A stretch of 64,000 nucleotides of DNA, taken from the NCBI RefSeq assembly GCF_900110705.1, contig NZ_FOEJ01000001.1:69501-133500 (forward strand), given 5' to 3'. Positions 1 through 64,000 of the stretch are shown here, one piece after another. Position numbers and translations under genes: made by a program. Within the stretch, counting starts at the first letter, position 1. Every line of letters begins with the position of its first letter. This DNA comes from Loktanella sp. DSM 29012 (GTDB lineage Bacteria > Pseudomonadota > Alphaproteobacteria > Rhodobacterales > Rhodobacteraceae). Below the pieces are notes generated by a model. It was not told the origin of the DNA. It saw nothing but the letters and a program-made list of their open reading frames with translations, and ran no database searches.

Positions 1-1167
1 CGGCAGGCCGATCATCTGCATCCCGACAAGGATGCTGGCGATATTCGCATTCCCGTCGAACCGCAGCGCGTATGACCCGGTCAGAAACAGTTTCACCCGG
101 TCCAATTCCTCTTGGGTCATGCCGTCCTGCGCGATCTTGGCCCATTCATCGCGCACGACCTCGATCGCTTCGGCAATGGTGTCGTTGGACGACGCCAGCT
201 GTCCCAGAACCATGGGCGCATGATCCTTGGGGACTAGGAATGTCGACACACCATAGGTCAGGCCACGCTTTTCCCGAACCTCGTCCATGAGGCGGGATTC
301 AAAGCCGCCTGCCCCCAGCGCCTCGTTCAGGATCGTGGCCGCGAAATAGTCTGGATCGTCCCGTTCCATGCCCGCGTGGCCGAACAGTGCAACCGATTGG
401 GGTGTCGGAAAATCGACGACCGTGATCCCGCCGTCCAACGCGAATGTGGTATCCTCGGGAAGTGGCGGCCCCTCGGCGGGAAGTTCACCCAGCAGGGTGT
501 CCAGCACCTCGCCCAGCGCCTCTGGCGTGATGTCACCGACTGCGCCCACATAAATGCGGTCACGCGTCAGCGCATTTTGCCAGGCGGTCACGATGTCGTC
601 ACGCGTCAGTGCCGCGACACTCTCTGCCGTGCCGGTGCTTGACGATCCATAGGGATGGTCCGGAAACGCCCCGGCATTCAGCGTATCGCCTGCTATGGCA
701 TTGGGTGATTTGGCATCGGACGCGATGCCGGAAAGGACCTGCGCGCGGACCCGGTCAATCGCCGACTGGTCAAAGCGCGGTTCGATCAGTGCCTGCCGCA
801 ACAGGGCAATGCTTTCATCCTGATTTTCCGTCAGGAAACGGGCCGAGATACTGGTGACGTCGTCACCGATATCGAAACCAAAACCCGCTGACAGTTCTTC
901 GCGGCGCGTCTGGAACGCTTGCGCATCCATGTCGGCGGCACCCTCTTCCAGCAGGCCCATCATCAGATTGCTGGCACCGCGCTTGCCGGGCAGGTCCAGC
1001 GATGCGCCACCCTCGATCCGGATTTCCAGCGCGGTAAAGGGGATGCTGTGATCCTCGACCAGCCAGGCGGTGATTCCGCCGTCAGAGGTCACTTCCTGGA
1101 TCTCGACCGCGGCAATGGCAGCGGTTCCGGCGAATGTGGCACAGATGGCCAGAACGTAGCGGATCAT
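1..1167 (-). CDS. M16 family peptidase-like subunit, non-catalytic partner (3' end beyond window)
   Basis: The start codon at 1167 overlaps the TGA of the upstream M16 gene (ATGA). The frame stays open for 389 codons to the first base, so the C-terminus lies outside the window. The protein begins with a short hydrophobic export signal (MIRYVLAICATFAGTAA) and shows an M16-type fold, including a late 'RGLTYGVS' segment typical of the second M16 domain. The HxxEH zinc motif of active M16 peptidases is absent from the N-terminal half. Paired M16 genes are known to give one catalytic and one inactive subunit that enclose a peptide chamber. The likely role is therefore a periplasmic partner of the neighbouring HFLEH protein. 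The substrate is unknown. Confidence 0.85.
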   Translation of the reverse strand, partial: MIRYVLAICATFAGTAAIAAVEIQEVTSDGGITAWLVEDHSIPFTALEIRIEGGASLDLPGKRGASNLMMGLLEEGAADMDAQAFQTRREELSAGFGFDIGDDVTSISARFLTENQDESIALLRQALIEPRFDQSAIDRVRAQVLSGIASDAKSPNAIAGDTLNAGAFPDHPYGSSSTGTAESVAALTRDDIVTAWQNALTRDRIYVGAVGDITPEALGEVLDTLLGELPAEGPPLPEDTTFALDGGITVVDFPTPQSVALFGHAGMERDDPDYFAATILNEALGAGGFESRLMDEVREKRGLTYGVSTFLVPKDHAPMVLGQLASSNDTIAEAIEVVRDEWAKIAQDGMTQEELDRVKLFLTGSYALRFDGNANIASILVGMQMIGLP

Positions 1168-2504
1168 TGGGCCTGCTCCTCGTTTGCGACAACCCAGCCG
1201 GTCACCGACTGGTTCAGGTTGAACACCTCGGCCGCCGCGGCCTTGATGTCCTCTGCGGTGACGTCTTGCAGAATTTGTGGCCAAGCGTGCACATCATCGA
1301 CGGTCAGCCCTTGGGTCAAGGCGGCCCCATAGCGCTGCGCGCGTCCCTGCGTGCTGTCCATCGCATAGATTTCCGACGCGCGGATTTCGGACTTGATCCG
1401 ATCAAGGGCCGCCGGATCGATATCCTTGGCCATGAAATCGGCGATGACCTGATCCATGGCCGCCTCGGCCTCTGACAGGGTCACACCCTGCGCGGGCACC
1501 ACCGAAAGACTGAACGACGTGTCATCCAGACTGCTGCCGCGATAGCCTGCCCCCGCATAGACGGCGATCTGGCTGTCGAACTGCAACGCACGCCCCAATT
1601 CCGAGGTAAAACTGGACCCACCCAGCAAATCGGCCAGCAGCGTCAGCGCAGCGGCCTTTTCCTGCGCACCGCTGTCGCGTTCGGGCGCAAGGTAGCTGCG
1701 CACCAGATAGGGTTCACTGACACGTTCGTCGGTGAACACGATCCGGCGCGGTGCCAGCTGCGGCGGCTCTGATGACCGGATGCGTTCAGGCAGATCGGGT
1801 TCAGCCGGGATCGGTCCATAATATTGTTCCGCCAGCGCACGCACCTCGTCAGGAAACACGTCACCGGCCACGATCAGGATTGCGTTGTTGGGGGAATAGT
1901 ACAGATCATAGAACGACACCGCGTCCTCCAGATCCAATTCTTCCATTTCGTGTTTCCAGCCGATGATCGGCACGCCGTAGCGGTGGTTCTGGTAGAGGGC
2001 CGCGTTGAACTGTTCGCGCGCCAGTGCCCCCGGTGAGGATTCCGTGCGCTGGTTGCGTTCTTCCAGGATCACGTTGCGTTCGGTGGCGATGTCGTCCTGA
2101 TCCAGCTGCAGATTGACCATGCGGTCGCTTTCCATCTGCATCATCAGCGGCAGGCGGTCCGCCGCAATCCGCTGGAAATAGGCCGTGTAGTCATAACTGG
2201 TGAACGCGTTGTCGGTCCCGCCGTTTTTGGCTACCGTGGCGCTGAATTCACCCGGTTCCAGTGTCTCGGTCCCCTTGAACAGCAGATGTTCCAGGAAATG
2301 CGCGACACCTGACTGCCCCACCGGTTCGTCAGCGGACCCGGCGCGATACCAGACCATGTGAACCACGACCGGGGCGCGATGATCCTCGATCACCACGACC
2401 TCCATCCCGTTATCAAGCGTGAATGACGTAACATCGTCGGGGGCGACCTGCGCCATCGCAGTGGTCGCGAAAACAGTCAGGGCAGCGGCCAGAGATCGGA
2501 TCAT
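1164..2504 (-). CDS. M16 family zinc metallopeptidase, catalytic subunit
   Basis: The protein has 446 residues. ATG 2504 was chosen because it starts a clean signal peptide (MIRSLAAALTVFATTAMAQ); an upstream in-frame start would add a polar leader before it. The zinc motif HFLEH is at residues 69-73, followed by a downstream acidic ligand region 'ERNVILEERNQ', as in active M16B (pitrilysin/processing-peptidase-like) enzymes. It should act in the periplasm on peptides. It overlaps the following M16 gene by ATGA, so the two products are probably translationally coupled into a heterodimer. It lies downstream of lspA and the BamF-like lipoprotein on the same strand. Confidence 0.92.
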   Translation of the reverse strand: MIRSLAAALTVFATTAMAQVAPDDVTSFTLDNGMEVVVIEDHRAPVVVHMVWYRAGSADEPVGQSGVAHFLEHLLFKGTETLEPGEFSATVAKNGGTDNAFTSYDYTAYFQRIAADRLPLMMQMESDRMVNLQLDQDDIATERNVILEERNQRTESSPGALAREQFNAALYQNHRYGVPIIGWKHEMEELDLEDAVSFYDLYYSPNNAILIVAGDVFPDEVRALAEQYYGPIPAEPDLPERIRSSEPPQLAPRRIVFTDERVSEPYLVRSYLAPERDSGAQEKAAALTLLADLLGGSSFTSELGRALQFDSQIAVYAGAGYRGSSLDDTSFSLSVVPAQGVTLSEAEAAMDQVIADFMAKDIDPAALDRIKSEIRASEIYAMDSTQGRAQRYGAALTQGLTVDDVHAWPQILQDVTAEDIKAAAAEVFNLNQSVTGWVVANEEQAQ

Positions 2505-2597
2505 GGGGTGCCTATGGTTGGATGAGTTCAGGACCAACCTAGGAAGCCGCGCCCGACTTGCAACATCCCGTACAGGGTTGTCACGCAGCTGTCAGGT

Positions 2598-2816
2598 TCA
2601 GGGCCTGCCGCCCATCGCGCGGATGGCCAGTTCCTGCGGGTCCAGATCGGCGGGATTCGTGCCGCCGGGGCGCGGTGCCGGCAAGGCGTTCGTGGCCGGA
2701 ATAATCAGCGGATTTTGCGGAATGACCGAAAATTCGTCGGGCCCGCCACCACCGGTTCCGCCGCCGCAACCCGCGAGTGCGGCACAAAGTATCACTGGCA
2801 AAATCACGTGACGCAT
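2598..2816 (-). CDS. Short BamF-like (DUF3035) lipoprotein
   Basis: The protein has 72 residues with a lipoprotein signal (MRHVILPVILCAALAGC, lipobox LAGC) and a glycine-rich linker. It then has the 'PDEFSVIPQNPLIIP' and 'LPAPRPGGTNP' segments, which match what I know of the alphaproteobacterial BamF/DUF3035 family. BamF is an accessory lipoprotein of the outer-membrane beta-barrel assembly machine. This copy has only about 55 mature residues, short for the family. The gene lies directly behind lspA, whose product would process it, and before the two M16 peptidases, a common Rhodobacterales order. Family membership rests on motif recall, not on a search. Confidence 0.65.
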   Translation of the reverse strand: MRHVILPVILCAALAGCGGGTGGGGPDEFSVIPQNPLIIPATNALPAPRPGGTNPADLDPQELAIRAMGGRP

Positions 2817-2868
2817 GGTGGTCCCTCAACTGGTATCGGCGCTGTTCTAACGCAGTTCGGTCGCGGCG

Positions 2869-3354
2869 TCACGCGCCCTTGCGCGCCTTGGTCTGCCGGG
2901 CATCCGGCCCCGGCAGAAACGCGAGCCCGATGGCACCGGCAAAAATGGCGATGTCCGCGATGTTGAACGCATAGGGGTTGGAAAACCCGCAGCAGCTCAT
3001 GTTCAGGAAATCCGCGACAGCACCGTAGAGCACACGGTCGACCACGTTGCCCAGCGCGCCGCCGACCAGTAGACCCGCTGCAATATACATCCACTTGGTC
3101 CCACCGCTGCGCCAGAGCCAGACAAGAACGCCGACCGAAATCGCCAGGGCGACCCCGATCAGCACCCAACGCATGTCCGCCTGCGCGCCGAGGCCGAAAT
3201 TAACGCCACGGTTCCAGGCCATCTGGAACACCAGAAACGGCGGAAACACCTCGATCCGCTGACGGGTCATCAGGTCCAGCCAGTGGACGATGGCGTACTT
3301 TGTCGCCTGATCCAGCAGGAACGTCCAAAAGCCCGCCCAGAAAACCAATCGCAT
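2869..3354 (-). CDS. lspA: Lipoprotein signal peptidase II
   Basis: The protein has 161 residues, the normal length. It has four predicted membrane segments (about residues 5-20, 63-82, 90-105 and 130-150). The two aspartates of this aspartyl protease are D106 in 'GNVVDRVLYG' and D115 in 'AVADFLN', and the N-terminal 'DQATK' motif is present. It cleaves the signal peptide of diacylglyceryl-modified prolipoproteins at the inner membrane. It starts 9 bases after the purH stop and precedes a lipoprotein gene, so purH-lspA-lipoprotein probably share a transcript. Confidence 0.96.
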   Translation of the reverse strand: MRLVFWAGFWTFLLDQATKYAIVHWLDLMTRQRIEVFPPFLVFQMAWNRGVNFGLGAQADMRWVLIGVALAISVGVLVWLWRSGGTKWMYIAAGLLVGGALGNVVDRVLYGAVADFLNMSCCGFSNPYAFNIADIAIFAGAIGLAFLPGPDARQTKARKGA

Positions 3355-3363
3355 TCCGTGATC

Positions 3364-4953
3364 CTAGTGCTTGAAGTGGCGCATGCCGGTGAACACCATT
3401 GCGATCCCGGCCTCGTCAGCGGCCGCGATCACCTCGTCGTCGCGCATCGAACCGCCAGGCTGGATCACGCAGGTTGCACCTGCGGCAGCAGCCTCTAGCA
3501 ATCCGTCGGCAAAGGGGAAAAACGCATCGGACGCAACCGCGCTGCCAATGGTCAGCGGTGCTGCGAGGTCCATCGCCTCGGCCATGCGTTCTGCCTTTTT
3601 GGCGGCGATCAAGGCGCTGTCCAGACGGCTCATCTGGCCTGCACCGACACCGACGGTTGCACCGTCGTTGACGTAGACAATGGCGTTGGACTTGACGTGC
3701 TTGGCAACCTTCCATGCGAATTGGAGGTCGGCCATCTGGGCATCGGTCGGCTGCACCTTGGTCACCACACGCAAGGCGTCCGCTGCGACGCGGCCCGTAT
3801 CCTTGTCCTGCACCAGCATGCCACCCGCGACCTGACGGTAGGTCGTCACAGGGGCAGTAGGGTCCGGCAGACCGTCCGTGGTCAGCAGGCGCAGGTTCTT
3901 TTTCGCGGCAAAAACAGCGCGCGCCGCATCGGACGCACCCGGTGCGATCACAACCTCGGTAAAGATTTCGGCGATCGCCTTGGCCGTATCTTCGTCCAGC
4001 GGCATGTTCAGCGCGACGATACCGCCGAATGCGCTGGTGCGGTCACAGTCGAACGCCTTTTTATAGGCCTCCAGAAGAGTGTCACCCCGCGCCACGCCGC
4101 AGGGGTTGGCGTGTTTGATGATCGCGACGGCGGGACCATCGGCGGGGTCGAATTCCGCCACCAGCTCGAACGCGGCATCGGTGTCGTTGATGTTGTTGTA
4201 GGACAGCTCCTTGCCCTGATGCTGGGTTGCCGTGGCGACGCCGGGGCGGTCGCTGCCGTCGGTGTAAAAGCTGGCGGTCTGGTGCGGGTTTTCACCATAC
4301 CGCAGTTCCTGACGCACGGTCCCGGCAAAGCTGCGGCGGCGCGGCGTGTCCAGATTGATCGCGCCAGCCATCCAAGTGCTGACAGCCGTGTCATAGGCCG
4401 CAGTGCGGCCGTATGCGGTCTGCGCCAACCCCTTGCGGAACGCGAGCGTGGTCTGACCGTCGTTGGCCTCCAGCTCGGCCAGCAGGGAATCGTAATCGGA
4501 CACATCCGTCACGACGTTCACAAAAGCATGGTTTTTCGCAGCTGACCGGATCATGGCCGGGCCGCCGATGTCGATATTTTCGATGCAGGTGGCGTAATCC
4601 GCGCCCTTGGCGACCGTTTCCTCAAAGGGATAAAGGTTCACGACCAGCAGATCGATACCGCCGATCCCGTGTTCATCCATGGCCGCGACGTGGGCGTCGT
4701 TGTCGCGCACCGCCAGCAGGCCACCGTGAACCACCGGATGCAGCGTCTTGACCCGACCATCCATCATTTCCGGAAAGCCCGTCACCTCTGCCACGTCCTT
4801 TACGTCCAGGCCCGCATCGCGCAACGACTTGGCCGATCCGCCGGTGGACAGCAGTTTCACGCCGCGTGCGGACAACGCTTGTCCCAATTCAATCAGGCCG
4901 GTTTTGTCGGAAACGCTCAGCAGCGCGCGGGTCACGGGAATAAGGTCAGTCAT
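3364..4953 (-). CDS. purH: Bifunctional AICAR transformylase / IMP cyclohydrolase
   Basis: The protein has 529 residues, the usual PurH length. The start at 4953 ([19 protein letters not shown]) matches family N-termini; in-frame upstream codons lie inside the preceding gene. The N-terminal MGS-like cyclohydrolase domain has 'LSVSDKTGL', '[11 protein letters not shown]' and 'DGRVKTLHP'. The C-terminal AICARFT domain has 'RYGENPHQ', 'SYNNIND' and '[10 protein letters not shown]'. It carries out the last two steps of de novo IMP synthesis in the cytoplasm. It overlaps the end of the upstream heparinase-like gene by 8 bases, which suggests coupling. Confidence 0.97.
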
Positions 4954-6742
4954 GCTCGTCCTCGAATGATGCATCATCGTCATCCGTTCGGGCAGGTGCC
5001 AGGTCGCGGACCACATCGGGGGTGTCCTGCGCCTTGGTCAGGGACCAACGGATGCGCGTCGCATAAGACAAAGCGACGCCGGATAAAACCACCTGTTGTG
5101 CTGCGCGCGGCTTCAACCGGCCTGTTTCAAGGTAAACAGACGGTGTCAGCGCCAATTCTGCGTGACCGTCATGACGGAACACCCAGATTTCACCTGACTT
5201 GAGCGCCATTGATACGGCGGCACCCCCAAGGTCGACATGCGCCTCGACATCGGGATGCAGATGAAACCTGATCGCGAACGGCACGGACCCGCCGGTCAGG
5301 CCGCAGGCCCGTTCGAACCGTTCCTTGTCCAGATCATTCAGGGTGGTCAGCAGATCCTCGCCCACCAGACCGCGCCCATCCAGTGTCATTTCCAGAATGC
5401 GGGCGTGGGTCTGGCCATGGGTCAGGCGAAATCCGTCGTGCGACAGTTCGGCCCTGTGACCGTCATCCATCCGCGTGATGATACATTGCACATCGGTCGG
5501 CGTATCGATCAGCGGTTCGGCCAACACGCCACCGACAAGCTGCGCAGGCCCCAGCCGAGAGGACGAATACCCGGCCATGCACAGTGTCGAATGGCTGGGC
5601 GTGGCCCGGCCCGCGCGCCGCCAGTCCGCACCAAAGGTCACCCCTGACCCGCAATTCACCACCAGTGGACGCCGACCGGATGTCAGCTCGAACGCGAGTG
5701 TTGCAGCATGGGCATTATAGGACGCCGCGTGCAGCGGCGGCACGGCCCCGTCTACGATGACACTGGTGCGGCCCGCCGCGATCCGGGCATAGCCCATGCC
5801 CATGTCGGCGACGCCCCGCCCGGTCGCACCCAACCGGGCCAGCGCCTGGTCCAGCCGTCCATCGACACCGCGACCACCGCCATGAAACCGTGCCAACCCG
5901 CCATCCGCATGCCGCAGGCTGCGCAGCGTCGGTGCGATCCGCCCAAGGGCATCCGTCAGTGCGGCAGGCACGGGACGCGCGCTTGCCTCCAATGCATCCT
6001 GCGCCCAGAGCAGAAGTGTCAGGATATCCATCAACTCTTCGGGGTTGCGCGATGCGATTCCCCCATCGGGCCCGACATGATCCGCGCAATCACTGGCCAG
6101 CGCCGCAATCGCCGGATCGGTCAGATCCTCCATGCCTTCCAGTGACAGGCCCGCATAGATCATGCCGGCCAGCGCCTCGAACCGCGGCAAACCTGCGCGC
6201 GCGGCCCGCCATCTGCGCGACAAGAACAGCGTCTGCTGCCCGAGACTTTGGAAAAAACGGTCCTGCGCATCACGATCAAGACCGCGCAGCAACATCAACC
6301 CGTGCGAAATCCAGCGGATCAGGCGACGCCCTGTCAGGTCAGGTGTCCAGCCCGGTCCCGTGCCATCACCGAAATCGTCGATCCATTCCGCAACCCAGGC
6401 CTGCGCCGCCGCCCGCGCGCGACCATCACCGACGGCTGCCAGGTCATCGAGCCAGGCAAAGCCATGCAATTCTTGATCCACCAGATCGCGGTCACCCTGC
6501 GCATCCCAGATCGAACCGTCAGGCGACGTGGTCAGGACGCCCGCAAAAAGAAAATTGCCGGCCAGCAGCTGCTTGCCCCGCGCAAAAAGACCGATGCTGC
6601 GGGGCTCCGGCTGCGACACGAACCCGGTCACAGGTTTGGCACGCGCGGCGCGGCGCGCATGATACTGATGCAAATACGTCGTAAGACGTGTCTGCCAGGA
6701 TGGATTTTGTGCCACCTGCTGCCCCGGTCTGCGATTTCGCAT
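4946..6742 (-). CDS. Heparinase II/III family protein
   Basis: The protein has 598 residues. The in-frame ATG at 6742 is preferred to a TTG 15 bases upstream. The N-terminal half is helical and resembles the alginate-lyase/heparinase toroid region. The C-terminal half fits the Hepar_II_III beta domain: '[15 protein letters not shown]', 'LVVNCGSG' and '[10 protein letters not shown]' around residues 320-390. Classical members cleave acidic polysaccharides, but this subgroup sits in a housekeeping operon between rsmB and purH in many Rhodobacterales. It has no evident signal peptide, so a role in cell-envelope or intracellular glycan metabolism is only inferred. Its substrate cannot be read from the sequence. 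Confidence 0.88.
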
Positions 6743-6781
6743 TCTTGTTGGGCGCAAGGTTAGCGCAGGGTCAGCGTTCTG

Positions 6782-8053
6782 TCACGCGGGCTTTGTCAGC
6801 ACGGCCATATAGAACCCGTCCATGCCGCCGATATCCGCCCAGATGTCCGGACGCAGCCGCAATCCGCCCTCTGGTGTGATCCATGCGGGATCGATGCCGG
6901 GCCGGTCCAGGGCCGCGCGGTCGACCGTCAGCGCAGGGTGGCGTTCCAGTGCCTCTTCGATCTGGACCTCGCCCTCGTCCGGCAGCAGCGAGCAGGTGCA
7001 GAACAGCAGGCGTCCACCGGGTTTCACCAGCGTCAGGGCGTGGTCGATCATGGTTTCCTGTTGCGCGATCAGATCGCCGAATTCGGACCCGTCTTTGGCA
7101 TAGGGCAAATCCGGGTGGCGCCGCATCGTGCCAGTCGCGGAACAGGGCGCATCCAGCAGGACCACGTCCCATTGCCCCGTCACGTCAAAGGCGTCATCGG
7201 TGCGCACATCTGCCTGCAACCCCATGCGCCGCAGGTTCTCACCCACCCGCGCCATGCGCGTCGCGGAATTGTCCACCGCCGTCACGACAGCACCGCGTGC
7301 GGCCAGCTGCATCGTCTTGCCACCCGGTGCCGCACAAAGGTCCAACGCCGACAGGCCCGCGATGTCCCCCAAGAGCTGGACCGGGATCGCGGCAGCCGCG
7401 TCCTGCACCCACCAGTCGCCAGTATCGAAACCGGGCATCTGGCTGACCTGCCCCGCACCCGCGACACGCACCGAACCGGTTGGCAAGATCTTGCCACCCA
7501 GCGCTGCGGCGACAGCACCCGCGTCACCCTTTGGCGTGACATCCAGTGGCGGTGCGACAGCCTGAACGGCCTCCATTGCCGCGACATCGGACCGCCCCCA
7601 GGCAACCACCAACGGCTGACGCAGCCAGCCCGGCAGCAACGGCTGGGCCATCGCGTTCCATTTGTCCGGCCCGGCGGCGGCGATCTTGCGCAGTACCGCG
7701 TTCGTAAGCCCCTTGAGCCGCCCGACATGCGGGTTGCGGCTGACGATTTCCACGTAGGCGTTCACGACACCATGCGCCGCCTCGCCCTGCCCCAGCTCTA
7801 CCGTGCCCAGTCGCAGCGCGTTCATGACGTGATCTGCGGGCGTTTGCCGCAGGTGCGGTTTCAGCATCCGGTCGGCGCGGTCCAGCATCCGCAGGGTATC
7901 CGTCGCCAGCCGCTGCGCCCGCGCACGGTCCTGTGGTTCCAGGTGATCCAGCACGCCTGCACCGATCAGCTCGGACAGCAAACGGCCCTCTGTGGTGACC
8001 TGTTGCAGCAGATGATGGGCGGCGCGACGCGGCGCCAGACCGGAAGTGTCCAT
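6782..8053 (-). CDS. rsmB: 16S rRNA m5C methyltransferase, RsmB family
   Basis: The protein has 423 residues. The ATG at 8053 (MDTSGLAPRRAAHHLL) is preferred to a TTG two codons upstream. An N-terminal NusB-like RNA-binding domain (about residues 8-135) is followed by a Rossmann methyltransferase domain. The SAM site is 'DLCAAPGGKT', motif IV is 'LLDAPCSATGTMRRHPD', and the catalytic-cysteine motif is 'FCTCSLLPDEGE'. The enzyme methylates a cytosine of 16S rRNA (C967 in E. coli). It is the first gene of the minus-strand series that continues into the heparinase gene after a 24-base gap. Confidence 0.93.
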   Translation of the reverse strand: MDTSGLAPRRAAHHLLQQVTTEGRLLSELIGAGVLDHLEPQDRARAQRLATDTLRMLDRADRMLKPHLRQTPADHVMNALRLGTVELGQGEAAHGVVNAYVEIVSRNPHVGRLKGLTNAVLRKIAAAGPDKWNAMAQPLLPGWLRQPLVVAWGRSDVAAMEAVQAVAPPLDVTPKGDAGAVAAALGGKILPTGSVRVAGAGQVSQMPGFDTGDWWVQDAAAAIPVQLLGDIAGLSALDLCAAPGGKTMQLAARGAVVTAVDNSATRMARVGENLRRMGLQADVRTDDAFDVTGQWDVVLLDAPCSATGTMRRHPDLPYAKDGSEFGDLIAQQETMIDHALTLVKPGGRLLFCTCSLLPDEGEVQIEEALERHPALTVDRAALDRPGIDPAWITPEGGLRLRPDIWADIGGMDGFYMAVLTKPA

Positions 8054-8120
8054 GAGCAAAGCCTTGTAGGGTGCGTGCTGCGACGTATATCAGCATGGAC
8101 GGACCGACAAGGACCCAGCC

Positions 8121-8297
8121 ATGACAGACACCCAGGACGACCTGCCACCCGCCGCGAAACGCGCCCTCGAAGAAGCCGCAGAACGCCGCAAAAAGGCCGA
8201 AGAGCTTGCGCTGCCACCCGAACTGGGGGGGCGCAACGGACCCGAACCCGTGCGCTACGGTGATTGGGAAAACAAAGGGTTGGCGATCGATTTCTAG
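8121..8297 (+). CDS. DUF1674 protein, succinate dehydrogenase assembly factor 4-like
   Basis: The protein has only 58 residues. A charged helix rich in E, K and R (residues 12-30) precedes the family's invariant C-terminal signature 'GPEPVRYGDWENKGLAIDF'. DUF1674 is the bacterial form of SDHAF4, which binds the flavinylated SdhA subunit and helps assembly of complex II; that role is inferred from the family. The gene is divergent from rsmB, and its TAG overlaps the stop of the convergent small exported-protein gene by 4 bases. Confidence 0.85.
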   Translation: MTDTQDDLPPAAKRALEEAAERRKKAEELALPPELGGRNGPEPVRYGDWENKGLAIDF

Positions 8298-8653
8298 CGC
8301 AGACGCAGGCTGGCCGCGCGGCCTGCACCCTGATCGACGGTAAACCGGACCTCGTCGCCGCGCGCCTCGACCAACTGGCAGTTGTAGCCCAGATCGTCAC
8401 CGCCCCAGTCCAGGCTGCGGCAGAAATAGCCGTCCTGCCACGTCCATTCGCCGGTCACGTCCCAGCCCATGGCATCGCCCGTGATCGCGCCAGATGGGGA
8501 AACCGCGATGTCGATGTTGTACAGCAGATGGGTCAGCCTTTGATCGCTGACCAGATCGAGGAAAACATCCTCGTCTGAAATGCGCTGCCAGTCCTGCGCC
8601 GCAGCGGCGACAGGCATCAGCAAGAAAACGGCAAACAGGCGAAACAGGGTCAT
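8294..8653 (-). CDS. Small exported protein of unknown function
   Basis: The protein has 119 residues with a clear signal peptide (MTLFRLFAVFLLMPVAAAAQ, cleavage expected after AAAQ). The mature part is about 100 residues, rich in Trp and acidic residues, with two cysteines (in 'YFCRSLDW' and 'YNCQLVEA') that could form a disulfide in the periplasm. I recall homologues in Rhodobacterales listed as 'dihydrodipicolinate reductase' because they neighbour dapB. Nothing in this sequence resembles that enzyme, and it lacks a nucleotide-binding site. It follows dapB on the same strand after a 59-base gap. No function is assigned. Confidence 0.75.
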   Translation of the reverse strand: MTLFRLFAVFLLMPVAAAAQDWQRISDEDVFLDLVSDQRLTHLLYNIDIAVSPSGAITGDAMGWDVTGEWTWQDGYFCRSLDWGGDDLGYNCQLVEARGDEVRFTVDQGAGRAASLRLR

Positions 8654-8712
8654 CGTGGCGTCCTCCTCTTACGAAAGCTAAGGTAGGTCGCCCGCACACA
8701 GATCAAGACAGG

Positions 8713-9522
8713 CTAAAGCCCCAGCACATTCAACATGTCGTAATGTCCCGGTGCACGATCCTGCCCCCAGAGCGCGGCCTTGAGCGCGCCACGCGCAAAC
8801 ACACTGCGGTCGGTGGCACGATGGCGCAAAGTGATCTGCTCGCCGTCTGCGGCAAAGATCACATCATGGTCACCCACCGTATCGCCACCCCGGATCGCAT
8901 GGAAACCGATGTCGCCCCGCTTGCGCGCACCCGTGATGCCGTCACGCCCCGAATCGCGCACGTCGGCCAGATCGACACCGCGCCCGGCGGCGGCGGCCTC
9001 GCCCAGCATCAGCGCGGTACCGGACGGCGCATCAACCTTGTGACGGTGGTGCGCCTCGACGATTTCGATGTCGTAATCAGCGTCCAGCGCCGCCGCCACC
9101 TTTTGCGCGAGCACGGTCAGCAGGTTCACGCCCAGCGACATGTTGCCGGCCCGCACGATCACCGCGTGATGGGCTGCGCGGTCGATGGCGGCGATGTCTT
9201 CGGGAGTCAGGCCGGTTGTGCCGATCACATGAACCGCACGCGCCTGTGCCGCCAGACCTGCGAACTGCACGGTCGCGGCGGGGGCTGTAAAATCAATCAC
9301 GGCCTGCGCCTTTGCAAATGTTGCGACCGCATCGTCACTGACCGTCACACCCAGTGCCGCACCGCCCAACGCCGTGCCGATGTCCTGACCGACCCAATCG
9401 TGGCCGGGCCGTTCCAGCGCGCCCACCAGACGGCAAGCGTCCGATGCGGTCACGGTCTGCACCAGCATCTGGCCCATTCGTCCCGATGCCCCGGTGATCA
9501 CAATGCCCGGCAGATCTGTCAT
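8713..9522 (-). CDS. dapB: 4-hydroxy-tetrahydrodipicolinate reductase
   Basis: The protein has 269 residues, a normal DapB length. The start at 9522 ([14 protein letters not shown]) was chosen because the open frame upstream of it does not look like protein. The nucleotide-binding loop is 'GASGRMG' (residues 11-17). The substrate and catalytic motif is '[15 protein letters not shown]' (residues 157-170), holding H158, H159 and K162. The enzyme reduces 4-hydroxy-tetrahydrodipicolinate with NAD(P)H in the diaminopimelate/lysine pathway. The gene is divergent from rbfA. Confidence 0.96.
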
Positions 9523-9611
9523 GGTCTCGTCCCCTTGATATGCCCCGCCCTGATAGCGAGGTCGCGCCGTCACGAAAAGCCTTGCTTGGAAATCCCGCGC
9601 CCCACGGTTAG

Positions 9612-10022
9612 ATGAACCACATGGCAAAGAAAAACTCTTCGGGCGGTGCCCCAAATCAACGACAGCTGCGGGTGGGCGAATTGATTCGCCGCCGTTTGTC
9701 GGAATTGTTGCAACGGGGCGAAATCCACGACCCTGACCTTGCACGCATGATGATTACCGTGGGCGAGGTGCGCTGTTCACCCGATCTGTCCGTGGCGACC
9801 GCCTTTGTGCTGCCGCTGGGCGGCAACCAGAAGGAAGAAGCGCTGCTTGCGCTGCGCAAATCCCGTCACGAGATCCGGCGCGAGGTCGCAAAGGTGCTGA
9901 ACATCAAGTTCGCCCCCGAAATCCGGTTCGAGATCGACGATACCTTTGACCGCATGGACGCGACCCGCGCCCTGTTCGCCGAGGAAAAGGTACGCCGCGA
10001 TCTGGACCAGGACGAAGAGTGA
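9612..10022 (+). CDS. rbfA: Ribosome-binding factor A
   Basis: The protein has 136 residues, with a KH-type fold and the family segments '[19 protein letters not shown]', '[13 protein letters not shown]'-like (residues 49-61) and '[20 protein letters not shown]'. It binds the 30S subunit during late 16S maturation. A second in-frame ATG three codons downstream (9621) is an equally plausible start. Its TGA shares a base with the ATG of the following glycosidase gene. truB follows two genes on, as in many alphaproteobacteria. Confidence 0.95.
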
Positions 10023-10738
10023 TGCGCGCGCTGCTTGCCGGTTTGCTGCTGGCCGCCAGCCCCGCAGCAGCCGTCACCTGCGAGGACATCACGTTCGAAG
10101 GTGCGTCCTTTACCGCCTGCACCGTTGACGCCACTACCGAGGATCTGCGCCTGTTCCACCGCGATGCGGCAGGCGAGGTTCTGGGCACATTCAGCAATAT
10201 TGAAACCGCGATTGCGCCGCGGACGCTGGCGTTCGGAATGAATGCGGGCATGTATCACGAGGACCGCCGCGCGGTCGGCCTGTACATTCAGGACGGGGTG
10301 CAGACAGCCGGGATCGTGACATCCGACGGGCCCGGCAACTTTGGCCTGCTGCCCAACGGGTTGCTGTGCCTGACCGACGACAGCGCACGGGTCATCGAAT
10401 CGCTGGCCTATGTGGCGACCGAACCCGATTGCCGTGACGCCACCCAGTCCGGCCCGATGCTGGTCATCGACGGCGCGCTGCATCCCGATTTCATCCCCAA
10501 CAGCGACAGCCTGAACATTCGCAACGGAGTCGGCACCAGCGGCGACGGCACCCGTGCCGTTTTTGCCATTGCCAACCAGCCGGTGAATTTCCACACCTTT
10601 GCACGGTTTTTCCGCGACCGCATGGAAACGCCCGACGCGCTGTATTTCGACGGTCGCGTCTCTCGGATGCTTGCGCCGCAACTGGGCCGGAACGATTTTG
10701 GTCTGCCGATGGGGCCAATGGTCGGCGTGGTCGAATAG
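10022..10738 (+). CDS. Phosphodiester glycosidase (NAGPA/DUF2233) family protein, exported
   Basis: The protein has 238 residues with a signal peptide ([18 protein letters not shown]). Conserved family segments are present: 'FGMNAGMYHED' (about residues 76-86), 'SGPMLVIDGALHP' and 'RNGVGTSGDGTRAVFAI'. This is the domain first described in the mammalian uncovering enzyme, which hydrolyses sugar phosphodiesters. Bacterial members are secreted and act on envelope or spore polymers. The start overlaps the rbfA stop (TGATG); a GTG one codon upstream is possible. The substrate in this organism is unknown. Confidence 0.88.
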   Translation: MRALLAGLLLAASPAAAVTCEDITFEGASFTACTVDATTEDLRLFHRDAAGEVLGTFSNIETAIAPRTLAFGMNAGMYHEDRRAVGLYIQDGVQTAGIVTSDGPGNFGLLPNGLLCLTDDSARVIESLAYVATEPDCRDATQSGPMLVIDGALHPDFIPNSDSLNIRNGVGTSGDGTRAVFAIANQPVNFHTFARFFRDRMETPDALYFDGRVSRMLAPQLGRNDFGLPMGPMVGVVE

Positions 10739-10802
10739 ACCAGCCGCTTGACCCGGCGGCGCACGGGGCCTAGCACGCGCCTTCATCTATTCGGAGCATG
10801 AC

Positions 10803-11720
10803 ATGGGTCGTCGCAAAAAGGGTCGCAATATTTCGGGCTGGCTGGTCGTGGACAAACCCGCCGGAATCACCTCGACCAGCGTTGTGAACAAGGTGCGCTG
10901 GGCATTGGACGCCAACAAGGCAGGCCATGCGGGCACACTCGATCCCGATGCAACCGGCGTTCTGGCCATCGCCCTGGGCGAGGCCACCAAGACGGTGCCC
11001 TACATCACCGACGCGCTGAAGGCCTATACATTCACCGTGCGGCTGGGACAGGCCACGAATACCGACGACGCCGAGGGCGAGGTCATCGCATCCTCTGACG
11101 CGCGCCCCACGGACGACGAAATCAAGGCAGCACTTGGCGCGTTCGTCGGTGACATCGAACAGGTCCCGCCGCAGTTTTCCGCGGTCAAGATCGACGGTGA
11201 ACGCGCCTACAAACGCGCCCGCGACGGCGAGGCAATGGATATCGCGGCGCGCCCCCTCTGGGTCGACAGTCTGCTGATGGACGACCGCCCAGATGCGGAC
11301 CACGTCACATTGGAAATGGTCTGCGGCAAGGGTGGCTACGTCCGGTCCATTGCCCGCGATCTGGGTCAGGCGTTGGGCTGCTACGGTCACGTGCGCGAGT
11401 TGCGCCGCATCTGGTCCGGCCCGTTCAAGGCCGAGGATGGCCTGACGCTGGACCGGATCGATGCGCTGGCCCGCACGCCGGAACTGGACGCCCATGTGCT
11501 GCCGCTCGAGGTGGGTTTGCACGACATGCCAGAGGTCACCTGCATGACAGCGAGCCTGGGTCCGCTGCGCAACGGCAACGCAGCCACGGTCATCGCAAAC
11601 GGCATCGACTACGGAACCGAAGTCTGGGCATCGCACGAGGGGCAGGCGGTCGCCGTTGGCCGCCTGATGGGATCCGAAATCCACCCCAGCCGCGTCTTTG
11701 TACGCCATGACGACGCCTGA
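10803..11720 (+). CDS. truB: tRNA pseudouridine-55 synthase
   Basis: The protein has 305 residues. The catalytic aspartate lies in the TruB motif '[14 protein letters not shown]' (about residues 39-52). Further family motifs are '[18 protein letters not shown]', '[16 protein letters not shown]' and '[15 protein letters not shown]'. It isomerises U55 in the T-loop of tRNAs. A GGAG ribosome-binding site is placed 8 bases before the ATG. The 3' end overlaps the DUF1643 gene by 14 bases. Confidence 0.97.
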
Positions 11721-12231
11721 CGGCACAGTTACACGGCATTTCACGGCACCCGATGGCACCGTGTCCACGGCGGTCTATTCGGACTGCGACAGCTACCGCT
11801 ATGCGCTGACACGACGCTGGGGCGATGCCCCGACGCTGGCCTTTGTCATGCTGAACCCGTCCACCGCGACCGAGGCCGCGAACGACCCCACGATTGCACG
11901 CTGCGAGGCGCGCGCCCGCGCTGGCGGTCACGGTGGGCTGATCATCGCCAACCTGTTCGCCTTTCGCGCAACCGATCCGCGCGACCTGAAATCTGCTACA
12001 GCGCCCATCGGCCCCGACAACGACCGCCTGCTGTTGGACATGTGCCGCAATGCCGGATTGGTCGTCGCAGGCTGGGGCGTCCACGGTGTTCATCTGGACC
12101 GCGCGGCGACGGTCCGCGCGCTTTTGCGTGACAGCGGGCTGATGTTGCATACACTGGGCCTGACAAAGCATGGCCATCCGCGCCATCCACTATACGTCAG
12201 CTACGCCACCCAGCCGGAGCCATGGTCATGA
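11707..12231 (+). CDS. DUF1643 family protein
   Basis: The protein has 174 residues; ATG 11707 is used, although a TTG at 11698 is also in frame. Family features are '[25 protein letters not shown]' in the first half (given in part), '[20 protein letters not shown]' in the middle and '[15 protein letters not shown]' near the end. DUF1643 has no settled function; the Asn-Pro-Ser and Lys-x-Gly-x-Pro-x-His-Pro motifs suggest an enzyme, but this is speculation. Both ends overlap neighbours (truB and the hydrolase), so it is part of a tightly packed operon. Confidence 0.85.
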
Positions 12232-13118
12232 TCGACGGATTTACACAGACCCGGATCGATTGTGGCGATGTGCATTTGTCCGTGCACCGCGCCGGACAAG
12301 GCATGCCGCTGATCCTGCTGCACGGCTATCCGCAAAATCACCATTGCTGGGCCAAGGTCGCCCCGACATTCGCGCGGCATTTCGACGTGATCGTGCCGGA
12401 CCTGCGCGGCTACGGTGACAGCGATGCGCCACCGGACAACTCGGAACACAGCACCTATTCCAAACGGACGATGGCCGCAGATATTGCCAACATGATGAAT
12501 GCGCTTGGCATCGATCGTGCGCATGTGCTGGGACACGACCGGGGCGCACGGGTGGCCTACCGCTTTGCGCTCGACCATCCCAAGCGGATCGACCGTCTGG
12601 GTATCATCGAGATCGTCCCGACCGGGGATTTCTGGGGCGCATGGAACGCCGATCTGGCAATGGCGGCCTATCATTGGACGTTCCTCGCACAGCCTGCCCC
12701 ACTGCCCGAACGGATGATCGGCGCGGACGGTGCGGGCTACGCCGACTGGACACTGAGCGCCTGGACATTGGCAAAAGGGTTGGACGATTTTACCCCTGCT
12801 GCACTGGCATCCTACCGCGCGCAGATGGCCGATCCGGCGCGCGTTCATGCCATGTGTGCCGACTACCGTGCCGGTGCGTTTTTCGACAGACCGTTGGACG
12901 AGGCAGACCGCGCAGCCGGCGCACGGATCGCTGCACCGCTGCGATTCCTCTGGGCGGAAGGCGGGTTTCCCGCACGCACCGGCGACCCGCTGGACCTGTG
13001 GCGCGGCTGGGCAAGCGATGTCACCGGCAATGCCTGCCGGTCCGGCCATTTCGCGATGGAGGAAAATCCACAGGCGGTGCTGAACGCCTTCCTGCCGCAC
13101 TTCGGGGCGTTAACCTAA
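12222..13118 (+). CDS. Alpha/beta hydrolase, haloacetate (fluoroacetate) dehalogenase-like
   Basis: The protein has 298 residues, the length of fluoroacetate dehalogenases. The oxyanion-hole segment is 'LLHGYPQNHHCW'. The nucleophile is Asp106 in 'GHDRGAR', with R107 and R110 matching the carboxylate-binding arginines of the family. The halide-pocket residues H151-W152 ('YHWTFLAQPAPLPE') and Y215 ('DYRAGA') are present, and the catalytic histidine is H276 in 'SGHFAMEE'. The usual acid of the triad, an Asp in 'VLDILPT' of characterised enzymes, is Glu130 here. Activity on haloacids is plausible but unproven. ATG 12228 is an alternative start; the gene overlaps DUF1643. Confidence 0.85.
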   Translation: MVMIDGFTQTRIDCGDVHLSVHRAGQGMPLILLHGYPQNHHCWAKVAPTFARHFDVIVPDLRGYGDSDAPPDNSEHSTYSKRTMAADIANMMNALGIDRAHVLGHDRGARVAYRFALDHPKRIDRLGIIEIVPTGDFWGAWNADLAMAAYHWTFLAQPAPLPERMIGADGAGYADWTLSAWTLAKGLDDFTPAALASYRAQMADPARVHAMCADYRAGAFFDRPLDEADRAAGARIAAPLRFLWAEGGFPARTGDPLDLWRGWASDVTGNACRSGHFAMEENPQAVLNAFLPHFGALT

Positions 13119-13208
13119 GAGTCAGTTCACCCATAGGCCTGGCCGTTTTTGATGGTATCCCCGGTATCGCGACTGGACCGGGGGCGTTCCAATTCAAAGG
13201 ATGTCAGA

Positions 13209-14078
13209 ATGCTTGGGTTTCTTGGACTGTTCGGCCTCGCCATGGGCGGCCTTGTTTACATGCAAAACGATACCGAGGACGACGATCAAACGGTCAGCGG
13301 TGCCTCTGCTGACGACACCAGCCAGATGGCGGGCCTTGACCAGATGCTGGACGCCAGTGGCACGGATGTTCTCGCCATGGTGCAGGTCGACGAAACCGCG
13401 GGGGATGACGCAGACGGGGGCGATTATGTCCCCCTTGATGACGGAACGCAGAACGATCCCCGCTGGATCGCGATTGCCCGGACCCAGGGCACGGATGACG
13501 ATGATATCCTGTCCGGTGATGAAACCGACAACACCATGGACGGCGGCACAGGCGACGATACGATCACTGGAAAAGGTGGCAGTGACAGCCTGTCGGGCGG
13601 CGATGGCAGTGACCGGATCAACGCGGGTCAGGGGAATGACACCGTGTCCGGCGACGCTGGTGACGATATCCTCGAGGGCGGTTGGGGCAATGACACCCTG
13701 ACCGGAGGAGAGGGCCGTGACACCATGTTCGGTGGACGCGGTGACGATCTCATGAACGGCAACGACGATGACGGGACACAGGATTTTATCAATGGGGGCG
13801 ACGGCGATGACACCCTGATCGCTGGTCAGGACGACATCCTGCACGGCGGCGACGGCAGCGATCTGTTTGTCATGAATGTCAGGGCCGGTGCGACGATCTC
13901 GGATTACAACGCCGCGCATGACACGATCGAACTGACATACGACAACTCACCGCCAGAACTGTCGACACAGACCGACGGCGATGGCCTGACGCTGTTCGCC
14001 GACGGGGCACCGGCGGCGCGTCTACTGGGGGTGACCGAACTGGACCTCGACACCGTGGTCCTGACACCTGCTGCATAA
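13209..14078 (+). CDS. RTX-type calcium-binding protein
   Basis: The protein has 289 residues. The start at 13209 has an AAAGGA ribosome-binding site 7 bases upstream. A short hydrophobic N-terminus ([18 protein letters not shown]) precedes a very acidic linker. Residues of about 100-215 are glycine-aspartate nonapeptide repeats of the hemolysin type (for example '[10 protein letters not shown]', '[11 protein letters not shown]', '[10 protein letters not shown]'), which fold as a calcium-binding beta roll. A compact C-terminal region follows. RTX proteins usually leave by type I secretion; no exporter is encoded nearby. The N-terminal hydrophobic stretch could instead anchor it. No catalytic domain is visible. 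Confidence 0.85.
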
Positions 14079-14190
14079 ACTGCTTTTCTTTTGGTCGTGC
14101 GCTGACTATAGGCACGCATCCACCCTCCACGGGCCTTTCTGGACGACATCCCGGATTGCGCCATTCACCCTTTTTAAACAGGAGACCCCG

Positions 14191-14460
14191 ATGTCGATTA
14201 CACCCGAAGAAAAAGCACGGATCATGAAAGAATTCGCAACCAAGGAAGGCGACACCGGTTCGCCCGAGGTTCAGGTTGCGATCCTGTCCAGCCGCATCGC
14301 GACGCTGACAGAGCATTTCAAGACCCACAAGAAAGACAACCACGGCCGTCGCGGCCTGCTGAAGATGGTTGCCCTGCGCCGCAAGCTGCTGGACTACGCA
14401 CGGTCCAAGGACGAAGCGCGCTACCAAGACCTGATCAAGCGTCTGGGCCTGCGCCGCTAA
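14191..14460 (+). CDS. rpsO: 30S ribosomal protein S15
   Basis: The protein has 89 residues, the exact S15 length, with family motifs '[19 protein letters not shown]' and '[24 protein letters not shown]'. It binds the central domain of 16S rRNA. An AGGAGA ribosome-binding site precedes the ATG. A strong terminator follows (14493-14520). pnp, normally the next gene, is 2.8 kb away with four other genes or sites in between. Confidence 0.98.
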
Positions 14461-14492
14461 GCGCCTAACGCCCAGCGCCTAACGCATCAAGG

Positions 14493-14527
14493 AACACCCG
14501 CCGGATATCCGGCGGGTGTTTTGCGTT
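14493..14527 (+). terminator. rpsO intrinsic terminator
   Basis: A perfect 28-base palindrome at 14493-14520 (arms AACACCCGCCGG, centre ATAT) is followed by TTTTGCG. It lies 32 bases after the rpsO stop. A nearly identical hairpin lies 360 bases downstream. Confidence 0.85.
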
Positions 14528-14562
14528 GAAGCGGAAAAATTTTGCCGACGCGCAGATTCGGT

Positions 14563-14587
14563 GAAACCAAAACACGCCTTTTGCGTT
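14563..14587 (+). promoter_or_regulatory. Candidate EcfG (general stress response) promoter of csbD
   Basis: GAAAC at 14563-14567 is separated by 16 bases from CGTT at 14584-14587. The alphaproteobacterial EcfG consensus is GGAAC-N16/17-CGTT, so one base of the -35 differs. The csbD start lies 63 bases downstream, and CsbD proteins are typical stress-response targets. This is pattern matching by eye on a short motif. Confidence 0.35.
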
Positions 14588-14649
14588 CTCTTTCCAAGCA
14601 GGGTGTCACGACGATTATCGTCGCACCTGCAACAAACAGGAGAACTCAA

Positions 14650-14832
14650 ATGGGTGAACTCACAGACAAGGCAAAAGCAGCTGGCAACAAGGCCGCAGGT
14701 TCCATCAAGGAAGCGGTCGGCAAAGCCACCGACAACGAAGAACTGGAAGCTGAAGGCAAGGCGCAGCAGGTCAAAGGCTCTGCGCAGGACGTGTCCGGCA
14801 CGGTCAAGGGCAAGTTGGGCGACGACGTCTGA
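14650..14832 (+). CDS. CsbD family stress-response protein
   Basis: The protein has 60 residues. The start at 14650 follows an AGGAG ribosome-binding site; the frame is open upstream, but the family begins at this Met. The composition is that of CsbD proteins: Lys, Ala, Gly and acidic residues, with repeated 'KAAGxxKEAVGKAT' and 'GKAQQVKGSAQD' helical units. CsbD members are small hydrophilic proteins induced by general stress; their biochemical role is not settled. The gene stands alone between two hairpins, so it is probably transcribed by itself. Confidence 0.9.
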   Translation: MGELTDKAKAAGNKAAGSIKEAVGKATDNEELEAEGKAQQVKGSAQDVSGTVKGKLGDDV

Positions 14833-14852
14833 CCTCCACCCCAGAACGCAAA

Positions 14853-14880
14853 AACGCCCGCCGGTTATCCGGCGGGCGTT
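14853..14880. terminator. Bidirectional terminator between csbD and the AGCS symporter gene
   Basis: The hairpin has 12-base arms (AACGCCCGCCGG) around a TTAT loop. An A tract lies on the left (14850-14854) and TTTCGCGTTT on the right, so it can terminate csbD on the plus strand and the symporter gene on the minus strand, which ends at 14902. Confidence 0.8.
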
Positions 14881-14901
14881 TCGCGTTTCAAGTGGTTTGC
14901 A

Positions 14902-16449
14902 TCAGTATTCGAACTTGCGAATCTCGCCCGATTTTAACCGCGTGCCGTAGCTGATCAATTCCCGACGGACAATTTTCATCAGGAAATACAGCGCAAAGAT
15001 GTTCACCACGGCCATCGAGAAGATCGCGGCATCGGAGAAGTCGATCACCGGACCAAGGTTGGCAGAGGCACCGATCACGATGAACAGGCAGAAAACGATC
15101 TTGAACGCGATTTCCTTGTTCTTGCCTTCACCGACCAGATAGGTCCATGCCTTCAGCCCGTAGTAGGACCAGCTGATCATCGTCGAAAATGCAAAGAGCA
15201 CCACGGCAATTGCCAGCACGAAGGGGAACCATGAAATGGTGGACCCAAAGGCCGCCGACGTCAGGGCGACACCTGTGTTTCCGTCAACCGTCTGAATTGC
15301 GGTTCCTGCCTCGTTCAGGACGAACAGGCCCGTTTCGGGGTTCATGATCAACTGACCGGAAATCGTGATGACCAGCGCCGTCATGGTGCAGATCACGACC
15401 GTGTCGATCAGCGGCTCCAGCAGGCTGACGAACCCTTCGGTGATGGGTTCCTTTGTCTTCACGGCCGAATGCGCAATCGCAGCGGACCCGACACCTGCCT
15501 CGTTCGAAAACGCGGCACGGCGGAACCCCTGGATCAGTGCGCCGACCAGACCACCCGCAACACCCAGACCGGTAAATGCCCCGGCAAAGATCTGGCCAAA
15601 GGCCTGACCGATCAGGTTGTAGTTGGCGATCAGGATGATCAGCGACGCACCGACATAAATGACCCCCATCAGAGGCACGACCTTTTCGGTGACGCGCGCG
15701 ATGGATTTGACGCCGCCCACGATCACCGCGAACACGATCAAGGCAAAGATGATGCCCGTGATCCAGCCGGGATATTCACCGGTGATCTGCGTGATCTGCA
15801 CATGCGCCTGGTTCGCCTGGAACATGTTGCCACCACCCAGTGCACCAAGGATGCAAAAGACGGAAAACAGCACCGCCAGGACACCACCACCGGGCAGACC
15901 CAGTTCGGCGAAACCCTTTTTCATGTAGTACATCGGGCCGCCGGACACGGTGCCGTCAGGGTATTCATTGCGATATTTCACGCCCAGGGTGCATTCGGTA
16001 AACTTGGCCGCCATGCCCAGCAGACCCGCAAGGATCATCCAGAACGTGGCCCCCGGTCCGCCGATGCCAACAGCAACCGCGACGCCCGCGATGTTGCCCA
16101 GACCCACGGTGCCCGACAGGGCCGTCGCCAACGCTTGGAAATGGCTGACTTCGCCCGCGTCGTTGGGGTCGGAATAGTCACCTTTGACCAGCGAAATGGC
16201 GTGACCGAAATAACGGAACTGCACAAAGCCAAAGTAGATCGTGAAGACGGCCGCCCCAACGACGAGCCACATCACGATCCACGGGAAATTGGTCCCCGGC
16301 AGGTTGGAAAAAATCAGGGACACATAGGGGCCGGTTGCATTCGCAAAGGCCTGATTGATGGTTTCGTCGATACCCTGCGCGCTGGCCGGTGCCGCGAACA
16401 TCAGCGCCGACAGCGCAATCAAGAATCGGGAATAGAGGTATTTCATCAT
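14902..16449 (-). CDS. Alanine/glycine:cation symporter (AGCS family)
   Basis: The protein has 515 residues with about 10-11 membrane segments. It has the AGCS hallmark 'GTVGLGNIAGVAVAVGIGGPG' (given in part) around residues 113-133, followed by 'FWMILAGLLGMAAKFTECTLGVKYR'-type sequence and 'FRRAAFSNEAGVGSAAIAHSA'. It should import alanine, glycine or a similar amino acid with Na+. The N-terminus reads like a cleavable signal (ending 'APASAQ'), a feature seen in many marine members. It follows the UspA gene by 8 bases and is probably co-transcribed with it. Confidence 0.93.
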   Translation of the reverse strand: MMKYLYSRFLIALSALMFAAPASAQGIDETINQAFANATGPYVSLIFSNLPGTNFPWIVMWLVVGAAVFTIYFGFVQFRYFGHAISLVKGDYSDPNDAGEVSHFQALATALSGTVGLGNIAGVAVAVGIGGPGATFWMILAGLLGMAAKFTECTLGVKYRNEYPDGTVSGGPMYYMKKGFAELGLPGGGVLAVLFSVFCILGALGGGNMFQANQAHVQITQITGEYPGWITGIIFALIVFAVIVGGVKSIARVTEKVVPLMGVIYVGASLIILIANYNLIGQAFGQIFAGAFTGLGVAGGLVGALIQGFRRAAFSNEAGVGSAAIAHSAVKTKEPITEGFVSLLEPLIDTVVICTMTALVITISGQLIMNPETGLFVLNEAGTAIQTVDGNTGVALTSAAFGSTISWFPFVLAIAVVLFAFSTMISWSYYGLKAWTYLVGEGKNKEIAFKIVFCLFIVIGASANLGPVIDFSDAAIFSMAVVNIFALYFLMKIVRRELISYGTRLKSGEIRKFEY

Positions 16450-16457
16450 CTGCCCTT

Positions 16458-16895
16458 TCAGTTGACGACGGTAACGGGCACGCGCGCCTGCATCACCAGG
16501 TTGGATGTCGAGCTGCCGAAAAACCGCGCGCCGATCCCGGTATCCGCGACACGGCCCACGATGATCTGTTCCGCCTCGTGTTTCCGCGCGAGTCTGTCCA
16601 GCGTGTCGGACACGTTACCGTGCTGCACCACGCCGCTGGCCTTTTGACCATCAGCGATGACCTGGGCGACAGCCGGTTCGACGATCCGCGATTTTGCCAG
16701 ATCGATTTCTTCCTCGCGCCGTTTGTGGCGCAGGGCGTTTTCCTCGGCGGTCTGGAATGCGAACGGCGACCATTCGATCACGTAGGCGATGACCAGTTCG
16801 CAGTCCCCGATCAGTTTCGCCAGCGCCTGTGCATGTTTCAATGCCCTTACGCCGCTGTCATGGCCATCAAGACCGACCAACAGTTTTGTTGTCAT
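16458..16895 (-). CDS. Universal stress protein, UspA family
   Basis: The protein has 145 residues. The start at 16895 (MTTKLLVGLDGHDSG) has a GGGGAA ribosome-binding site. The single Usp domain has the N-terminal 'LLVGLDGHDSGVRAL' strand-helix and a C-terminal nucleotide-binding loop region 'EQIIVGRVADTGIGARFFGSSTSNLV'. The family loop is G-2x-G-9x-G(S/T); here it reads G-R-V-A-D-T-G-I-G with 'GSSTS', so ATP binding is likely. It precedes the AGCS symporter gene and may modulate it or simply share its control. Confidence 0.9.
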   Translation of the reverse strand: MTTKLLVGLDGHDSGVRALKHAQALAKLIGDCELVIAYVIEWSPFAFQTAEENALRHKRREEEIDLAKSRIVEPAVAQVIADGQKASGVVQHGNVSDTLDRLARKHEAEQIIVGRVADTGIGARFFGSSTSNLVMQARVPVTVVN

Positions 16896-17258
16896 TTCGT
16901 GTTCCCCAGCTTGAAGCTGCGACATCGCAGCCCATTCCTGATAGTATCGCCATCAGCAGTTAGATGCGCCCAAAGATACCCCGACAAACAGAAAATTCGG
17001 CTGCGAAATGCACCCATCTCGGTCCAATTGAATTAAATCAAGCGACTGCTTTTAAATTCATCAAGATGAAAACTGCCCCTGCGCAACTGCGGAAAAGTCC
17101 ACGATTCGCCTGACCCTTCCCAAGTGGGCGGAATTCGGATAAGGCCCAGATATCTTGAGGAAGACAGGCGCCCGGACCCCAGCGCCGAACAAGATACCGG
17201 GGTCAGGGGGAATACGCCCCCTACGCAACAGGGCCAAACGCCCGATAAGGAAGAACTG
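16896..17258 (+). promoter_or_regulatory. 363-base spacer holding the pnp promoter and leader
   Basis: No coding frame is convincing here. An AT-rich patch at about 17028-17062, with short TTAA motifs, is a likely promoter zone. A hairpin AGGGGG/CCCCCT with a 6-base loop lies at 17205-17222, and AAGGAAG (17247-17253) is the pnp ribosome-binding site. pnp mRNAs are autoregulated through leader hairpins in enteric bacteria, so a structured leader would fit, but homology is not implied. Confidence 0.4.
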
Positions 17259-19394
17259 ATGTTCAAAGAATTCAAGAAAAGCATGCAGTGGGGCGAAGAG
17301 ACGCTCACACTCGAAACCGGCAAGGTTGCCCGTCAGGCCGACGGCACCGTGATCGCCACGCTGGGCGAAACCTCTGTCATGGCCAACGTGACATTTGCGA
17401 AAAAGCAAAAGCCGGGTCAGGACTTTTTCCCGCTGACAGTGCACTACCAGGAAAAATACTATGCCGCAGGCAAGGTGCCCGGTGGTTTTTTCAAGCGTGA
17501 GGCACGCCCAACCGAAAAAGAAACACTGACGGCACGTCTGATCGACCGTCCGATCCGCCCGCTGTTCGTCCCCGGCTTCAAGAACGAAGTGCTGGTGATG
17601 TGCACCGTGCTGTCCCACGATCTGGTCAACGACCCCGATATGGTCGCCATGATTGCGGCCTCCGCTGCACTGACGATTTCCGGCGCGCCCTTCATGGGTC
17701 CGATCGCGGCCTGCCGCGTGGGCTATACGGATGGTGAATACATCCTGAACCCTGAAATCGACGACATGCACAACCTGCGCATGAACCCCGAGCAGCGTCT
17801 GGATCTGGTCGTCGCCGGCACCAAAGACGCCGTGATGATGGTCGAATCCGAAGCCTACGAGCTGACCGAAGACGAAATGCTGGGCGCCGTGACGTTTGCC
17901 CACGACGCGATCCAGCCCGTCATCGACCTGATCATCGACCTGGCCGAGGAATGTGCCAAGGAACCGTTCGATTTCCAGCCGCCGAACTACGACGATCTGT
18001 ATGCTGCCGTAAAATCGGCAGGCGAGCAGAAAATGCGCGACGCCTACGCGATCCTGGACAAGCAGGAACGCACCGCTGCCGTAGCACAGGCCAAGCAGGA
18101 CATCATCGACGCCCTGAACGAAGAACAGCAAGAAGACGCAAACCTCGGCCCTGCGCTGAAAAAGCTGGAATCAAGCGTTCTGCGTGGCGATGTCGTGAAA
18201 AACGGCCGCCGCATCGACGGGCGCAAGCTGGACGAGATTCGCGACATCGTGTCCGAAACCGGCATTCTGCCGCGGACCCACGGTTCAGCCCTGTTCACCC
18301 GCGGTGAAACGCAGGGTCTGGTCGTCACCACGCTGGGCACCGGCGATGACGAACAGATGATCGACGCCCTGACCGGCATGTATAAATCCAACTTCATGCT
18401 GCACTACAACTTCCCCCCCTATTCGGTGGGCGAGGTTGGCCGCGTGGGTTCTCCGGGTCGTCGTGAAATCGGTCATGGCAAACTGGCATGGCGTGCGTTG
18501 CAGGCCGTTCTGCCGGCTGCGACCGATTTCCCGTACACCATCCGCATCGTGTCCGAGATCACCGAATCCAACGGGTCCAGCTCGATGGCATCCGTCTGCG
18601 GTGGCTCCTTGTCCATGATGGACGCCGGTGTGCCGCTGAAATCGGCTGTTGCCGGTGTGGCCATGGGTCTGGTGATGGAAGACGACGGCGATTATGCCAT
18701 CCTGTCCGACATCCTGGGTGACGAAGACCACCTGGGCGACATGGACTTCAAGGTCGCTGGCACCGAAAACGGCATCACGTCGCTTCAGATGGATATCAAG
18801 ATCGCAGGCATCACGCCCGAGATCATGAAAAAGGCGCTGGAGCAGGCCAAGCAAGGCCGTCTGCACATCCTGAACGAGATGTCGAAGGCACTGACCGGGG
18901 CCGCTGAATTCAGCGTCCACGCGCCCAAGATCGAGACGATGCAGATCCCGACCGACAAGATTCGTGAAGTCATCGGTTCCGGCGGCAAGGTCATCCGCGA
19001 AATCGTCGAAGTGTCCGGCGCCAAGGTCGACATCAACGACGACGGTGTGATCAAGCTGGCATCCAACGACGCCGAGGCGATCAAGAAGGCCTACGACATG
19101 ATCCACTCGATCGTGGCCGAACCCGAAGAAGGCGTCATCTACAAGGGCACGGTCGTCAAGCTTGTCGACTTTGGTGCCTTCGTGAACTTCTTTGGCAAAC
19201 GTGACGGTCTGGTGCACGTGTCCCAGATCGAAAATCGCCGCCTGAACCACCCCTCTGACGTGCTGAAAGAAGGCCAGGAGGTTTGGGTCAAGCTGCTGGG
19301 CTTTGACGATCGCGGCAAGGTGCGTCTGGCCATGAAGATGGTCGACCAGTCCACCGGCGAAGAGCTGAAGAAAGAGGAAGGCGACGCAGAGTAA
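17259..19394 (+). CDS. pnp: Polyribonucleotide nucleotidyltransferase (PNPase)
   Basis: The protein has 711 residues, normal for the family. The start at 17259 ([16 protein letters not shown]) matches family N-termini; the open frame upstream is the leader. The order is a first RNase PH domain, a helical linker, a second RNase PH domain with the catalytic-core segments '[11 protein letters not shown]' and '[21 protein letters not shown]' (given in part), a KH domain ('[17 protein letters not shown]', about residues 565-585) and a C-terminal S1 domain ('[15 protein letters not shown]'). It degrades RNA 3'-5' phosphorolytically and is part of the degradosome. Confidence 0.98.
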
Positions 19395-19420
19395 GCGTCA
19401 CCTTTTTGACAGCACGCATA

Positions 19421-19452
19421 GGGCCCCGGCGGAGACGTCGGGGCCCTTTTTT
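19421..19452 (+). terminator. pnp intrinsic terminator
   Basis: The stem is GGGCCCCGGCG / CGTCGGGGCCC (one G-U pair) with a GAGA loop, followed by six T. It lies 27 bases after the pnp stop. Confidence 0.9.
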
Positions 19453-19518
19453 CGGGCGGCAGCGTGACAAGACGCCGGCGCGACTTAGTTTTCGGGACAC
19501 ACAAACCGGAGAAACATC

Positions 19519-19662
19519 ATGCGCATTGCCATTTGCCTTCTTGCAACACTCACACTTGTAGCATGTGGTACAACAACAGGCATGAATACGCCTGCCACGA
19601 TCGACGCCCCTAGCGGGGCCGACGCGGAAACTGCAACCCTGGGCAACACCGTCATCAACTAA
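19519..19662 (+). CDS. Tiny lipoprotein (47 aa)
   Basis: ATG 19519 follows a CGGAGAA ribosome-binding site. The signal MRIAICLLATLTLVAC ends in a lipobox (LVAC, Cys16). The mature part is only about 32 residues, low in complexity and rich in Thr and Ala, with no recognisable domain. The next small lipoprotein gene starts 32 bases later. Entericidin-like peptides have a similar layout, but I see no sequence match strong enough to name it. Confidence 0.65.
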   Translation: MRIAICLLATLTLVACGTTTGMNTPATIDAPSGADAETATLGNTVIN

Positions 19663-19694
19663 GACGGAGACCCCGATCTTTTGAGGAACCGAGC

Positions 19695-19826
19695 ATGACC
19701 AAGATCATATTGACCGTAGCGGCACTTGCCGCACTGACCGCCTGCGCCCAGAACGCGCCAACCGGCAACGGCACCGTGGTGACCCCCACGCCAATCATGA
19801 CCGAACCCACGATGAACAAACTCTGA
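19695..19826 (+). CDS. Tiny lipoprotein (43 aa)
   Basis: ATG 19695 is preceded by GAGGAACC. The signal MTKIILTVAALAALTAC ends in a lipobox (LTAC, Cys17). About 26 mature residues follow, rich in Thr, Pro and Asn, with repeated PT units. It resembles its 5' neighbour in design rather than in sequence. The function is unknown. Confidence 0.62.
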   Translation: MTKIILTVAALAALTACAQNAPTGNGTVVTPTPIMTEPTMNKL

Positions 19827-19869
19827 CACGACTGCCGGGCGACCCCGCGTCGCCCGGTAGTGCTGCCGT

Positions 19870-21279
19870 TTACAGCAGTTTCAGTGCGATCAGGACCCAG
19901 ACCGACAGGACGACACCGCAGGTCAGGGCATAACCGCCATTCCATCGCAGGCCGACGTGGCTTGCCGATACCTTGCCGTATTGTGCGATCAGCAGGGTGG
20001 ACGCGGTATAGGGCGATGTTGCCCCGCTCAGCGCCCAACCGCCCGTGATTGCGACAATGAACGCCGCAGGCGCGGCACCTATTTCCGCCGGGGCAGGCAG
20101 CAACGGCGCAAGCAGCGACACCGACAGGATCGGGTTCATCCCGAATTGTCCTGCCAGCGGAATGGTCCAGAACAGGACCAGCAACACGACAGGGGCGGGC
20201 ACCGACGACAGGTCGATGCCGGACGACACGATGACAGGCGATAGCAGGGCAGCGCCCAGCGACCCGATGAAACCCGCCATGGCCAGCAGCACGATTTCGG
20301 ACCTGTTTCCGGGCAGTTCGGTCATGGCATAATCCCGCGCCCGTCCCGCGACATGCAGCACCGGATGCCTGTGATGGTTCAGCACGTCCTGTTCCCCCAT
20401 CCACAGCACCGCGATCACAGGCACGACGATCATCACGACCCCAACCACGCGGACCCCGGTCCCCAGGTGCAGGCCCAGCGTCACCGCCCCGATGACCAGC
20501 AACAATGTCAGCAGCGGCATCAACCGACGCAACCACGTGCCGTCTGGCGGATCAAATGTCGCGGCTGGGCCGCTGATGCGCGGCTTGAAGATGCTGTCCA
20601 TCGCCCATCCGATGCAAACCAGGATCACACCCGACACGGCGCAGGGCAGCACGGCCCCGGCCCAGGTCGCGCCAGGGATCAGCTGGGTCGAGATCGCCAT
20701 GGAAAACGCCAGCGGCGACCAGGGCAAGGTTGCGATGAACCCGCGCTGGATCGCAACGAGCATGCGGCGCAAACGATGCCTGCGGCGTTCGGGATTCGGT
20801 TCCGACGTCACACTCTGCGCGGCAAGCCCCCCCAAGAGCTGGATCGCACCATACATCAGGATCAACCCGAACAATCCGCCGCCAGCGGTCAGCGCCAGAT
20901 AACGCCGCCCCGGCGGCTGTGAGGCGAGGAATTCACCTGTCCTGACGATCGGGGCCGAGGTCAGCGCCGCACTGCGCAATGTTGTCAGCGCAGCAAAGAA
21001 CCCGGTGATGAAACTGACCAGCATCACCGCCTCGGTGATCGCCCTGCGACCATCCGGCAAGACCACCAATGCGATCATCGTCAAAACGATGCCGATGATC
21101 AGGAACACCCGCCGCGACCAAGGAATATGGGCAGCGAACAGGGCGAGCGCCGCCACGCTGGACACCATCGAGACATTCAGAAAAGCATTGCCGCCACCCC
21201 ATTCGTAGATGCCGCGCGCGATCATCGTCACGATCAGCAGGAGGCCGCCAATCGCATCTGTCAGTGTCAATCGTTGCAT
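19870..21279 (-). CDS. Polytopic membrane protein, possible ion-transporter (IT) superfamily permease
   Basis: The protein has 469 residues with roughly 11-12 hydrophobic segments. The C-terminal half has 'FIVAITGGWALSGATSPYTASTLLIAQYGK', quoted here only as the core 'GGWALSGATSPYTAS', which resembles the re-entrant small-residue loops of IT-superfamily carriers such as DASS/ArsB types. The middle holds a polar, basic loop ('ERRRHRLRRM') and a long cytoplasmic segment after 'FKPRISG'. I do not recognise a named family. A carrier for an organic anion is an inference. It lies alone between the small lipoproteins and gyrB. Confidence 0.55.
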   Translation of the reverse strand: MQRLTLTDAIGGLLLIVTMIARGIYEWGGGNAFLNVSMVSSVAALALFAAHIPWSRRVFLIIGIVLTMIALVVLPDGRRAITEAVMLVSFITGFFAALTTLRSAALTSAPIVRTGEFLASQPPGRRYLALTAGGGLFGLILMYGAIQLLGGLAAQSVTSEPNPERRRHRLRRMLVAIQRGFIATLPWSPLAFSMAISTQLIPGATWAGAVLPCAVSGVILVCIGWAMDSIFKPRISGPAATFDPPDGTWLRRLMPLLTLLLVIGAVTLGLHLGTGVRVVGVVMIVVPVIAVLWMGEQDVLNHHRHPVLHVAGRARDYAMTELPGNRSEIVLLAMAGFIGSLGAALLSPVIVSSGIDLSSVPAPVVLLVLFWTIPLAGQFGMNPILSVSLLAPLLPAPAEIGAAPAAFIVAITGGWALSGATSPYTASTLLIAQYGKVSASHVGLRWNGGYALTCGVVLSVWVLIALKLL

Positions 21280-21391
21280 GGGTGCCTGCCTCTGGGTCAG
21301 GCTATGGATAGACGGGATAAATGCCGATCAAAACCCTGCATGAATAGCGAGGCGGCCCCAATCATTCCCACGCCGTCACAGGCAGGGGCAA

Positions 21392-21421
21392 TCGGACCGC
21401 GCAACATCATGCGCGGTCCGA
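21392..21421 (-). terminator. Hairpin behind gyrB
   Basis: Arms TCGGACCGCGC (21392-21402) and GCGCGGTCCGA (21411-21421) pair perfectly across an 8-base loop, 8 bases after the gyrB stop. The U tract on the minus strand is poor (TTGCCCC), so it may act as a 3' stabiliser or a Rho-assisted terminator. Confidence 0.6.
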
Positions 21422-21428
21422 CAAGCGT

Positions 21429-23852
<2,424 letters not shown>

Positions 23853-23926
23853 TTATCCTTGTTCTTATCCGCAAAATATATGCTTTTTTGCCGGTCCTGT
23901 CACCCGCAAACCCCCATATTTTGTAG

Positions 23927-24547
23927 TCAGACAAAGGGTATCGCAAGACCCACGGCGATCAGCAAACCGCCTGCAATCCGGTTGGTTCGGCGCAGTGCGA
24001 CAGGCGAGGTCAGCAGCGCCCGCGCCCGCCCGAAAAAGAACGCAAGGATCAAGTTGCCCATCAGCGGCACCACAAAGGATGCCGTGCAGATCGCGACCAC
24101 GTCCCAGCGCGTCAGTGCCCCCAGATCAAAGAACCCCGGCAACACCCCCATGTAGAACAGCACCGCCTTTGGGTTGCCGAGGATGACAGCCAGCCCGGCC
24201 AGAAACCCCGCCCAGATGCCGGGCCGTGTCAGACGAGAGTTCGACGCCACGCCGCTGCCCGCGTTGCGGATTACCAGCCACCCCATCACCAGGAACGTGA
24301 TGCAGGCCACCCAACGCAAGGCGGTCATGAAACCCGCATAGACCGACACGACCCAGGACACCCCGAGGATCGCCAGCAAGGGCCACAGCACGTCGCCCAC
24401 GACGACACCCAGCGCCAAAGGCCAGGCCGCGTTGAACCCACCCGACATGGTGCGCGCGATCAATGCAACCCAGACAGGTCCCGGCGTCAGAAACAACGCA
24501 AAAAGCGCACCGACATAAAGCGCCATATCACCAGCCGAGATCGTCAA
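23927..24547 (-). CDS. LysE family exporter
   Basis: About 206 residues with six predicted membrane segments. The LysE/RhtB hallmark 'LFALFLTPGPVWVALIARTMSGG' is at the N-terminus (core TPGP). I prefer the TTG at 24547, which overlaps the stop of the GNAT gene (TTGA) and gives an N-terminus like other Rhodobacterales members. An upstream ATG at 24589 and an internal ATG at 24526 are alternatives. Members export amino acids or related metabolites; the substrate cannot be predicted. It is coupled to the GNAT gene. Confidence 0.85.
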   Translation of the reverse strand: MTISAGDMALYVGALFALFLTPGPVWVALIARTMSGGFNAAWPLALGVVVGDVLWPLLAILGVSWVVSVYAGFMTALRWVACITFLVMGWLVIRNAGSGVASNSRLTRPGIWAGFLAGLAVILGNPKAVLFYMGVLPGFFDLGALTRWDVVAICTASFVVPLMGNLILAFFFGRARALLTSPVALRRTNRIAGGLLIAVGLAIPFV

Positions 24548-25071
24548 AACAGATGCCCCACCAGATCGACCCGTGCCTGAAAATCCCATGCGCTGCCCCG
24601 CAGTGGCAGGATCATCAGCCCGTCATCGACCCGTGATTTCATTCCTTGGGTCTGCGCGTCGCCCAGCAGCGCGTAGGTCAGCGTGTTATTGGCCCGCAGA
24701 AATCCGTGACCCGCGTAGATCGGCCTGTCGCCGAACAGCACGACAAATTCCGCAAGCGACGCACGCGCCTGCGTCAACGCCTCTGTCAAGAGCGCGCCTG
24801 CAATACCCTGCCCGCGACATGCAGGATCGGTCGCCACCTCGGCCAGACCGATGATCGGCACCAGTCGCGCCCCCAGCCGGATGTCGCGCATCAACAGCGC
24901 CACATGCCCCAGGATGTCGCCGTCCCGGCGCGCCACGATCCGCAGATGGTGGCGCTGCTTGAAAAATGACCGACCATCGAAACCGGGGCCGAACGCGCGG
25001 TCAAGCAGGGCCGCGATCGCTCGGTCATCCTGCGCGGTCAACGCCATTTCGGGAATGACATCAATCTGCAT
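24544..25071 (-). CDS. GNAT family N-acetyltransferase
   Basis: The protein has 175 residues. The acetyl-CoA loop is 'GLAEVATDPACRGQGIAGALL' (core RGQGIAGALL, about residues 85-100), preceded by the beta strands 'HVALLMRDIRLG'. The N-terminal part ('AFGPGFDGRSFFKQRHHLRIVAR') matches a subgroup annotated near NodA-like acyltransferases. The target is unknown. Its start overlaps the recF stop and its end overlaps the LysE gene, so all three are probably made from one mRNA. Confidence 0.85.
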   Translation of the reverse strand: MQIDVIPEMALTAQDDRAIAALLDRAFGPGFDGRSFFKQRHHLRIVARRDGDILGHVALLMRDIRLGARLVPIIGLAEVATDPACRGQGIAGALLTEALTQARASLAEFVVLFGDRPIYAGHGFLRANNTLTYALLGDAQTQGMKSRVDDGLMILPLRGSAWDFQARVDLVGHLF

Positions 25072-26179
25072 GGCTTGGCTCCGGTGTCACCGTCGACGCG
25101 CCGGCGCTGTCGGTCACGCGCAGGTATTGCCCGCGCGCACCCAGCGCATCAAACAGCCCCGGTTCCGTTCCCGTCATCCAGGCCTGAGCGCCCAGCGCGC
25201 AGATCTCGTCATAGAGTGCGGCCCGCCGGTCCGCATCGAGGTGCGCCGCAACCTCGTCCAGCAGCAGGATCGGCGGCTGGCCAGTATCGCGCGCGAGCGC
25301 GCGGGCATTCGCGAGGATCAGACTGATCAGCAGCGCCTTCTGCTCGCCCGTCGAACAGTCGCGTGCAGGCACGCCCTTGACTGCATAGACCGCTTCCAGA
25401 TCGCTGCGGTGCGGTCCCGACAGCGTGCGCCCCGCCGCCATGTCGCGCCCCCGACCGTCCTGGAACGCCGCCAGCAGGGCCTCGGCCCCGTCGGCCATGA
25501 TCTCGCCAGTGTCCGTCAGCGCCAGTTCGGCTATCGGAAATGCCGTCGCGGCTCCGTCCTGAGCTGCAATCAGGGCTGCGACACAGACCGCGCGGTTGGC
25601 TTGCACTACGGCCCCCGCTTCGGCCATCTGCTGCTCCAGCGCGCCATACCAGTGGGCGTCGCGCACCATGTCCTTCAGCAGGCGATTGCGTTCGCGCATC
25701 GCGCGCTCGTAACGCAGGCTCGCCTCGGCGTGGTCAGGTACAAAGGACAGTGTTGCGCGGTCCAGAAACCGCCGCCGCCCCTCGGCCCCCTCAATCCACA
25801 ACCGGTCCATCGCGGGGATCAGCCACAGCACCCGCACCACGCTGGCCAGTGCGGTCTGCGTCGCGGCCTTGCCATCGATCGTGACCGTCCGGGACGCGGT
25901 GCCCTCCGCCCCAGTCACCAATTCGGTCACCCGGCCAGTGTTGCTCAGTTCGGCTGAAATCTTCCATCCCAGCGCCTCTGGTTTGCGCGCGACGTCGCCG
26001 GTCTGGGCACGCCGCAGCCCGCGGCCCGGAGACAAATAGGAAATCGCCTCGATCAGGTTGGTCTTGCCCGCACCGTTCGGGCCATGAATCGCCACTGGAC
26101 GCGCATCGACGTCCAGCACCGCCCGCTTGTGCGAGCGAAAGTGCGACAGCTGCAAATGCGTCACCGCAAGGCTGGTCAC
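25061..26179 (-). CDS. recF: DNA replication and repair protein RecF
   Basis: The protein has 372 residues. The GTG start at 26179 (MTSLAVTHLQLSHFRSHK) gives the usual N-terminus. Walker A is 'GPNGAGKT' (residues 33-40). The ABC signature-like segment is 'CSTGEQKALLISLILANA' and Walker B is 'PPILLLDEVAAHLD' near residue 320. RecF loads RecA at single-strand gaps with RecO and RecR. It is placed after dnaN as in most bacteria, separated from it by a dispersed repeat and a hairpin. Confidence 0.96.
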   Translation of the reverse strand: MTSLAVTHLQLSHFRSHKRAVLDVDARPVAIHGPNGAGKTNLIEAISYLSPGRGLRRAQTGDVARKPEALGWKISAELSNTGRVTELVTGAEGTASRTVTIDGKAATQTALASVVRVLWLIPAMDRLWIEGAEGRRRFLDRATLSFVPDHAEASLRYERAMRERNRLLKDMVRDAHWYGALEQQMAEAGAVVQANRAVCVAALIAAQDGAATAFPIAELALTDTGEIMADGAEALLAAFQDGRGRDMAAGRTLSGPHRSDLEAVYAVKGVPARDCSTGEQKALLISLILANARALARDTGQPPILLLDEVAAHLDADRRAALYDEICALGAQAWMTGTEPGLFDALGARGQYLRVTDSAGASTVTPEPSHAD

Positions 26180-26188
26180 GCGGCATCC

Positions 26189-26221
26189 ATTCTTCTGGTC
26201 AAAAATATCCCCGCCGGAGGC
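26189..26221. repeat. Dispersed intergenic repeat, copy A
   Basis: TTCTTCTGGTCAAAAATATC followed by CCCGCCGGAGGC lies between dnaN and recF. The CTGGTCAAAAATATCC core is identical to copy C near 56707, with a variant on the other strand at 59517-59544. Confidence 0.75.
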
Positions 26222-26247
26222 ATCGGATAATCGTCAGATTATCCGAT
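26222..26247 (-). terminator. Hairpin overlapping the dnaN stop codon
   Basis: Arms ATCGGATAATC and GATTATCCGAT pair over 11 bases with a GTCA loop. The right arm touches the dnaN TGA (26247-26249). The minus strand then continues into the repeat, with GATATTTTTGACC about 20 bases later. It could end or attenuate transcription between dnaN and recF. Confidence 0.6.
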
Positions 26248-27365
26248 CAAACCCGCATCGGCATGACAACATAAACCGCAGAGGTGTCATTGCCTTCGCG
26301 CATCAGCGTCGGATCACCGGACGAGTTGAACAGGAACACCGCATTCTCGCGATCCACCTGGCTTGCGATTTCCAGCAGGTATTTCGCGTTGAACCCGATC
26401 TCCAGACGCTCATCGCTATAGGCCACGGCCAGCTCTTCTTCGGCGTTGCCGCTGTCGGGGGCATTCACCGACAGGATCAGACGATCCTCGTCCAGTTGCA
26501 GTTTCACGGCGCGCGACCGCTCGGAACTGACGGTCGCGACCCGGTCCACCGCCTTGGCAAACTCAGAGGCGTCGACTTCCATCTTGCGGGTGTTGCCGGT
26601 CGGAATGACGCGGGTGTAGTCGGGGAATGTCCCGTCGATCACCTTGGACGTCAACGTGATGTCCGGTGTGGCGAACCGCACCTTGGTCTCGGACACCGAC
26701 ACGGCCACCTGCAAATCGTCATCATCCAGCAGCTTGCGCAGCTCGCCCACGGTCTTGCGCGGGACGATCACACCGGCCATGCCGGATGCGCCCTGTGGCA
26801 GATCTGCGTCGATGCGCGCCAGCCTGTGACCGTCAGTCGCGACACAGCGCAGAACCTTGCCGCCCTCGCCGTCAGCCTCGTGCATGTAGACACCGTTGAG
26901 GTAATAGCGCGTCTCTTCGGTCGAGATTGCGAATTTAGCCTTGTCGAACAAGCGGCGCAGCACCGGTGCCGGCGCGCTGAAGTTGGTGGTGTAGTCGGAT
27001 GTCGCCATCACCGGGAAATCTTCGCGCGGCAGCGTCGCCAGCTGGAAATTCGAACGGCCTGCCTGAATCGTCAGACGTCCGGAGGCCGTATCCTCGGACA
27101 AGGTGACCAATGCACCATCCGGCAATTTGCGCACGATCTCGTTCAGCGTGACGGCAGCCACCGTCGTCGCACCGGCGCGGTCAACCTTGGCAGGCGCGCG
27201 GTCCACAACCTCGATATCCAGATCGGTGGCGCGGAACTGCACGGTGTCGCCTTCGGCCTCGATCAGGACGTTGGCCAGGATCGGAATGGTGTTGCGCCGC
27301 TCGACGACCGATTGCGCCTGTGCAACCGCCTTGAGTAGGCTGGCCCGTTCGATGCTGAATTTCAT
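26247..27365 (-). CDS. dnaN: DNA polymerase III sliding clamp (beta subunit)
   Basis: The protein has 372 residues with the three repeated clamp folds. It begins 'MKFSIERASLLKAVAQAQSVVERRNTIPILANVL' (core 'ERRNTIPILANVLI') and ends with 'VYVVMPMRV', the typical clamp C-terminus that forms part of the client-binding cleft. It encircles DNA and tethers polymerase III. It lies 102 bases downstream of dnaA in the standard order. Confidence 0.97.
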   Translation of the reverse strand: MKFSIERASLLKAVAQAQSVVERRNTIPILANVLIEAEGDTVQFRATDLDIEVVDRAPAKVDRAGATTVAAVTLNEIVRKLPDGALVTLSEDTASGRLTIQAGRSNFQLATLPREDFPVMATSDYTTNFSAPAPVLRRLFDKAKFAISTEETRYYLNGVYMHEADGEGGKVLRCVATDGHRLARIDADLPQGASGMAGVIVPRKTVGELRKLLDDDDLQVAVSVSETKVRFATPDITLTSKVIDGTFPDYTRVIPTGNTRKMEVDASEFAKAVDRVATVSSERSRAVKLQLDEDRLILSVNAPDSGNAEEELAVAYSDERLEIGFNAKYLLEIASQVDRENAVFLFNSSGDPTLMREGNDTSAVYVVMPMRV

Positions 27366-27467
27366 GGTCGTCCCCGTCGTTGACCGGCCACCCGCGGGCC
27401 GGACCGTGACGCTACTGCTTTTCGGCTCCGACTCAAGGGTTTTTCAAACGATTTATCCGCTGTGTGG

Positions 27468-28838
27468 CTACTCTTCCAGCGCGCGTCGCAGGTTTTCCAG
27501 ATCATCCGCGATCTGGCTGTCGGTTTGGGCCAGATCCTCGATCTTGCGCACCCCGTGCATCACGGTCGTGTGGTCCCGCTTGCCGAACCGGCGACCAATG
27601 TCAGGCAGCGACCGGCTGGTCATGGTTTTCGACAGATACATCGCCACCTGACGCGGCCGGGCAAAGCTGCGGACGCGTTTCGGCCCCAGCATGTCGGACA
27701 GGCGAATGTGGTAGTAATCGCTGACCTTGCGCTGGATTTCCTCGACCGTGACCTTGCGGTCATTGGCACGCAGAATATCCGCCAGACAGTCGATCGTCTG
27801 ATCCATGTCGATATCCAGCCCCACCAGGCTTGCGTGGGCGAACAGGCGGACCAATGCGCCCTCCAGGACACGCACGTTCGTTGTGATCCGCTGGGCCAGG
27901 AATTCCAGCACACCGGGTGCAACCTTGAGGTCAGGATAGATGTCCTGCTGCTGGGCCACCTTGGACTGCAACACGCCAAGGCGCAGTTCGTAATCCGTCG
28001 GATGAAGGTCGATCACCAGACCGCATTGCAGGCGCGACCGCATGCGGTCTTCCATGTTCTTGATTTCACCGGGCGCGCGGTCGCCGGACAGAATGACCTG
28101 CTTACGGGCGTCGACCAATGCGTTGAACGTGTGAAAGAATTCTTCCTGTGTCGAATCCTTGCCGCCCATGAACTGGACGTCATCGACCAGCAATACGTCA
28201 ACGGACCGCAGCAGGTGCTTGAATTCCATCATCTTGCGTTCGCGCAGCGCGGTGATGAACCGATACATGAACCGTTCGGCCGACAGATACAGCACGTTCA
28301 GCTCTGGCTGGCGCAGGCGGATCTCGTTGGCGATGGCGTGCATCAGGTGGGTCTTGCCCAGGCCGACGCCGGAATACAGGAACAGCGGGTTGAATGTGAC
28401 GGGTCCGCCCTCGGCCACACGGCGTGCTGCGGCATGTGCCAGCTCGTTGGGTTTGCCCACGACGAAATTGTCGAATGTCATCTGCGGGTCCAGCGGCAGG
28501 CCCAGCGGGTCGGAATCATGTCCGAAATCGGCGGTCGATGTCTTGGCAGTGGCGGCCTTGACCGGCTGGGCCTCGGACGGGTTCGCCTGACGATCGGCAT
28601 TCACGCCAAACCGCAGGCGGCTGACTTCCTGACCGTTGCGGTTGAAACTGTAGACGATCATATCGCCAAAATGCTGTTCGACGTAATTTCCGATAAAGGC
28701 CGTCGGCACATCAAAGGACACGACGCCATCGGAAACACCAGCGTATTCCAGAGAGGCAATCCAGCTTTGGAATTTTGCCTTGCTCATGCTGTTCCGTAGA
28801 TCGTCCTGTACCCGTCCCCACGCGGTCGCTTCGCCCAT
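27468..28838 (-). CDS. dnaA: Chromosomal replication initiator DnaA
   Basis: The protein has 456 residues from ATG 28838 (MGEATAWGRVQDDL). The extra upstream frame is not protein-like. Domain I is the N-terminal 'KAKFQSWIASLEYAG' region. The AAA+ domain has Walker A 'GVGLGKTHLMHA', Walker B 'VDVLLVDDVQF' and the sensor region. Domain IV carries the DNA-binding signature 'FARPRQVAMYLSKTMTSRSLPDIGRRFGKRDHTTVMHG', quoted here by its core 'GKRDHTTVMHG'. It melts the origin and controls initiation. Binding sites upstream of its own gene are not obvious. Confidence 0.97.
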   Translation of the reverse strand: MGEATAWGRVQDDLRNSMSKAKFQSWIASLEYAGVSDGVVSFDVPTAFIGNYVEQHFGDMIVYSFNRNGQEVSRLRFGVNADRQANPSEAQPVKAATAKTSTADFGHDSDPLGLPLDPQMTFDNFVVGKPNELAHAAARRVAEGGPVTFNPLFLYSGVGLGKTHLMHAIANEIRLRQPELNVLYLSAERFMYRFITALRERKMMEFKHLLRSVDVLLVDDVQFMGGKDSTQEEFFHTFNALVDARKQVILSGDRAPGEIKNMEDRMRSRLQCGLVIDLHPTDYELRLGVLQSKVAQQQDIYPDLKVAPGVLEFLAQRITTNVRVLEGALVRLFAHASLVGLDIDMDQTIDCLADILRANDRKVTVEEIQRKVSDYYHIRLSDMLGPKRVRSFARPRQVAMYLSKTMTSRSLPDIGRRFGKRDHTTVMHGVRKIEDLAQTDSQIADDLENLRRALEE

Positions 28839-29343
28839 TTTGCCTGCCCTGTTTCCCAAATCATCTCGACAGGGTCTCCCTGCCGCGCCGCACATCAGAC
28901 CGGGGCGGATCGCACATCTCCAAGAGCCTAACCCTGGACATGGCACCATCGCCGTCTTGTTCACGCCAACGGATCGGATGACCCGTCACCGCCTTGCGTG
29001 GGATACACGGACTGTGCAGACGCGGGTGCGCAGAGCACCCGGACACAGACACAGAACAAGCGTTCGCACGAAATGAATTTCGCGCGCTGATCCTCGCTTT
29101 TCTGTCGAAAGCACGACGCCTAAGGAACACATCGCTGGGCCGCCGCATACCGGCGCAAACCCGTTCCTGTTTGGTCGCGGCCCTCCATGTTCCCCCCGGA
29201 ACGAAGTGAATCGCTGGGTGAAGTTAGCAAGGTGTCAGAGGGCATCACAACCGCAACAACGCGCTTGACTCACGACTCCGTGCGAAAGAATCCCTGACCC
29301 CTTTGAAACGTCACAAATTTTTTACAGCGGCGACTCGGGCATG
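28839..29343 (-). promoter_or_regulatory. 505-base dnaA upstream region
   Basis: There is no gene here that I can support. It must hold the dnaA promoter and leader, since the rpsT terminator lies at its upstream end. I looked for the DnaA box TTATCCACA and close variants on both strands and found none clustered, so I do not call a replication origin here. Weak -35/-10-like pairs exist but none stands out. Confidence 0.45.
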
Positions 29344-29373
29344 AAAAAAGCGCGCCCCGGCAGGAGCGCGCTT
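29344..29373 (-). terminator. rpsT intrinsic terminator
   Basis: Read on the minus strand, AAGCGCGC pairs with GCGCGCTT across a 10-base loop and is followed by six T (A run at 29344-29349). It ends 34 bases after the rpsT stop. Confidence 0.9.
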
Positions 29374-29406
29374 GATCGTCGTCATTGGGCCACAGAGGCC
29401 CCAGAA

Positions 29407-29670
29407 TCAGCCCAGTGCTTTGACGCGGCTGGCCAGGCGGGACATCTTGCGGGCCGCTGTGTTCTTGTGGACGACACCCTTGGTGACGCCGCGCATCAGC
29501 TCGGGCTGTGCGGCCTTCAGGGCAGCAGCAGCAGCGGCCTGATCGCCAGAGGCGATGGCCTCTTCGACGGTGCGCAGGAATGTGCGGATACGCGAACGGC
29601 GCATCTTGTTGACGGCAAAACGGGCTTCGTTCTGTTTTGCGCGCTTCTTGGACTGTGGTGTATTGGCCAT
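29407..29670 (-). CDS. rpsT: 30S ribosomal protein S20
   Basis: The protein has 87 residues. It begins '[21 protein letters not shown]' (core 'SKKRAKQNE') and has the family's basic helices and '[20 protein letters not shown]'. It binds the 5' domain of 16S rRNA. It stands directly upstream of dnaA, as in other alphaproteobacteria, and has its own terminator. Confidence 0.98.
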
Positions 29671-29815
29671 GCTGGGCTTCCTTCGGGTCGATCAAATACT
29701 GTTATAGCGCCTGAACGGCCCGCCCGGGTTTTCATCTACCGGGTTGATCTGCCAAAGCGGGCATCACGCGCATGTAGGGCGGCCTATAAGGGGCGCCGCC
29801 CCGTTTGGAAACCCC

Positions 29816-30592
29816 TTACTTGTCGCGGAACTGCGCCTCGCGCTTTTCCTGAAACGCCGCCATGCCCTCTTTCTGGTCCTGCGTCGCGAACAGACCATAG
29901 AAGGTGCGCCGTTCGTAATTCAGGCCCTCGGCCAGCGAGACCTCGAACGACCGGTTCACGGTGTCCTTGACCGCCATGGAGGCAAGCAGCGACTTTGCCG
30001 CTATTTTCGCGGCGGCACCGCGCGCCTCGTCCATCAGCTTTTTCGCAGGAACGACCCGGCTGACCAGGCCAGAGGCCAGCGCCTCTTCGGCATCCATGAA
30101 ACGGCCCGTCAGGTTCATATCCATTGCCTTGGCCTTGCCGACGGCATGCGCCAGACGCTGCGTGCCGCCCATGCCGGGGATGACGCCCAGATTGATTTCA
30201 GGCTGGCCGAACTTGGCCGTATCGGCCGCGATGATGAAATCACACATCATCGCCAATTCGCACCCGCCACCCAATGCATAGCCGGCCACTGCGGCGATCA
30301 CGGGCTTGCGGATCGCGGTGATGCGTTCGGACTGCGCCTGGAAATAGGCCTGGCCGACCATGTCGACATAGGACTTGTCTGCCATCTCGGTGATGTCCGC
30401 ACCGGCGGCAAACGCCTTTTCCGATCCGGTGACGATGATGCAGCGGGTCTGGTCGGACCCATCGGCCTCTTCCAGCGCCTGGCACAATTCCTGAAGCAAT
30501 TGCTGATTGAGGGCATTCAGCGCGTCAGGACGGTTCAATGTGATAACCGTGATGTCATCGCTGGTGTCGACTGTAATGGTCTCAAAGGCCAT
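29816..30592 (-). CDS. Enoyl-CoA hydratase
   Basis: The protein has 258 residues of the crotonase fold. The oxyanion-hole and catalytic segments are '[11 protein letters not shown]' (residues 60-70), '[11 protein letters not shown]' with Glu112 and '[20 protein letters not shown]' with Glu132. Both glutamates match the catalytic pair of mitochondrial-type ECHS1 hydratases, so the enzyme should hydrate short-chain enoyl-CoA in fatty or amino acid breakdown. The position between mutM and rpsT is conserved in Rhodobacterales. Confidence 0.95.
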
Positions 30593-30666
30593 GCGGCACT
30601 CCGTTTGATCGGGTCATTTGGTCGTGTCAGGCAACCGTGTTGCTTCAAACACGCGCGGCGATCAAG

Positions 30667-31518
30667 CTATCTTTGACAGCCGGGGCAAAAGAACGATGAC
30701 CGCCCGGACTGAACGATACGGTCAATGACGCCGGGGCATCCATCACGCGTGCAGGGTGCGCCCTCGCGGTCATAAACGGCAAAGCCATGCTGAAAATATC
30801 CAAGCTCTCCATCCGCTTGGCGGTAGTCGCGCAGACTGGACCCACCCGCTGCAATCGCCTCTTGCAGGACCTGCCGGACCAGCGGCACGAGGCCCGCAAT
30901 CCGCGAGGCGGAAATGCGTCCCGCCTTGCGCGCAGGATGGATTCCCGCCCGATGCAGCACCTCGCACACGTAGATATTGCCCAGACCCGCGACGATTCGC
31001 TGGTCCAGCAATGCCGATTTGATCGGCGTGTTCCGCCTCTTAAGTCGCCCAACAAGGTATGTTTCGTTGAATTGGTTGGAAAAGGGTTCCGGCCCCAGAT
31101 CACGCATCAGCCAATGCGCATCCGCCTCTGCCGTGGGCATCAGGTCCATCGCCCCGAACCGGCGCGCGTCGTTGAACGTGATCCGCGCGCCCTGCCCCAT
31201 GTGAAACACGACATGATCGTGTTTTGCCGGGGCCGGATGTGGGTGATGGAATTTCCCTACCGTATGGCCCGAAATCAGCATCCGACCGGACATGCCCAGA
31301 TGGATCAACAGTGTTTCGTCACTGTCCAGATCGGCCAGAATGTATTTCGAACGCCGCCGCAAACCACGCACGGTTGCCCCTGTCAGCCGGTCCGCCATCC
31401 TGTCGGGAAACGGCCAGCGAAGGTCGGGGCGATTGACCTCGGCCCGCTGGATCAGTTGACCTTCCATCACCGGGGACAACCCGGCGCGCACGGTCTCGAC
31501 TTCTGGCAATTCGGGCAT
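30667..31518 (-). CDS. mutM: Formamidopyrimidine-DNA glycosylase (Fpg)
   Basis: The protein has 283 residues. The catalytic N-terminus is '[14 protein letters not shown]', with Pro2 as nucleophile and Glu3. The helix-two-turn-helix region has '[20 protein letters not shown]'. The zinc finger starts 'CTRDGC' and ends '[13 protein letters not shown]', with the Arg that contacts DNA phosphate. It excises 8-oxoguanine and nicks the strand. It is divergent from ubiE. A second Fpg-like gene occurs at 60867. Confidence 0.96.
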
Positions 31519-31600
31519 GCAGTGTTCCTATGTGTCGCACGACGTTGTAGGTGGGTTGCGGCGTCCTACATCTGGGGCGAGACGAGAAGGACGACAACCC

Positions 31601-32350
31601 ATGACCGACGGACCCAATACCACGCATTTCGGCTTTGAAACCGTCGATGAGGACCAGAAGGCGGGCCGCGTCAGGGGTGTCTTTTCGTCTGTCGCATCGA
31701 AATACGACATCATGAACGACGTCATGTCAGGTGGGATCCATCGCATCTGGAAGGATGCGATGATGGACTGGCTGGCCCCGCGCGCCGGTCAGCGACTGTT
31801 GGATGTGGCAGGCGGCACCGGCGATATTTCGTTCCGGTTCCTGCGCCGCGCGGGTTCAGGCCACGCCACGGTGCTTGATCTGACCGAACCCATGCTGATC
31901 GAGGGTCGCAAGCGCGCCGAGGCCGAACGCATGGCCGGTCAGCTGGACTGGGTCGTGGGCGACGCGATGGCACTGCCGTTCGAGGACAACACCTTTGACG
32001 TCTACACCATCAGTTTCGGCATCCGGAACGTGACCCGCCCCCAAGAGGCCCTGAACGAGGCATACCGCGTCCTGCGGCCCGGGGGCCGCCTCATGGTGCT
32101 GGAATTCAGCCAGCTGCCCAACCCCATGATGCAAAAGGCCTATGACGCCTACAGCTTTAACGTCATCCCGCGGATGGGCCAGATGATCGCCGGTGATCGC
32201 GACAGCTATCAGTACCTTGTCGAATCGATCCGCAAATTTCCCGATCAAGAGACATTTCTGGGGATGGTTCGGCAGGCAGGGTTTGAAAACGCCAAGTATC
32301 GCAACCTGACGATGGGTGTCGCTGCCCTTCACTCTGGCTGGAAACTCTGA
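31601..32350 (+). CDS. ubiE: Demethylmenaquinone/ubiquinone C-methyltransferase
   Basis: The protein has 249 residues from ATG 31601 with a GAGAAGGA ribosome-binding site. The SAM motif is '[15 protein letters not shown]'. The UbiE signatures are '[19 protein letters not shown]' and '[31 protein letters not shown]', quoted by its core '[20 protein letters not shown]'. It methylates the quinone ring in ubiquinone synthesis. Three bases separate it from ubiB. Confidence 0.97.
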
Positions 32351-32353
32351 TCC

Positions 32354-33883
32354 GTGCGCGGCCCGCATAACATCATCCGCCTGATCCGCACCGGCGCCAC
32401 GCTGGAACGCACCGGCGCGATGCGTGTGATCATGGACGCATTTGAGGTCGGACCGCTCTTGCGCGGTGTCGTCCGCGGCGTGGTCTGGCCGTTCAAATGG
32501 CTGGGCTACAAGGGCGACGTGACCATGCCGCCCGCGCCGCGCGCGCTGACGGCGCTTGGCCCCGCCTACATCAAGTTCGGCCAGGTCCTGTCGACCCGAC
32601 CCGATGTCGTCGGAAACGAAATGGCAACGCAACTGCGCGTCCTGCAGGACAAGCTGCCACCATTTTCCCTCGCCGAGGCCCGCGCCGAGGTGCGCCGCGA
32701 ACTGGGGGTCGAGGTCGAGGACGTTTTTTCCAGTTTCTCCGACCCGGTTGCGGCCGCCTCCTTGGCGCAGGTGCACAAGGCCACCCTGGCCGCGACCGGC
32801 GAGGATGTCGCCGTCAAGATCCTGCGCCCTGGAATCGAGCGCGCCTTTCGCCGTGACATTGACGCATTTTATTTCGCCGCACGCTTTGTCGAGGTGCTTT
32901 CGCCTGCATCGCGCAGGCTGAAACCGATGGACGTGATCACCCATTTCGAAGGTGTGGTCATGGGCGAATTGGACCTGCGCCTCGAAAGTTCGGCCGCGGC
33001 GGAATTTGCCGCCAACACCGAAAACGACGCCGGGTTTCATGTGCCGCGCATTCGCTGGGACCTGTCGGGCCGCCGCGTGATGACGCTGGACTGGGCCGAA
33101 GGCATCGGGGCCGGCGATATCGACGCGCTGGACGCCGCCGGTCTGGACCGCAAGGCAATCGCGGACCGTGTGCTGACACTGTTCCTCAACCATGCGCTGC
33201 GCGACGGTTTCTTTCATGGCGACATGCATCAGGGCAACCTCAAGATTCGCGCCGATGGCACCATCATCGCTTATGATTTCGGGATCATGGGGCGCATCGA
33301 CAGCTACACCCGCAGGGTCTACGCGGAAATCCTGTTCGGCTTTATCCGGCAGGATTATCAGCGCGTGGCCGAGGTCCATTTCGAGGCCGGCTATGTCCCC
33401 GCCGACAAGGACGTGGATGAATTCGCCCGCGCGCTGCGTGCCGTCGGAGAACCGATCTTCGGGATGGACGCCAGCCGCATCTCCATGGCCCGGCTCTTGT
33501 CTTACCTGTTCGAGGTCACCGAACGTTTCGGGATGGAAACCCGAACCGAACTGATCCTGTTGCAACGCACCATGGTCGTCGTCGAAGGCGTGGCACGCAC
33601 CCTCGATCCCAACATGAATATCTGGCAATCGGCCAAGCCGGTGGTTACCGACTATGTCAGCAAGAGCATCGGGCCGCGCGCCCTGCTTGATGATCTGCGC
33701 CGCACCGCGATCATCCTTGCGCGGTTCGGACCACAGCTGCCGCGCCTCGCCGAAGAGGCGCTGATTCGTCTGAACAACCCACCGCCACCGCCCCGTCCGC
33801 AGCGCCGCATCGCGCGTATCTCTTGGGCCGCGCTGGGTGCGACGATCGTTGGTCTGCTCTGGCTTGCTGAAAGCATTCTTTAA
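32354..33883 (+). CDS. ubiB: Ubiquinone biosynthesis regulatory protein UbiB (ABC1/ADCK atypical kinase)
   Basis: The protein has 509 residues with a GTG start three bases after ubiE. The kinase-like domain has the KxGQ motif in 'YIKFGQVLSTRPD', the Ala-rich loop 'AAASLAQVHKATL', the lysine of 'VAVKILRPG', and 'FFHGDMHQGNLKI' with 'IAYDFGIMGRID' as catalytic and metal loops. Two C-terminal hydrophobic segments, with a proline stretch before the last, anchor it in the membrane. UbiB supports assembly of the ubiquinone-synthesis enzymes. The usual next gene (coaBC) is absent. Confidence 0.96.
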   Translation: MRGPHNIIRLIRTGATLERTGAMRVIMDAFEVGPLLRGVVRGVVWPFKWLGYKGDVTMPPAPRALTALGPAYIKFGQVLSTRPDVVGNEMATQLRVLQDKLPPFSLAEARAEVRRELGVEVEDVFSSFSDPVAAASLAQVHKATLAATGEDVAVKILRPGIERAFRRDIDAFYFAARFVEVLSPASRRLKPMDVITHFEGVVMGELDLRLESSAAAEFAANTENDAGFHVPRIRWDLSGRRVMTLDWAEGIGAGDIDALDAAGLDRKAIADRVLTLFLNHALRDGFFHGDMHQGNLKIRADGTIIAYDFGIMGRIDSYTRRVYAEILFGFIRQDYQRVAEVHFEAGYVPADKDVDEFARALRAVGEPIFGMDASRISMARLLSYLFEVTERFGMETRTELILLQRTMVVVEGVARTLDPNMNIWQSAKPVVTDYVSKSIGPRALLDDLRRTAIILARFGPQLPRLAEEALIRLNNPPPPPRPQRRIARISWAALGATIVGLLWLAESIL

Positions 33884-33956
33884 CGCCCCCGAAGCGCCGG
33901 ATCACGCACCGCAGTCACCTCTGCCGCAGGAACCTTTTGCCCCGAGGCGAACAGGA

Positions 33957-34556
33957 TCATGTTCTGACCATTTCAACACGCACTTCGGCGATGGTCCCGT
34001 AAATCCCGACCGGGTCCTGCGACAACACCTCGCCGCCACGCAGGCTGACCGTTTCGAAACTGTAGCGCCCGTTTGGCAGCGGCGCACCGTCAGCCGTCAC
34101 GCCAGCCCATGTCAGCGGATCGTTCCCAACCGGAATGGGGATGCGCTGCACCTCATTCCCACTGACATCGCGGACAATCAGCCGCGCGTCCTGCGCCCCG
34201 CCAGGCATGATCGGATTGATCGTGATCGGTGTGCCGTCGAACAAGACCGCGCCTTCGGTCCGCGCTTCCAAGCCGACCCAGCCTGCGAGTTGCGACAAAC
34301 CGCCGGCGGCCAATTGTCCTGTCATGATCCGCAGCAAATCGTTGGTCTGAACCTGCTGTTCGACACCCGAAAACGTCGCAAGCTGCGTCGCGTAATCGGC
34401 CGAATCCACCGGATCAAGAGGATCCTGATTCTGCATCTGCACCGTCAGCATCTTGAGGAAGGTCTCGAAATCGGCACTGATTGCGGTCGTGTCTGCCGCA
34501 GGCACGGCAGTCGTCGCCGTTTGCAATTGCTGGGACGTGATCTGCGAAATTTCCAT
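33957..34556 (-). CDS. flgD: Flagellar hook capping protein FlgD
   Basis: The protein has 199 residues. The conserved FlgD N-terminal segment is 'FETFLKMLTVQMQNQDPLDPVDS', followed by 'YATQLATFSGVEQQVQTNDLL'. The C-terminal part forms the tandem beta domains ('DARLIVRDVSGNEVQRIPI', 'GRYSFETVSLRGG'). It caps the growing hook. It follows fliK after 11 bases and is the last clear gene of this minus-strand pair, abutting ubiB convergently. Confidence 0.93.
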   Translation of the reverse strand: MEISQITSQQLQTATTAVPAADTTAISADFETFLKMLTVQMQNQDPLDPVDSADYATQLATFSGVEQQVQTNDLLRIMTGQLAAGGLSQLAGWVGLEARTEGAVLFDGTPITINPIMPGGAQDARLIVRDVSGNEVQRIPIPVGNDPLTWAGVTADGAPLPNGRYSFETVSLRGGEVLSQDPVGIYGTIAEVRVEMVRT

Positions 34557-34567
34557 TTTGCTTTCCT

Positions 34568-36115
34568 TCAGAGCCTGAGGTCCAAACCGCCGGTACGCAG
34601 CGCCGCCGGCTGGGGCTGGATCGGTTGCTCGCCGGTTGGAACAGTCCCGATCTCGTTTGCGTTCTGCGACGACTCGGGTTGCCCCTTCGCACGATCACGG
34701 GTCGCACCACCCGCGTCGAAATCCAGCGTCACCGATGTGTACCCCAAGGCACGCAGCTCTTGCTGCAACACATCAAAATGGCGCCGCATCAGGTCCGCGG
34801 TTTCCGGCCGTTCCGTCAACACATGGATGGCCATGCCGTGATCCTGCGCTGTCAAAGTCATCCGGACGCGCCCCAGTTCAGCCGGGTTCAGCGCCAACTC
34901 AACCGTGCCTTCGGTGGCCTGATTGATTGTGACTGCGATCTGCTGCGCGACGGAGCCCGCGACGGGTGAGGCGACAGTTGACCTTGAAACACGCTCTGCT
35001 TGCAAATCGCCAGACCCAAGGCCCAAAGGCGCAAACGGCGTCATCAAATCGGATCGCGCACCACTGTCCGACGTCAATCCAGCATGAACGAATCTCAGGA
35101 GGTCGACAGAATCAGAATCGGGTCGCATCATCGAGGTGATCCCATCGAAAATGCTACTTTTCTCATGTGGATCTGAAACAGGCGTTGCCTGAATTTCAAC
35201 CGCACCTCGTCGCTGTCCCTCCAGCGTGCGCCGAAAGGCCTGTTTGTCGTTCGCCGACAGCCCGACAGTCATGTCGTCCGACACTGCGCCGCCCAAGGGC
35301 GGCATCACGGGCACCGTGGTTACTGCACGCAAACTGCCCACAGTTTGATCGTCTTGGCGCAACTGCAGGTCGGTGCGCGGTATGGACGTTCGCGGCGCGT
35401 TCGCAAAACCGACCACTGGGTTTGTGACCGCGATTGCAGCTGGGCTGATCGTGGTGGCAGCAGGTATGATTTGATCAACGGACTGAAAAAACGCGCTTTT
35501 TTGCGTATCCCCCCTTACGAATTGATCGTTCGCCTTGTCCGACACATCGAGTTTCGCAGTCGTCGTGTCGGTCAAGGTCGACACCGGTTGTCCCGGTGAT
35601 TCTTGTGACTTTGCATTTGGTGCCCCGATCTCTTTGACGGGCGACACGACTGTCAGATTGCCGTCGGTGTCAATTTGCTGCGCAGTCATGCCCTCTGTCG
35701 CACGGGACCCCCGGTGGGCATCGACACGCACACCGGGACCGTACGTGCCTGTGAGGGTTGGCATATCTTCGGTTTCAGTCGCGGCAGGCCACGAAGAAGA
35801 AGCCACCACTGCCTTCACTGCCCTCTCGTTTTGAGGCATGTGTATCGACACCATTGGATCGCTTGGTATCGGCAAAATCGCCTGCGGGAGACGTCCGGAG
35901 GCACCCGCGTCAACGATATGGACCAGATGAGCAGATTCGCTTTCGTCACCCGCTTCGCCCCCAGCGGCCTTTTCCTGATCTGGCATCTGCCAGACGCCGA
36001 CATCCCCAGTCAGGAATTCCTCAAACGGAGCTGACGGCACCATGACATCGCTGGGCGACACGACGTCAAACAGCACCTGCCCTCTCGTCATGCCAGGCCC
36101 CAGAGCGATCTGCAT
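34568..36115 (-). CDS. fliK: Flagellar hook-length control protein FliK
   Basis: The protein has 515 residues. The first 380 residues are low-complexity, Thr/Ser/Asp-rich and poorly conserved, as expected for the ruler part. Residues of about 390-470 are the Flg_hook domain: 'VELALNPAELGRVRMTLTAQD', 'MAIHVLTERPETADLMRRH' and 'LQQELRALGYTSVTLDF'. FliK measures hook length and switches export specificity. Its placement with flgD supports the call. Confidence 0.88.
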   Translation of the reverse strand: MQIALGPGMTRGQVLFDVVSPSDVMVPSAPFEEFLTGDVGVWQMPDQEKAAGGEAGDESESAHLVHIVDAGASGRLPQAILPIPSDPMVSIHMPQNERAVKAVVASSSWPAATETEDMPTLTGTYGPGVRVDAHRGSRATEGMTAQQIDTDGNLTVVSPVKEIGAPNAKSQESPGQPVSTLTDTTTAKLDVSDKANDQFVRGDTQKSAFFQSVDQIIPAATTISPAAIAVTNPVVGFANAPRTSIPRTDLQLRQDDQTVGSLRAVTTVPVMPPLGGAVSDDMTVGLSANDKQAFRRTLEGQRRGAVEIQATPVSDPHEKSSIFDGITSMMRPDSDSVDLLRFVHAGLTSDSGARSDLMTPFAPLGLGSGDLQAERVSRSTVASPVAGSVAQQIAVTINQATEGTVELALNPAELGRVRMTLTAQDHGMAIHVLTERPETADLMRRHFDVLQQELRALGYTSVTLDFDAGGATRDRAKGQPESSQNANEIGTVPTGEQPIQPQPAALRTGGLDLRL

Positions 36116-36217
36116 TGCGTCCTCCTTGTGACTCTAGCGCTTTGATGAAGCACAGAAGTTAGCAAATGTTTTACCCCACTGCGCTTTCTTGGACGGATCG
36201 CAACAAGAGGTGCCATC

Positions 36218-36505
36218 GTGATCCCCACTGCTGTTCCGCCCGTTCCGCCCAGACAGTTGCCAGTTGCAACTGGCCCGGACACCGATTTGCTGCAGGCCGC
36301 CCGCAAGCTGGAGGCAACATTCCTTTCGGAAATGCTCAAATCCATGCAATTCGATGGGGCGGCTGGCCCATTCGGCTCCGGGCCCGGTTCGGATCAATTT
36401 TCATCGTTTCTGCGTGACGCGCAGGCGGAAAAGATGGTGGCCGCCGGCGGTATCGGCATCGCCGAATCGCTCTTTAACGCGATGAAGGCTCGCACCGATG
36501 ACTGA
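36218..36505 (+). CDS. flgJ: FlgJ-type rod-binding protein (N-terminal domain only)
   Basis: The protein has 95 residues, with a GTG start and AAGAGG ribosome-binding site. The segment 'AARKLEATFLSEMLKSMQF' followed by 'FSSFLRDAQAEKMVAAGGIGIAESLFNAM' (in part) matches the rod-binding domain of FlgJ. The muramidase domain is absent, as is normal in alphaproteobacteria. It is a rod-assembly chaperone in the periplasm. The gene is divergent from fliK and overlaps the next gene by 8 bases. Confidence 0.85.
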   Translation: MIPTAVPPVPPRQLPVATGPDTDLLQAARKLEATFLSEMLKSMQFDGAAGPFGSGPGSDQFSSFLRDAQAEKMVAAGGIGIAESLFNAMKARTDD

Positions 36506-36839
36506 CCGGATCACCCTGCTTTGCGAAAACCTCTTCAGAGAGGAGTGGACCGCCTTGCGAACCGGCGATCTTGAAAAATTGTCCGGCCTGACGGTGCGCA
36601 AGGATGCGCTGATCGCAGAATTCATGCAGCTTGCGCCCGACGGTGCGGCCTTGGCCCGCATGACGACGTTGATGAACCGAAACGGCAAATTGCTCGAGGC
36701 ACGTTGTGCGGGCATCAGGGCGGCGGCCGCGCGGCTGGCCGAGATCAGATCAGTCAAGGACGGCCTGAGCCTTTACACGCAGGCCGGCCAAAAGGAACGA
36801 ATCGACGCGTCAGACCCTGTCATGGAACGGCGGGCCTGA
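36498..36839 (+). CDS. FlgN-like flagellar chaperone candidate
   Basis: The protein has 113 residues, almost entirely helical, with two long amphipathic helices ('RITLLCENLFREEWTALRTGD' region and 'AALARMTTLMNRNGKLLEARCAGIRAAA' region) and a polar tail ('SLYTQAGQKERIDAS'). The length, helix pattern and position after flgJ fit FlgN, the export chaperone of the hook-filament junction proteins. Sequence conservation in this family is weak, so the call rests largely on context. Confidence 0.65.
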   Translation: MTDRITLLCENLFREEWTALRTGDLEKLSGLTVRKDALIAEFMQLAPDGAALARMTTLMNRNGKLLEARCAGIRAAAARLAEIRSVKDGLSLYTQAGQKERIDASDPVMERRA

Positions 36840-36993
36840 TTTTGCCGTCTCCACAAAATTGCCCTGAAAAAACCTTGGGGCATTAACGCACCGTACACGG
36901 AATTCAGGGCATCAAGTCGAGGTTCAGAATGAACGGCCCTTTCCGGTTCTTGTCAAAATGACACGTCACTCGCCCTGAAAACGGGGTTCACTC

Positions 36994-37128
36994 TTACCAG
37001 AGGGCGGCAAAAGCCGTCGCAAATAGGACAACGCATATGGCGACCTTCCAGGCCCCACCGTGGTGCCCGCCACCTGCGATGACCTTCTTGCGTTTGATGA
37101 TGATCGGTCGATTGCTACCAGTGCTCAT
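36994..37128 (-). pseudogene. motB: motB remnant (5' end of flagellar motor stator gene)
   Basis: The start at 37128 gives 44 codons. Residues 7-30 ('RPIIIKRKKV', 'AGGGHHGGAWKVA') match the highly conserved cytoplasmic N-terminus of alphaproteobacterial MotB, which continues 'YADFVTAMMAFF' into the membrane. Here the match ends at 'WKVA': the frame goes 'ICVVLFATAFAALW' and stops. One extra A after the GCC codon would explain the first shift, since the next bases read TATGCG (Tyr-Ala) in another frame. No peptidoglycan-binding domain follows within the 150 bases to flgN. It is probably inactive. Confidence 0.7.
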
Positions 37129-37208
37129 GTCCAGTCCTTGCGTTGCCACCCGTGACCGGGATGACAACGCAGGGATGAACAAGGCACTAACCGCAAAATG
37201 CGCGGAAT

Positions 37209-37982
37209 TTAGGTTGCGATATCCTTATGGACATAGATCTCGTCCACGCCGCAGAATTCCGCCAGATTATAGCCATGTTCGCGCATCAGTGCCGCGATGT
37301 CGCGCGCGGTGGTGTTGTTCTCGATCGCCCAGACGCCGACCTTGTATTTGTCAAAGTCGAAGGCCCGCAACGCGGCCAGCTCTCCGCCCTCTATATCAAG
37401 CGAGACAAAATCCACCTCGGTCACGCCAATTTCGTCGAACAAGGCGTTCAGAGTCCTTGTCGGCACGGTGATGCTGTCCTCGGCGTGGCGCGGATCGGCG
37501 CGCACCCGTTCCAGCAGCTTGGCATCATAGGTGCCTTTCAGCCCGCTCATCTGGGTATAGCCCTTGGTCACCGCAATGAATGGTGCCTCGCCGTCGCTGT
37601 CAGAGATCGCATAGGGCAGGCAGGGTGCCGTGCGCCACATTGCTGCCGTATCACGGTACTCTTTCACCGGCTCGACCAGGGTGCCGGTCCAGCCGCGCCA
37701 CTTCTCGAAATACAGAGAATTTGAACCAGTTATTCCGTTGAACGCACCGATATCCACAAAGGTGCCGTCCCGCTTGCCCTTGAAAATCGTATCCACGACC
37801 TGATCCTGGCCCGCCTGCGAGGCATAGGGGAATCCCGGCGTCATCATGCTGGCGACCTCATGCAGCAATCGCACGACCGGGCCACGCTTGCGGCTTTTCT
37901 CGGTCTTGAGGATCTTGGACAGCTGCTGGCGCACCTCGTGCAATTCCTTGCGGGCGGCGTTGACGCGGTCTTGGGGGGTCAT
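37209..37982 (-). CDS. FkbM family methyltransferase
   Basis: The protein has 257 residues. A basic N-terminal helix precedes the methyltransferase domain: 'GTFVDIGAFNGITGSNSLYFEK' (SAM motif I, core 'DIGAFNGITGSNS'), 'TRTLNALFDEIGVTEVDFVSLDIEGGELAAL' (core 'DFVSLDIEGGE') and 'VWAIENNT'. FkbM-type enzymes O-methylate sugars or small molecules and are frequent in glycan clusters. Its start overlaps the DUF6165 gene (ATGA). Confidence 0.9.
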   Translation of the reverse strand: MTPQDRVNAARKELHEVRQQLSKILKTEKSRKRGPVVRLLHEVASMMTPGFPYASQAGQDQVVDTIFKGKRDGTFVDIGAFNGITGSNSLYFEKWRGWTGTLVEPVKEYRDTAAMWRTAPCLPYAISDSDGEAPFIAVTKGYTQMSGLKGTYDAKLLERVRADPRHAEDSITVPTRTLNALFDEIGVTEVDFVSLDIEGGELAALRAFDFDKYKVGVWAIENNTTARDIAALMREHGYNLAEFCGVDEIYVHKDIAT

Positions 37983-38383
37983 ATTCTTTGGCTCTCCGGA
38001 CTGTAGTATGACTTTTCTTCCACGATGGCAGAGCCAAGCAGAACGTTGATCCGCTTTTTCACGGCGGCGCGTTGATCGTTGGTGACATATACCGCACGCG
38101 CCAGGGCGATGAAACCGGGACCGAAATCGCGGCGGGCCTCAAAGGCACGAATATCGTCCTCGATTTCCCACAGGTCGGCGTTGATCTGATACAATTCATC
38201 CCACAGGGCAGTCAGCGCGGCACTGTGCTGCAACGCCTGATCCGCAATAGCCTGCAACACTCGGCGCTCATGGCGGACATTGGTCAGCTTGGCCTGATCG
38301 GTGATCTTCTCTTCCTTCAGGCGCAGGATCGTCAGTTTGTCGATCAATTCGCCGGGTGCAGTCGGAACGAGTAACTCTTTCAT
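37979..38383 (-). CDS. DUF6165 family protein
   Basis: The protein has 134 residues, all helical. Family-like segments are 'PGELIDKLTILRLKEEKITD', 'LTNVRHERRVL', 'INADLWEIEDDIRAFE' and 'NDQRAAVKKRINVLLGS'. These proteins commonly lie next to glycosyltransferase and TPR genes, and their function is unknown to me. Here it sits one base before a TPR-glycosyltransferase gene and overlaps the FkbM gene, so a role in the same glycan pathway is inferred. Confidence 0.7.
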   Translation of the reverse strand: MKELLVPTAPGELIDKLTILRLKEEKITDQAKLTNVRHERRVLQAIADQALQHSAALTALWDELYQINADLWEIEDDIRAFEARRDFGPGFIALARAVYVTNDQRAAVKKRINVLLGSAIVEEKSYYSPESQRI

Positions 38384-38384
38384 C

Positions 38385-39746
38385 TCAAATCTCCATCTGG
38401 GCGCGAACGGCTGACGTCACATCCGCCATAACGCCGTCCCAGTCTAATGGTTCATGCTGCCGGAACAGGCGCATTGACGGATACCACGCCGTGCTCGTCC
38501 CAGCATGGCGGTACACCCAAAAGGCATCCCAGTGCAAAACGACCCACACCGGCACGCCCAGCGATCCGGCCAGATGCGCCGTGGCCGTGTCTGACGTGAT
38601 CACCAGATCCAGTTGCCGCATCATCGCGGCCGTATCCGCAAAATCGCGTTCGCTGCTGCCGGTGTCGATGATCACACTGTCCGTGCCGTCGGCGTGGTAG
38701 GGTGCCAGTTCCGGCCCCTTGTACAGCGAAAAAAGCTGAACACCCGGCACGGCCGCCAGCCCAAGGTAGTCACGGTGGCTGAACGACCGGAATGCATTGC
38801 CCTTGTAGGTCACGGACCCGGTCCAGACGACACCGATCCGCATTTTTCCAGCATGGGGTTTCAACAGGGCGCGCGCGCGCGCGCTGCTGTCGTCAGGCAT
38901 CGTCAGGCGACACGGCGGTGGCACGGACCCATCCTGCTCGAAATGCAGCAGCGCGAGGTCCATGATATTGATCCAATAGTCCGCCTGCATATCAGCCGTG
39001 AGATCCGGCACGATTGCATCGACGCCGTCGATCCCCGCAAACAGACGCCGCAGGGGTTTCTTGACCTGCATCACGACGCGCGCACCACGCCCCCGCAGCA
39101 CGGCGGCAAAGCGCGCAAACAGGATTGCGTCACCGAACCCCTGTTCGGGCAGGATCACGATGGTCTTGCCGTCCAGCGGTTGACCCGTCCACTCGGGAAA
39201 AGGCAGATCGCGCGGCTTCAACTCTCCTGCACGCCAACGCGCGCGATAGTTCCGGAACGCCTGCGCGTAATCCCCCGCCCCCAGTTGCGCAAAGGCCAGT
39301 TGCATCTGCAATTCCGCATCATCCGGGAACCGCGCACGCGCGGCATCCAGCCAGCGAATGGCGGCTGCATAGTCACCCTTGCCGCGTAGGCAGCGTCCGA
39401 CCATCGCCAGATGGTTCAGATCGTCAGGGGTATGGTCCAGCAATCTGTGCCGCAAGGCCAACGACTCATCGTATTGCCCGACATCGGACAGCGCATTCGC
39501 CGCGTTGTTCATGACAGACACATCGTTCGGTGCCAGCGCCAGCGCCCGCCGATGGGCGAGCAGCGCTATCTGCGTGCGGTGCGCGCGTCTGTGCAGCGCC
39601 CCCAGGTTCGACCACATCCGCGCATCCCCCGGCACCTGTGCCAGATAGGCTGCATAGGCGCGCAGCGCGGTTTTGGTATCGCCATCCGTATGCGCCTGCG
39701 CCGCAGACGCACGCAATTCGGACAGTGACTTGCCCGTATCCGTCAC
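38385..39746 (-). CDS. TPR-containing glycosyltransferase (GT9-like)
   Basis: The protein has 453 residues with a GTG start. Residues 1-165 hold about four tetratricopeptide repeats ('MWSNLGALHRRAHRTQIALLAHRRALALAPND' type units). The C-terminal 280 residues resemble heptosyltransferase-fold proteins: 'ILPEQGFGDAILFARFA', 'IGVVWTGS', and 'DLVITSDTATAHLAGSLGVPVWVVL' (core 'SDTATAHLAGSLGVP'), the nucleotide-sugar site of GT9 enzymes. TPR-GT9 fusions are linked to protein or surface glycan decoration. It is followed within one base by DUF6165. Confidence 0.85.
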   Translation of the reverse strand: MTDTGKSLSELRASAAQAHTDGDTKTALRAYAAYLAQVPGDARMWSNLGALHRRAHRTQIALLAHRRALALAPNDVSVMNNAANALSDVGQYDESLALRHRLLDHTPDDLNHLAMVGRCLRGKGDYAAAIRWLDAARARFPDDAELQMQLAFAQLGAGDYAQAFRNYRARWRAGELKPRDLPFPEWTGQPLDGKTIVILPEQGFGDAILFARFAAVLRGRGARVVMQVKKPLRRLFAGIDGVDAIVPDLTADMQADYWINIMDLALLHFEQDGSVPPPCRLTMPDDSSARARALLKPHAGKMRIGVVWTGSVTYKGNAFRSFSHRDYLGLAAVPGVQLFSLYKGPELAPYHADGTDSVIIDTGSSERDFADTAAMMRQLDLVITSDTATAHLAGSLGVPVWVVLHWDAFWVYRHAGTSTAWYPSMRLFRQHEPLDWDGVMADVTSAVRAQMEI

Positions 39747-39753
39747 TGCGCCA

Positions 39754-40539
39754 TCACTCCGACCGGTCTCGCTTGACCGGGCAGACCAGGTTTTTCGGAC
39801 GCCGCGCCTCTGCTGCCTCGAACAGCGAAAACGTCTGGTTGACGTAATTCACCGCTCCCGAAATCAGCTCCATGTAATTCTTCAGGTCCTCGGTCTGTTC
39901 GACCTCCTGCACGACGACCGACCGGTCCTGCGGCATCGTCTCGAACGTGATGTAGAACAGCGGGTCGCCCCGGTTCACGACCAGCGGCTTGGTATGGTCG
40001 ACCCACTCGAACGCCCACATCAGCGGACGCGGCCAGACGTTGATCGGGAACCGCCCGCCAAAGATCGTGCCCGGCAGAGGCGTTTTCGCGTAATGCATGA
40101 ACGGCGCGACCTGGCTCATGTAAACCGGCTCATCCGCGATGAACGTGTATGGCAGTTCCAGCTGGATGGTCGGCACGCCGGGATAACGCCATTCATGTTC
40201 CGCCGCGATATGCAGTTTTTCACGCAGCTTGTTGCCACGGATGCCACTGCGATCCCCGTTGAGGTTGCGCATCGCGGGCTTGCCGTCCTTGTCGCGCACG
40301 AATTCAAGGTTCAGATCGAACGGGCAGCGCACCACGAAATAGCGGCTTTCCATGTTGATGACCGCAGGGCAGCGACTTGCGGATTTCGCGTGGGTCTTGT
40401 TCATGTCCACGGACCGCACCCGTTCAGGCGGGAAATAGACGATCCCGGCCTTCATCTGGTTCAGGAACCAGCCGACCTGCACAGGGCCTTTGCCAGGCTC
40501 TGTCCCTTGTGTATTTTCAAATCTGACCGATAGCTGCAT
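39754..40539 (-). CDS. Conserved-looking protein of unknown function (261 aa)
   Basis: I do not recognise the family. The protein has 261 residues, is soluble, and has no signal peptide or membrane segment. It is rich in aromatic residues and proline, with well-ordered segments such as 'SRYFVVRCPFDLNLEF' (about residues 65-80), 'GTIFGGRFPINVWPRPLMWAFEW' (core 'FGGRFPINVWPRPL') and 'NRGDPLFYITFET', and a polar C-terminus ending 'VCPVKRDRSE'. Three cysteines occur, two in CP dipeptides. The gene starts 87 bases after the GT4 gene and is 7 bases from the TPR-glycosyltransferase gene, so a shared glycan pathway is likely. An enzyme acting on a sugar or phosphate donor is conceivable but not shown. 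Confidence 0.6.
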   Translation of the reverse strand: MQLSVRFENTQGTEPGKGPVQVGWFLNQMKAGIVYFPPERVRSVDMNKTHAKSASRCPAVINMESRYFVVRCPFDLNLEFVRDKDGKPAMRNLNGDRSGIRGNKLREKLHIAAEHEWRYPGVPTIQLELPYTFIADEPVYMSQVAPFMHYAKTPLPGTIFGGRFPINVWPRPLMWAFEWVDHTKPLVVNRGDPLFYITFETMPQDRSVVVQEVEQTEDLKNYMELISGAVNYVNQTFSLFEAAEARRPKNLVCPVKRDRSE

Positions 40540-40626
40540 TGCCCAAACCTCTTGCCGTCCGCGTTCTTTGGTCCGTTACTTGTCCGGACTGGCGGTTGAT
40601 TGGTCAATATATCGTAAATTACGGCC

Positions 40627-42276
40627 TTACTGTGGTGGGGCCGGGTCCAGTTTCAGATAATCGTATTTCGCCAGGAACAGTGCCGCCGCGATGGCAAGGT
40701 CGCTTCGCAGACCCATTGCCGCCGCGATGTCGCCGATCCGGGCCATTCCGGCACGCCCCGCCGCATCGACGAACCCCAGAATACGCGCATCCGGCAATTG
40801 CTTGCGCTGGTACAGCCCGCGCCCGTTCAGCGCATCAAGTGCCGCAAGCGCGTCCTGCCCCATCGGTCGCACCTGTGACACGACCCAATCCGTCGTGACA
40901 TGATCCGTCGGATACCCGGAATAGAGGTCAAAAGGATCAATCTGCAACGGCATCACCGCCAGGCGGGCCTTGGCCGCGGCGCGCCGCGCCGCCAGTTCAT
41001 CGCCCAGCGCCAGATACTGCGGAATGACCGCCGCCCAGTCATAGCGCGCGCGCACGTGCGCCACACCCGCCTGCCCCATCCGGCCCCGCAAGCCTGCATC
41101 CAGCGCGAGGGCGCGCAGGCCATCGGCATAAGCGGCCACATCGATTTGCGTCTGCTGCTGGATCAGTGACAGATGATGCAGATAGCCATCCCGTCCGTCG
41201 GCAAATCGCGCCGCCAGATCGGCCCCAACGGGTTGACCCGGCCCGGTCATGCGGGTGGGGATCAACATACCCGTCTCACCATGCAAAACGGTGTCACGGA
41301 ACCCGTTCCAATCGGGCATGACAACGGGCAATCCCGCGGCCATCGCCTCGACCGGGACCAGACCGAATGTCTCCTGAATGTTGTCCACAGGCAGGGTGAA
41401 TACATCAGCCCCCGCCCAGATATCGCGACGAATATCCGCGTCGCGCCCGTCGATCTGCACCACCTTGACCGACGGACAAAACACCGCCGCCGCATCACGG
41501 TGCAGCGCCGCCTCGTTTTCGCGGTTGGCCCAGCCGACCTGCCACAGATGCACCGGGCGTCCCAAATCCTGCGCGACCTGTTCCAACGCCAGATACAATG
41601 GCACGGGGTTTGCCTTTTCCACGCTGGTCAGACGCCCCATCGTCATGACGACAAAGGCATCATCCGCCCCAAACCGCGCCCGCATTGCAGCCCGCGCACC
41701 GTCGCGCTGCGCAAAGTCATCCGCATGAATCCCCAGCGGTATGACCGGCAATTGCGGTATCGGCATCCGGGTCGCCCCGAACCGATCCGCATAGAACAGC
41801 ACTTCTTCTTCCATCTGGCGGGCGACCACGGATTGTACCGCGCGACTGGTGCAGATCACGGCGTCCCAGTCATGCACAGGCTCGGCCAGCAGCTTGTGCA
41901 ACCCTTCCATCACGCGGCGCGTGGACACCGTATGCGTGATGCCCACCAGACTGCACGCCGCGGTGCCAAATCGCTGCCGCTGCCATGCCGCCTGCATATA
42001 GCCCGGACCGGGGAAAAAGATCGTCCCGACCCCCGTGAAATCCGCACCGGAATTCAGCGCCACCGCAGACAATGTCCGCGTTTCGCCCAGTCCGCGCGCA
42101 ACGGCATCAAACGCCTTGGCCGCTGCGGGGGTTTCCACCAGCGCATGCACCATCTCGCCCGGCACATGTCGCAGGAAACCGCGCAGGAACGATTGCCCTG
42201 CGCTGCGCCGACCGACCAGATCCTTGCCTTCGCCCTCGATCGCATCCGAATGGAAAAAGATCGCGGGCCCGGTCAT
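40627..42276 (-). CDS. Glycosyltransferase family 4 protein with C-terminal extension
   Basis: The protein has 549 residues. A GT-B fold is shown by 'VMTMGRLTSVEKANPVPL' at the domain junction, 'GADVFTLPVDNIQETFGLVPVEAMAAGLPVVMPDWNG' (E-x7-E motif, core 'ETFGLVPVEAMAAGLPVV') and the C-terminal helices. About 110 residues follow the usual end: a 'DPFDLYSGYPTDHV' segment, then a helical stretch ('RIGDIAAAMGL...AAALFLAKYDYLKLD') that resembles a small winged-helix fold. It transfers a sugar from a nucleotide donor, and its start overlaps the Gfo/Idh gene. Confidence 0.87.
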   Translation of the reverse strand: MTGPAIFFHSDAIEGEGKDLVGRRSAGQSFLRGFLRHVPGEMVHALVETPAAAKAFDAVARGLGETRTLSAVALNSGADFTGVGTIFFPGPGYMQAAWQRQRFGTAACSLVGITHTVSTRRVMEGLHKLLAEPVHDWDAVICTSRAVQSVVARQMEEEVLFYADRFGATRMPIPQLPVIPLGIHADDFAQRDGARAAMRARFGADDAFVVMTMGRLTSVEKANPVPLYLALEQVAQDLGRPVHLWQVGWANRENEAALHRDAAAVFCPSVKVVQIDGRDADIRRDIWAGADVFTLPVDNIQETFGLVPVEAMAAGLPVVMPDWNGFRDTVLHGETGMLIPTRMTGPGQPVGADLAARFADGRDGYLHHLSLIQQQTQIDVAAYADGLRALALDAGLRGRMGQAGVAHVRARYDWAAVIPQYLALGDELAARRAAAKARLAVMPLQIDPFDLYSGYPTDHVTTDWVVSQVRPMGQDALAALDALNGRGLYQRKQLPDARILGFVDAAGRAGMARIGDIAAAMGLRSDLAIAAALFLAKYDYLKLDPAPPQ

Positions 42277-43334
42277 CCCAGAACGATATCCCGGCAGCCG
42301 TCGCCGTCACTCAGCACCGCTGCATCCAGCGCCCGCTGCAACGTCGCACCACGCGCAAAATCGGGCAGGACCGATTGCCCCGCGCGAATGGCCTCGATGA
42401 ACCCGACATAGTTCGTCTGAACGGGCGGCACCTCCAGATACTCCCACGCAGCCGTGCCGATCTGGTCCCCCAGACAGGCCCGCAAGACGGACTGGTTATC
42501 CTCCCAGCGCACATCCAGACCGCCCTCGGTTCCGAAAACCCGCAGCCGCAGGTCGTTCATGTGTCCGCTGGCATAGCGACTGGCGTGCACCACGCCGATC
42601 GCCCCGTTGGTCAGCTGCACCTGCATCGTCGCACTGTCGTTGGCATCCAGCACATAGGCACCGATCTGCCCGCCCGGTGCCTTGTCGAACGTCCTGAGCC
42701 GGCACGACACCGCAGCCGAATCCGCACCCGCAACGAAAGTTGTGAAATCAAGGATATGCACCCCCACATCGCCCAGAACACCCAACGACCCGTGTTTCGA
42801 CGACAGCCGCCACAGCCATTGTTCTTCTTCGTCCCACTTGCCCCAGGCTGGCTGGGTCAGCCAGCTTTGCAGATAGGACGCCTCAAAGTGTCGGACCTCG
42901 CCGATGGCACCGCTGGCGACCAGTCGCTGCGCCTCCATGATCGCGGGAATGTTGCGATAGGTCAGGTTGACCATGTTCACGACACCTGCCGCCTGCGCGG
43001 CCACCGCCATCTGTGCTGCATCCTGATAGGTCACGGCAAGCGGCTTTTCGCACAACACATGCTTGCCCGCCGCCAGCAGCGGCATGGTCGTCGGGAAATG
43101 CACGGCGTCGGGCGTCACGTTGGACACCGCGTCGAATTCCCCCCATTGGATCGCCTCGATCACGGAATCGAATCCGTGGGTGATTCCGTATTGCGCGTTG
43201 AATTCATGCAGGTTCTCGGGGTTCCGGTCGACACCGCCGACCAGTTCGACCCCCTCCATCGCCTGATAGGCACTGGCATGGGCATGCGCCATGCCGCCTG
43301 TCCCCACGATCAGGACACGTATGGGATCGCTCAC
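42273..43334 (-). CDS. Gfo/Idh/MocA family oxidoreductase
   Basis: The protein has 353 residues with a GTG start overlapping the ThuA stop (GTGA). The Rossmann motif is '[20 protein letters not shown]'. The family EKP motif is '[14 protein letters not shown]' (Lys of the active site). The C-terminal alpha/beta domain carries '[13 protein letters not shown]', with the catalytic-type His and Asp. Members oxidise or rearrange sugars and inositols with NAD(P). Pairing with ThuA is common in sugar catabolism and could feed the adjacent GT4. Confidence 0.92.
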
Positions 43335-44116
43335 TTGAAACCCTCTTCGCCGTCCGCGTGCAGGCTTGGCCCGCGCGCCTCGATGGGTTCCAGCGCCTGT
43401 TCTACCGGCACGTTGGGCGCGTCTGTCGGGGCAGGATCGCGCATCGCGGGATTATGCGCCCAGCGCACGGCGTTTTCGATCACACGTTGCACGTTGCTGT
43501 CGAAATACGTCGGATAGGTCTCGTGGCCGGGGCGGAAATAGAACACGTTGCCCGCACCACGCTTGTAGGTCAGGCCGGACCGGAACACCTCGCCCCCCTG
43601 AAACCAGCTGATGAACACGGTTTCCAGCGGTTCCGGCACGCCAAAGGGTTCGCCGTACATCTCCTCGTTTTCCAACTCGAAATGATCGGGCAGCCCGGCC
43701 GCAATCGGGTGATTGCGGGACGTGACCCACAACCGCTCACGCTCGCCTGCCTCGCGCCAGGTCAGGTTGCAGGCGCTGCCCATCAGTCGTTTGAACGGCT
43801 TGGCGAAATGCGCCGAATGCAGCGCGATGAAACCCATGCCGGACCAGACCGCCTCTGTCACGCGCGCGACCACGGCGTCATCGACATCGCCGTGCGCGGC
43901 ATGACCCCACCAGATCAGCACGTCGGTATTGTCCAGCCTTTCCTGCGTCAGACCGTGCTCCGGCTCTTGCAGGGTGGCTGTCGTCGCAGCGATTCCGTCC
44001 GCCTTGTTCAAGGCATCGGCGATCGCGCCGTGAATACCGTCGGGATACAGATCACCGACGATCTTGTTGTGGGTTTCGTGGACATTTTCGTTCCACACCG
44101 TGACGCGAATAGTCAT
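43331..44116 (-). CDS. ThuA domain protein
   Basis: The protein has 261 residues from ATG 44116. ThuA features are '[10 protein letters not shown]', '[15 protein letters not shown]', '[17 protein letters not shown]' and '[29 protein letters not shown]' (core '[11 protein letters not shown]'). The fold is glutamine-amidotransferase-like; members affect trehalose and related sugar use, and some act as keto-disaccharide hydrolases. It heads the operon that continues with the Gfo/Idh and GT4 genes and shares its promoter region with the divergent bchG. Confidence 0.92.
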
Positions 44117-44198
44117 GTCAGGAATTCTCCAAATCGTTTCGGATACGGTGCATCGGGTGCAGGGAAAGTGCAAACACAAGTTAGGATATGACACGACC

Positions 44199-44216
44199 TG
44201 TCCGCATTAGTTTACA
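44199..44216. promoter_or_regulatory. PpsR/CrtJ-type site 1 upstream of bchG
   Basis: TGTC-N10-TACA fits the TGT-N12-ACA consensus bound by the light/redox repressor PpsR (CrtJ), with one flanking-base difference from TGTC-N10-GACA. It lies 56 bases before the bchG start and 17 bases from site 2. Confidence 0.65.
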
Positions 44217-44233
44217 CTTGCCCCCTGCGTATG

Positions 44234-44251
44234 TGTCTAGTTAGACTGACA
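44234..44251. promoter_or_regulatory. PpsR/CrtJ-type site 2 upstream of bchG
   Basis: TGTC-N10-GACA is a perfect match to the PpsR consensus, ending 3 bases before the bchG ATG. Two sites in tandem are typical of PpsR-repressed photosynthesis promoters. Confidence 0.75.
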
Positions 44252-44254
44252 GTC

Positions 44255-45160
44255 ATGAGTACCCTCGCAGATCACCCATCCACACCGCGTCGCTGGCCCG
44301 CGCCAAAGGCACTGTTGCGTCTGGTCAAGCCGTGGACATGGTTTCCGCCGATGTGGGCCTACCTGTGTGGCGTCGTGTCCGTCGGCACATTGTCAGCCGA
44401 CTGGACTCTGGTGGCGCTGGGCGTCGTGCTCGCCGGTCCCGTGACCTGCGGCATGAGCCAAGCCGCCAACGACTGGTGCGACCGCCATGTCGACGCGATC
44501 AACGAACCTGACCGACCTATTCCGTCCGGTGCCGTGCCCGGTCGCTGGGGCCTGTGGATCGCACTTGCGATGACCCTGCTGTCGCTGGCCATCGGATGGC
44601 AGCTTGGTGCTTGGGGGTTTGGTGCAACCGCGCTCGCCTGTGCCGCCGCCTGGGCCTATTCCGCCGAACCTCTCCGGGCGAAACGTTCGCCTCTGTGGGG
44701 GCCGCTGCTCTGTGGGCTGGCCTATGAAACCCTGCCGTGGATCACGGGCGCTGCCGTGTTGTCAGCCGGTGCGCCGTCACTCCTCATCATGGTGATCGCC
44801 ACGCTCTACGGGATCGGTGCCTACGGAATCATGGTGCTGAACGATTTCAAATCGGTCACCGGTGACCGCGCACTCGGCCTGCGATCACTGCCCGTCGTCC
44901 TGGGCCCAGCCCGCGCCGCGCGCGTGGCCTGCTGGGCCATGACCTTGCCGCAGATCGCGGTCATCATCCTGCTCGACCTCAACGGCAAGCTGCTGCACGG
45001 CACCGCCGTTGCCGCCCTGCTCGCGATCCAGCTGATCGCCATGCGCACCCTGCTGCGCGACCCGCTGGGACGTGCGCAATGGTATCAAGGCATGGGCATC
45101 CTGTTTTTCATCGCAGGCATGATGGTCACCGCCACCGCCCTGCGCAGTATCGGAGGCTGA
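44255..45160 (+). CDS. bchG: Bacteriochlorophyll synthase (geranylgeranyl transferase)
   Basis: The protein has 301 residues from ATG 44255. It is a UbiA-type prenyltransferase with about 8-9 membrane segments. The first Asp-rich motif is 'QAANDWCDRHVDAINEPDRPIPSG' (core 'NDWCDRHVD') and the second is 'MVLNDFKSVTGDRALGLRSLPV' (core 'NDFKSVTGDRA'), both characteristic of chlorophyll synthases. It esterifies bacteriochlorophyllide a with geranylgeranyl diphosphate. It heads the operon bchG-bch2-bchP-idi with PpsR-like sites in front. Confidence 0.95.
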   Translation: MSTLADHPSTPRRWPAPKALLRLVKPWTWFPPMWAYLCGVVSVGTLSADWTLVALGVVLAGPVTCGMSQAANDWCDRHVDAINEPDRPIPSGAVPGRWGLWIALAMTLLSLAIGWQLGAWGFGATALACAAAWAYSAEPLRAKRSPLWGPLLCGLAYETLPWITGAAVLSAGAPSLLIMVIATLYGIGAYGIMVLNDFKSVTGDRALGLRSLPVVLGPARAARVACWAMTLPQIAVIILLDLNGKLLHGTAVAALLAIQLIAMRTLLRDPLGRAQWYQGMGILFFIAGMMVTATALRSIGG

Positions 45161-45161
45161 T

Positions 45162-46442
45162 ATGCTGACCTGGTTCCAGATCATGCGCCTAGGCCTCGTG
45201 CAGATGTGCCTCGGCGCAATCGTGGTCCTGACCACATCCACCCTGAACCGCCTCATGGTTGTCGAGTTGTCACTGGCCGCCGTCCTCCCCGGCGCGCTGG
45301 TGGCATTGCACTACGGCATCCAGCTCAGCCGCCCCAAGTGGGGTTTCGCATCTGACGCAGGCGGACAGCGCACCCGCTGGATCATCGGCGGCATGGCGAT
45401 CCTTGCCGCGGGCGCACTGCTGGCAACCGTGGCGATCCTGTTGTTTCCCGTCAGCTTTGTGCTTGGCCTGACCGTGTCCATCGCAGCTTATGCAATGATC
45501 GGCCTCGGCGTCGGCGCATCAGGCACGTCACTGCTGGCATTGCTCGCGACAACGACCGCGCCGCAGCGCCGCGCCGCCGCCGCCACGATCACATGGCTGA
45601 TGATGATCTTTGGCATCGCGGTTACCGCTGGCACCGTGGGTGCATTCCTGGATCCATACACACCCGCCTTGCTGCTGAAGGTCGTCACCATCGTCGTGAC
45701 CGCCGCCACAGCCCTGACCATCCTCGCCGTCTGGGGCCTCGAACGCCGCCTGATCAAGGTCACGGAACCCGACGCCACCCCCTTCCGCCAGGGCCTGGCA
45801 GAGGTCTGGGCCGAACGCCGCGCGCGAAATTTCACCCTCTTTGTGTTCCTGTCGATGACTGCGTACTTCATGCAGGAACTGATTCTCGAACCCTACGCCG
45901 GCCTCGTCTTTGGCTTTACCCCCGGCCAGTCCACCTCGCTGTCGGGCGCACAGAACGGCGGCACATTCGTCGGTATGCTGGCCGTCGGCATCCTCGCCAC
46001 CGGGTTCAAGATCGGCGGCCTGCGCGGCTGGGTCGTCGCGGGCTGCATCGGGTCCGCCGCATCGCTGGCGGCACTCGCTTTCATCGGGCCAATGGGACCG
46101 GGCGCACCGCTGGTGCCCGCTGTCGTGGCACTGGGTTTCTTCAACGGCATGTTCGCCGTCGCCGCCATCGGGTCGATGATGGCGCTGGCAGGCCAGGGCC
46201 GCGACCGCCGCGAAGGCACCCGCATGGGCCTGTGGGGGGCCGCCCAGGCGGTCGCCGCAGGCTTTGGCGGGCTGACGGGCGCGGCCCTCGTCGATCTGGG
46301 CCGCACAACTTTGGGCGACGCGCAGGCCTTCGGCTCTGTCTTCATCTTCGAAGCCGCCCTGTTTCTGACCGCCGCCCTGATGGCCGCCAAAATCATGGAC
46401 CGCCACCGTGCGTCCGCATCCACACTCGTTCCGGGAGAATAG
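45162..46442 (+). CDS. PucC/BCH2 family major facilitator protein
   Basis: The protein has 426 residues with twelve predicted membrane segments. Conserved parts are 'RLGLVQMCLGAIVVLTTSTLNRLMVVEL' (core 'TTSTLNRLMVVEL') at the N-terminus and 'RDRREGTRMGLWGAAQAVAAGFGG' in the last third, as in the orf428/Bch2 group of the PucC family. These proteins lie between bchG and bchP in purple bacteria and are thought to deliver or handle pigment for assembly of the antenna. It begins one base after bchG. Confidence 0.92.
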   Translation: MLTWFQIMRLGLVQMCLGAIVVLTTSTLNRLMVVELSLAAVLPGALVALHYGIQLSRPKWGFASDAGGQRTRWIIGGMAILAAGALLATVAILLFPVSFVLGLTVSIAAYAMIGLGVGASGTSLLALLATTTAPQRRAAAATITWLMMIFGIAVTAGTVGAFLDPYTPALLLKVVTIVVTAATALTILAVWGLERRLIKVTEPDATPFRQGLAEVWAERRARNFTLFVFLSMTAYFMQELILEPYAGLVFGFTPGQSTSLSGAQNGGTFVGMLAVGILATGFKIGGLRGWVVAGCIGSAASLAALAFIGPMGPGAPLVPAVVALGFFNGMFAVAAIGSMMALAGQGRDRREGTRMGLWGAAQAVAAGFGGLTGAALVDLGRTTLGDAQAFGSVFIFEAALFLTAALMAAKIMDRHRASASTLVPGE

Positions 46443-46444
46443 CC

Positions 46445-47626
46445 ATGAAATATGATGTCGTTGTCGTGGGCGCAGGCCCCGCCGGGGCCACCGCCGCCGA
46501 GGATCTGGTTCGTTCCGGTCACCGGGTCGCGATGCTGGACCGGTTGGGCCGGATCAAACCCTGCGGTGGTGCAATCCCGCCCCGCCTGATCGCGGACTTT
46601 TTCATCCCCGACGACCAGCTTGTGGCGAAAATCACGACAGCACGGATGGTGTCCCCGACCCAACGCCACGTCGATATCCCGATCGAGAACGGTTTCGTCG
46701 GGATGGTCGACCGCGAACATTTCGACCCCTTCCTGCGTGACCGCGCCGTATCAGCCGGGGCCGATCTGATCGCCGGCACATTCGTGCGCATCACCCGCGA
46801 CGCGGACGGCAGCCACGTTGTTTACCGGGACAAGGAAACGGGCGAGGAACAGATCCTCGACACCAAAATGATCATCGGTGCCGACGGTGCCCGGTCCAAG
46901 GTCGCGGCCCAATGCGTGCCGGGCGGCGACAAAATCCCCTATGTCATCGCCTACCACGAAATCGTCGAAGCACCCGAGGCCAACGCCTCTTACGACCCCA
47001 AACGCTGCGACGTGATCTATGACGGCAAAATCTCGCCTGATTTCTACGGCTGGATTTTCCCCCACGGCGGTCAGGCCAGTATCGGCATGGGGTCGCTGGT
47101 CAAATCGGTGGACGTCAAACAGGCCACCGCCGACCTGCGCGCCGCCCACGGTCTGACGGACTGCAAAACCATCCGCCGCGAGGGTGCACCGATCCCGCTG
47201 AAACCGCTGGACCGTTGGGACAACGGCAATGACGTGGTGTTGGCCGGTGACGCAGCCGGCGTCGTGGCCCCGTCGTCCGGCGAAGGCATCTACTACGCCA
47301 TGGTCGGCGGCCGCGTCGCCGCCACCGCTGCTGCGGCGAAACTGAAAACCGGCCGCGCCAAGGACCTGCAACTGGCCCGCAAATTGTTCATGCGGGAACA
47401 TAAACAGGTGTTCCGGGTTCTCGGCGCGATGCAAAACGCCTATTACCGCAGCGACGAACGGCGCGAACGGTTCGTGTCGCTCTGCCACGACGTGGATGTT
47501 CAGAAACTGACGTTCGAGGCCTATATGAACAAGGCACTGGTAAAGGCACGGCCCATGGCGCACCTGAAAATCGGCATCAAGAACCTCGCCCATCTGTCAG
47601 GGCTGGTCAGCGTCACGCGCACATGA
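46445..47626 (+). CDS. bchP: Geranylgeranyl diphosphate/bacteriochlorophyll reductase
   Basis: The protein has 393 residues from ATG 46445, with a GGGAGA ribosome-binding site. The FAD-binding motif is 'VVVGAGPAGATAAEDLVRSGH'. A second flavin motif is 'VVLAGDAAGVVAPSSGEGIYYAM' (core 'GDAAGVVAPSSGEG'), and 'DRLGRIKPCGGAIPPRLI' is typical of the family. It reduces the geranylgeranyl tail to phytyl in the last step of bacteriochlorophyll synthesis. Its stop overlaps the idi start (ATGA). Confidence 0.95.
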   Translation: MKYDVVVVGAGPAGATAAEDLVRSGHRVAMLDRLGRIKPCGGAIPPRLIADFFIPDDQLVAKITTARMVSPTQRHVDIPIENGFVGMVDREHFDPFLRDRAVSAGADLIAGTFVRITRDADGSHVVYRDKETGEEQILDTKMIIGADGARSKVAAQCVPGGDKIPYVIAYHEIVEAPEANASYDPKRCDVIYDGKISPDFYGWIFPHGGQASIGMGSLVKSVDVKQATADLRAAHGLTDCKTIRREGAPIPLKPLDRWDNGNDVVLAGDAAGVVAPSSGEGIYYAMVGGRVAATAAAAKLKTGRAKDLQLARKLFMREHKQVFRVLGAMQNAYYRSDERRERFVSLCHDVDVQKLTFEAYMNKALVKARPMAHLKIGIKNLAHLSGLVSVTRT

Positions 47627-48156
47627 CGGTGATGATCCCCGCATGGATCGACGGCACACTGACGCCCGTCGAAAAACTGGACGCCCACCTGCGTGGCCTG
47701 CGCCACAAGGCGATCAGCGTCTTTGTCATGCGCGGCGATCAGGTGCTGATCCAGCAACGGGCCTTGGGGAAATACCACACGCCCGGCCTGTGGGCGAACA
47801 CCTGCTGCACCCATCCCGACTGGGGCGAGGATTCGCTGACCTGCGCCACGCGCCGCCTGAACGAGGAACTGGGCATCACCGGCCTGACCATGACCCACCG
47901 CGACCATCTTGAATATCGCGCGGATGTCGGCGGCGGCCTGATCGAACACGAGGTGGTCGAGGTCTATACCGCCGAAGCCCCCGCCGATCTGCCCGTCACC
48001 CCAAACCCCGAAGAGGTCATGGCGACCCGCTGGGTGTCACTGCGTGAACTGATGGCGCAGGTTGAACGCGACCCGGATGCCTTTACCCCTTGGCTGAAAA
48101 TCTACCTCGCAGACCACGCGCAGGCGATCTTTGGCGAGGCAGCGCTGGCGGACTAG
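47623..48156 (+). CDS. idi: Isopentenyl-diphosphate delta-isomerase, type I
   Basis: The protein has 177 residues with the Nudix-like IPP isomerase fold. Active-site segments are 'GLWANTCCTHPDWGED', holding the catalytic Cys, and 'ATRRLNEELGITGL' with the metal-binding glutamates. It interconverts IPP and DMAPP and thereby supplies the prenyl tail and carotenoids. idi closes the bchG operon, as orf176 does in Rhodobacter. Confidence 0.95.
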   Translation: MTVMIPAWIDGTLTPVEKLDAHLRGLRHKAISVFVMRGDQVLIQQRALGKYHTPGLWANTCCTHPDWGEDSLTCATRRLNEELGITGLTMTHRDHLEYRADVGGGLIEHEVVEVYTAEAPADLPVTPNPEEVMATRWVSLRELMAQVERDPDAFTPWLKIYLADHAQAIFGEAALAD

Positions 48157-48795
48157 TCAGTTAGACCCGGCTTTGATCCGCTCGATCTGGTCCAATGCTG
48201 CATCTACGTCGTTGAAAGTGACGCCGTCCATTTCTTGCGGGGTAAGCGTCCACCACTTCACCCGCTGAAACCGCGCGATCGTCGCCTCATCGAACCGGTA
48301 GCGAATGACCCGCGCCGGGATACCGCCGACGATGGCGTAGGGTGGCACGTCTTTGTTCACGAACGACCCTGCCCCAAGGATCGCACCATTTCCAACCTTG
48401 ACCCCCCGCCGGACGATCACTTTCGCGCCGATCCACACATCGTTGCCGATCACCGTGCGCGGGCGTGATTTGTGCTTGATCCGGCGCGGCTTGTCATAGC
48501 CGGGGACGTCCTGAAAGTGACCTGTATTGTACTGGAAAGAGTGGACACTCATCCAATTCATCGGGTGTTCCGGCGGACCAATGTCCACACCCATCGCGAT
48601 CGTGCAATACCGACCGATCCTGGTACCACGCGCCACCCGCGTCCCACGTTTAAGGTAGGTATAGCGCCCGATGCTTGCACGATCCTTGATGATGGCGCCG
48701 CCCGGACTGACCGGCCATTCCAGCTTCGCGCTTTTCGAAACATACCGAAACTGCCGGCGCCTGGCCCGCAGCTTTCTTAACAACTTGATAATCAT
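48157..48795 (-). CDS. Hexapeptide-repeat acyltransferase (xenobiotic acyltransferase/WbbJ type)
   Basis: About 212 residues from ATG 48795, with GGAG 5 bases upstream; ATG 48843 is an alternative. The left-handed beta helix is formed by hexapeptide units ('IGRYTYLKRGTRVARGTRIGRYCTI' region and 'VIGNDVWIGAKVIVRRGVKVGNGAILGAGSFV' region, core 'IGNDVWIGAKVIV'). The catalytic His region 'MSVHSFQYNTGH' is present, and 'YAIVGGIPARVIRYRF' closes the fold. It transfers an acetyl or similar group, probably to a sugar. It converges on idi and shares no operon with it. Confidence 0.88.
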   Translation of the reverse strand: MIIKLLRKLRARRRQFRYVSKSAKLEWPVSPGGAIIKDRASIGRYTYLKRGTRVARGTRIGRYCTIAMGVDIGPPEHPMNWMSVHSFQYNTGHFQDVPGYDKPRRIKHKSRPRTVIGNDVWIGAKVIVRRGVKVGNGAILGAGSFVNKDVPPYAIVGGIPARVIRYRFDEATIARFQRVKWWTLTPQEMDGVTFNDVDAALDQIERIKAGSN

Positions 48796-48897
48796 ACGCT
48801 CCGCGCCAATGCTACTTCTACGGCCGCGCAGCAGCATTGCCATGACCCGCCCGGACGGTGATACTCTGCGGGAAGGACGCGAATTTCGCAATTCGAA

Positions 48898-48927
48898 TGC
48901 GCCCCAGCCATTCACGACCGGGGCGCA
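48898..48927 (-). terminator. Possible cydAB terminator hairpin
   Basis: Arms TGCGCCCC and GGGGCGCA pair over 8 bases with a 14-base loop, 5 bases after the cydB stop. There is no real U tract on the minus strand, so confidence is low. Confidence 0.45.
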
Positions 48928-48931
48928 ACAG

Positions 48932-49942
48932 TCAGTCGTAACGCAGCTCTGTCGCCTTACCCCGGAAAATGAAATACGACAGCACGGTATAGCCTGCTAT
49001 GGCTGGCAGCACGAACAGCGTCCCCACCAGAATGATCATCAGGCTCTCGGGGGCCGATGCCGCATCGTAGATCGTGATCTGTTCCGGCACCACATAGGGA
49101 TAGAACGAATAGGCCAGCCCCCCGTAGGCCAAGACGAACAATCCCGTTGCCGCAGCAAACGGCGTCCAGGCCCAGCGATCATCCACGAACGGCAGGCGAC
49201 GCAGCTTCCACCACAGATAGCCGACCAGCGCCATCGACAGGATTGGCAGCGGCGACAGATAACCGATTTCGGGCCAGCTGAACCATTTCTCAAAGATGCG
49301 GAAACTGACGAACGGCGTCGCCAGAGAGATCGCGCCAATGCCCAGTATCAGTCCCCAGATGCCACCCTTGGCCCAGCGCACCGCGTGCTGTTGCAGATCG
49401 CCGTCGGTTTTCCAGATCAGCCAGGCCGCGCCGATGAAACTGTAGCCGACCGTCAGGAACACAGCCGTCAGCACAGCGAAACCGACATGCGGCAGCGTCC
49501 AGGTCAGGCCCATGATGTACATGCCCAGCATGAAACCCTGGCTCAGCGATGCCAGCAGCGACCCGGCAAAGAATGCACCGTTCCACGCCGCCTTTTGCGA
49601 CAACGGGGCCTTGGCGCGCATCTCGAACGACACGCCGCGCAGGATCAACCCGATCAGCATGACGAATACCGGCAGATACAGCGCCGTCAGGATCGCACCA
49701 TGCGCCGGCGGAAACGCCACCAGCAACAACCCGACGGCCAGCACCAGCCACGTCTCGTTCGCGTCCCAGAACGGGCCGATCGACGCGACCAGCCTGTCCT
49801 TTTCATCGTCGTTGGCCAGCGGCATCAGCAGGCCAACGCCCAGATCGAAACCGTCCAGCACCACATAGATCAGGATCGACAATCCCATGAGTGCGGCAAA
49901 GGTCCACGGCAGCCAGACGGCCGGATCACCAAACAGGTCCAT
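48932..49942 (-). CDS. cydB: Cytochrome bd-type ubiquinol oxidase subunit II
   Basis: The protein has 336 residues with eight or nine membrane segments. It has 'YVVLDGFDLGVGLLMPL' at the N-terminus and 'GPFWDANETWLVLAVGLLLVAFP' (core 'PFWDANETWLV'), both standard CydB motifs. It pairs with CydA to bind the haem b/d centre. Two bases separate it from cydA. The oxidase reduces oxygen with ubiquinol without pumping protons. Confidence 0.95.
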   Translation of the reverse strand: MDLFGDPAVWLPWTFAALMGLSILIYVVLDGFDLGVGLLMPLANDDEKDRLVASIGPFWDANETWLVLAVGLLLVAFPPAHGAILTALYLPVFVMLIGLILRGVSFEMRAKAPLSQKAAWNGAFFAGSLLASLSQGFMLGMYIMGLTWTLPHVGFAVLTAVFLTVGYSFIGAAWLIWKTDGDLQQHAVRWAKGGIWGLILGIGAISLATPFVSFRIFEKWFSWPEIGYLSPLPILSMALVGYLWWKLRRLPFVDDRWAWTPFAAATGLFVLAYGGLAYSFYPYVVPEQITIYDAASAPESLMIILVGTLFVLPAIAGYTVLSYFIFRGKATELRYD

Positions 49943-49944
49943 CG

Positions 49945-51333
49945 TTATTCCCCCGGCTGCAATGTGGCGATGTTGACCTCGCCCCGACGCGGATAGCGCC
50001 GGTTCGAGAACGGCTCACCCTTGGTCGCCTTGCGCGCGAGGTAAGTGATCACGCCGATGTAGGCCACGATCAGCACCGCATAGACGGCGAGGTATCCGAT
50101 CAGCGTGCTCAGCACCATGCTGGCGGGCACATCGCTCACCGCGTCCTTGGTCGTCAGCACACCCTGCACCAGCCACGGCTGACGCCCGATTTCGGTCGTG
50201 TACCAGCCCGCCAGCGTCGCGATCCACCCGCTAAAGCTCATCGCGGTAAAGGCCAGCAGCGGCAGCTTGGGCATCTCGCCGGCACCGTAGCGACGCAGCA
50301 GGAACGCACCACCCCAAGACAGCAGCAGCATCGCAACACCCGTGCCGATCATGATGCGAAAGGCATAGAACACCGGGGCCACACGCGGGTGCAATATTTC
50401 GCCATCCTCACCGACAAAGTCATTCAGACCGGGCACCACACCATCCGCCTTGTGCGTCAGGATCATCGATGCACCATTCGGAATGCTGATCTCAAAGTCA
50501 TTCGACCGGGTTTCCTGGTTCGGCACGGCAAACAGCACCAGCGGCACATTCGACTGTGTTTCCCAGTTGCCCTCCATCGCGGCGACCTTGGCCGGCTGAT
50601 ATTCCAGCGTGTTCAGCCCGTGCATGTCACCGGCCAGAATTTGCAGCGGGATCAGCACGGCACCCGTGATGATGCCGAACCGCAACGTGGATTTCACCGC
50701 CTCGCCGCGATCGCCCCACAGCATCCGCAGCGCAGAGATACCCGCGATCAGGAATGCCACCGTCAGGCCGGACGCCAGCATCATGTGCACGAACCGGTAC
50801 GGCATGGAGGGGTTGAAGATGATCTCCATCCAGTTGGTCGCATGGACCACACCGTCGATCACCTCGTACCCTTGCGGCGTGTGCATCCAGGAATTCAGCA
50901 CGATGATCCAGAACGTCGACATCGTCGTGCCGAACGCCACCAGAAACGTCGCCAGCGTATGCACCCAGTTTTTCACGCGGGATGCCCCGAACAGCATGAT
51001 GCCCAGGAACACCGCCTCAAGGAAAAACGCCGTCATGATCTCGTAGGCCAGCAGCGGACCCGCCACGTTGCCCACGGTTTCCATGAACCCCGGCCAGTTG
51101 GTGCCGAACTGGAACGACATCGTGATGCCCGACACCACGCCCATGGCGAACGACAAGGCAAAGATTTTCACCCAGAACATATAGGCGTCCATCCACTTCT
51201 GGTCGCCGGTCTTGTTGAAACGCAGCTTAAAGAACAGCAGCACCCAGCCCAGCGCGATCGTGATCGTCGGGAACAGAATGTGAAATGAAATATTCGCACC
51301 AAACTGGATACGAGAGAGTAGAAGAGTGTCCAC
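49945..51333 (-). CDS. cydA: Cytochrome bd-type ubiquinol oxidase subunit I (short Q-loop, CIO type)
   Basis: About 462 residues. I chose the GTG at 51333 because GGAG lies 7 bases upstream and the protein then begins 'MDTLLLSRIQFGANISFH', like relatives; a TTG at 51348 is possible but lacks a ribosome-binding site. Nine membrane segments hold the haem ligands, including the His of the 'RIQFGANISFHILFP' segment, and the quinol-site segment 'ALGVVSG'-like 'GVVSGITMSFQFGTNW'. The length and lack of a long Q-loop insert indicate the cyanide-insensitive CioA group. It supports respiration at low oxygen or under stress. Confidence 0.93.
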   Translation of the reverse strand: MDTLLLSRIQFGANISFHILFPTITIALGWVLLFFKLRFNKTGDQKWMDAYMFWVKIFALSFAMGVVSGITMSFQFGTNWPGFMETVGNVAGPLLAYEIMTAFFLEAVFLGIMLFGASRVKNWVHTLATFLVAFGTTMSTFWIIVLNSWMHTPQGYEVIDGVVHATNWMEIIFNPSMPYRFVHMMLASGLTVAFLIAGISALRMLWGDRGEAVKSTLRFGIITGAVLIPLQILAGDMHGLNTLEYQPAKVAAMEGNWETQSNVPLVLFAVPNQETRSNDFEISIPNGASMILTHKADGVVPGLNDFVGEDGEILHPRVAPVFYAFRIMIGTGVAMLLLSWGGAFLLRRYGAGEMPKLPLLAFTAMSFSGWIATLAGWYTTEIGRQPWLVQGVLTTKDAVSDVPASMVLSTLIGYLAVYAVLIVAYIGVITYLARKATKGEPFSNRRYPRRGEVNIATLQPGE

Positions 51334-51539
51334 CGCAAGCTCCGTCAAGACAAGTTCATCTGTGACAAGAATTTATGAATTTTGCGGTTGCAGCAAAAGT
51401 CCGTGCGACAATACGCACAGACGACAGACGCGGGTAAATCGCCCCGATTTAAGGGGATTCAAGGTGCTGCGTCAGCAGGTCGCGGACCGGACCTGCCGTT
51501 TGGGTGACGCCGCGACCGTGGCCGCGGCGCCTTTTGCCA

Positions 51540-52523
51540 TCAGTTCAGTGCAGCGTCCGTGATGACGCTGGTCCATGCACCGGTCGGTGCTTCGGAAATC
51601 ACCGGATCGGACCCGCCGGCCAGCAGTGTGTCGACCGTGCGCTGGTAATCAGCCTCGTCCAGCGCGCCGTTCGATCCCGCCGTCAGCATTGCAACCTCGG
51701 ACATCATGCGCTGCTGCGCCTCCAGGCCCTGTGCGCCGGTCATGTCGTTGTCCAACACGATCTGTGCGGCCTCATCGGGATTGGCCTCGGCGTATTTCCA
51801 GCCTTCCATCGAGGCCCGGACAAAGCGTGTCATCTTCTCGACGAACGCCGGGTCCTCCAGGTTTTCCTCCAGCACCCACATGCCGTCTTCCAGCGTGGCG
51901 ACGCCCTGATCCTCATACTTGAACGTCACCAGCTCGTCCGGGCTGACGCCCGCATCCAGCACCTGACCGTATTCGTTGTAGGTCATGGTCGAAATGCAAT
52001 CGGCCTGACGTTGCAACAGCGGATCGACGTTGAACCCCTGCTTCAGCACCGTGACACCCTCTTCACCGCCGTCAGTGGGAATGCCGGCCTGGCTCATCCA
52101 GCTCAGGAACGGGTATTCGTTGCCAAAGAACCAGACGCCGATGGTCTTGCCGCGGAAATCCTCGACCGACGTGATGCCCGTGTCTTTCCAGCAGGTCAGC
52201 ATCAGGCCGGACGATTTGAACGGCTGCGCGATGTTCACGACCGGCAGCCCCTTTTCGCGGGCAGCCAGCGCGCTGGGCATCCAGTTCAGCATCACGTCAG
52301 CCCCACCACCGGCCAGCACCTGCGGCGGCGCGATATCGGGACCGCCAGGCAGGATGGTGACGTTCAGTCCTTCTTCGTCGTAGAACCCTTTGTCCTGTGC
52401 GACGTAATAGCCTGCGAACTGGGACTGCGTGACCCACTGCAATTGCAGGGCCACGTCATTGTCCTGCGCGCTGGCCTGTCCCGCGACAAAGGTCAGCATC
52501 GCCGCTGTCATCAAATGTTTCAT
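51540..52523 (-). CDS. NMT1/THI5-like ABC transporter substrate-binding protein
   Basis: The protein has 327 residues with a signal peptide ending 'AGQASAQD'. Family features are 'LQLQWVTQSQFAGYYVAQDKGFYDEEGL' (core 'QFAGYYVAQDKGFY') and 'GGGADVMLNWMPSALAARE'. The fold is a type 2 periplasmic binding protein, as used for thiamine precursors, riboflavin or nitrate/taurine-type ligands. Because it ends a transcript with dihydropyrimidinase, the ligand is probably a pyrimidine or its breakdown product; this is inference. It is the last gene of the set. Confidence 0.9.
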   Translation of the reverse strand: MKHLMTAAMLTFVAGQASAQDNDVALQLQWVTQSQFAGYYVAQDKGFYDEEGLNVTILPGGPDIAPPQVLAGGGADVMLNWMPSALAAREKGLPVVNIAQPFKSSGLMLTCWKDTGITSVEDFRGKTIGVWFFGNEYPFLSWMSQAGIPTDGGEEGVTVLKQGFNVDPLLQRQADCISTMTYNEYGQVLDAGVSPDELVTFKYEDQGVATLEDGMWVLEENLEDPAFVEKMTRFVRASMEGWKYAEANPDEAAQIVLDNDMTGAQGLEAQQRMMSEVAMLTAGSNGALDEADYQRTVDTLLAGGSDPVISEAPTGAWTSVITDAALN

Positions 52524-52547
52524 ATCGTTCTCCTTGTTGAGGTTACG

Positions 52548-52561
52548 CCGGGTTATCCCGG
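52548..52561 (-). promoter_or_regulatory. Small hairpin between permease and binding-protein genes
   Basis: CCGGG-TTAT-CCCGG pairs over 5 bases in the 43-base gap before the binding-protein gene. Such hairpins often protect the mRNA part coding for an abundant binding protein, but the stem is short. Confidence 0.35.
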
Positions 52562-52566
52562 TCTGT

Positions 52567-53403
52567 TTATCTGCGTTGGCTTGGGTGCCAGAATGTCAGG
52601 ACCTTCTCGATCCCCGCCATTCCCCCGTAAAAAACCGACCCAGCAAGGGCCGCTACCACAATCTCTGCCCAGACAAGGTCCAGCGCAAGCTGCCCCACGC
52701 TGGTCGAGATCCGAAATCCCATTCCCACGGTCGGAGAGCCGAAAAATTCAGCAACAATGGCCCCGATCAGCGCCAGCGTCGTCGCAATTTTCAGCCCGTT
52801 GAAAACGAACGGCAGTGCGGCCGGGATGCGCAACTTGATCAACGTCGGCCAATAACCCGCGCCATAGGTCCGCATCAGGTCGCGCTGCATCGCCGTGGTG
52901 TCGCGCAACCCCGCGACCGTGTTCACAAGGATCGGGAAAAACACCATGACGCCCACCACCGCCGCCTTGGACGGCCAGTCACTGCCCAGCCATTTGACGA
53001 AAATCGGCGCGGTGCCCACGATTGGCAGGGCCGCCATGAAGCCGCCAACCGGCAGGATGCCCCGCATCAGAAAATCGCTCCGGTCCGCCAACACGGCAAC
53101 GCCAAAGGCCGCCAGCGCACCGATCACATATCCGGTCAGCGCACCTTTCAGGATCGTTTGTTCGAAATCCGCCCACAGGACCTGCAGCGACTGGCTGAAC
53201 GTCACCGCAATATCCGACGGCGGCGGCAGGATGATCGGACTGACCCCCGCCATGCGCACGTAAACTTCCCAGATCAACAGGATCGTCAGGCCAAATATCA
53301 CGGGGGCCAGCCAACCGGCCCCCGCAGCGCCCCGTCGCGCCAGCATCAGGTTCAGAAACCATCCGGTGCCCCAGATCACCATGACCGCCGCTGCCGCCAT
53401 CAT
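52567..53403 (-). CDS. ABC transporter permease
   Basis: The protein has 278 residues, starting at ATG 53403 inside the stop of the upstream permease gene (ATGA). Six membrane segments and the EAA-like loop 'GLRDTTAMQRDLMRTYGAGYWPTLIKLRIPAALPFVF' (core 'LMRTYGAGYWPTLIKLRIPA') are those of SsuC/TauC-type permeases. It forms a transport channel with the next permease and the ATPase. The very hydrophobic N-terminus starts at a double ATG. Confidence 0.92.
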   Translation of the reverse strand: MMAAAAVMVIWGTGWFLNLMLARRGAAGAGWLAPVIFGLTILLIWEVYVRMAGVSPIILPPPSDIAVTFSQSLQVLWADFEQTILKGALTGYVIGALAAFGVAVLADRSDFLMRGILPVGGFMAALPIVGTAPIFVKWLGSDWPSKAAVVGVMVFFPILVNTVAGLRDTTAMQRDLMRTYGAGYWPTLIKLRIPAALPFVFNGLKIATTLALIGAIVAEFFGSPTVGMGFRISTSVGQLALDLVWAEIVVAALAGSVFYGGMAGIEKVLTFWHPSQRR

Positions 53404-54317
53404 GCTGCCATCCCCATGCGTTTCAGCGTCACCCGTTCCAGCAACGCGAACAGACCCACAAGGGCCGCCGCGGTGATCGCGGCCGCAAACAACGCAGCCC
53501 ATGTCACCAGTGGCTGGCCGTATTGATCCCCCACCAGCATCCGCGCGCCGAAACCGGCCCGCGCGCCCGTGGGCAATTCGCCGACGATCGCCCCGACGAG
53601 GGAGGCAGAGATCCCGATCTTCAATGACGCGAACAGATAGGGCACCGACGCGGGCAGACGCAATTTCCAGAACCCCTGCGCCGGACCCGCACTGTAGGTC
53701 CGCAGCAGGTCCAGCTGCATCGTGTCAGGACTGCGCAACCCCTTCACCATGCCGACGACCACCGGAAAGAACGACAGATAGGCACTGATGATCGCCTTGG
53801 GCAGCAACCCCTGAATACCGATTGCGCCCATGACCACGATGATCATCGGGGCCAACGCCAGAATGGGGATCGTCTGGCTGGCAATCGCCCAGGGCATCAC
53901 GCTCAGATCCATGGTCCGCGAAAACACGATCCCCACGGCCAGCGCGATGCCCAGCGCCGTGCCCATGCCGAACCCCAAAAGGGTCGCCGACAACGTCACC
54001 CAGCCATGATAGATCAGCGATCTGTTCGAGGTGGGGGCCACGGCAAAAATCGTGTTCCACAATTCCACTACCACCTGCTGCGGTCCCGGCAGTCGCGGCC
54101 GGTCCAGCGTATAGGTCATCGGGATCACCGCCGGATTGCCCAGCGCAAGCGCAAAGGCCCCCACCTCCTGGCGCGCCCGCGCATCGGCGGGTTCCACGAC
54201 GATATCGCCCCGCGCCGCCTGATCTGCGGCCAGATGAATGTTCATCGGCACCACCGCCAGGGTCCAGAACCCCAAGATGAACGCCACGATCGTCAGGACA
54301 GGCAGCACCGATTTCAT
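53400..54317 (-). CDS. ABC transporter permease
   Basis: The protein has 305 residues with an N-terminal membrane segment, a periplasmic loop of about 60 residues, and a BPD_transp_1 domain. The EAA-like loop is 'GLRSPDTMQLDLLRTYSAGPAQGFWKLRLPASVPYLF' (core 'LRTYSAGPAQGFWKLRLPAS'). It resembles the adjacent permease in this loop, so the two form a heterodimeric channel. A partial repeat element lies in the gap between it and the ATPase gene. Confidence 0.92.
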   Translation of the reverse strand: MKSVLPVLTIVAFILGFWTLAVVPMNIHLAADQAARGDIVVEPADARARQEVGAFALALGNPAVIPMTYTLDRPRLPGPQQVVVELWNTIFAVAPTSNRSLIYHGWVTLSATLLGFGMGTALGIALAVGIVFSRTMDLSVMPWAIASQTIPILALAPMIIVVMGAIGIQGLLPKAIISAYLSFFPVVVGMVKGLRSPDTMQLDLLRTYSAGPAQGFWKLRLPASVPYLFASLKIGISASLVGAIVGELPTGARAGFGARMLVGDQYGQPLVTWAALFAAAITAAALVGLFALLERVTLKRMGMAA

Positions 54318-54332
54318 CGCGCACCCATGCCA

Positions 54333-54363
54333 TCATCTTGCCGGAAATACTCCCGCCGGAGGC
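54333..54363. repeat. Dispersed intergenic repeat, copy B (degenerate)
   Basis: The segment reads GCCTCCGGCGGGAGTATTTC on the minus strand and ends near the permease start. The GCC-TCC-GGCGGG-A/G-TATTT part matches copy A. Confidence 0.55.
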
Positions 54364-54389
54364 ACCCGCCCCCACAATCAGCGCCACGC

Positions 54390-55220
54390 TCAATCATCCG
54401 CATGCCCCGCCCGCAAACCATCCCGCACGCGGTGCGCAATCGCGATGAATTCAGGACTGTCACGAATATCCAATGGGCGCTCGCGCGGTAGCGTGCTCTC
54501 GATCACATCCGCGATCCGGCCGGGGCGGGGCGACATCACGACGATCTTGGTCGACAGATACACCGCCTCAGGAATCGAATGGGTGACAAACCCGATGGTC
54601 TTTTCCGTCCGCGCCCACAGCTGCAACAGCTGCTCGTTCAAATGATCGCGCACGATCTCGTCCAGCGCACCGAACGGCTCGTCCATCAGCAGGATATCCG
54701 CGTCAAAGGCCAGCGCCCGCGCGATGCTCGCCCGCTGCTGCATCCCACCCGACAATTGCCAGGGATACTTTCGCGCAAACCCGGCCAGATCGACCAGCTC
54801 CAGCACGCGGCTCACACGCTCCGCCTGTTCGGCCTTGGAATATCCCATGATCTCCAGCGGCAGTTTCACGTTCCCGCCGATGGTCCGCCAGGGATACAGC
54901 CCCGCCGCCTGAAACACATAACCATAGGCCCGCGCCCGCCGCGCTTCGTCCGGCGTCATCCCATTGACACGCAGCGTGCCGCCCGTCGGTGTTTCCAGCC
55001 CCGCGATACACCGCAGGAACGTCGTCTTGCCACACCCCGAAGGCCCGATGAAACTGACGAAATCACCCTTGTCGATGTCCAGACTGACGTCTTTCAATGC
55101 GTGCACCGGCCCGTCATTGGTCTGAAAGGTCAGATCAACAGAACTGGCAGAAATCACAGCTGATCGCGCTGTTTTTGCGGAATGCTCCAAGACTTGAGGA
55201 TCGCCGTCAGCGGACACCAT
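54390..55220 (-). CDS. ABC transporter ATP-binding protein
   Basis: The protein has 276 residues. Walker A is 'GPSGCGKTT' (about residues 59-67), the signature is 'LSGGMQQR' and Walker B is 'ILLMDEPFGALDE', followed by the switch His in 'FVTHSIPEAVYLS'. It belongs to the SsuB/TauB/nitrate-type group that works with NMT1-like binding proteins. The first 25 residues are polar and unmatched, so a later start is possible. It begins 6 bases after dihydropyrimidinase. Confidence 0.93.
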   Translation of the reverse strand: MVSADGDPQVLEHSAKTARSAVISASSVDLTFQTNDGPVHALKDVSLDIDKGDFVSFIGPSGCGKTTFLRCIAGLETPTGGTLRVNGMTPDEARRARAYGYVFQAAGLYPWRTIGGNVKLPLEIMGYSKAEQAERVSRVLELVDLAGFARKYPWQLSGGMQQRASIARALAFDADILLMDEPFGALDEIVRDHLNEQLLQLWARTEKTIGFVTHSIPEAVYLSTKIVVMSPRPGRIADVIESTLPRERPLDIRDSPEFIAIAHRVRDGLRAGHADD

Positions 55221-55226
55221 CTATTC

Positions 55227-56681
55227 TCAAACCCCCGTCGCCGGAATGCCGGACCGCTCCACCGGACGCGGCGCGGTCAGCTCCTTCCAGGACGACAGCG
55301 CCTTGTTCACCGACCCGTTGGGGGCGCGCTTGACGAATTTTCCGTGGCCTTCCTGCGCGCGCATCTCGCCGTCGTGCACGGCAACGTGGCCGCGCGTCAG
55401 GGTAAATCGCGGCAGGCCCTTCACGTGTTTGCCCTCGAACACGTTGTAATCAATCGCACTGACCTGGCTTTCGGCGGTAATGGTCTTTTCCTTCTCCGGG
55501 TCCCAGACCACCAGATCGGCGTCTGCCCCCACCAGCACGGCACCCTTTTTCGGATAGCAGTTCAGGATCTTGGCGATATTGGTCGACGTCACCGCAACAA
55601 ACTCGTTCATCGTCAGCCGCCCGGTGTTCACGCCGTAGGTCCACAGCATCGGCATCCTGTCCTCAAGCCCCCCGGTCCCGTTCGGGATCTTGGTGAAATC
55701 ACCCACGCCATAGCGTTTCTGTTCGGTGGTAAAGGCGCAGTGATCCGTCGCCACAACCGACAACGACCCGCTCTGCAGACCCGCCCACAGGCTGTCCTGA
55801 TGCTGCTTGTTGCGGAACGGCGGCGACATGACCCGCCGCGCGGCATGGTCCCAATCGGCGTTGAAATACTCGGATTCGTCCAGCGTCAGATGCTGGATCA
55901 GCGGCTCGCCCCAAACGCGCTTGCCTTGCATCCGCGCGCGCCGGATCGCCTCGTGGCTGTCTTCGCAAGAGGTATGCACCACATACAGCGGCACGCCGGC
56001 CATATCGGCAATCATGATCGCGCGGTTTGTGGCCTCACCCTCGACCTGGGGCGGGCGCGAATAGGCATGCGCCTCCGGCCCCGTGTTGCCCGCCGCCAGC
56101 AGCTTGGCCGACAACTCCGCCACGACATCACCGTTTTCGGCGTGAACCATCGCAATCCCGCCCAGCTCCGACAACCGGTTGAACGACGAATAAAGCTCGT
56201 CATCGTTCACCATCAGCGCGCCCTTGTAGGCCATGAAATGCTTGAAGGTGTTGATGCCGCGATCCCGCACCACGGTTTCCATCTCGTCGAACACCTGTTC
56301 ACCCCACCAGGTTACCGCCATGTGGAACGAATAATCGCAGGCGGCACGTCCCGACTTGTTGTCCCACATCTGCAAGGCATCCAGCAGACCCTGTCCCGGC
56401 GAGGGCAAGGCAAAATCCACGACCATCGTCGTCCCACCCGAGAGCGCCGCCCGTGTCCCGCTCTCGAAATCATCTGTGGAATAGGTCCCCATGAACGGCA
56501 TCTCCAGATGCGTATGCGGATCGATCCCGCCCGGCATGACATAGCAGCCGGTCGCGTCCAGAACCTCGTCCCCCGTCAGGTCAGGCCCGATCTGGGTGAT
56601 CACACCGCCCTCGATCAGCACATCCGCCTTGTAGGTCAGATCAGCGGTGACAATCGTGCCGTTCTTGATGACTTTGCTCAT
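55227..56681 (-). CDS. hydA: Dihydropyrimidinase
   Basis: The protein has 484 residues of the cyclic amidohydrolase family. Metal ligands are HxH in 'GGIDPHTHLEMPF' (about residues 55-60), the carbamylated Lys in 'FKHFMAYKGALM' (about 150), later His residues in 'YVVHTSCEDS' and Asp in 'VVATDHCAFT'. It opens dihydrouracil and dihydrothymine to N-carbamoyl-beta-alanine or its methyl form. It follows the amidohydrolase gene and precedes the transporter, giving the second step of reductive pyrimidine breakdown. Confidence 0.96.
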   Translation of the reverse strand: MSKVIKNGTIVTADLTYKADVLIEGGVITQIGPDLTGDEVLDATGCYVMPGGIDPHTHLEMPFMGTYSTDDFESGTRAALSGGTTMVVDFALPSPGQGLLDALQMWDNKSGRAACDYSFHMAVTWWGEQVFDEMETVVRDRGINTFKHFMAYKGALMVNDDELYSSFNRLSELGGIAMVHAENGDVVAELSAKLLAAGNTGPEAHAYSRPPQVEGEATNRAIMIADMAGVPLYVVHTSCEDSHEAIRRARMQGKRVWGEPLIQHLTLDESEYFNADWDHAARRVMSPPFRNKQHQDSLWAGLQSGSLSVVATDHCAFTTEQKRYGVGDFTKIPNGTGGLEDRMPMLWTYGVNTGRLTMNEFVAVTSTNIAKILNCYPKKGAVLVGADADLVVWDPEKEKTITAESQVSAIDYNVFEGKHVKGLPRFTLTRGHVAVHDGEMRAQEGHGKFVKRAPNGSVNKALSSWKELTAPRPVERSGIPATGV

Positions 56682-56705
56682 GGGCGTGGTCCTTTATGGT
56701 CAAAC

Positions 56706-56755
56706 TTCTTCTGGTCAAAAATATCCCGGGGGAGGCGCAGCCGGGGGCAGAGCCC
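56706..56755. repeat. Dispersed intergenic repeat, copy C
   Basis: TTCTTCTGGTCAAAAATATC followed by CCGGGGGAGGC and a GC-rich CCGGGGGCAGAGCCCC hairpin fills the gap between dihydropyrimidinase and the amidohydrolase gene. Positions may be off by one base. Confidence 0.75.
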
Positions 56756-58006
56756 CTAGGACACCACCTCTGCCGTCTCGAGCACCGCATGCAGCAGCAC
56801 GTCCGCACCGGCCTTGGCCCAGTCCTTGGTGATCTCTTCGGCTTCGTTGTGGCTCAGCCCGTCGACGCAAGGACACATCACCATCGCGGTCGGGTACAGG
56901 TCGTTGATCCAGCAGGCGTCGTGACCCGCGCCACTGACGATATCCATATGGGAATAGCCCAGCCGTTCGGCAGCTTGACGCACCGCCGCCACACAGCCCT
57001 CGTCGAATGCGGGCGGATCGAACTGACCGACGATTTCGGCGCTGAATTCGACCTCGATATCAGCGCACAGCGCCGGGGCCCTTGCCATCAATTCGTCGAC
57101 CATGCCGTTCAGCTTGTCCAGCAGATGCGTCCGCATATCGATGGTGAACACGACCTTGCCGGGGATGATGTTGCGGCTGTTTGGGTAGACGTCGATATGA
57201 CCGATGGCCCCCACCGCGTTGGGCTGATTTTTCATCGCGATCTCATGGACCAGTTCCGTGATCAGCGCGAGGCCGCGTCCCGCATTCTTACGCATCGACA
57301 TCGGCGTCGAACCGGTATGACTTTCCTTGCCCGTCACCGTGCATTCGATCCAGCGCAGCCCCTGCCCGTGGGTGACGACGCCGATATCCTTGCCCTCGGC
57401 CTCGAGGATCGGACCCTGTTCGATATGCAACTCGAACAACGCGTGCATCTTGCGGTCGCCTACGGGTTCATCACCCTTCCAGCCGATGCGTTCCAGTTCA
57501 TCGCCAAAGCGTTTGCCCTGCGCATCGACCCGGTCATTCGCCCAGTCCAGGTCATGCTTTCCAGCGAACACACCCGACGCCAGCATCGCGGGGGCAAAGC
57601 GCGTGCCTTCCTCGTTCGTCCAGTTCACGACGACAATCGGGTGTTTGGTCTTGATATCCAGGTCGTTCATCGTGCGGATCAGTTCCAGACCGCCCAGAAC
57701 GCCCAGAACGCCGTCGTATTTGCCGCCCGTGGGCTGGGTATCCAGATGACTGCCGACATAGACCGGCAGCGCGTCGGGGTCGGTGCCCTCGCGCCGCGCG
57801 AACATGTTGCCGATCTCGTCGACACCCATGGTCATGCCCGCGTCCTTGCACCACGCGGCAAACAGGTGACGGCCTTCGCTATCCTCATCCGTCAGGGTCT
57901 GGCGGTTGTTGCCACCCGCGACGCCGGGGCCGATCCGGGCCATGTCCATCAGACTGTCCCACAGGCGGTCCCCGTCGATCCGCAGATTTTCCCCCGGTGC
58001 CGCCAT
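56756..58006 (-). CDS. Zn-dependent N-carbamoyl amidohydrolase (beta-ureidopropionase type, M20 family)
   Basis: The protein has 416 residues. Motifs are 'YVGSHLDTQPTGGKYDG' with metal-binding His and Asp, 'NWTNEEGTRFAPAMLASGVF' (core 'TNEEGTRF') with the catalytic Glu, 'ELHIEQGPILE', and the late His in 'SGAGHDACWI'. It fits the HyuC/beta-ureidopropionase group that removes the carbamoyl group as CO2 and NH3, giving beta-alanine. This is the third step after dihydropyrimidinase. It is the first gene of the minus-strand operon, with a RutR-like palindrome 26 bases before its ATG. Confidence 0.93.
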   Translation of the reverse strand: MAAPGENLRIDGDRLWDSLMDMARIGPGVAGGNNRQTLTDEDSEGRHLFAAWCKDAGMTMGVDEIGNMFARREGTDPDALPVYVGSHLDTQPTGGKYDGVLGVLGGLELIRTMNDLDIKTKHPIVVVNWTNEEGTRFAPAMLASGVFAGKHDLDWANDRVDAQGKRFGDELERIGWKGDEPVGDRKMHALFELHIEQGPILEAEGKDIGVVTHGQGLRWIECTVTGKESHTGSTPMSMRKNAGRGLALITELVHEIAMKNQPNAVGAIGHIDVYPNSRNIIPGKVVFTIDMRTHLLDKLNGMVDELMARAPALCADIEVEFSAEIVGQFDPPAFDEGCVAAVRQAAERLGYSHMDIVSGAGHDACWINDLYPTAMVMCPCVDGLSHNEAEEITKDWAKAGADVLLHAVLETAEVVS

Positions 58007-58031
58007 GTTCGATATCCCTCGTCATTCATGA

Positions 58032-58049
58032 TTTGACCGCTTGGTCAAA
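58032..58049. promoter_or_regulatory. rutR: RutR-type operator in the divergent promoter region
   Basis: TTTGACC-GCTT-GGTCAAA is a perfect 7-base inverted repeat. The E. coli RutR consensus is TTGACCANNTGGTCAA; only one base differs (A to G at the inner position). It lies 26 bases before the amidohydrolase start and 118 bases before the regulator start, so it can control both. Confidence 0.85.
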
Positions 58050-58166
58050 CTCACGCTACCACGGGACCTGAATCCGTCAAGCCTGCGCCGCGACAATCCC
58101 GCGCAGCCAGTGCGACGGCACAGCACGCAGGCAGCACCGCCCGAAAAAGCGGCAGCAGGAGAACCG

Positions 58167-58784
58167 ATGGACGACGCAGCGCCCAAGACCCGCATCCAGA
58201 TCCGCAACCGCAAGGTGATCCTGACCGCCGGGCTGGAGGTGTTTTCCGCAAACGGTTTTCGCGGGGCAACACTCGATCAGATCGCGCGCGAGGCAGGTCT
58301 GTCGAAACCCAACCTGCTGTATTATTTTCCGTCCAAGGAGGCGATCTATACCGCCCTGCTGGACGCGCTGCTGGACACATGGCTGGACCCTTTGCGCGCG
58401 CTTGACCCGACGGGCGATCCGATCACGGAAATCCTGGGGTATGCGCAGCGCAAACTGGCCCTCAGCCGCGATTTTCCGCGCGAAAGTCGCCTGTTCGCCA
58501 ACGAGATTCTGCAAGGTGCGCCCATGGTGCGCGACCTTTTGAAAACAGACCTCAAGGCGCTGGTCGACAACCGCGCAGAGGTGCTGCAAAACTGGATGGA
58601 CGCGGGCCTGATCCGCCGCACCGACCCGGTGCACCTGATTTTCTCGATCTGGTCGCTGACCCAGCACTACGCCGATTTCGACGTGCAGATCCGCGCCGTG
58701 CTGGACGAAGAGGACCCGTTTCCCGGCGCGGAATGCTTTCTCGATCAACTCTATCGCAGTCTTTTGGAACCACGCGCCCGTTAG
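58167..58784 (+). CDS. rutR: RutR-like TetR family regulator of pyrimidine catabolism
   Basis: The protein has 205 residues from ATG 58167 with an AGGAGAA site. The TetR helix-turn-helix is 'GATLDQIAREAGLSKPNLLYYFPSKEAIY' (core 'EAGLSKPNLLYYFPSKEA'). The ligand domain with 'LDTWLDPLRAL' and the C-terminal 'LTQHYADFDVQIRAVL' resembles RutR, which is released from DNA by uracil or thymine. It is divergent from the amidohydrolase operon, with the matching palindrome between them. Confidence 0.88.
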   Translation: MDDAAPKTRIQIRNRKVILTAGLEVFSANGFRGATLDQIAREAGLSKPNLLYYFPSKEAIYTALLDALLDTWLDPLRALDPTGDPITEILGYAQRKLALSRDFPRESRLFANEILQGAPMVRDLLKTDLKALVDNRAEVLQNWMDAGLIRRTDPVHLIFSIWSLTQHYADFDVQIRAVLDEEDPFPGAECFLDQLYRSLLEPRAR

Positions 58785-58815
58785 ATCCGTTTTCCTTTCA
58801 ACCAAGGAGAACGAC

Positions 58816-59484
58816 ATGACACATACGCTGACCGTCCAGAAGATCGAACAAGTGACCCACGATACCTATCGGCTGATTTGCAGCAAACCCGACAGCTTTC
58901 GATTCGAAGCAGGTCAGGCAACCCATATGGCGCTGGACAAGGATGGCTGGCGCGACGAGGACCGCGCGTTCACGATGGTCAGCGATCCCGATGCCGAACA
59001 TGTGGAATTCGTGATCAAGTCCTATCCATCCCACGACGGCGTCACCGAACTGGTCCCCGATATCCAACCCGGCGACCGCTGGCTGGCCGAGGATCCGGCC
59101 GGTGCCATCACCGACCACGGTTGCGGCACCTTTCTGGCCGCCGGTGCGGGCATCACGCCGTTCATCGCGATCCTGAACAAACACGCCCGCGAAGGCGTCG
59201 GCGGCGATCACCTGATCTTTGCCAATACCCATGACCGCGACATCATCATGAAGGATACGTGGGATCAGATGGCGGGCGTGACGCCGACCTACGTGATTTC
59301 GGATCAGGACGATACGGCCCACCGCAAAGGCCAACTGGACCGCGCGATGCTGTCTGACATCGGCATCGCCACGGACAAGCCCTGCTACGTCTGCGGGCCG
59401 GGTGAATTCGTCGACGACATCCGTGACGCCCTCAAGGAGATGGGCGTGCCGGAGGACAAGATCATTACCGAAAACGGCTGGTGA
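58816..59484 (+). CDS. FAD/NAD(P)-binding oxidoreductase, ferredoxin reductase-like
   Basis: The protein has 222 residues with an AAGGAG ribosome-binding site. The flavin-binding part has 'FRFEAGQATHMALDKDGWRDEDRAFTMVS' (core 'DEDRAFTMVS', the RxxS/T flavin motif). The NAD(P) domain has 'FLAAGAGITPFIAIL' and ends 'YVCGPGEFVDDI'. There is no iron-sulfur domain. It follows rutR and converges on preA, so it may pass electrons in pyrimidine metabolism, but its partner is unknown. Confidence 0.85.
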   Translation: MTHTLTVQKIEQVTHDTYRLICSKPDSFRFEAGQATHMALDKDGWRDEDRAFTMVSDPDAEHVEFVIKSYPSHDGVTELVPDIQPGDRWLAEDPAGAITDHGCGTFLAAGAGITPFIAILNKHAREGVGGDHLIFANTHDRDIIMKDTWDQMAGVTPTYVISDQDDTAHRKGQLDRAMLSDIGIATDKPCYVCGPGEFVDDIRDALKEMGVPEDKIITENGW

Positions 59485-59496
59485 TTCCGGACGGGA

Positions 59497-59544
59497 CCGG
59501 GGGCGCTGCCCCCGGACCCCCGGGATATTTGACACCAGAAGAAG
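59497..59544. repeat. Dispersed intergenic repeat, copy D, with bidirectional hairpin
   Basis: A CCGGGGGC-GCT-GCCCCCGG hairpin (59497-59515) is followed by ACCCCCGGGATATTTGACACC and AGAAGAA. The second half matches copies A and C on the other strand. It lies between convergent ends of the reductase gene and preA, and may terminate both. Confidence 0.75.
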
Positions 59545-59553
59545 GGCCGGGCC

Positions 59554-60858
59554 TTATTCTGCTGCAACCGCACCGGGGTTGTTGGGATGCGTGGTCCAGT
59601 TGGCATAGTCCTCTTGGACCTCTTTGCCGGTGCGCGGATCAATCGTGCCGGGGTTCATCGCTTCCATCGTGATGCAGTCCGCGACCGGGCAGACATCGAC
59701 GCACAGGTTGCAGGCCACGCATTCGGCGTCGATCACGCTGAAGGTGCGGTCCTCTGACATGGCGATGGCCTGATGGCTGGTATCCTCGCAGGCGGCATAG
59801 CAACGCCCGCAAGAGATGCATTTGTCCTGGTCGATCTTTGCCTTGGCGACGTAGTTCAGGTTCAGGTACTGCCAGTCGGTGACGTTGGGCACGGCACGGC
59901 CGACGAAATCGGCGGTCGAGGTATAGCCCTTTTCGTCCATCCACTGGGACAGGCCCGATTTCATTTCCGAAACGATCTTGAACCCGTAGGTCATGACGGC
60001 GGTGCAGACCTGCACGTTGCCGCAACCGAGCGCCATGAATTCAGCCGCATCGCGCCATGTCGACACGCCACCGATGCCCGAGATGGGCAGACCACGGGTC
60101 GCGGGATCGCGGGCAATTTCAGCCACCATGTTCATCGCGATGGGTTTGACCGCCGGACCGCAATAACCGCCGTGCGTGCCCTTGCCGTCGATCATGGGTT
60201 CGGGTGACATCGCATCGAGGTTCACGGATGTGATCGAGTTGATCGTGTTGATCAGGCTGACCGCGTCCGCCCCGCCGTTTTTCGCCGCCTGCGCGGGTTT
60301 GCGGATATCCGTGATGTTCGGCGTCAGTTTCACGATGACGGGCCGGTCATAGTATTTCTTGCACCAGCGCACGACCATTTCGATATATTCCGGCACCTGA
60401 CCCACGGCCGATCCCATGCCGCGTTCGGCCATCCCGTGCGGGCAGCCAAAGTTCAGCTCGATCCCGTCGGCGTTGGTTTCCTGAACCCGTGGCAGGATGT
60501 CTTTCCATGCCTGTTCCTCGCAGGGGACCATGATCGACGCGATCATCGCGCGGTCGGGGTAGTCTGCCTTGACCCGCGCCATTTCCTCGAGATTGACCTC
60601 CAGCGGGCGGTCGGTGATCAGCTCGATGTTGTTGATCCCCAGCACGCGGCGGTCAGCGCCGTAGATCACGCCGTAGCGCGGCCCGTTGACGTTGACGACG
60701 GGCGGCCCTTCGGCCCCCAGCGTTTTCCACACGACGCCGCCCCAGCCCGCCTCGAAGGCGCGGCGGACGTTGTATTCCTTGTCCGTGGGCGGTGCCGAGG
60801 CCAGCCAGAACGGGTTCGGGCTCTTGATGCCGAGGAAATCAGTGGTCAGGTCAGCCAT
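59554..60858 (-). CDS. preA: NAD-dependent dihydropyrimidine dehydrogenase subunit PreA
   Basis: The protein has 434 residues from ATG 60858 (MADLTTDFLGIKSPNPFWLASA). The FMN barrel resembles dihydroorotate dehydrogenase, with 'LNFGCPHGM' (active-site Cys region) and 'GIGGVSTWRDAAEFM'. The C-terminal part has two 4Fe-4S motifs, 'CISCGRCYAAC' and 'CVACNLCVDVCP'. With PreT it reduces uracil and thymine to the 5,6-dihydro forms, the first catabolic step. It is the last gene of the preT/Fpg/preA set. Confidence 0.96.
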   Translation of the reverse strand: MADLTTDFLGIKSPNPFWLASAPPTDKEYNVRRAFEAGWGGVVWKTLGAEGPPVVNVNGPRYGVIYGADRRVLGINNIELITDRPLEVNLEEMARVKADYPDRAMIASIMVPCEEQAWKDILPRVQETNADGIELNFGCPHGMAERGMGSAVGQVPEYIEMVVRWCKKYYDRPVIVKLTPNITDIRKPAQAAKNGGADAVSLINTINSITSVNLDAMSPEPMIDGKGTHGGYCGPAVKPIAMNMVAEIARDPATRGLPISGIGGVSTWRDAAEFMALGCGNVQVCTAVMTYGFKIVSEMKSGLSQWMDEKGYTSTADFVGRAVPNVTDWQYLNLNYVAKAKIDQDKCISCGRCYAACEDTSHQAIAMSEDRTFSVIDAECVACNLCVDVCPVADCITMEAMNPGTIDPRTGKEVQEDYANWTTHPNNPGAVAAE

Positions 60859-60866
60859 GGTATGTC

Positions 60867-61655
60867 CTATCGTCGTTGAGTCTGGTGAGCGGGGCAATGG
60901 TAGGATGTGCGCCCGCCGACGGTCATCTTGGTGATGGTGCCGTCGCATCGCGTGCAATCGGCACCATCGGTGCGGTTGTGGATCAGCCAGTCGCGGGGCA
61001 GCTGGCTGTAATCCGCGTTCTTGTCCATCACGGTGCCCATCACGTCCTGCACCGTCGTGTGCAGTGCTGCGATCTGCTCGGCGGGCAGATCGCTCGCCTT
61101 GGCGTCCGGCATGATGCCAGTGCGATAGAGCGATTCATCCGCCCAAAGGTTGCCCACGCCCGCCAGCTTGCCCTGATCCAGAAGCGCAGATTTCACAGCA
61201 CCCCGCGTGCCGCCGATCACATTGGCAAAGGCATTGTCGCCAATCTGCATCGCATCGGGACCCAGCCCCTTGTCGGCAACGAACTGGTCAACGTCCGCGA
61301 CCATCTGCACGTGCCCGAACTTGCGTGGATCACGAAATGTCAGGCGGCGACCGCCCTCGAAATTCACGGTCAATCGGGCGTAATCGGGCACATCGCCGCC
61401 GTCGTCCCAGACCCGCAAACTGCCTGCCATGCCCAGATGGATATGCATCCAGGGCCCATCCACAGACCCCGCAAAGATGTATTTGCCGTGCCGATGCGTG
61501 CGCGTCAGCTGTGTGCCGATGAACCGGTCCAGCTGATCTGTTGGCGGCAGGTCCACATGCGACACCTCGCCGATCGTGAACCCCTCGATCGTGCGGTGCA
61601 GACAGTGGTCCGCGATCCGGCGACGCGCGGCATCGGCTTCGGGCAGTTCAGGCAT
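60867..61655 (-). CDS. Fpg/Nei-family DNA glycosylase paralog
   Basis: The protein has 262 residues. The N-terminus 'MPELPEADAARRRI' keeps the nucleophilic Pro2 and Glu3. The middle holds 'HGKYIFAGSVDGPWMHIHLGMAG' (core 'HGKYIFAG', with the conserved Lys) and 'ALLDQGKLAGVGNLWADESLYRTGI' (core 'LAGVGNLWADE'). The C-terminal finger is C-x2-C-x16-C-x2-H ('DCTRC' ... 'SYHCPAHQ'), in which the last Cys is His, and it retains the 'GGRTSYHC' arginine. It is probably a base excision glycosylase/lyase. It lies between preT and preA, overlapping preT by 8 bases. Confidence 0.9.
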   Translation of the reverse strand: MPELPEADAARRRIADHCLHRTIEGFTIGEVSHVDLPPTDQLDRFIGTQLTRTHRHGKYIFAGSVDGPWMHIHLGMAGSLRVWDDGGDVPDYARLTVNFEGGRRLTFRDPRKFGHVQMVADVDQFVADKGLGPDAMQIGDNAFANVIGGTRGAVKSALLDQGKLAGVGNLWADESLYRTGIMPDAKASDLPAEQIAALHTTVQDVMGTVMDKNADYSQLPRDWLIHNRTDGADCTRCDGTITKMTVGGRTSYHCPAHQTQRR

Positions 61656-62970
61656 CGCCGACCAGGGCGCTGTGAATGTCCATCGCCGAATCGCGCCCTT
61701 GGGCGACGGCCGTCACGGTCAGATCATCGCCACCCTGTGCGCAATCGCCACCCGCCCAGACGCCCATCCGTGTGGTACGGCCGGCACCCGTCACCTTGAT
61801 CTTGCGGTCCTCGATCATCAGGCCACCGTCTGTGGTCAACGTCTGACCGATGGCACGGAACACCTGGTCTGCGGGAATGCGAATGGTCTCGCCCGTCCCT
61901 TTCAGGCCTGTGCCATCGTCCGCGGTATATTCCAGCGCGATTTCACCATCGTGGATCGCGTGCGGCTGGACATTGAACATGATCCGCACGCCGTGGCTGG
62001 CGGCCAGATCCTGTTCATAGCGGCTGGCCCCCATCCGGTCGCGGTCGCGGCGATAGGCAATGGTTACGGCCTCTGCCCCCAGCAGCTTGGATTGCACGGC
62101 CGCGTCCACGGCCGTCATACCGCCGCCGATGACGACGACATGCCGTCCGACGGGCAGTTGGGTCAGGTCCGTCGCCTGCCGCAATTCCGCGATGAAACTG
62201 ACGGCATCCGTCACGCTGTCATTGTCGTCACCGTCTGCGCCGAGGGCATTCACACCGCCCAGACCAACCCCCAGAAAGACGGCGTCAAAATCGGCCGAGA
62301 GGTTGTCCAGCGTCAGATCCGCGCCCAGCGCACGGCCGGTTTCCAGCGTGATCCCACCGATCTGCATCAGCCATGCGGCTTCGCGGGCGGCGAAATCATC
62401 GGTGCTCTTGTAGGCCGCGATCCCGTATTCGTTCAGACCACCCGGTTTGGGGCGTGCGTCATACAGCGTCACGTCATGTCCCAGTATCGCCAGACGGTGC
62501 GCACAGGACAGGCCCGCCGGACCTGCGCCGACGACGGCCACGCGCTTGCCCGTTTCAGGCGCACGGGTGAACGGATGACCTTGCCGCGCCATCAGTGTAT
62601 CGGTGGCATGGCGTTGCAGACGACCGATCTCGACCGGTTTGCCCTCGGCCAACTCGCGCACGCAGGCACCTTCGCACAGGTCTTCGGTCGGGCAGACGCG
62701 GGCGCACATGCCGCCCAGAATATTGGCGTCAAAGATGGTCCGTGCCGCCGCCTCTGGCGTACCGGTGGAAATCTGGCGGATGAACAACGGGATATCGATG
62801 TCCGTGGGGCAGGCGGTCACGCAGGGCGCGTCATGGCAGAAATAGCAGCGGTCGGCGGCGACCAGCACCTCGTGCGGGTCAAGCGGCGCGTGCAGGTCGG
62901 CAAAGGCTTCGGCCAGCGCATCCGCGCTCAGGCGGCCTGCGGCGATTCCGGGGGCAGTGGTTGATGTCAT
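61648..62970 (-). CDS. preT: NAD(P)-dependent dihydropyrimidine dehydrogenase subunit PreT
   Basis: About 440 residues from ATG 62970 (with GAGG upstream); ATG 63000 is an alternative. The N-terminal iron-sulfur domain has cysteine motifs in 'CYFCHDAPCVTACP' and 'CARVCPTEDLCEGAC'. It is followed by the FAD motif 'VAVVGAGPAGLSCAHRLA' and the NAD motif 'HVVVIGGGMTAVDAAVQS'. It resembles the glutamate synthase small chain and passes electrons to PreA. It heads the minus-strand operon with a RutR-like site upstream. Confidence 0.93.
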   Translation of the reverse strand: MTSTTAPGIAAGRLSADALAEAFADLHAPLDPHEVLVAADRCYFCHDAPCVTACPTDIDIPLFIRQISTGTPEAAARTIFDANILGGMCARVCPTEDLCEGACVRELAEGKPVEIGRLQRHATDTLMARQGHPFTRAPETGKRVAVVGAGPAGLSCAHRLAILGHDVTLYDARPKPGGLNEYGIAAYKSTDDFAAREAAWLMQIGGITLETGRALGADLTLDNLSADFDAVFLGVGLGGVNALGADGDDNDSVTDAVSFIAELRQATDLTQLPVGRHVVVIGGGMTAVDAAVQSKLLGAEAVTIAYRRDRDRMGASRYEQDLAASHGVRIMFNVQPHAIHDGEIALEYTADDGTGLKGTGETIRIPADQVFRAIGQTLTTDGGLMIEDRKIKVTGAGRTTRMGVWAGGDCAQGGDDLTVTAVAQGRDSAMDIHSALVGDA

Positions 62971-63021
62971 GGCGGCCTCGGTCGTTGTCTGGATCACCAT
63001 CAGCTTTGCACGGTTTTATTT

Positions 63022-63037
63022 TTTATCAAATGGTAAA
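63022..63037. promoter_or_regulatory. RutR-like operator upstream of preT
   Basis: TTTATC-AAAT-GGTAAA is an inverted repeat matching TTGACCANNTGGTCAA at 11 of 14 fixed positions. It lies 52 bases before the 62970 preT start (or 22 before 63000). It is weaker than the site at 58032 but is correctly placed. Confidence 0.55.
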
Positions 63038-63132
63038 TTTTAGGCAGCTTGTGAACTTGCCCTGGCCGGCGCTCTGGCACTGGCGCATCCCGATCCGATC
63101 CGCAATGATGCAGGTCCAGTGGCCAGGGACGC

Positions 63133-63612
63133 ATGTTTGCTATGGACGATACGCCGATCGACGACGATTTCGAGGACGACGAAGACGAGTTCGACCACTT
63201 TACCGATGCACAGGACAGCGTCTGGGACACGGTGATGTCGGACCTGGCGGCAGGTCGCGCGACGGGTAACTGGGTCTGGTTCGTCTTTCCGGTGCTGACA
63301 GGCATAGACGATGCACCCATGGCGATGTTCTATTCCTTGCGGGACGCGGCAGAGGCCAGCGAATTTGCCCGGCACCCGGTCTTGGGTCCACGATTGGTCA
63401 CATGCCTGCGCAAGCTGACGGAGAATGACCGCCCGTTGTCCGATACCATGGCCGATGAAAACGCTTACAAGGTGCGCGCCTGCGCCACATTGTTCGAAAC
63501 CGCCGTTCCGCAGGACCCGATCTATGCAAAGGCCCTGGACGATCTGTTCGGCGGGCAACGATGCACCAAGACACAGCGCCAGCTGCGCGAGCCACCGCCA
63601 GCGCTCTTTTGA
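63133..63612 (+). CDS. DUF1810 family protein
   Basis: The protein has 159 residues; an ATG at 63142 is an alternative start. After a very acidic N-terminus (residues 4-22) it follows the DUF1810 pattern: 'FTDAQDSVWDTVMSDLAAGRATGNWVWFVFPVLTG' (core 'GNWVWFVFPVLTG'), 'FARHPVLGPRLVTCLRKL', 'VRACATLFE' and 'LDDLFGGQRCTKTQRQL'. DUF1810 has no established function that I can confirm. It is divergent from preT. Confidence 0.8.
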   Translation: MFAMDDTPIDDDFEDDEDEFDHFTDAQDSVWDTVMSDLAAGRATGNWVWFVFPVLTGIDDAPMAMFYSLRDAAEASEFARHPVLGPRLVTCLRKLTENDRPLSDTMADENAYKVRACATLFETAVPQDPIYAKALDDLFGGQRCTKTQRQLREPPPALF

Positions 63613-63621
63613 TGCACGTGA

Positions 63622-63674
63622 GGGGGGCCAGCCCCCCGGCCTGCGGCCTCCCACCGGGATATTTCGAAAACAGC
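63622..63674. repeat. Dispersed intergenic repeat, copy E (degenerate)
   Basis: A GGGGGGCCAGCCCCCC hairpin (63622-63637) and GGCC-TGC-GGCC arms are followed by CACCGGGATATTTCG. The GGGATATTT core and the GC hairpin resemble copy D. It lies between convergent DUF1810 and RNase R genes and may terminate both. Confidence 0.6.
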
Positions 63675-63680
63675 GAAGGG

Positions 63681-64000
63681 TTAGCGTTTCGCCTTGCGGA
63701 TGCGGGACACCTTGCGTGCCGTCTTGGCCGCTTTGGCCTTGGCCGGGCCGACGCGGCGTTTGCCCGGTTTGCCGCGCCCTTTTGACGGGCCGCGCGGCAG
63801 GGTCGCACCATCCAGTTCGATCAGGTCGGCCAGCAGTCCACCCGTGGTGGGGACAGCCTCGGTCAGGCGCACGGTCGCGCGCTGACCCAGCCCGATGACC
63901 GTGCCGCTGTCCGATCCCATCAGCGTCTGGGTTTCCGCGTCATAGTGGAAATATTCCGCCCCCAGATTGCGCATGGGGATCATCGCGTCCGCGCCGGTGC
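63681..64000 (-). CDS. rnr: Ribonuclease R, C-terminal end (5' part beyond window)
   Basis: About 106 residues are visible to the window edge. 'NLGAEYFHYDAETQTLMGSDSGTVIGLGQ' (core 'EYFHYDAETQTLMG') and 'RVRLTEAVPTTGGLL'-type sequence are the S1 domain end of RNase R. A basic tail with many Lys, Arg, Ala and Gly follows and ends in a stop at 63681. The enzyme degrades structured RNA 3'-5'. Only the S1 end and tail are here, so the catalytic part cannot be checked. Confidence 0.85.
   Translation of the reverse strand, partial: TGADAMIPMRNLGAEYFHYDAETQTLMGSDSGTVIGLGQRATVRLTEAVPTTGGLLADLIELDGATLPRGPSKGRGKPGKRRVGPAKAKAAKTARKVSRIRKAKR

Follow-up and report, generated by a model that had tools for sequence, protein, structure and literature searches.

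Pyrimidine import and breakdown genes lie on both sides of a gene for a RutR-like TetR regulator in a 64,000-nt stretch of DNA from Loktanella sp. DSM 29012 (the window), which raises the question of whether this one regulator controls them jointly. An earlier note had proposed a single RutR-like regulon for the whole reductive pathway, pointing to two palindromes resembling the RutR box, one base off the consensus at 58032–58049 and matching it at 11 of 14 bases at 63022–63037, with a RutR-like TetR gene between them. On re-reading, the two palindromes matched at 13/14 and 11/14, and the TetR gene, encoding 205 aa, was found at 58167–58784 on the plus strand with RutR-type domains. A RutR/PydR-type repressor circuit that jointly controls the hyuC operon and the preT operon is the best explanation of the sequence evidence, to which we assign a probability of roughly 0.88. 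On the minus strand upstream in the window lie the genes for an NMT1-type substrate-binding protein (51540–52523; PF09084, 2.5e-38), ABC permease 2 (52567–53502; its ORF overlaps that of permease 1 and its start codon is uncertain, but the same neighbour is found in many relatives), ABC permease 1 (53400–54317; PF00528), an ABC transporter ATPase (54390–55220; family profile searches), dihydropyrimidinase (55227–56681; TIGR02033, 601.9 bits, cut-off 393.25) and a hyuC-type carbamoyl amidohydrolase (56756–58006; NF006769, 688.1 bits, cut-off 452; TIGR01879, 385.7 bits, cut-off 204). Directly 3′ of rutR, a gene resembling FAD/NAD(P) oxidoreductases in family profile searches occupies 58816–59484 on the plus strand. 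It is followed on the minus strand by preA (59554–60858; NF006183 PreA, 722.6 bits, cut-off 335), an Fpg/Nei-type DNA glycosylase gene (60867–61655; Pfam above and NCBIfam below cut-off) and preT (61648–62970; Fer4_20 and Pyr_redox_2), which was named by its domains and place, no NCBIfam cut-off being reached. This gene content is as the note had described it, except that the Fpg/Nei-type gene, which sits between preT and preA and overlaps preT by 8 bp, had gone unmentioned. The preT ORF opens at 63000, but a start at 62970 is favoured because the probable transcription start falls downstream of 63000.

The type of the regulator was assigned from family profiles, solved structures and aligned ligand residues. 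Both PF00440 (TetR_N) and the C-terminal PF08362 (TetR_C_3, ‘YcdC-like’, 3.7e-43) exceeded their gathering scores, as in the broad RutR/PydR-like class of TetR proteins, and RutR entries were the best solved relatives (3loc_A, E 2.7e-51), with the E. coli RutR structures 3loc, 4jyk and 6z1b among them. The profile search against TIGR03613 RutR gave an E value of 1.7e-62, and the protein falls outside the RutR equivalogs by score (210.9 bits against a cut-off of 368 for TIGR03613, 194.7 against 230 for NF011584). Uracil contacts in E. coli RutR are given as W77, Y97, W167, Q171 and Q179 (PMC10891134), and the alignment indicated that the regulator is identical at all five, which are also kept in 100/100 RutR orthologues. 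Like the broad class, it has a candidate 16-bp palindromic operator at its predicted target promoters. Taken together, the pyrimidine import and breakdown genes are very probably governed, through conserved DNA sites, by a repressor of the uracil-sensing type.

The RutR box was scored with TTGACCANNTGGTCAA as its consensus; like the present sites, the E. coli RutR operator is a 16-bp palindrome. In the divergent region between hyuC and rutR, the sequence at 58032–58049, TTTGACCGCTTGGTCAAA, matches this consensus at 13/14, and the operator TTGACCGCTTGGTCAA was placed at 58033–58048 by box match and conservation in relatives. Within the window it is the only match with at most one mismatch, and the whole 3.42 Mb genome holds three such places; this site, unlike that at preT, therefore stands up to chance by itself. 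RutR was found at E≤1e-40 in 124/149 family genomes, the present one included, and rutR loci were fetched for 100 of the 123 matching relatives, holding hyuC within the stretch in 88, preT in 69 and both in 67. In 88/88 loci with both hyuC and rutR, the two genes are on opposite strands. Upstream of hyuC, a degenerate operator was present at ≥13/14 in 68/88 relatives and absent at that level in the other 20/88, while the box itself was present at ≥12/14 in 63/88, compared with means of 0.07 in shuffles and 0.08 with permuted consensus (maximum 5). On the minus strand, a putative extended −10 of hyuC, TGGTAGCGT, lies at 58053–58061 and a putative −35, TTGACG, at 58075–58080, 16 bp from the −10; TGnTAGCGT and CTTGACTG are kept at the same distances from the operator. 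This conservation suggests an operator placed immediately downstream of the −10. A generic sigma-70 scan reported neither this promoter nor that of preT.

The preT-side site at 63022–63037, TTTATCAAATGGTAAA (TTTACCATTTGATAAA on the preT strand), matches TTGACCANNTGGTCAA at 11/14. The box with at most three mismatches was seen five times in the window against 1.93 expected, and five was reached in 6/100 shuffles, so that the lone preT site is not significant within the window; nevertheless, conservation in the relatives makes it the stronger of the two sites despite its 11/14. An asymmetric form was found at ≥12/14 in 89/106 preT upstreams (L083, with no upstream, excluded; L094, whose upstream had been extrapolated wrongly, included) and at ≥13/14 in 59/67, a level that neither 30 shuffles nor permuted forms reached even once. 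As a guide to preT the symmetric E. coli box by itself did poorly, reaching ≥11/14 in 50/67 while one permuted consensus reached 43. At most two mismatches from the preT-type pattern TTTACCRNTTGATAAA, the genome has a single match, 63022–63037 itself with 0 mismatches, and the reversed control pattern has three. The right half of the operator reads TTGATA (63024–63029, minus strand), a likely −35, and in 83/89 another conserved block follows at a distance of 10 or 11 bp; the corresponding −10, AAAGCT (63002–63007, minus strand), 16 bp from TTGATA, is weak here and takes its register from the relatives. The spacing from TTGATA to the hexamer was 16 or 17 bp in 81/88 preT operators with a scored block (L083 and L094 dropped); since the relatives share descent, its significance is only indicative. 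Conservation thus suggests that the right half also serves as −35 (TTGATA, 16–17 bp, then CAnnCT), and the one-base break in symmetry is presumably conserved for that reason. Three genomes have the operator in register yet carry G instead of A at the −35 position.

On another reading, RutR binds only at the hyuC/rutR site, and the strongly conserved preT element is mainly core promoter, a −35 with A-tracts, or is bound by another factor. This would suit the asymmetry of the element and its overlap with the putative −35, and one 99% complete genome without a close RutR (G063) still carries it, at 12/14 to the asymmetric form. However, the left half TTTACC, which no promoter element needs, varies about as little as the right; since the rows were selected by match, this invariance is inflated, equally for both halves. 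In L011 and L038, inspected by eye, a TTGATA or TTGTCA distinct from the operator stands 16 bp from the −10 hexamer; the operator itself is upstream of it and carries G. G014 (L105), also judged by eye, keeps the GTGTGCCAGTCT block but has no operator. The site is also absent in 7/10 RutR-lacking genomes, and we regard this reading as improbable. Even less probable is that sigma-54 drives preT under nitrogen control, with the TGTGGCA block as −24 element and the palindrome incidental: the block does include TGGCA and the pathway yields nitrogen, but the regular spacing of TTGATA and hexamer speaks against it, and a sigma-54 promoter was rejected on finding GG-N10-GC in just 11/79.

The preT site was then compared, with one operator pattern, between relatives with RutR and those lacking it, that is, without a match at E≤1e-40 (five of the latter assigned from gaps in the match list). 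It was present at ≥12/14 in 95/95 RutR-bearing versus 3/10 RutR-lacking relatives, a contrast whose significance is only indicative, since the pattern was drawn up after viewing the RutR-bearing set and the genomes share descent. The corresponding values were 92/95 versus 3/10 at ≥13/14 and 95/95 versus 5/10 at ≥11/14, and the controls at ≥12/14 gave 0.7 per 105 in mononucleotide shuffles and 0/105 inside preT. Ten of 11 RutR-lacking preT regions were used (G147, cut by a contig end, left out), and L083 and L094 were dropped from the comparison as a whole; besides G063, the drafts G028 and G118 retain the site without a close RutR, and G059, whose RutR-like protein scores 174.8 bits, under the cut-off used, is without it. 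Of 30 preT regions read as lying away from rutR, 28 (all except G030 and G124) were fetched and are among the 95 RutR-bearing ones; a few of them (e.g., G142 and G069) have preT and rutR on different short contigs, at an unproven distance; 27/28 carried the site at ≥12/14 by either form, and the 28th at 11/14. The scan of related genomes that the earlier note had suggested thus found the sites kept upstream of preT and hyuC across the family, one of its surveys taking loci with at least 100 bp of upstream sequence, and the single regulon it had put forward gains support from this conservation, including at preT genes away from rutR. Outside the family, 27 class-level rutR loci showed an operator-like site at ≥13/14 in 19 and an adjoining reductive-pathway gene in 17 (hand count), making the pathway a common neighbour of RutR-type regulators there too. 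Some relatives have a second RutR-like paralogue with the same ligand residues (11/11), adjoining rutR in 11/100 loci, to which the sites might belong instead; since the next match to the regulator in this genome is at E 1.8e-5 and that to the RutR family model at 40.3 bits, such a paralogue would have to sit in an assembly gap, and this is the least credible of the alternatives.

An operator-type site was also present in 16/30 deoC loci, including all nine of the genus, one of the 30 (L178) being cut at a contig end and unable to show it, and no such site occurred in 87,522 bp of remaining sequence from 29 of these loci. We consider deoC a likely further target of the RutR-type regulator. Genome-wide, degenerate sites were no commoner than reversed-pattern controls, with 4 versus 5 in this genome and 29 versus 26 summed over five genomes of the genus. 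C7:161396 was rejected as a regulon member, lying inside a coding frame taken by eye for dxs and kept with that frame in two relatives, as were C10:397100 and C15:2673, which fall within apparently unrelated frames.

From what was seen directly, namely the genes, the conserved sites, their partial loss together with RutR and the conserved ligand residues, we infer a circuit with its binding, ligand, repression, promoter elements and operon extents. The TetR protein at 58167–58784 would be a RutR/PydR-type repressor sensing a pyrimidine, uracil or thymine. Its ligand-free dimer would bind just past the hyuC −10 and block the hyuC-hydA-ABC operon, probably together with rutR itself, and on the preT operator, whose right half would be the −35, it would keep RNA polymerase off preT-fpg-preA; ligand would free the repressor and turn on uptake and all three reductive steps together. 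In the genus, deoC and an aldehyde dehydrogenase-like gene are probably under the same regulator, which would link the disposal of deoxyribose with that of the base. For the family, we think it reasonably probable that a single RutR regulon takes in pyrimidine import and the entire reductive pathway, with deoC added in some members, and that selection keeps the preT symmetry break because that half-site, being also the −35, is read by both repressor and RNA polymerase; where operator and −35 are separate, as in a few genomes, the symmetric base returns. The findings offer a testable promoter-operator map for pyrimidine use across a whole bacterial family, a likely link to deoxyribose breakdown through deoC, and a natural operator set that pits repressor symmetry against promoter function.

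Compared with E. coli RutR, the regulator shares the domains, the uracil-contact residues and, probably, rutR itself as a target, as PMC10891134 describes it, but it scores below the equivalog cut-offs, and where that repressor is described as governing rutA-G, rutR and carAB (PMC10891134), the candidate targets here are an ABC importer and the genes of the reductive pathway. No RutA above the family cut-off was found in the genome (best 45.7 versus 498.3 bits), which upholds the earlier note's contrast with the Rut pathway of E. coli, and, as judged by RutA, control of a rutA-G operon is not a feature here; RutA exceeded the cut-off in one of ten relatives tested (G153). This contrast is not new in kind, since Pseudomonas putida PydR is already described as a RutR-like repressor of a reductive-pathway gene, that for dihydropyrimidine dehydrogenase (Hidese et al., 2012, cited in PMC7332683), a likeness by description rather than by sequence. 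The preT/hyuC promoter layout, the ABC importer and the deoC target are features of the present locus that are not known for PydR. Comparative genomics has treated RutR as a pyrimidine catabolism regulator and predicted RutR regulons of 743 genes in 68 genomes from 13 proteobacterial groups, with taxon-specific motif changes (Leyn et al., 2016, PMC5343134), and those targets likely overlap with preT, hyuC and deoC. Collectively, no known scheme is overturned and the circuit is of a known kind; what deserves recording is the arrangement of its promoters and the likely additional target deoC.

The two palindromes that the earlier note had placed before hyuC (58032-58049) and preT (63022-63037) were both located there. 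Open reading frames and family models assigned to the minus strand preT (61648 to its preferred start at 62970, in a frame opening at 63000), an Fpg-type glycosylase gene (61655-60867), preA (60858-59554), hyuC (58006-56756), a dihydropyrimidinase gene (56681-55227) and ABC importer genes with an NMT1-type binding protein (55220-51540), and to the plus strand the TetR gene lying between the palindromes (rutR, 58167-58784) and an oxidoreductase-like gene (58816-59484). The hyuC-side palindrome was indeed one base off the symmetric E. coli RutR consensus (the box; 13/14) and is one of three places within one mismatch of it in the whole 3.42 Mb genome. The preT-side palindrome matched at 11/14, as had been read, and from the window alone is not separable from chance; five sites with at most three mismatches occurred in the window, against 1.93 expected.

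Several neighbouring genes were also recorded. The Fpg/Nei-type DNA glycosylase gene, which lies between preT and preA and overlaps preT by 8 bp, is rare at the relatives' loci, with matches (44-49%) at L039 and L083 of 100; the other Fpg/Nei match in the genome (about 30673-31518 of the window) shares 34% identity with its product. The short FAD/NAD(P) oxidoreductase-like gene starts 31 bp after rutR, has relatives at L077 (of 100 loci) and L115 (of 40 further loci), and may supply electrons to PreTA or share control by RutR. By eye, frames at 44231-48156 resemble bacteriochlorophyll genes (bchG, a PucC-like carrier, bchP) plus idi and look like the end of a photosynthesis cluster, and two minus-strand frames at 48932-51348 resemble cytochrome bd oxidase subunits.

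The TetR regulator, called RutR-like in the earlier note, matched the RutR models strongly, below their equivalog cut-offs (TIGR03613, 210.9 bits, cut-off 368; NF011584, 194.7 bits, cut-off 230); its C-terminal domain is YcdC-like, and RutR entries are its best solved relatives. According to the available part of PMC10891134, uracil is held in E. coli RutR by W77, Y97, W167, Q171 and Q179, and the equivalents of all five are kept in this regulator and in 100/100 orthologues. Positions 51-53 (E. coli numbering) are invariably S, K and P in the 100 orthologues, whereas E. coli RutR has S, K and T. Neither a second close RutR (next match to the regulator, E 1.8e-5) nor a RutA over the cut-off was found in this genome. 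A genome of the same genus, G153, carries both a RutA over the cut-off (626 bits, G153:C63:20597-21655) and the hyuC/rutR locus, and one RutR may be common to its two pyrimidine pathways. At 11 of the 100 loci (L032, L034, L040, L041, L042, L044, L050, L056, L057, L065 and L090), rutR is adjoined by a second RutR-like regulator of ~37-40% identity with identical ligand residues, carrying P and A in the recognition region in place of rutR's S and P.

The scan of related genomes that the earlier note had proposed found the palindromes conserved beside both genes. RutR was present at E<=1e-40 in 124 of 149 family genomes, this one included, and the rutR loci of 100 of the 123 relatives were fetched; hyuC lay within the fetched stretch at 88 loci, and at all 88 hyuC and rutR are encoded on opposite strands; preT lay within it at 69. 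Upstream of hyuC, the box was found at >=12/14 in 63/88 loci versus 0.07 in shuffles, and a degenerate form at >=13/14 in 68/88, leaving 20 without. Upstream of preT, the symmetric box reached >=11/14 in 50 of 67 regions and was rivalled by one permuted consensus (43), so the asymmetric form, TTTACCRNTTGATAAA, is the right description of this site; it was found at >=13/14 in 59/67 regions and in no shuffles, and at >=12/14 in 89 of an enlarged set of 106, which counts the unusable L094. Among 28 preT regions fetched away from rutR, 27 had a site at >=12/14 by either form. Ten fetched genomes with preT and without close RutR (no match at E<=1e-40) were compared using one pattern for all: the preT site was present in 95/95 RutR-bearing versus 3/10 RutR-lacking genomes at >=12/14, in 92/95 versus 3/10 at >=13/14, and in 95/95 versus 5/10 at >=11/14, and controls at >=12/14 gave 0.7 per 105 in mononucleotide shuffles and 0/105 inside preT. 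The site was kept without close RutR in G028 (86% complete), G118 (84%) and G063 (99%), of which G063 looks like a true exception; oppositely, G059 has a RutR-like protein below the cut-off and no preT site. At L008, L026, L031 and L069, a second operator-like sequence, seen by eye, abuts the preT operator ~17 bp upstream, which suggests tandem binding.

Outside the family, a class-level search found RutR at E<=1e-35 in 29/240 genomes, three of them within the family. Reading of 27 rutR loci outside it counted a site at >=13/14 in 19, including L218, whose site is on the gene's far side; a preT, preA, hyuC or hydA match adjoined rutR in 17, some of the preT-like matches perhaps not being true preT.

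A generic promoter scan reported neither the hyuC nor the preT promoter, and conservation points to the following layouts. Upstream of the hyuC operator, 68 loci share CTTGACTG followed by TGnTAGCGT, the putative hexamers being separated by 16 bp and the operator starting 4 bp past the -10; the predicted window promoter reads TTGACG, 16 bp, TAGCGT (TGG before), GAGT and TTGACCAAGCGGTCAA. In 83 of 89 regions, the preT operator is followed downstream by a second block (yTGTGGCAnnC), starting 10 bp after TTGATA in 51 and 11 bp in 32, and shuffled regions gave less than half the log-likelihood of this block. The operator's right half, TTGATA, may be read as a -35 with a 16 or 17 bp spacer to CAnnCT, and this double role would explain the imperfect palindrome, whose twelfth base is A instead of G in 96% of the 89. 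That A occurred in 78/81 regions with the block in register versus 9/17 elsewhere. In L011 and L038, as judged by eye, the operator carries G and lies upstream, and 16 bp separate the -10 hexamer from a TTGATA or TTGTCA outside the operator; G is also present in L066 and L092, whose block is out of register. L091, L103 and L142 have A, yet no block was found in register, and three exceptions (L041, L053, L077) have G despite the block in register. The candidate preT -10 in the window, AAAGCT, is weak; the start codon at 62970 is preferred because the predicted transcription start falls after 63000.

Under the proposed mechanism, a ligand-free regulator dimer would block hyuC directly past the -10 and sit on the preT -35, and uracil or thymine, the latter also a ligand of E. 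coli RutR, would free it from DNA. Binding, ligand and direction of control at both genes are carried over by analogy from E. coli RutR, whose ligand is uracil in the available part of PMC10891134.

Another close site in the genome, TTGACCGAATGGTCAA at C9:220200, lies between a divergent rpe and deoC, after which comes an aldehyde dehydrogenase-like gene (names given by eye from translations). Of 61 genomes searched, 31 had deoC at E<=1e-60, and 16 of 30 deoC loci, including all nine genomes of the genus, carried a site at >=13/14 shortly upstream; the 14 without include L178, which is cut and unable to show one. Elsewhere in 29 deoC loci, no such site occurred in 87,522 bp lying more than ~400 bp to either side of the gene ends. 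G011, without close RutR, lacks the deoC site too.

In the open-access literature, we found no paper on the preT promoter layout, nor on a deoC-RutR link in queries that did not name deoC. RegPrecise reportedly holds a RutR regulon for Rhodobacterales. In Pseudomonas putida, the reductive pathway is repressed by a RutR-like regulator, PydR (Hidese et al., 2012, as titled in the reference list of PMC7332683). The available part of Leyn et al., 2016 (PMC5343134), in which the targets are not named, predicts RutR regulons across 13 groups comprising 68 genomes. The kind of system is known already, and some details described here may be new.
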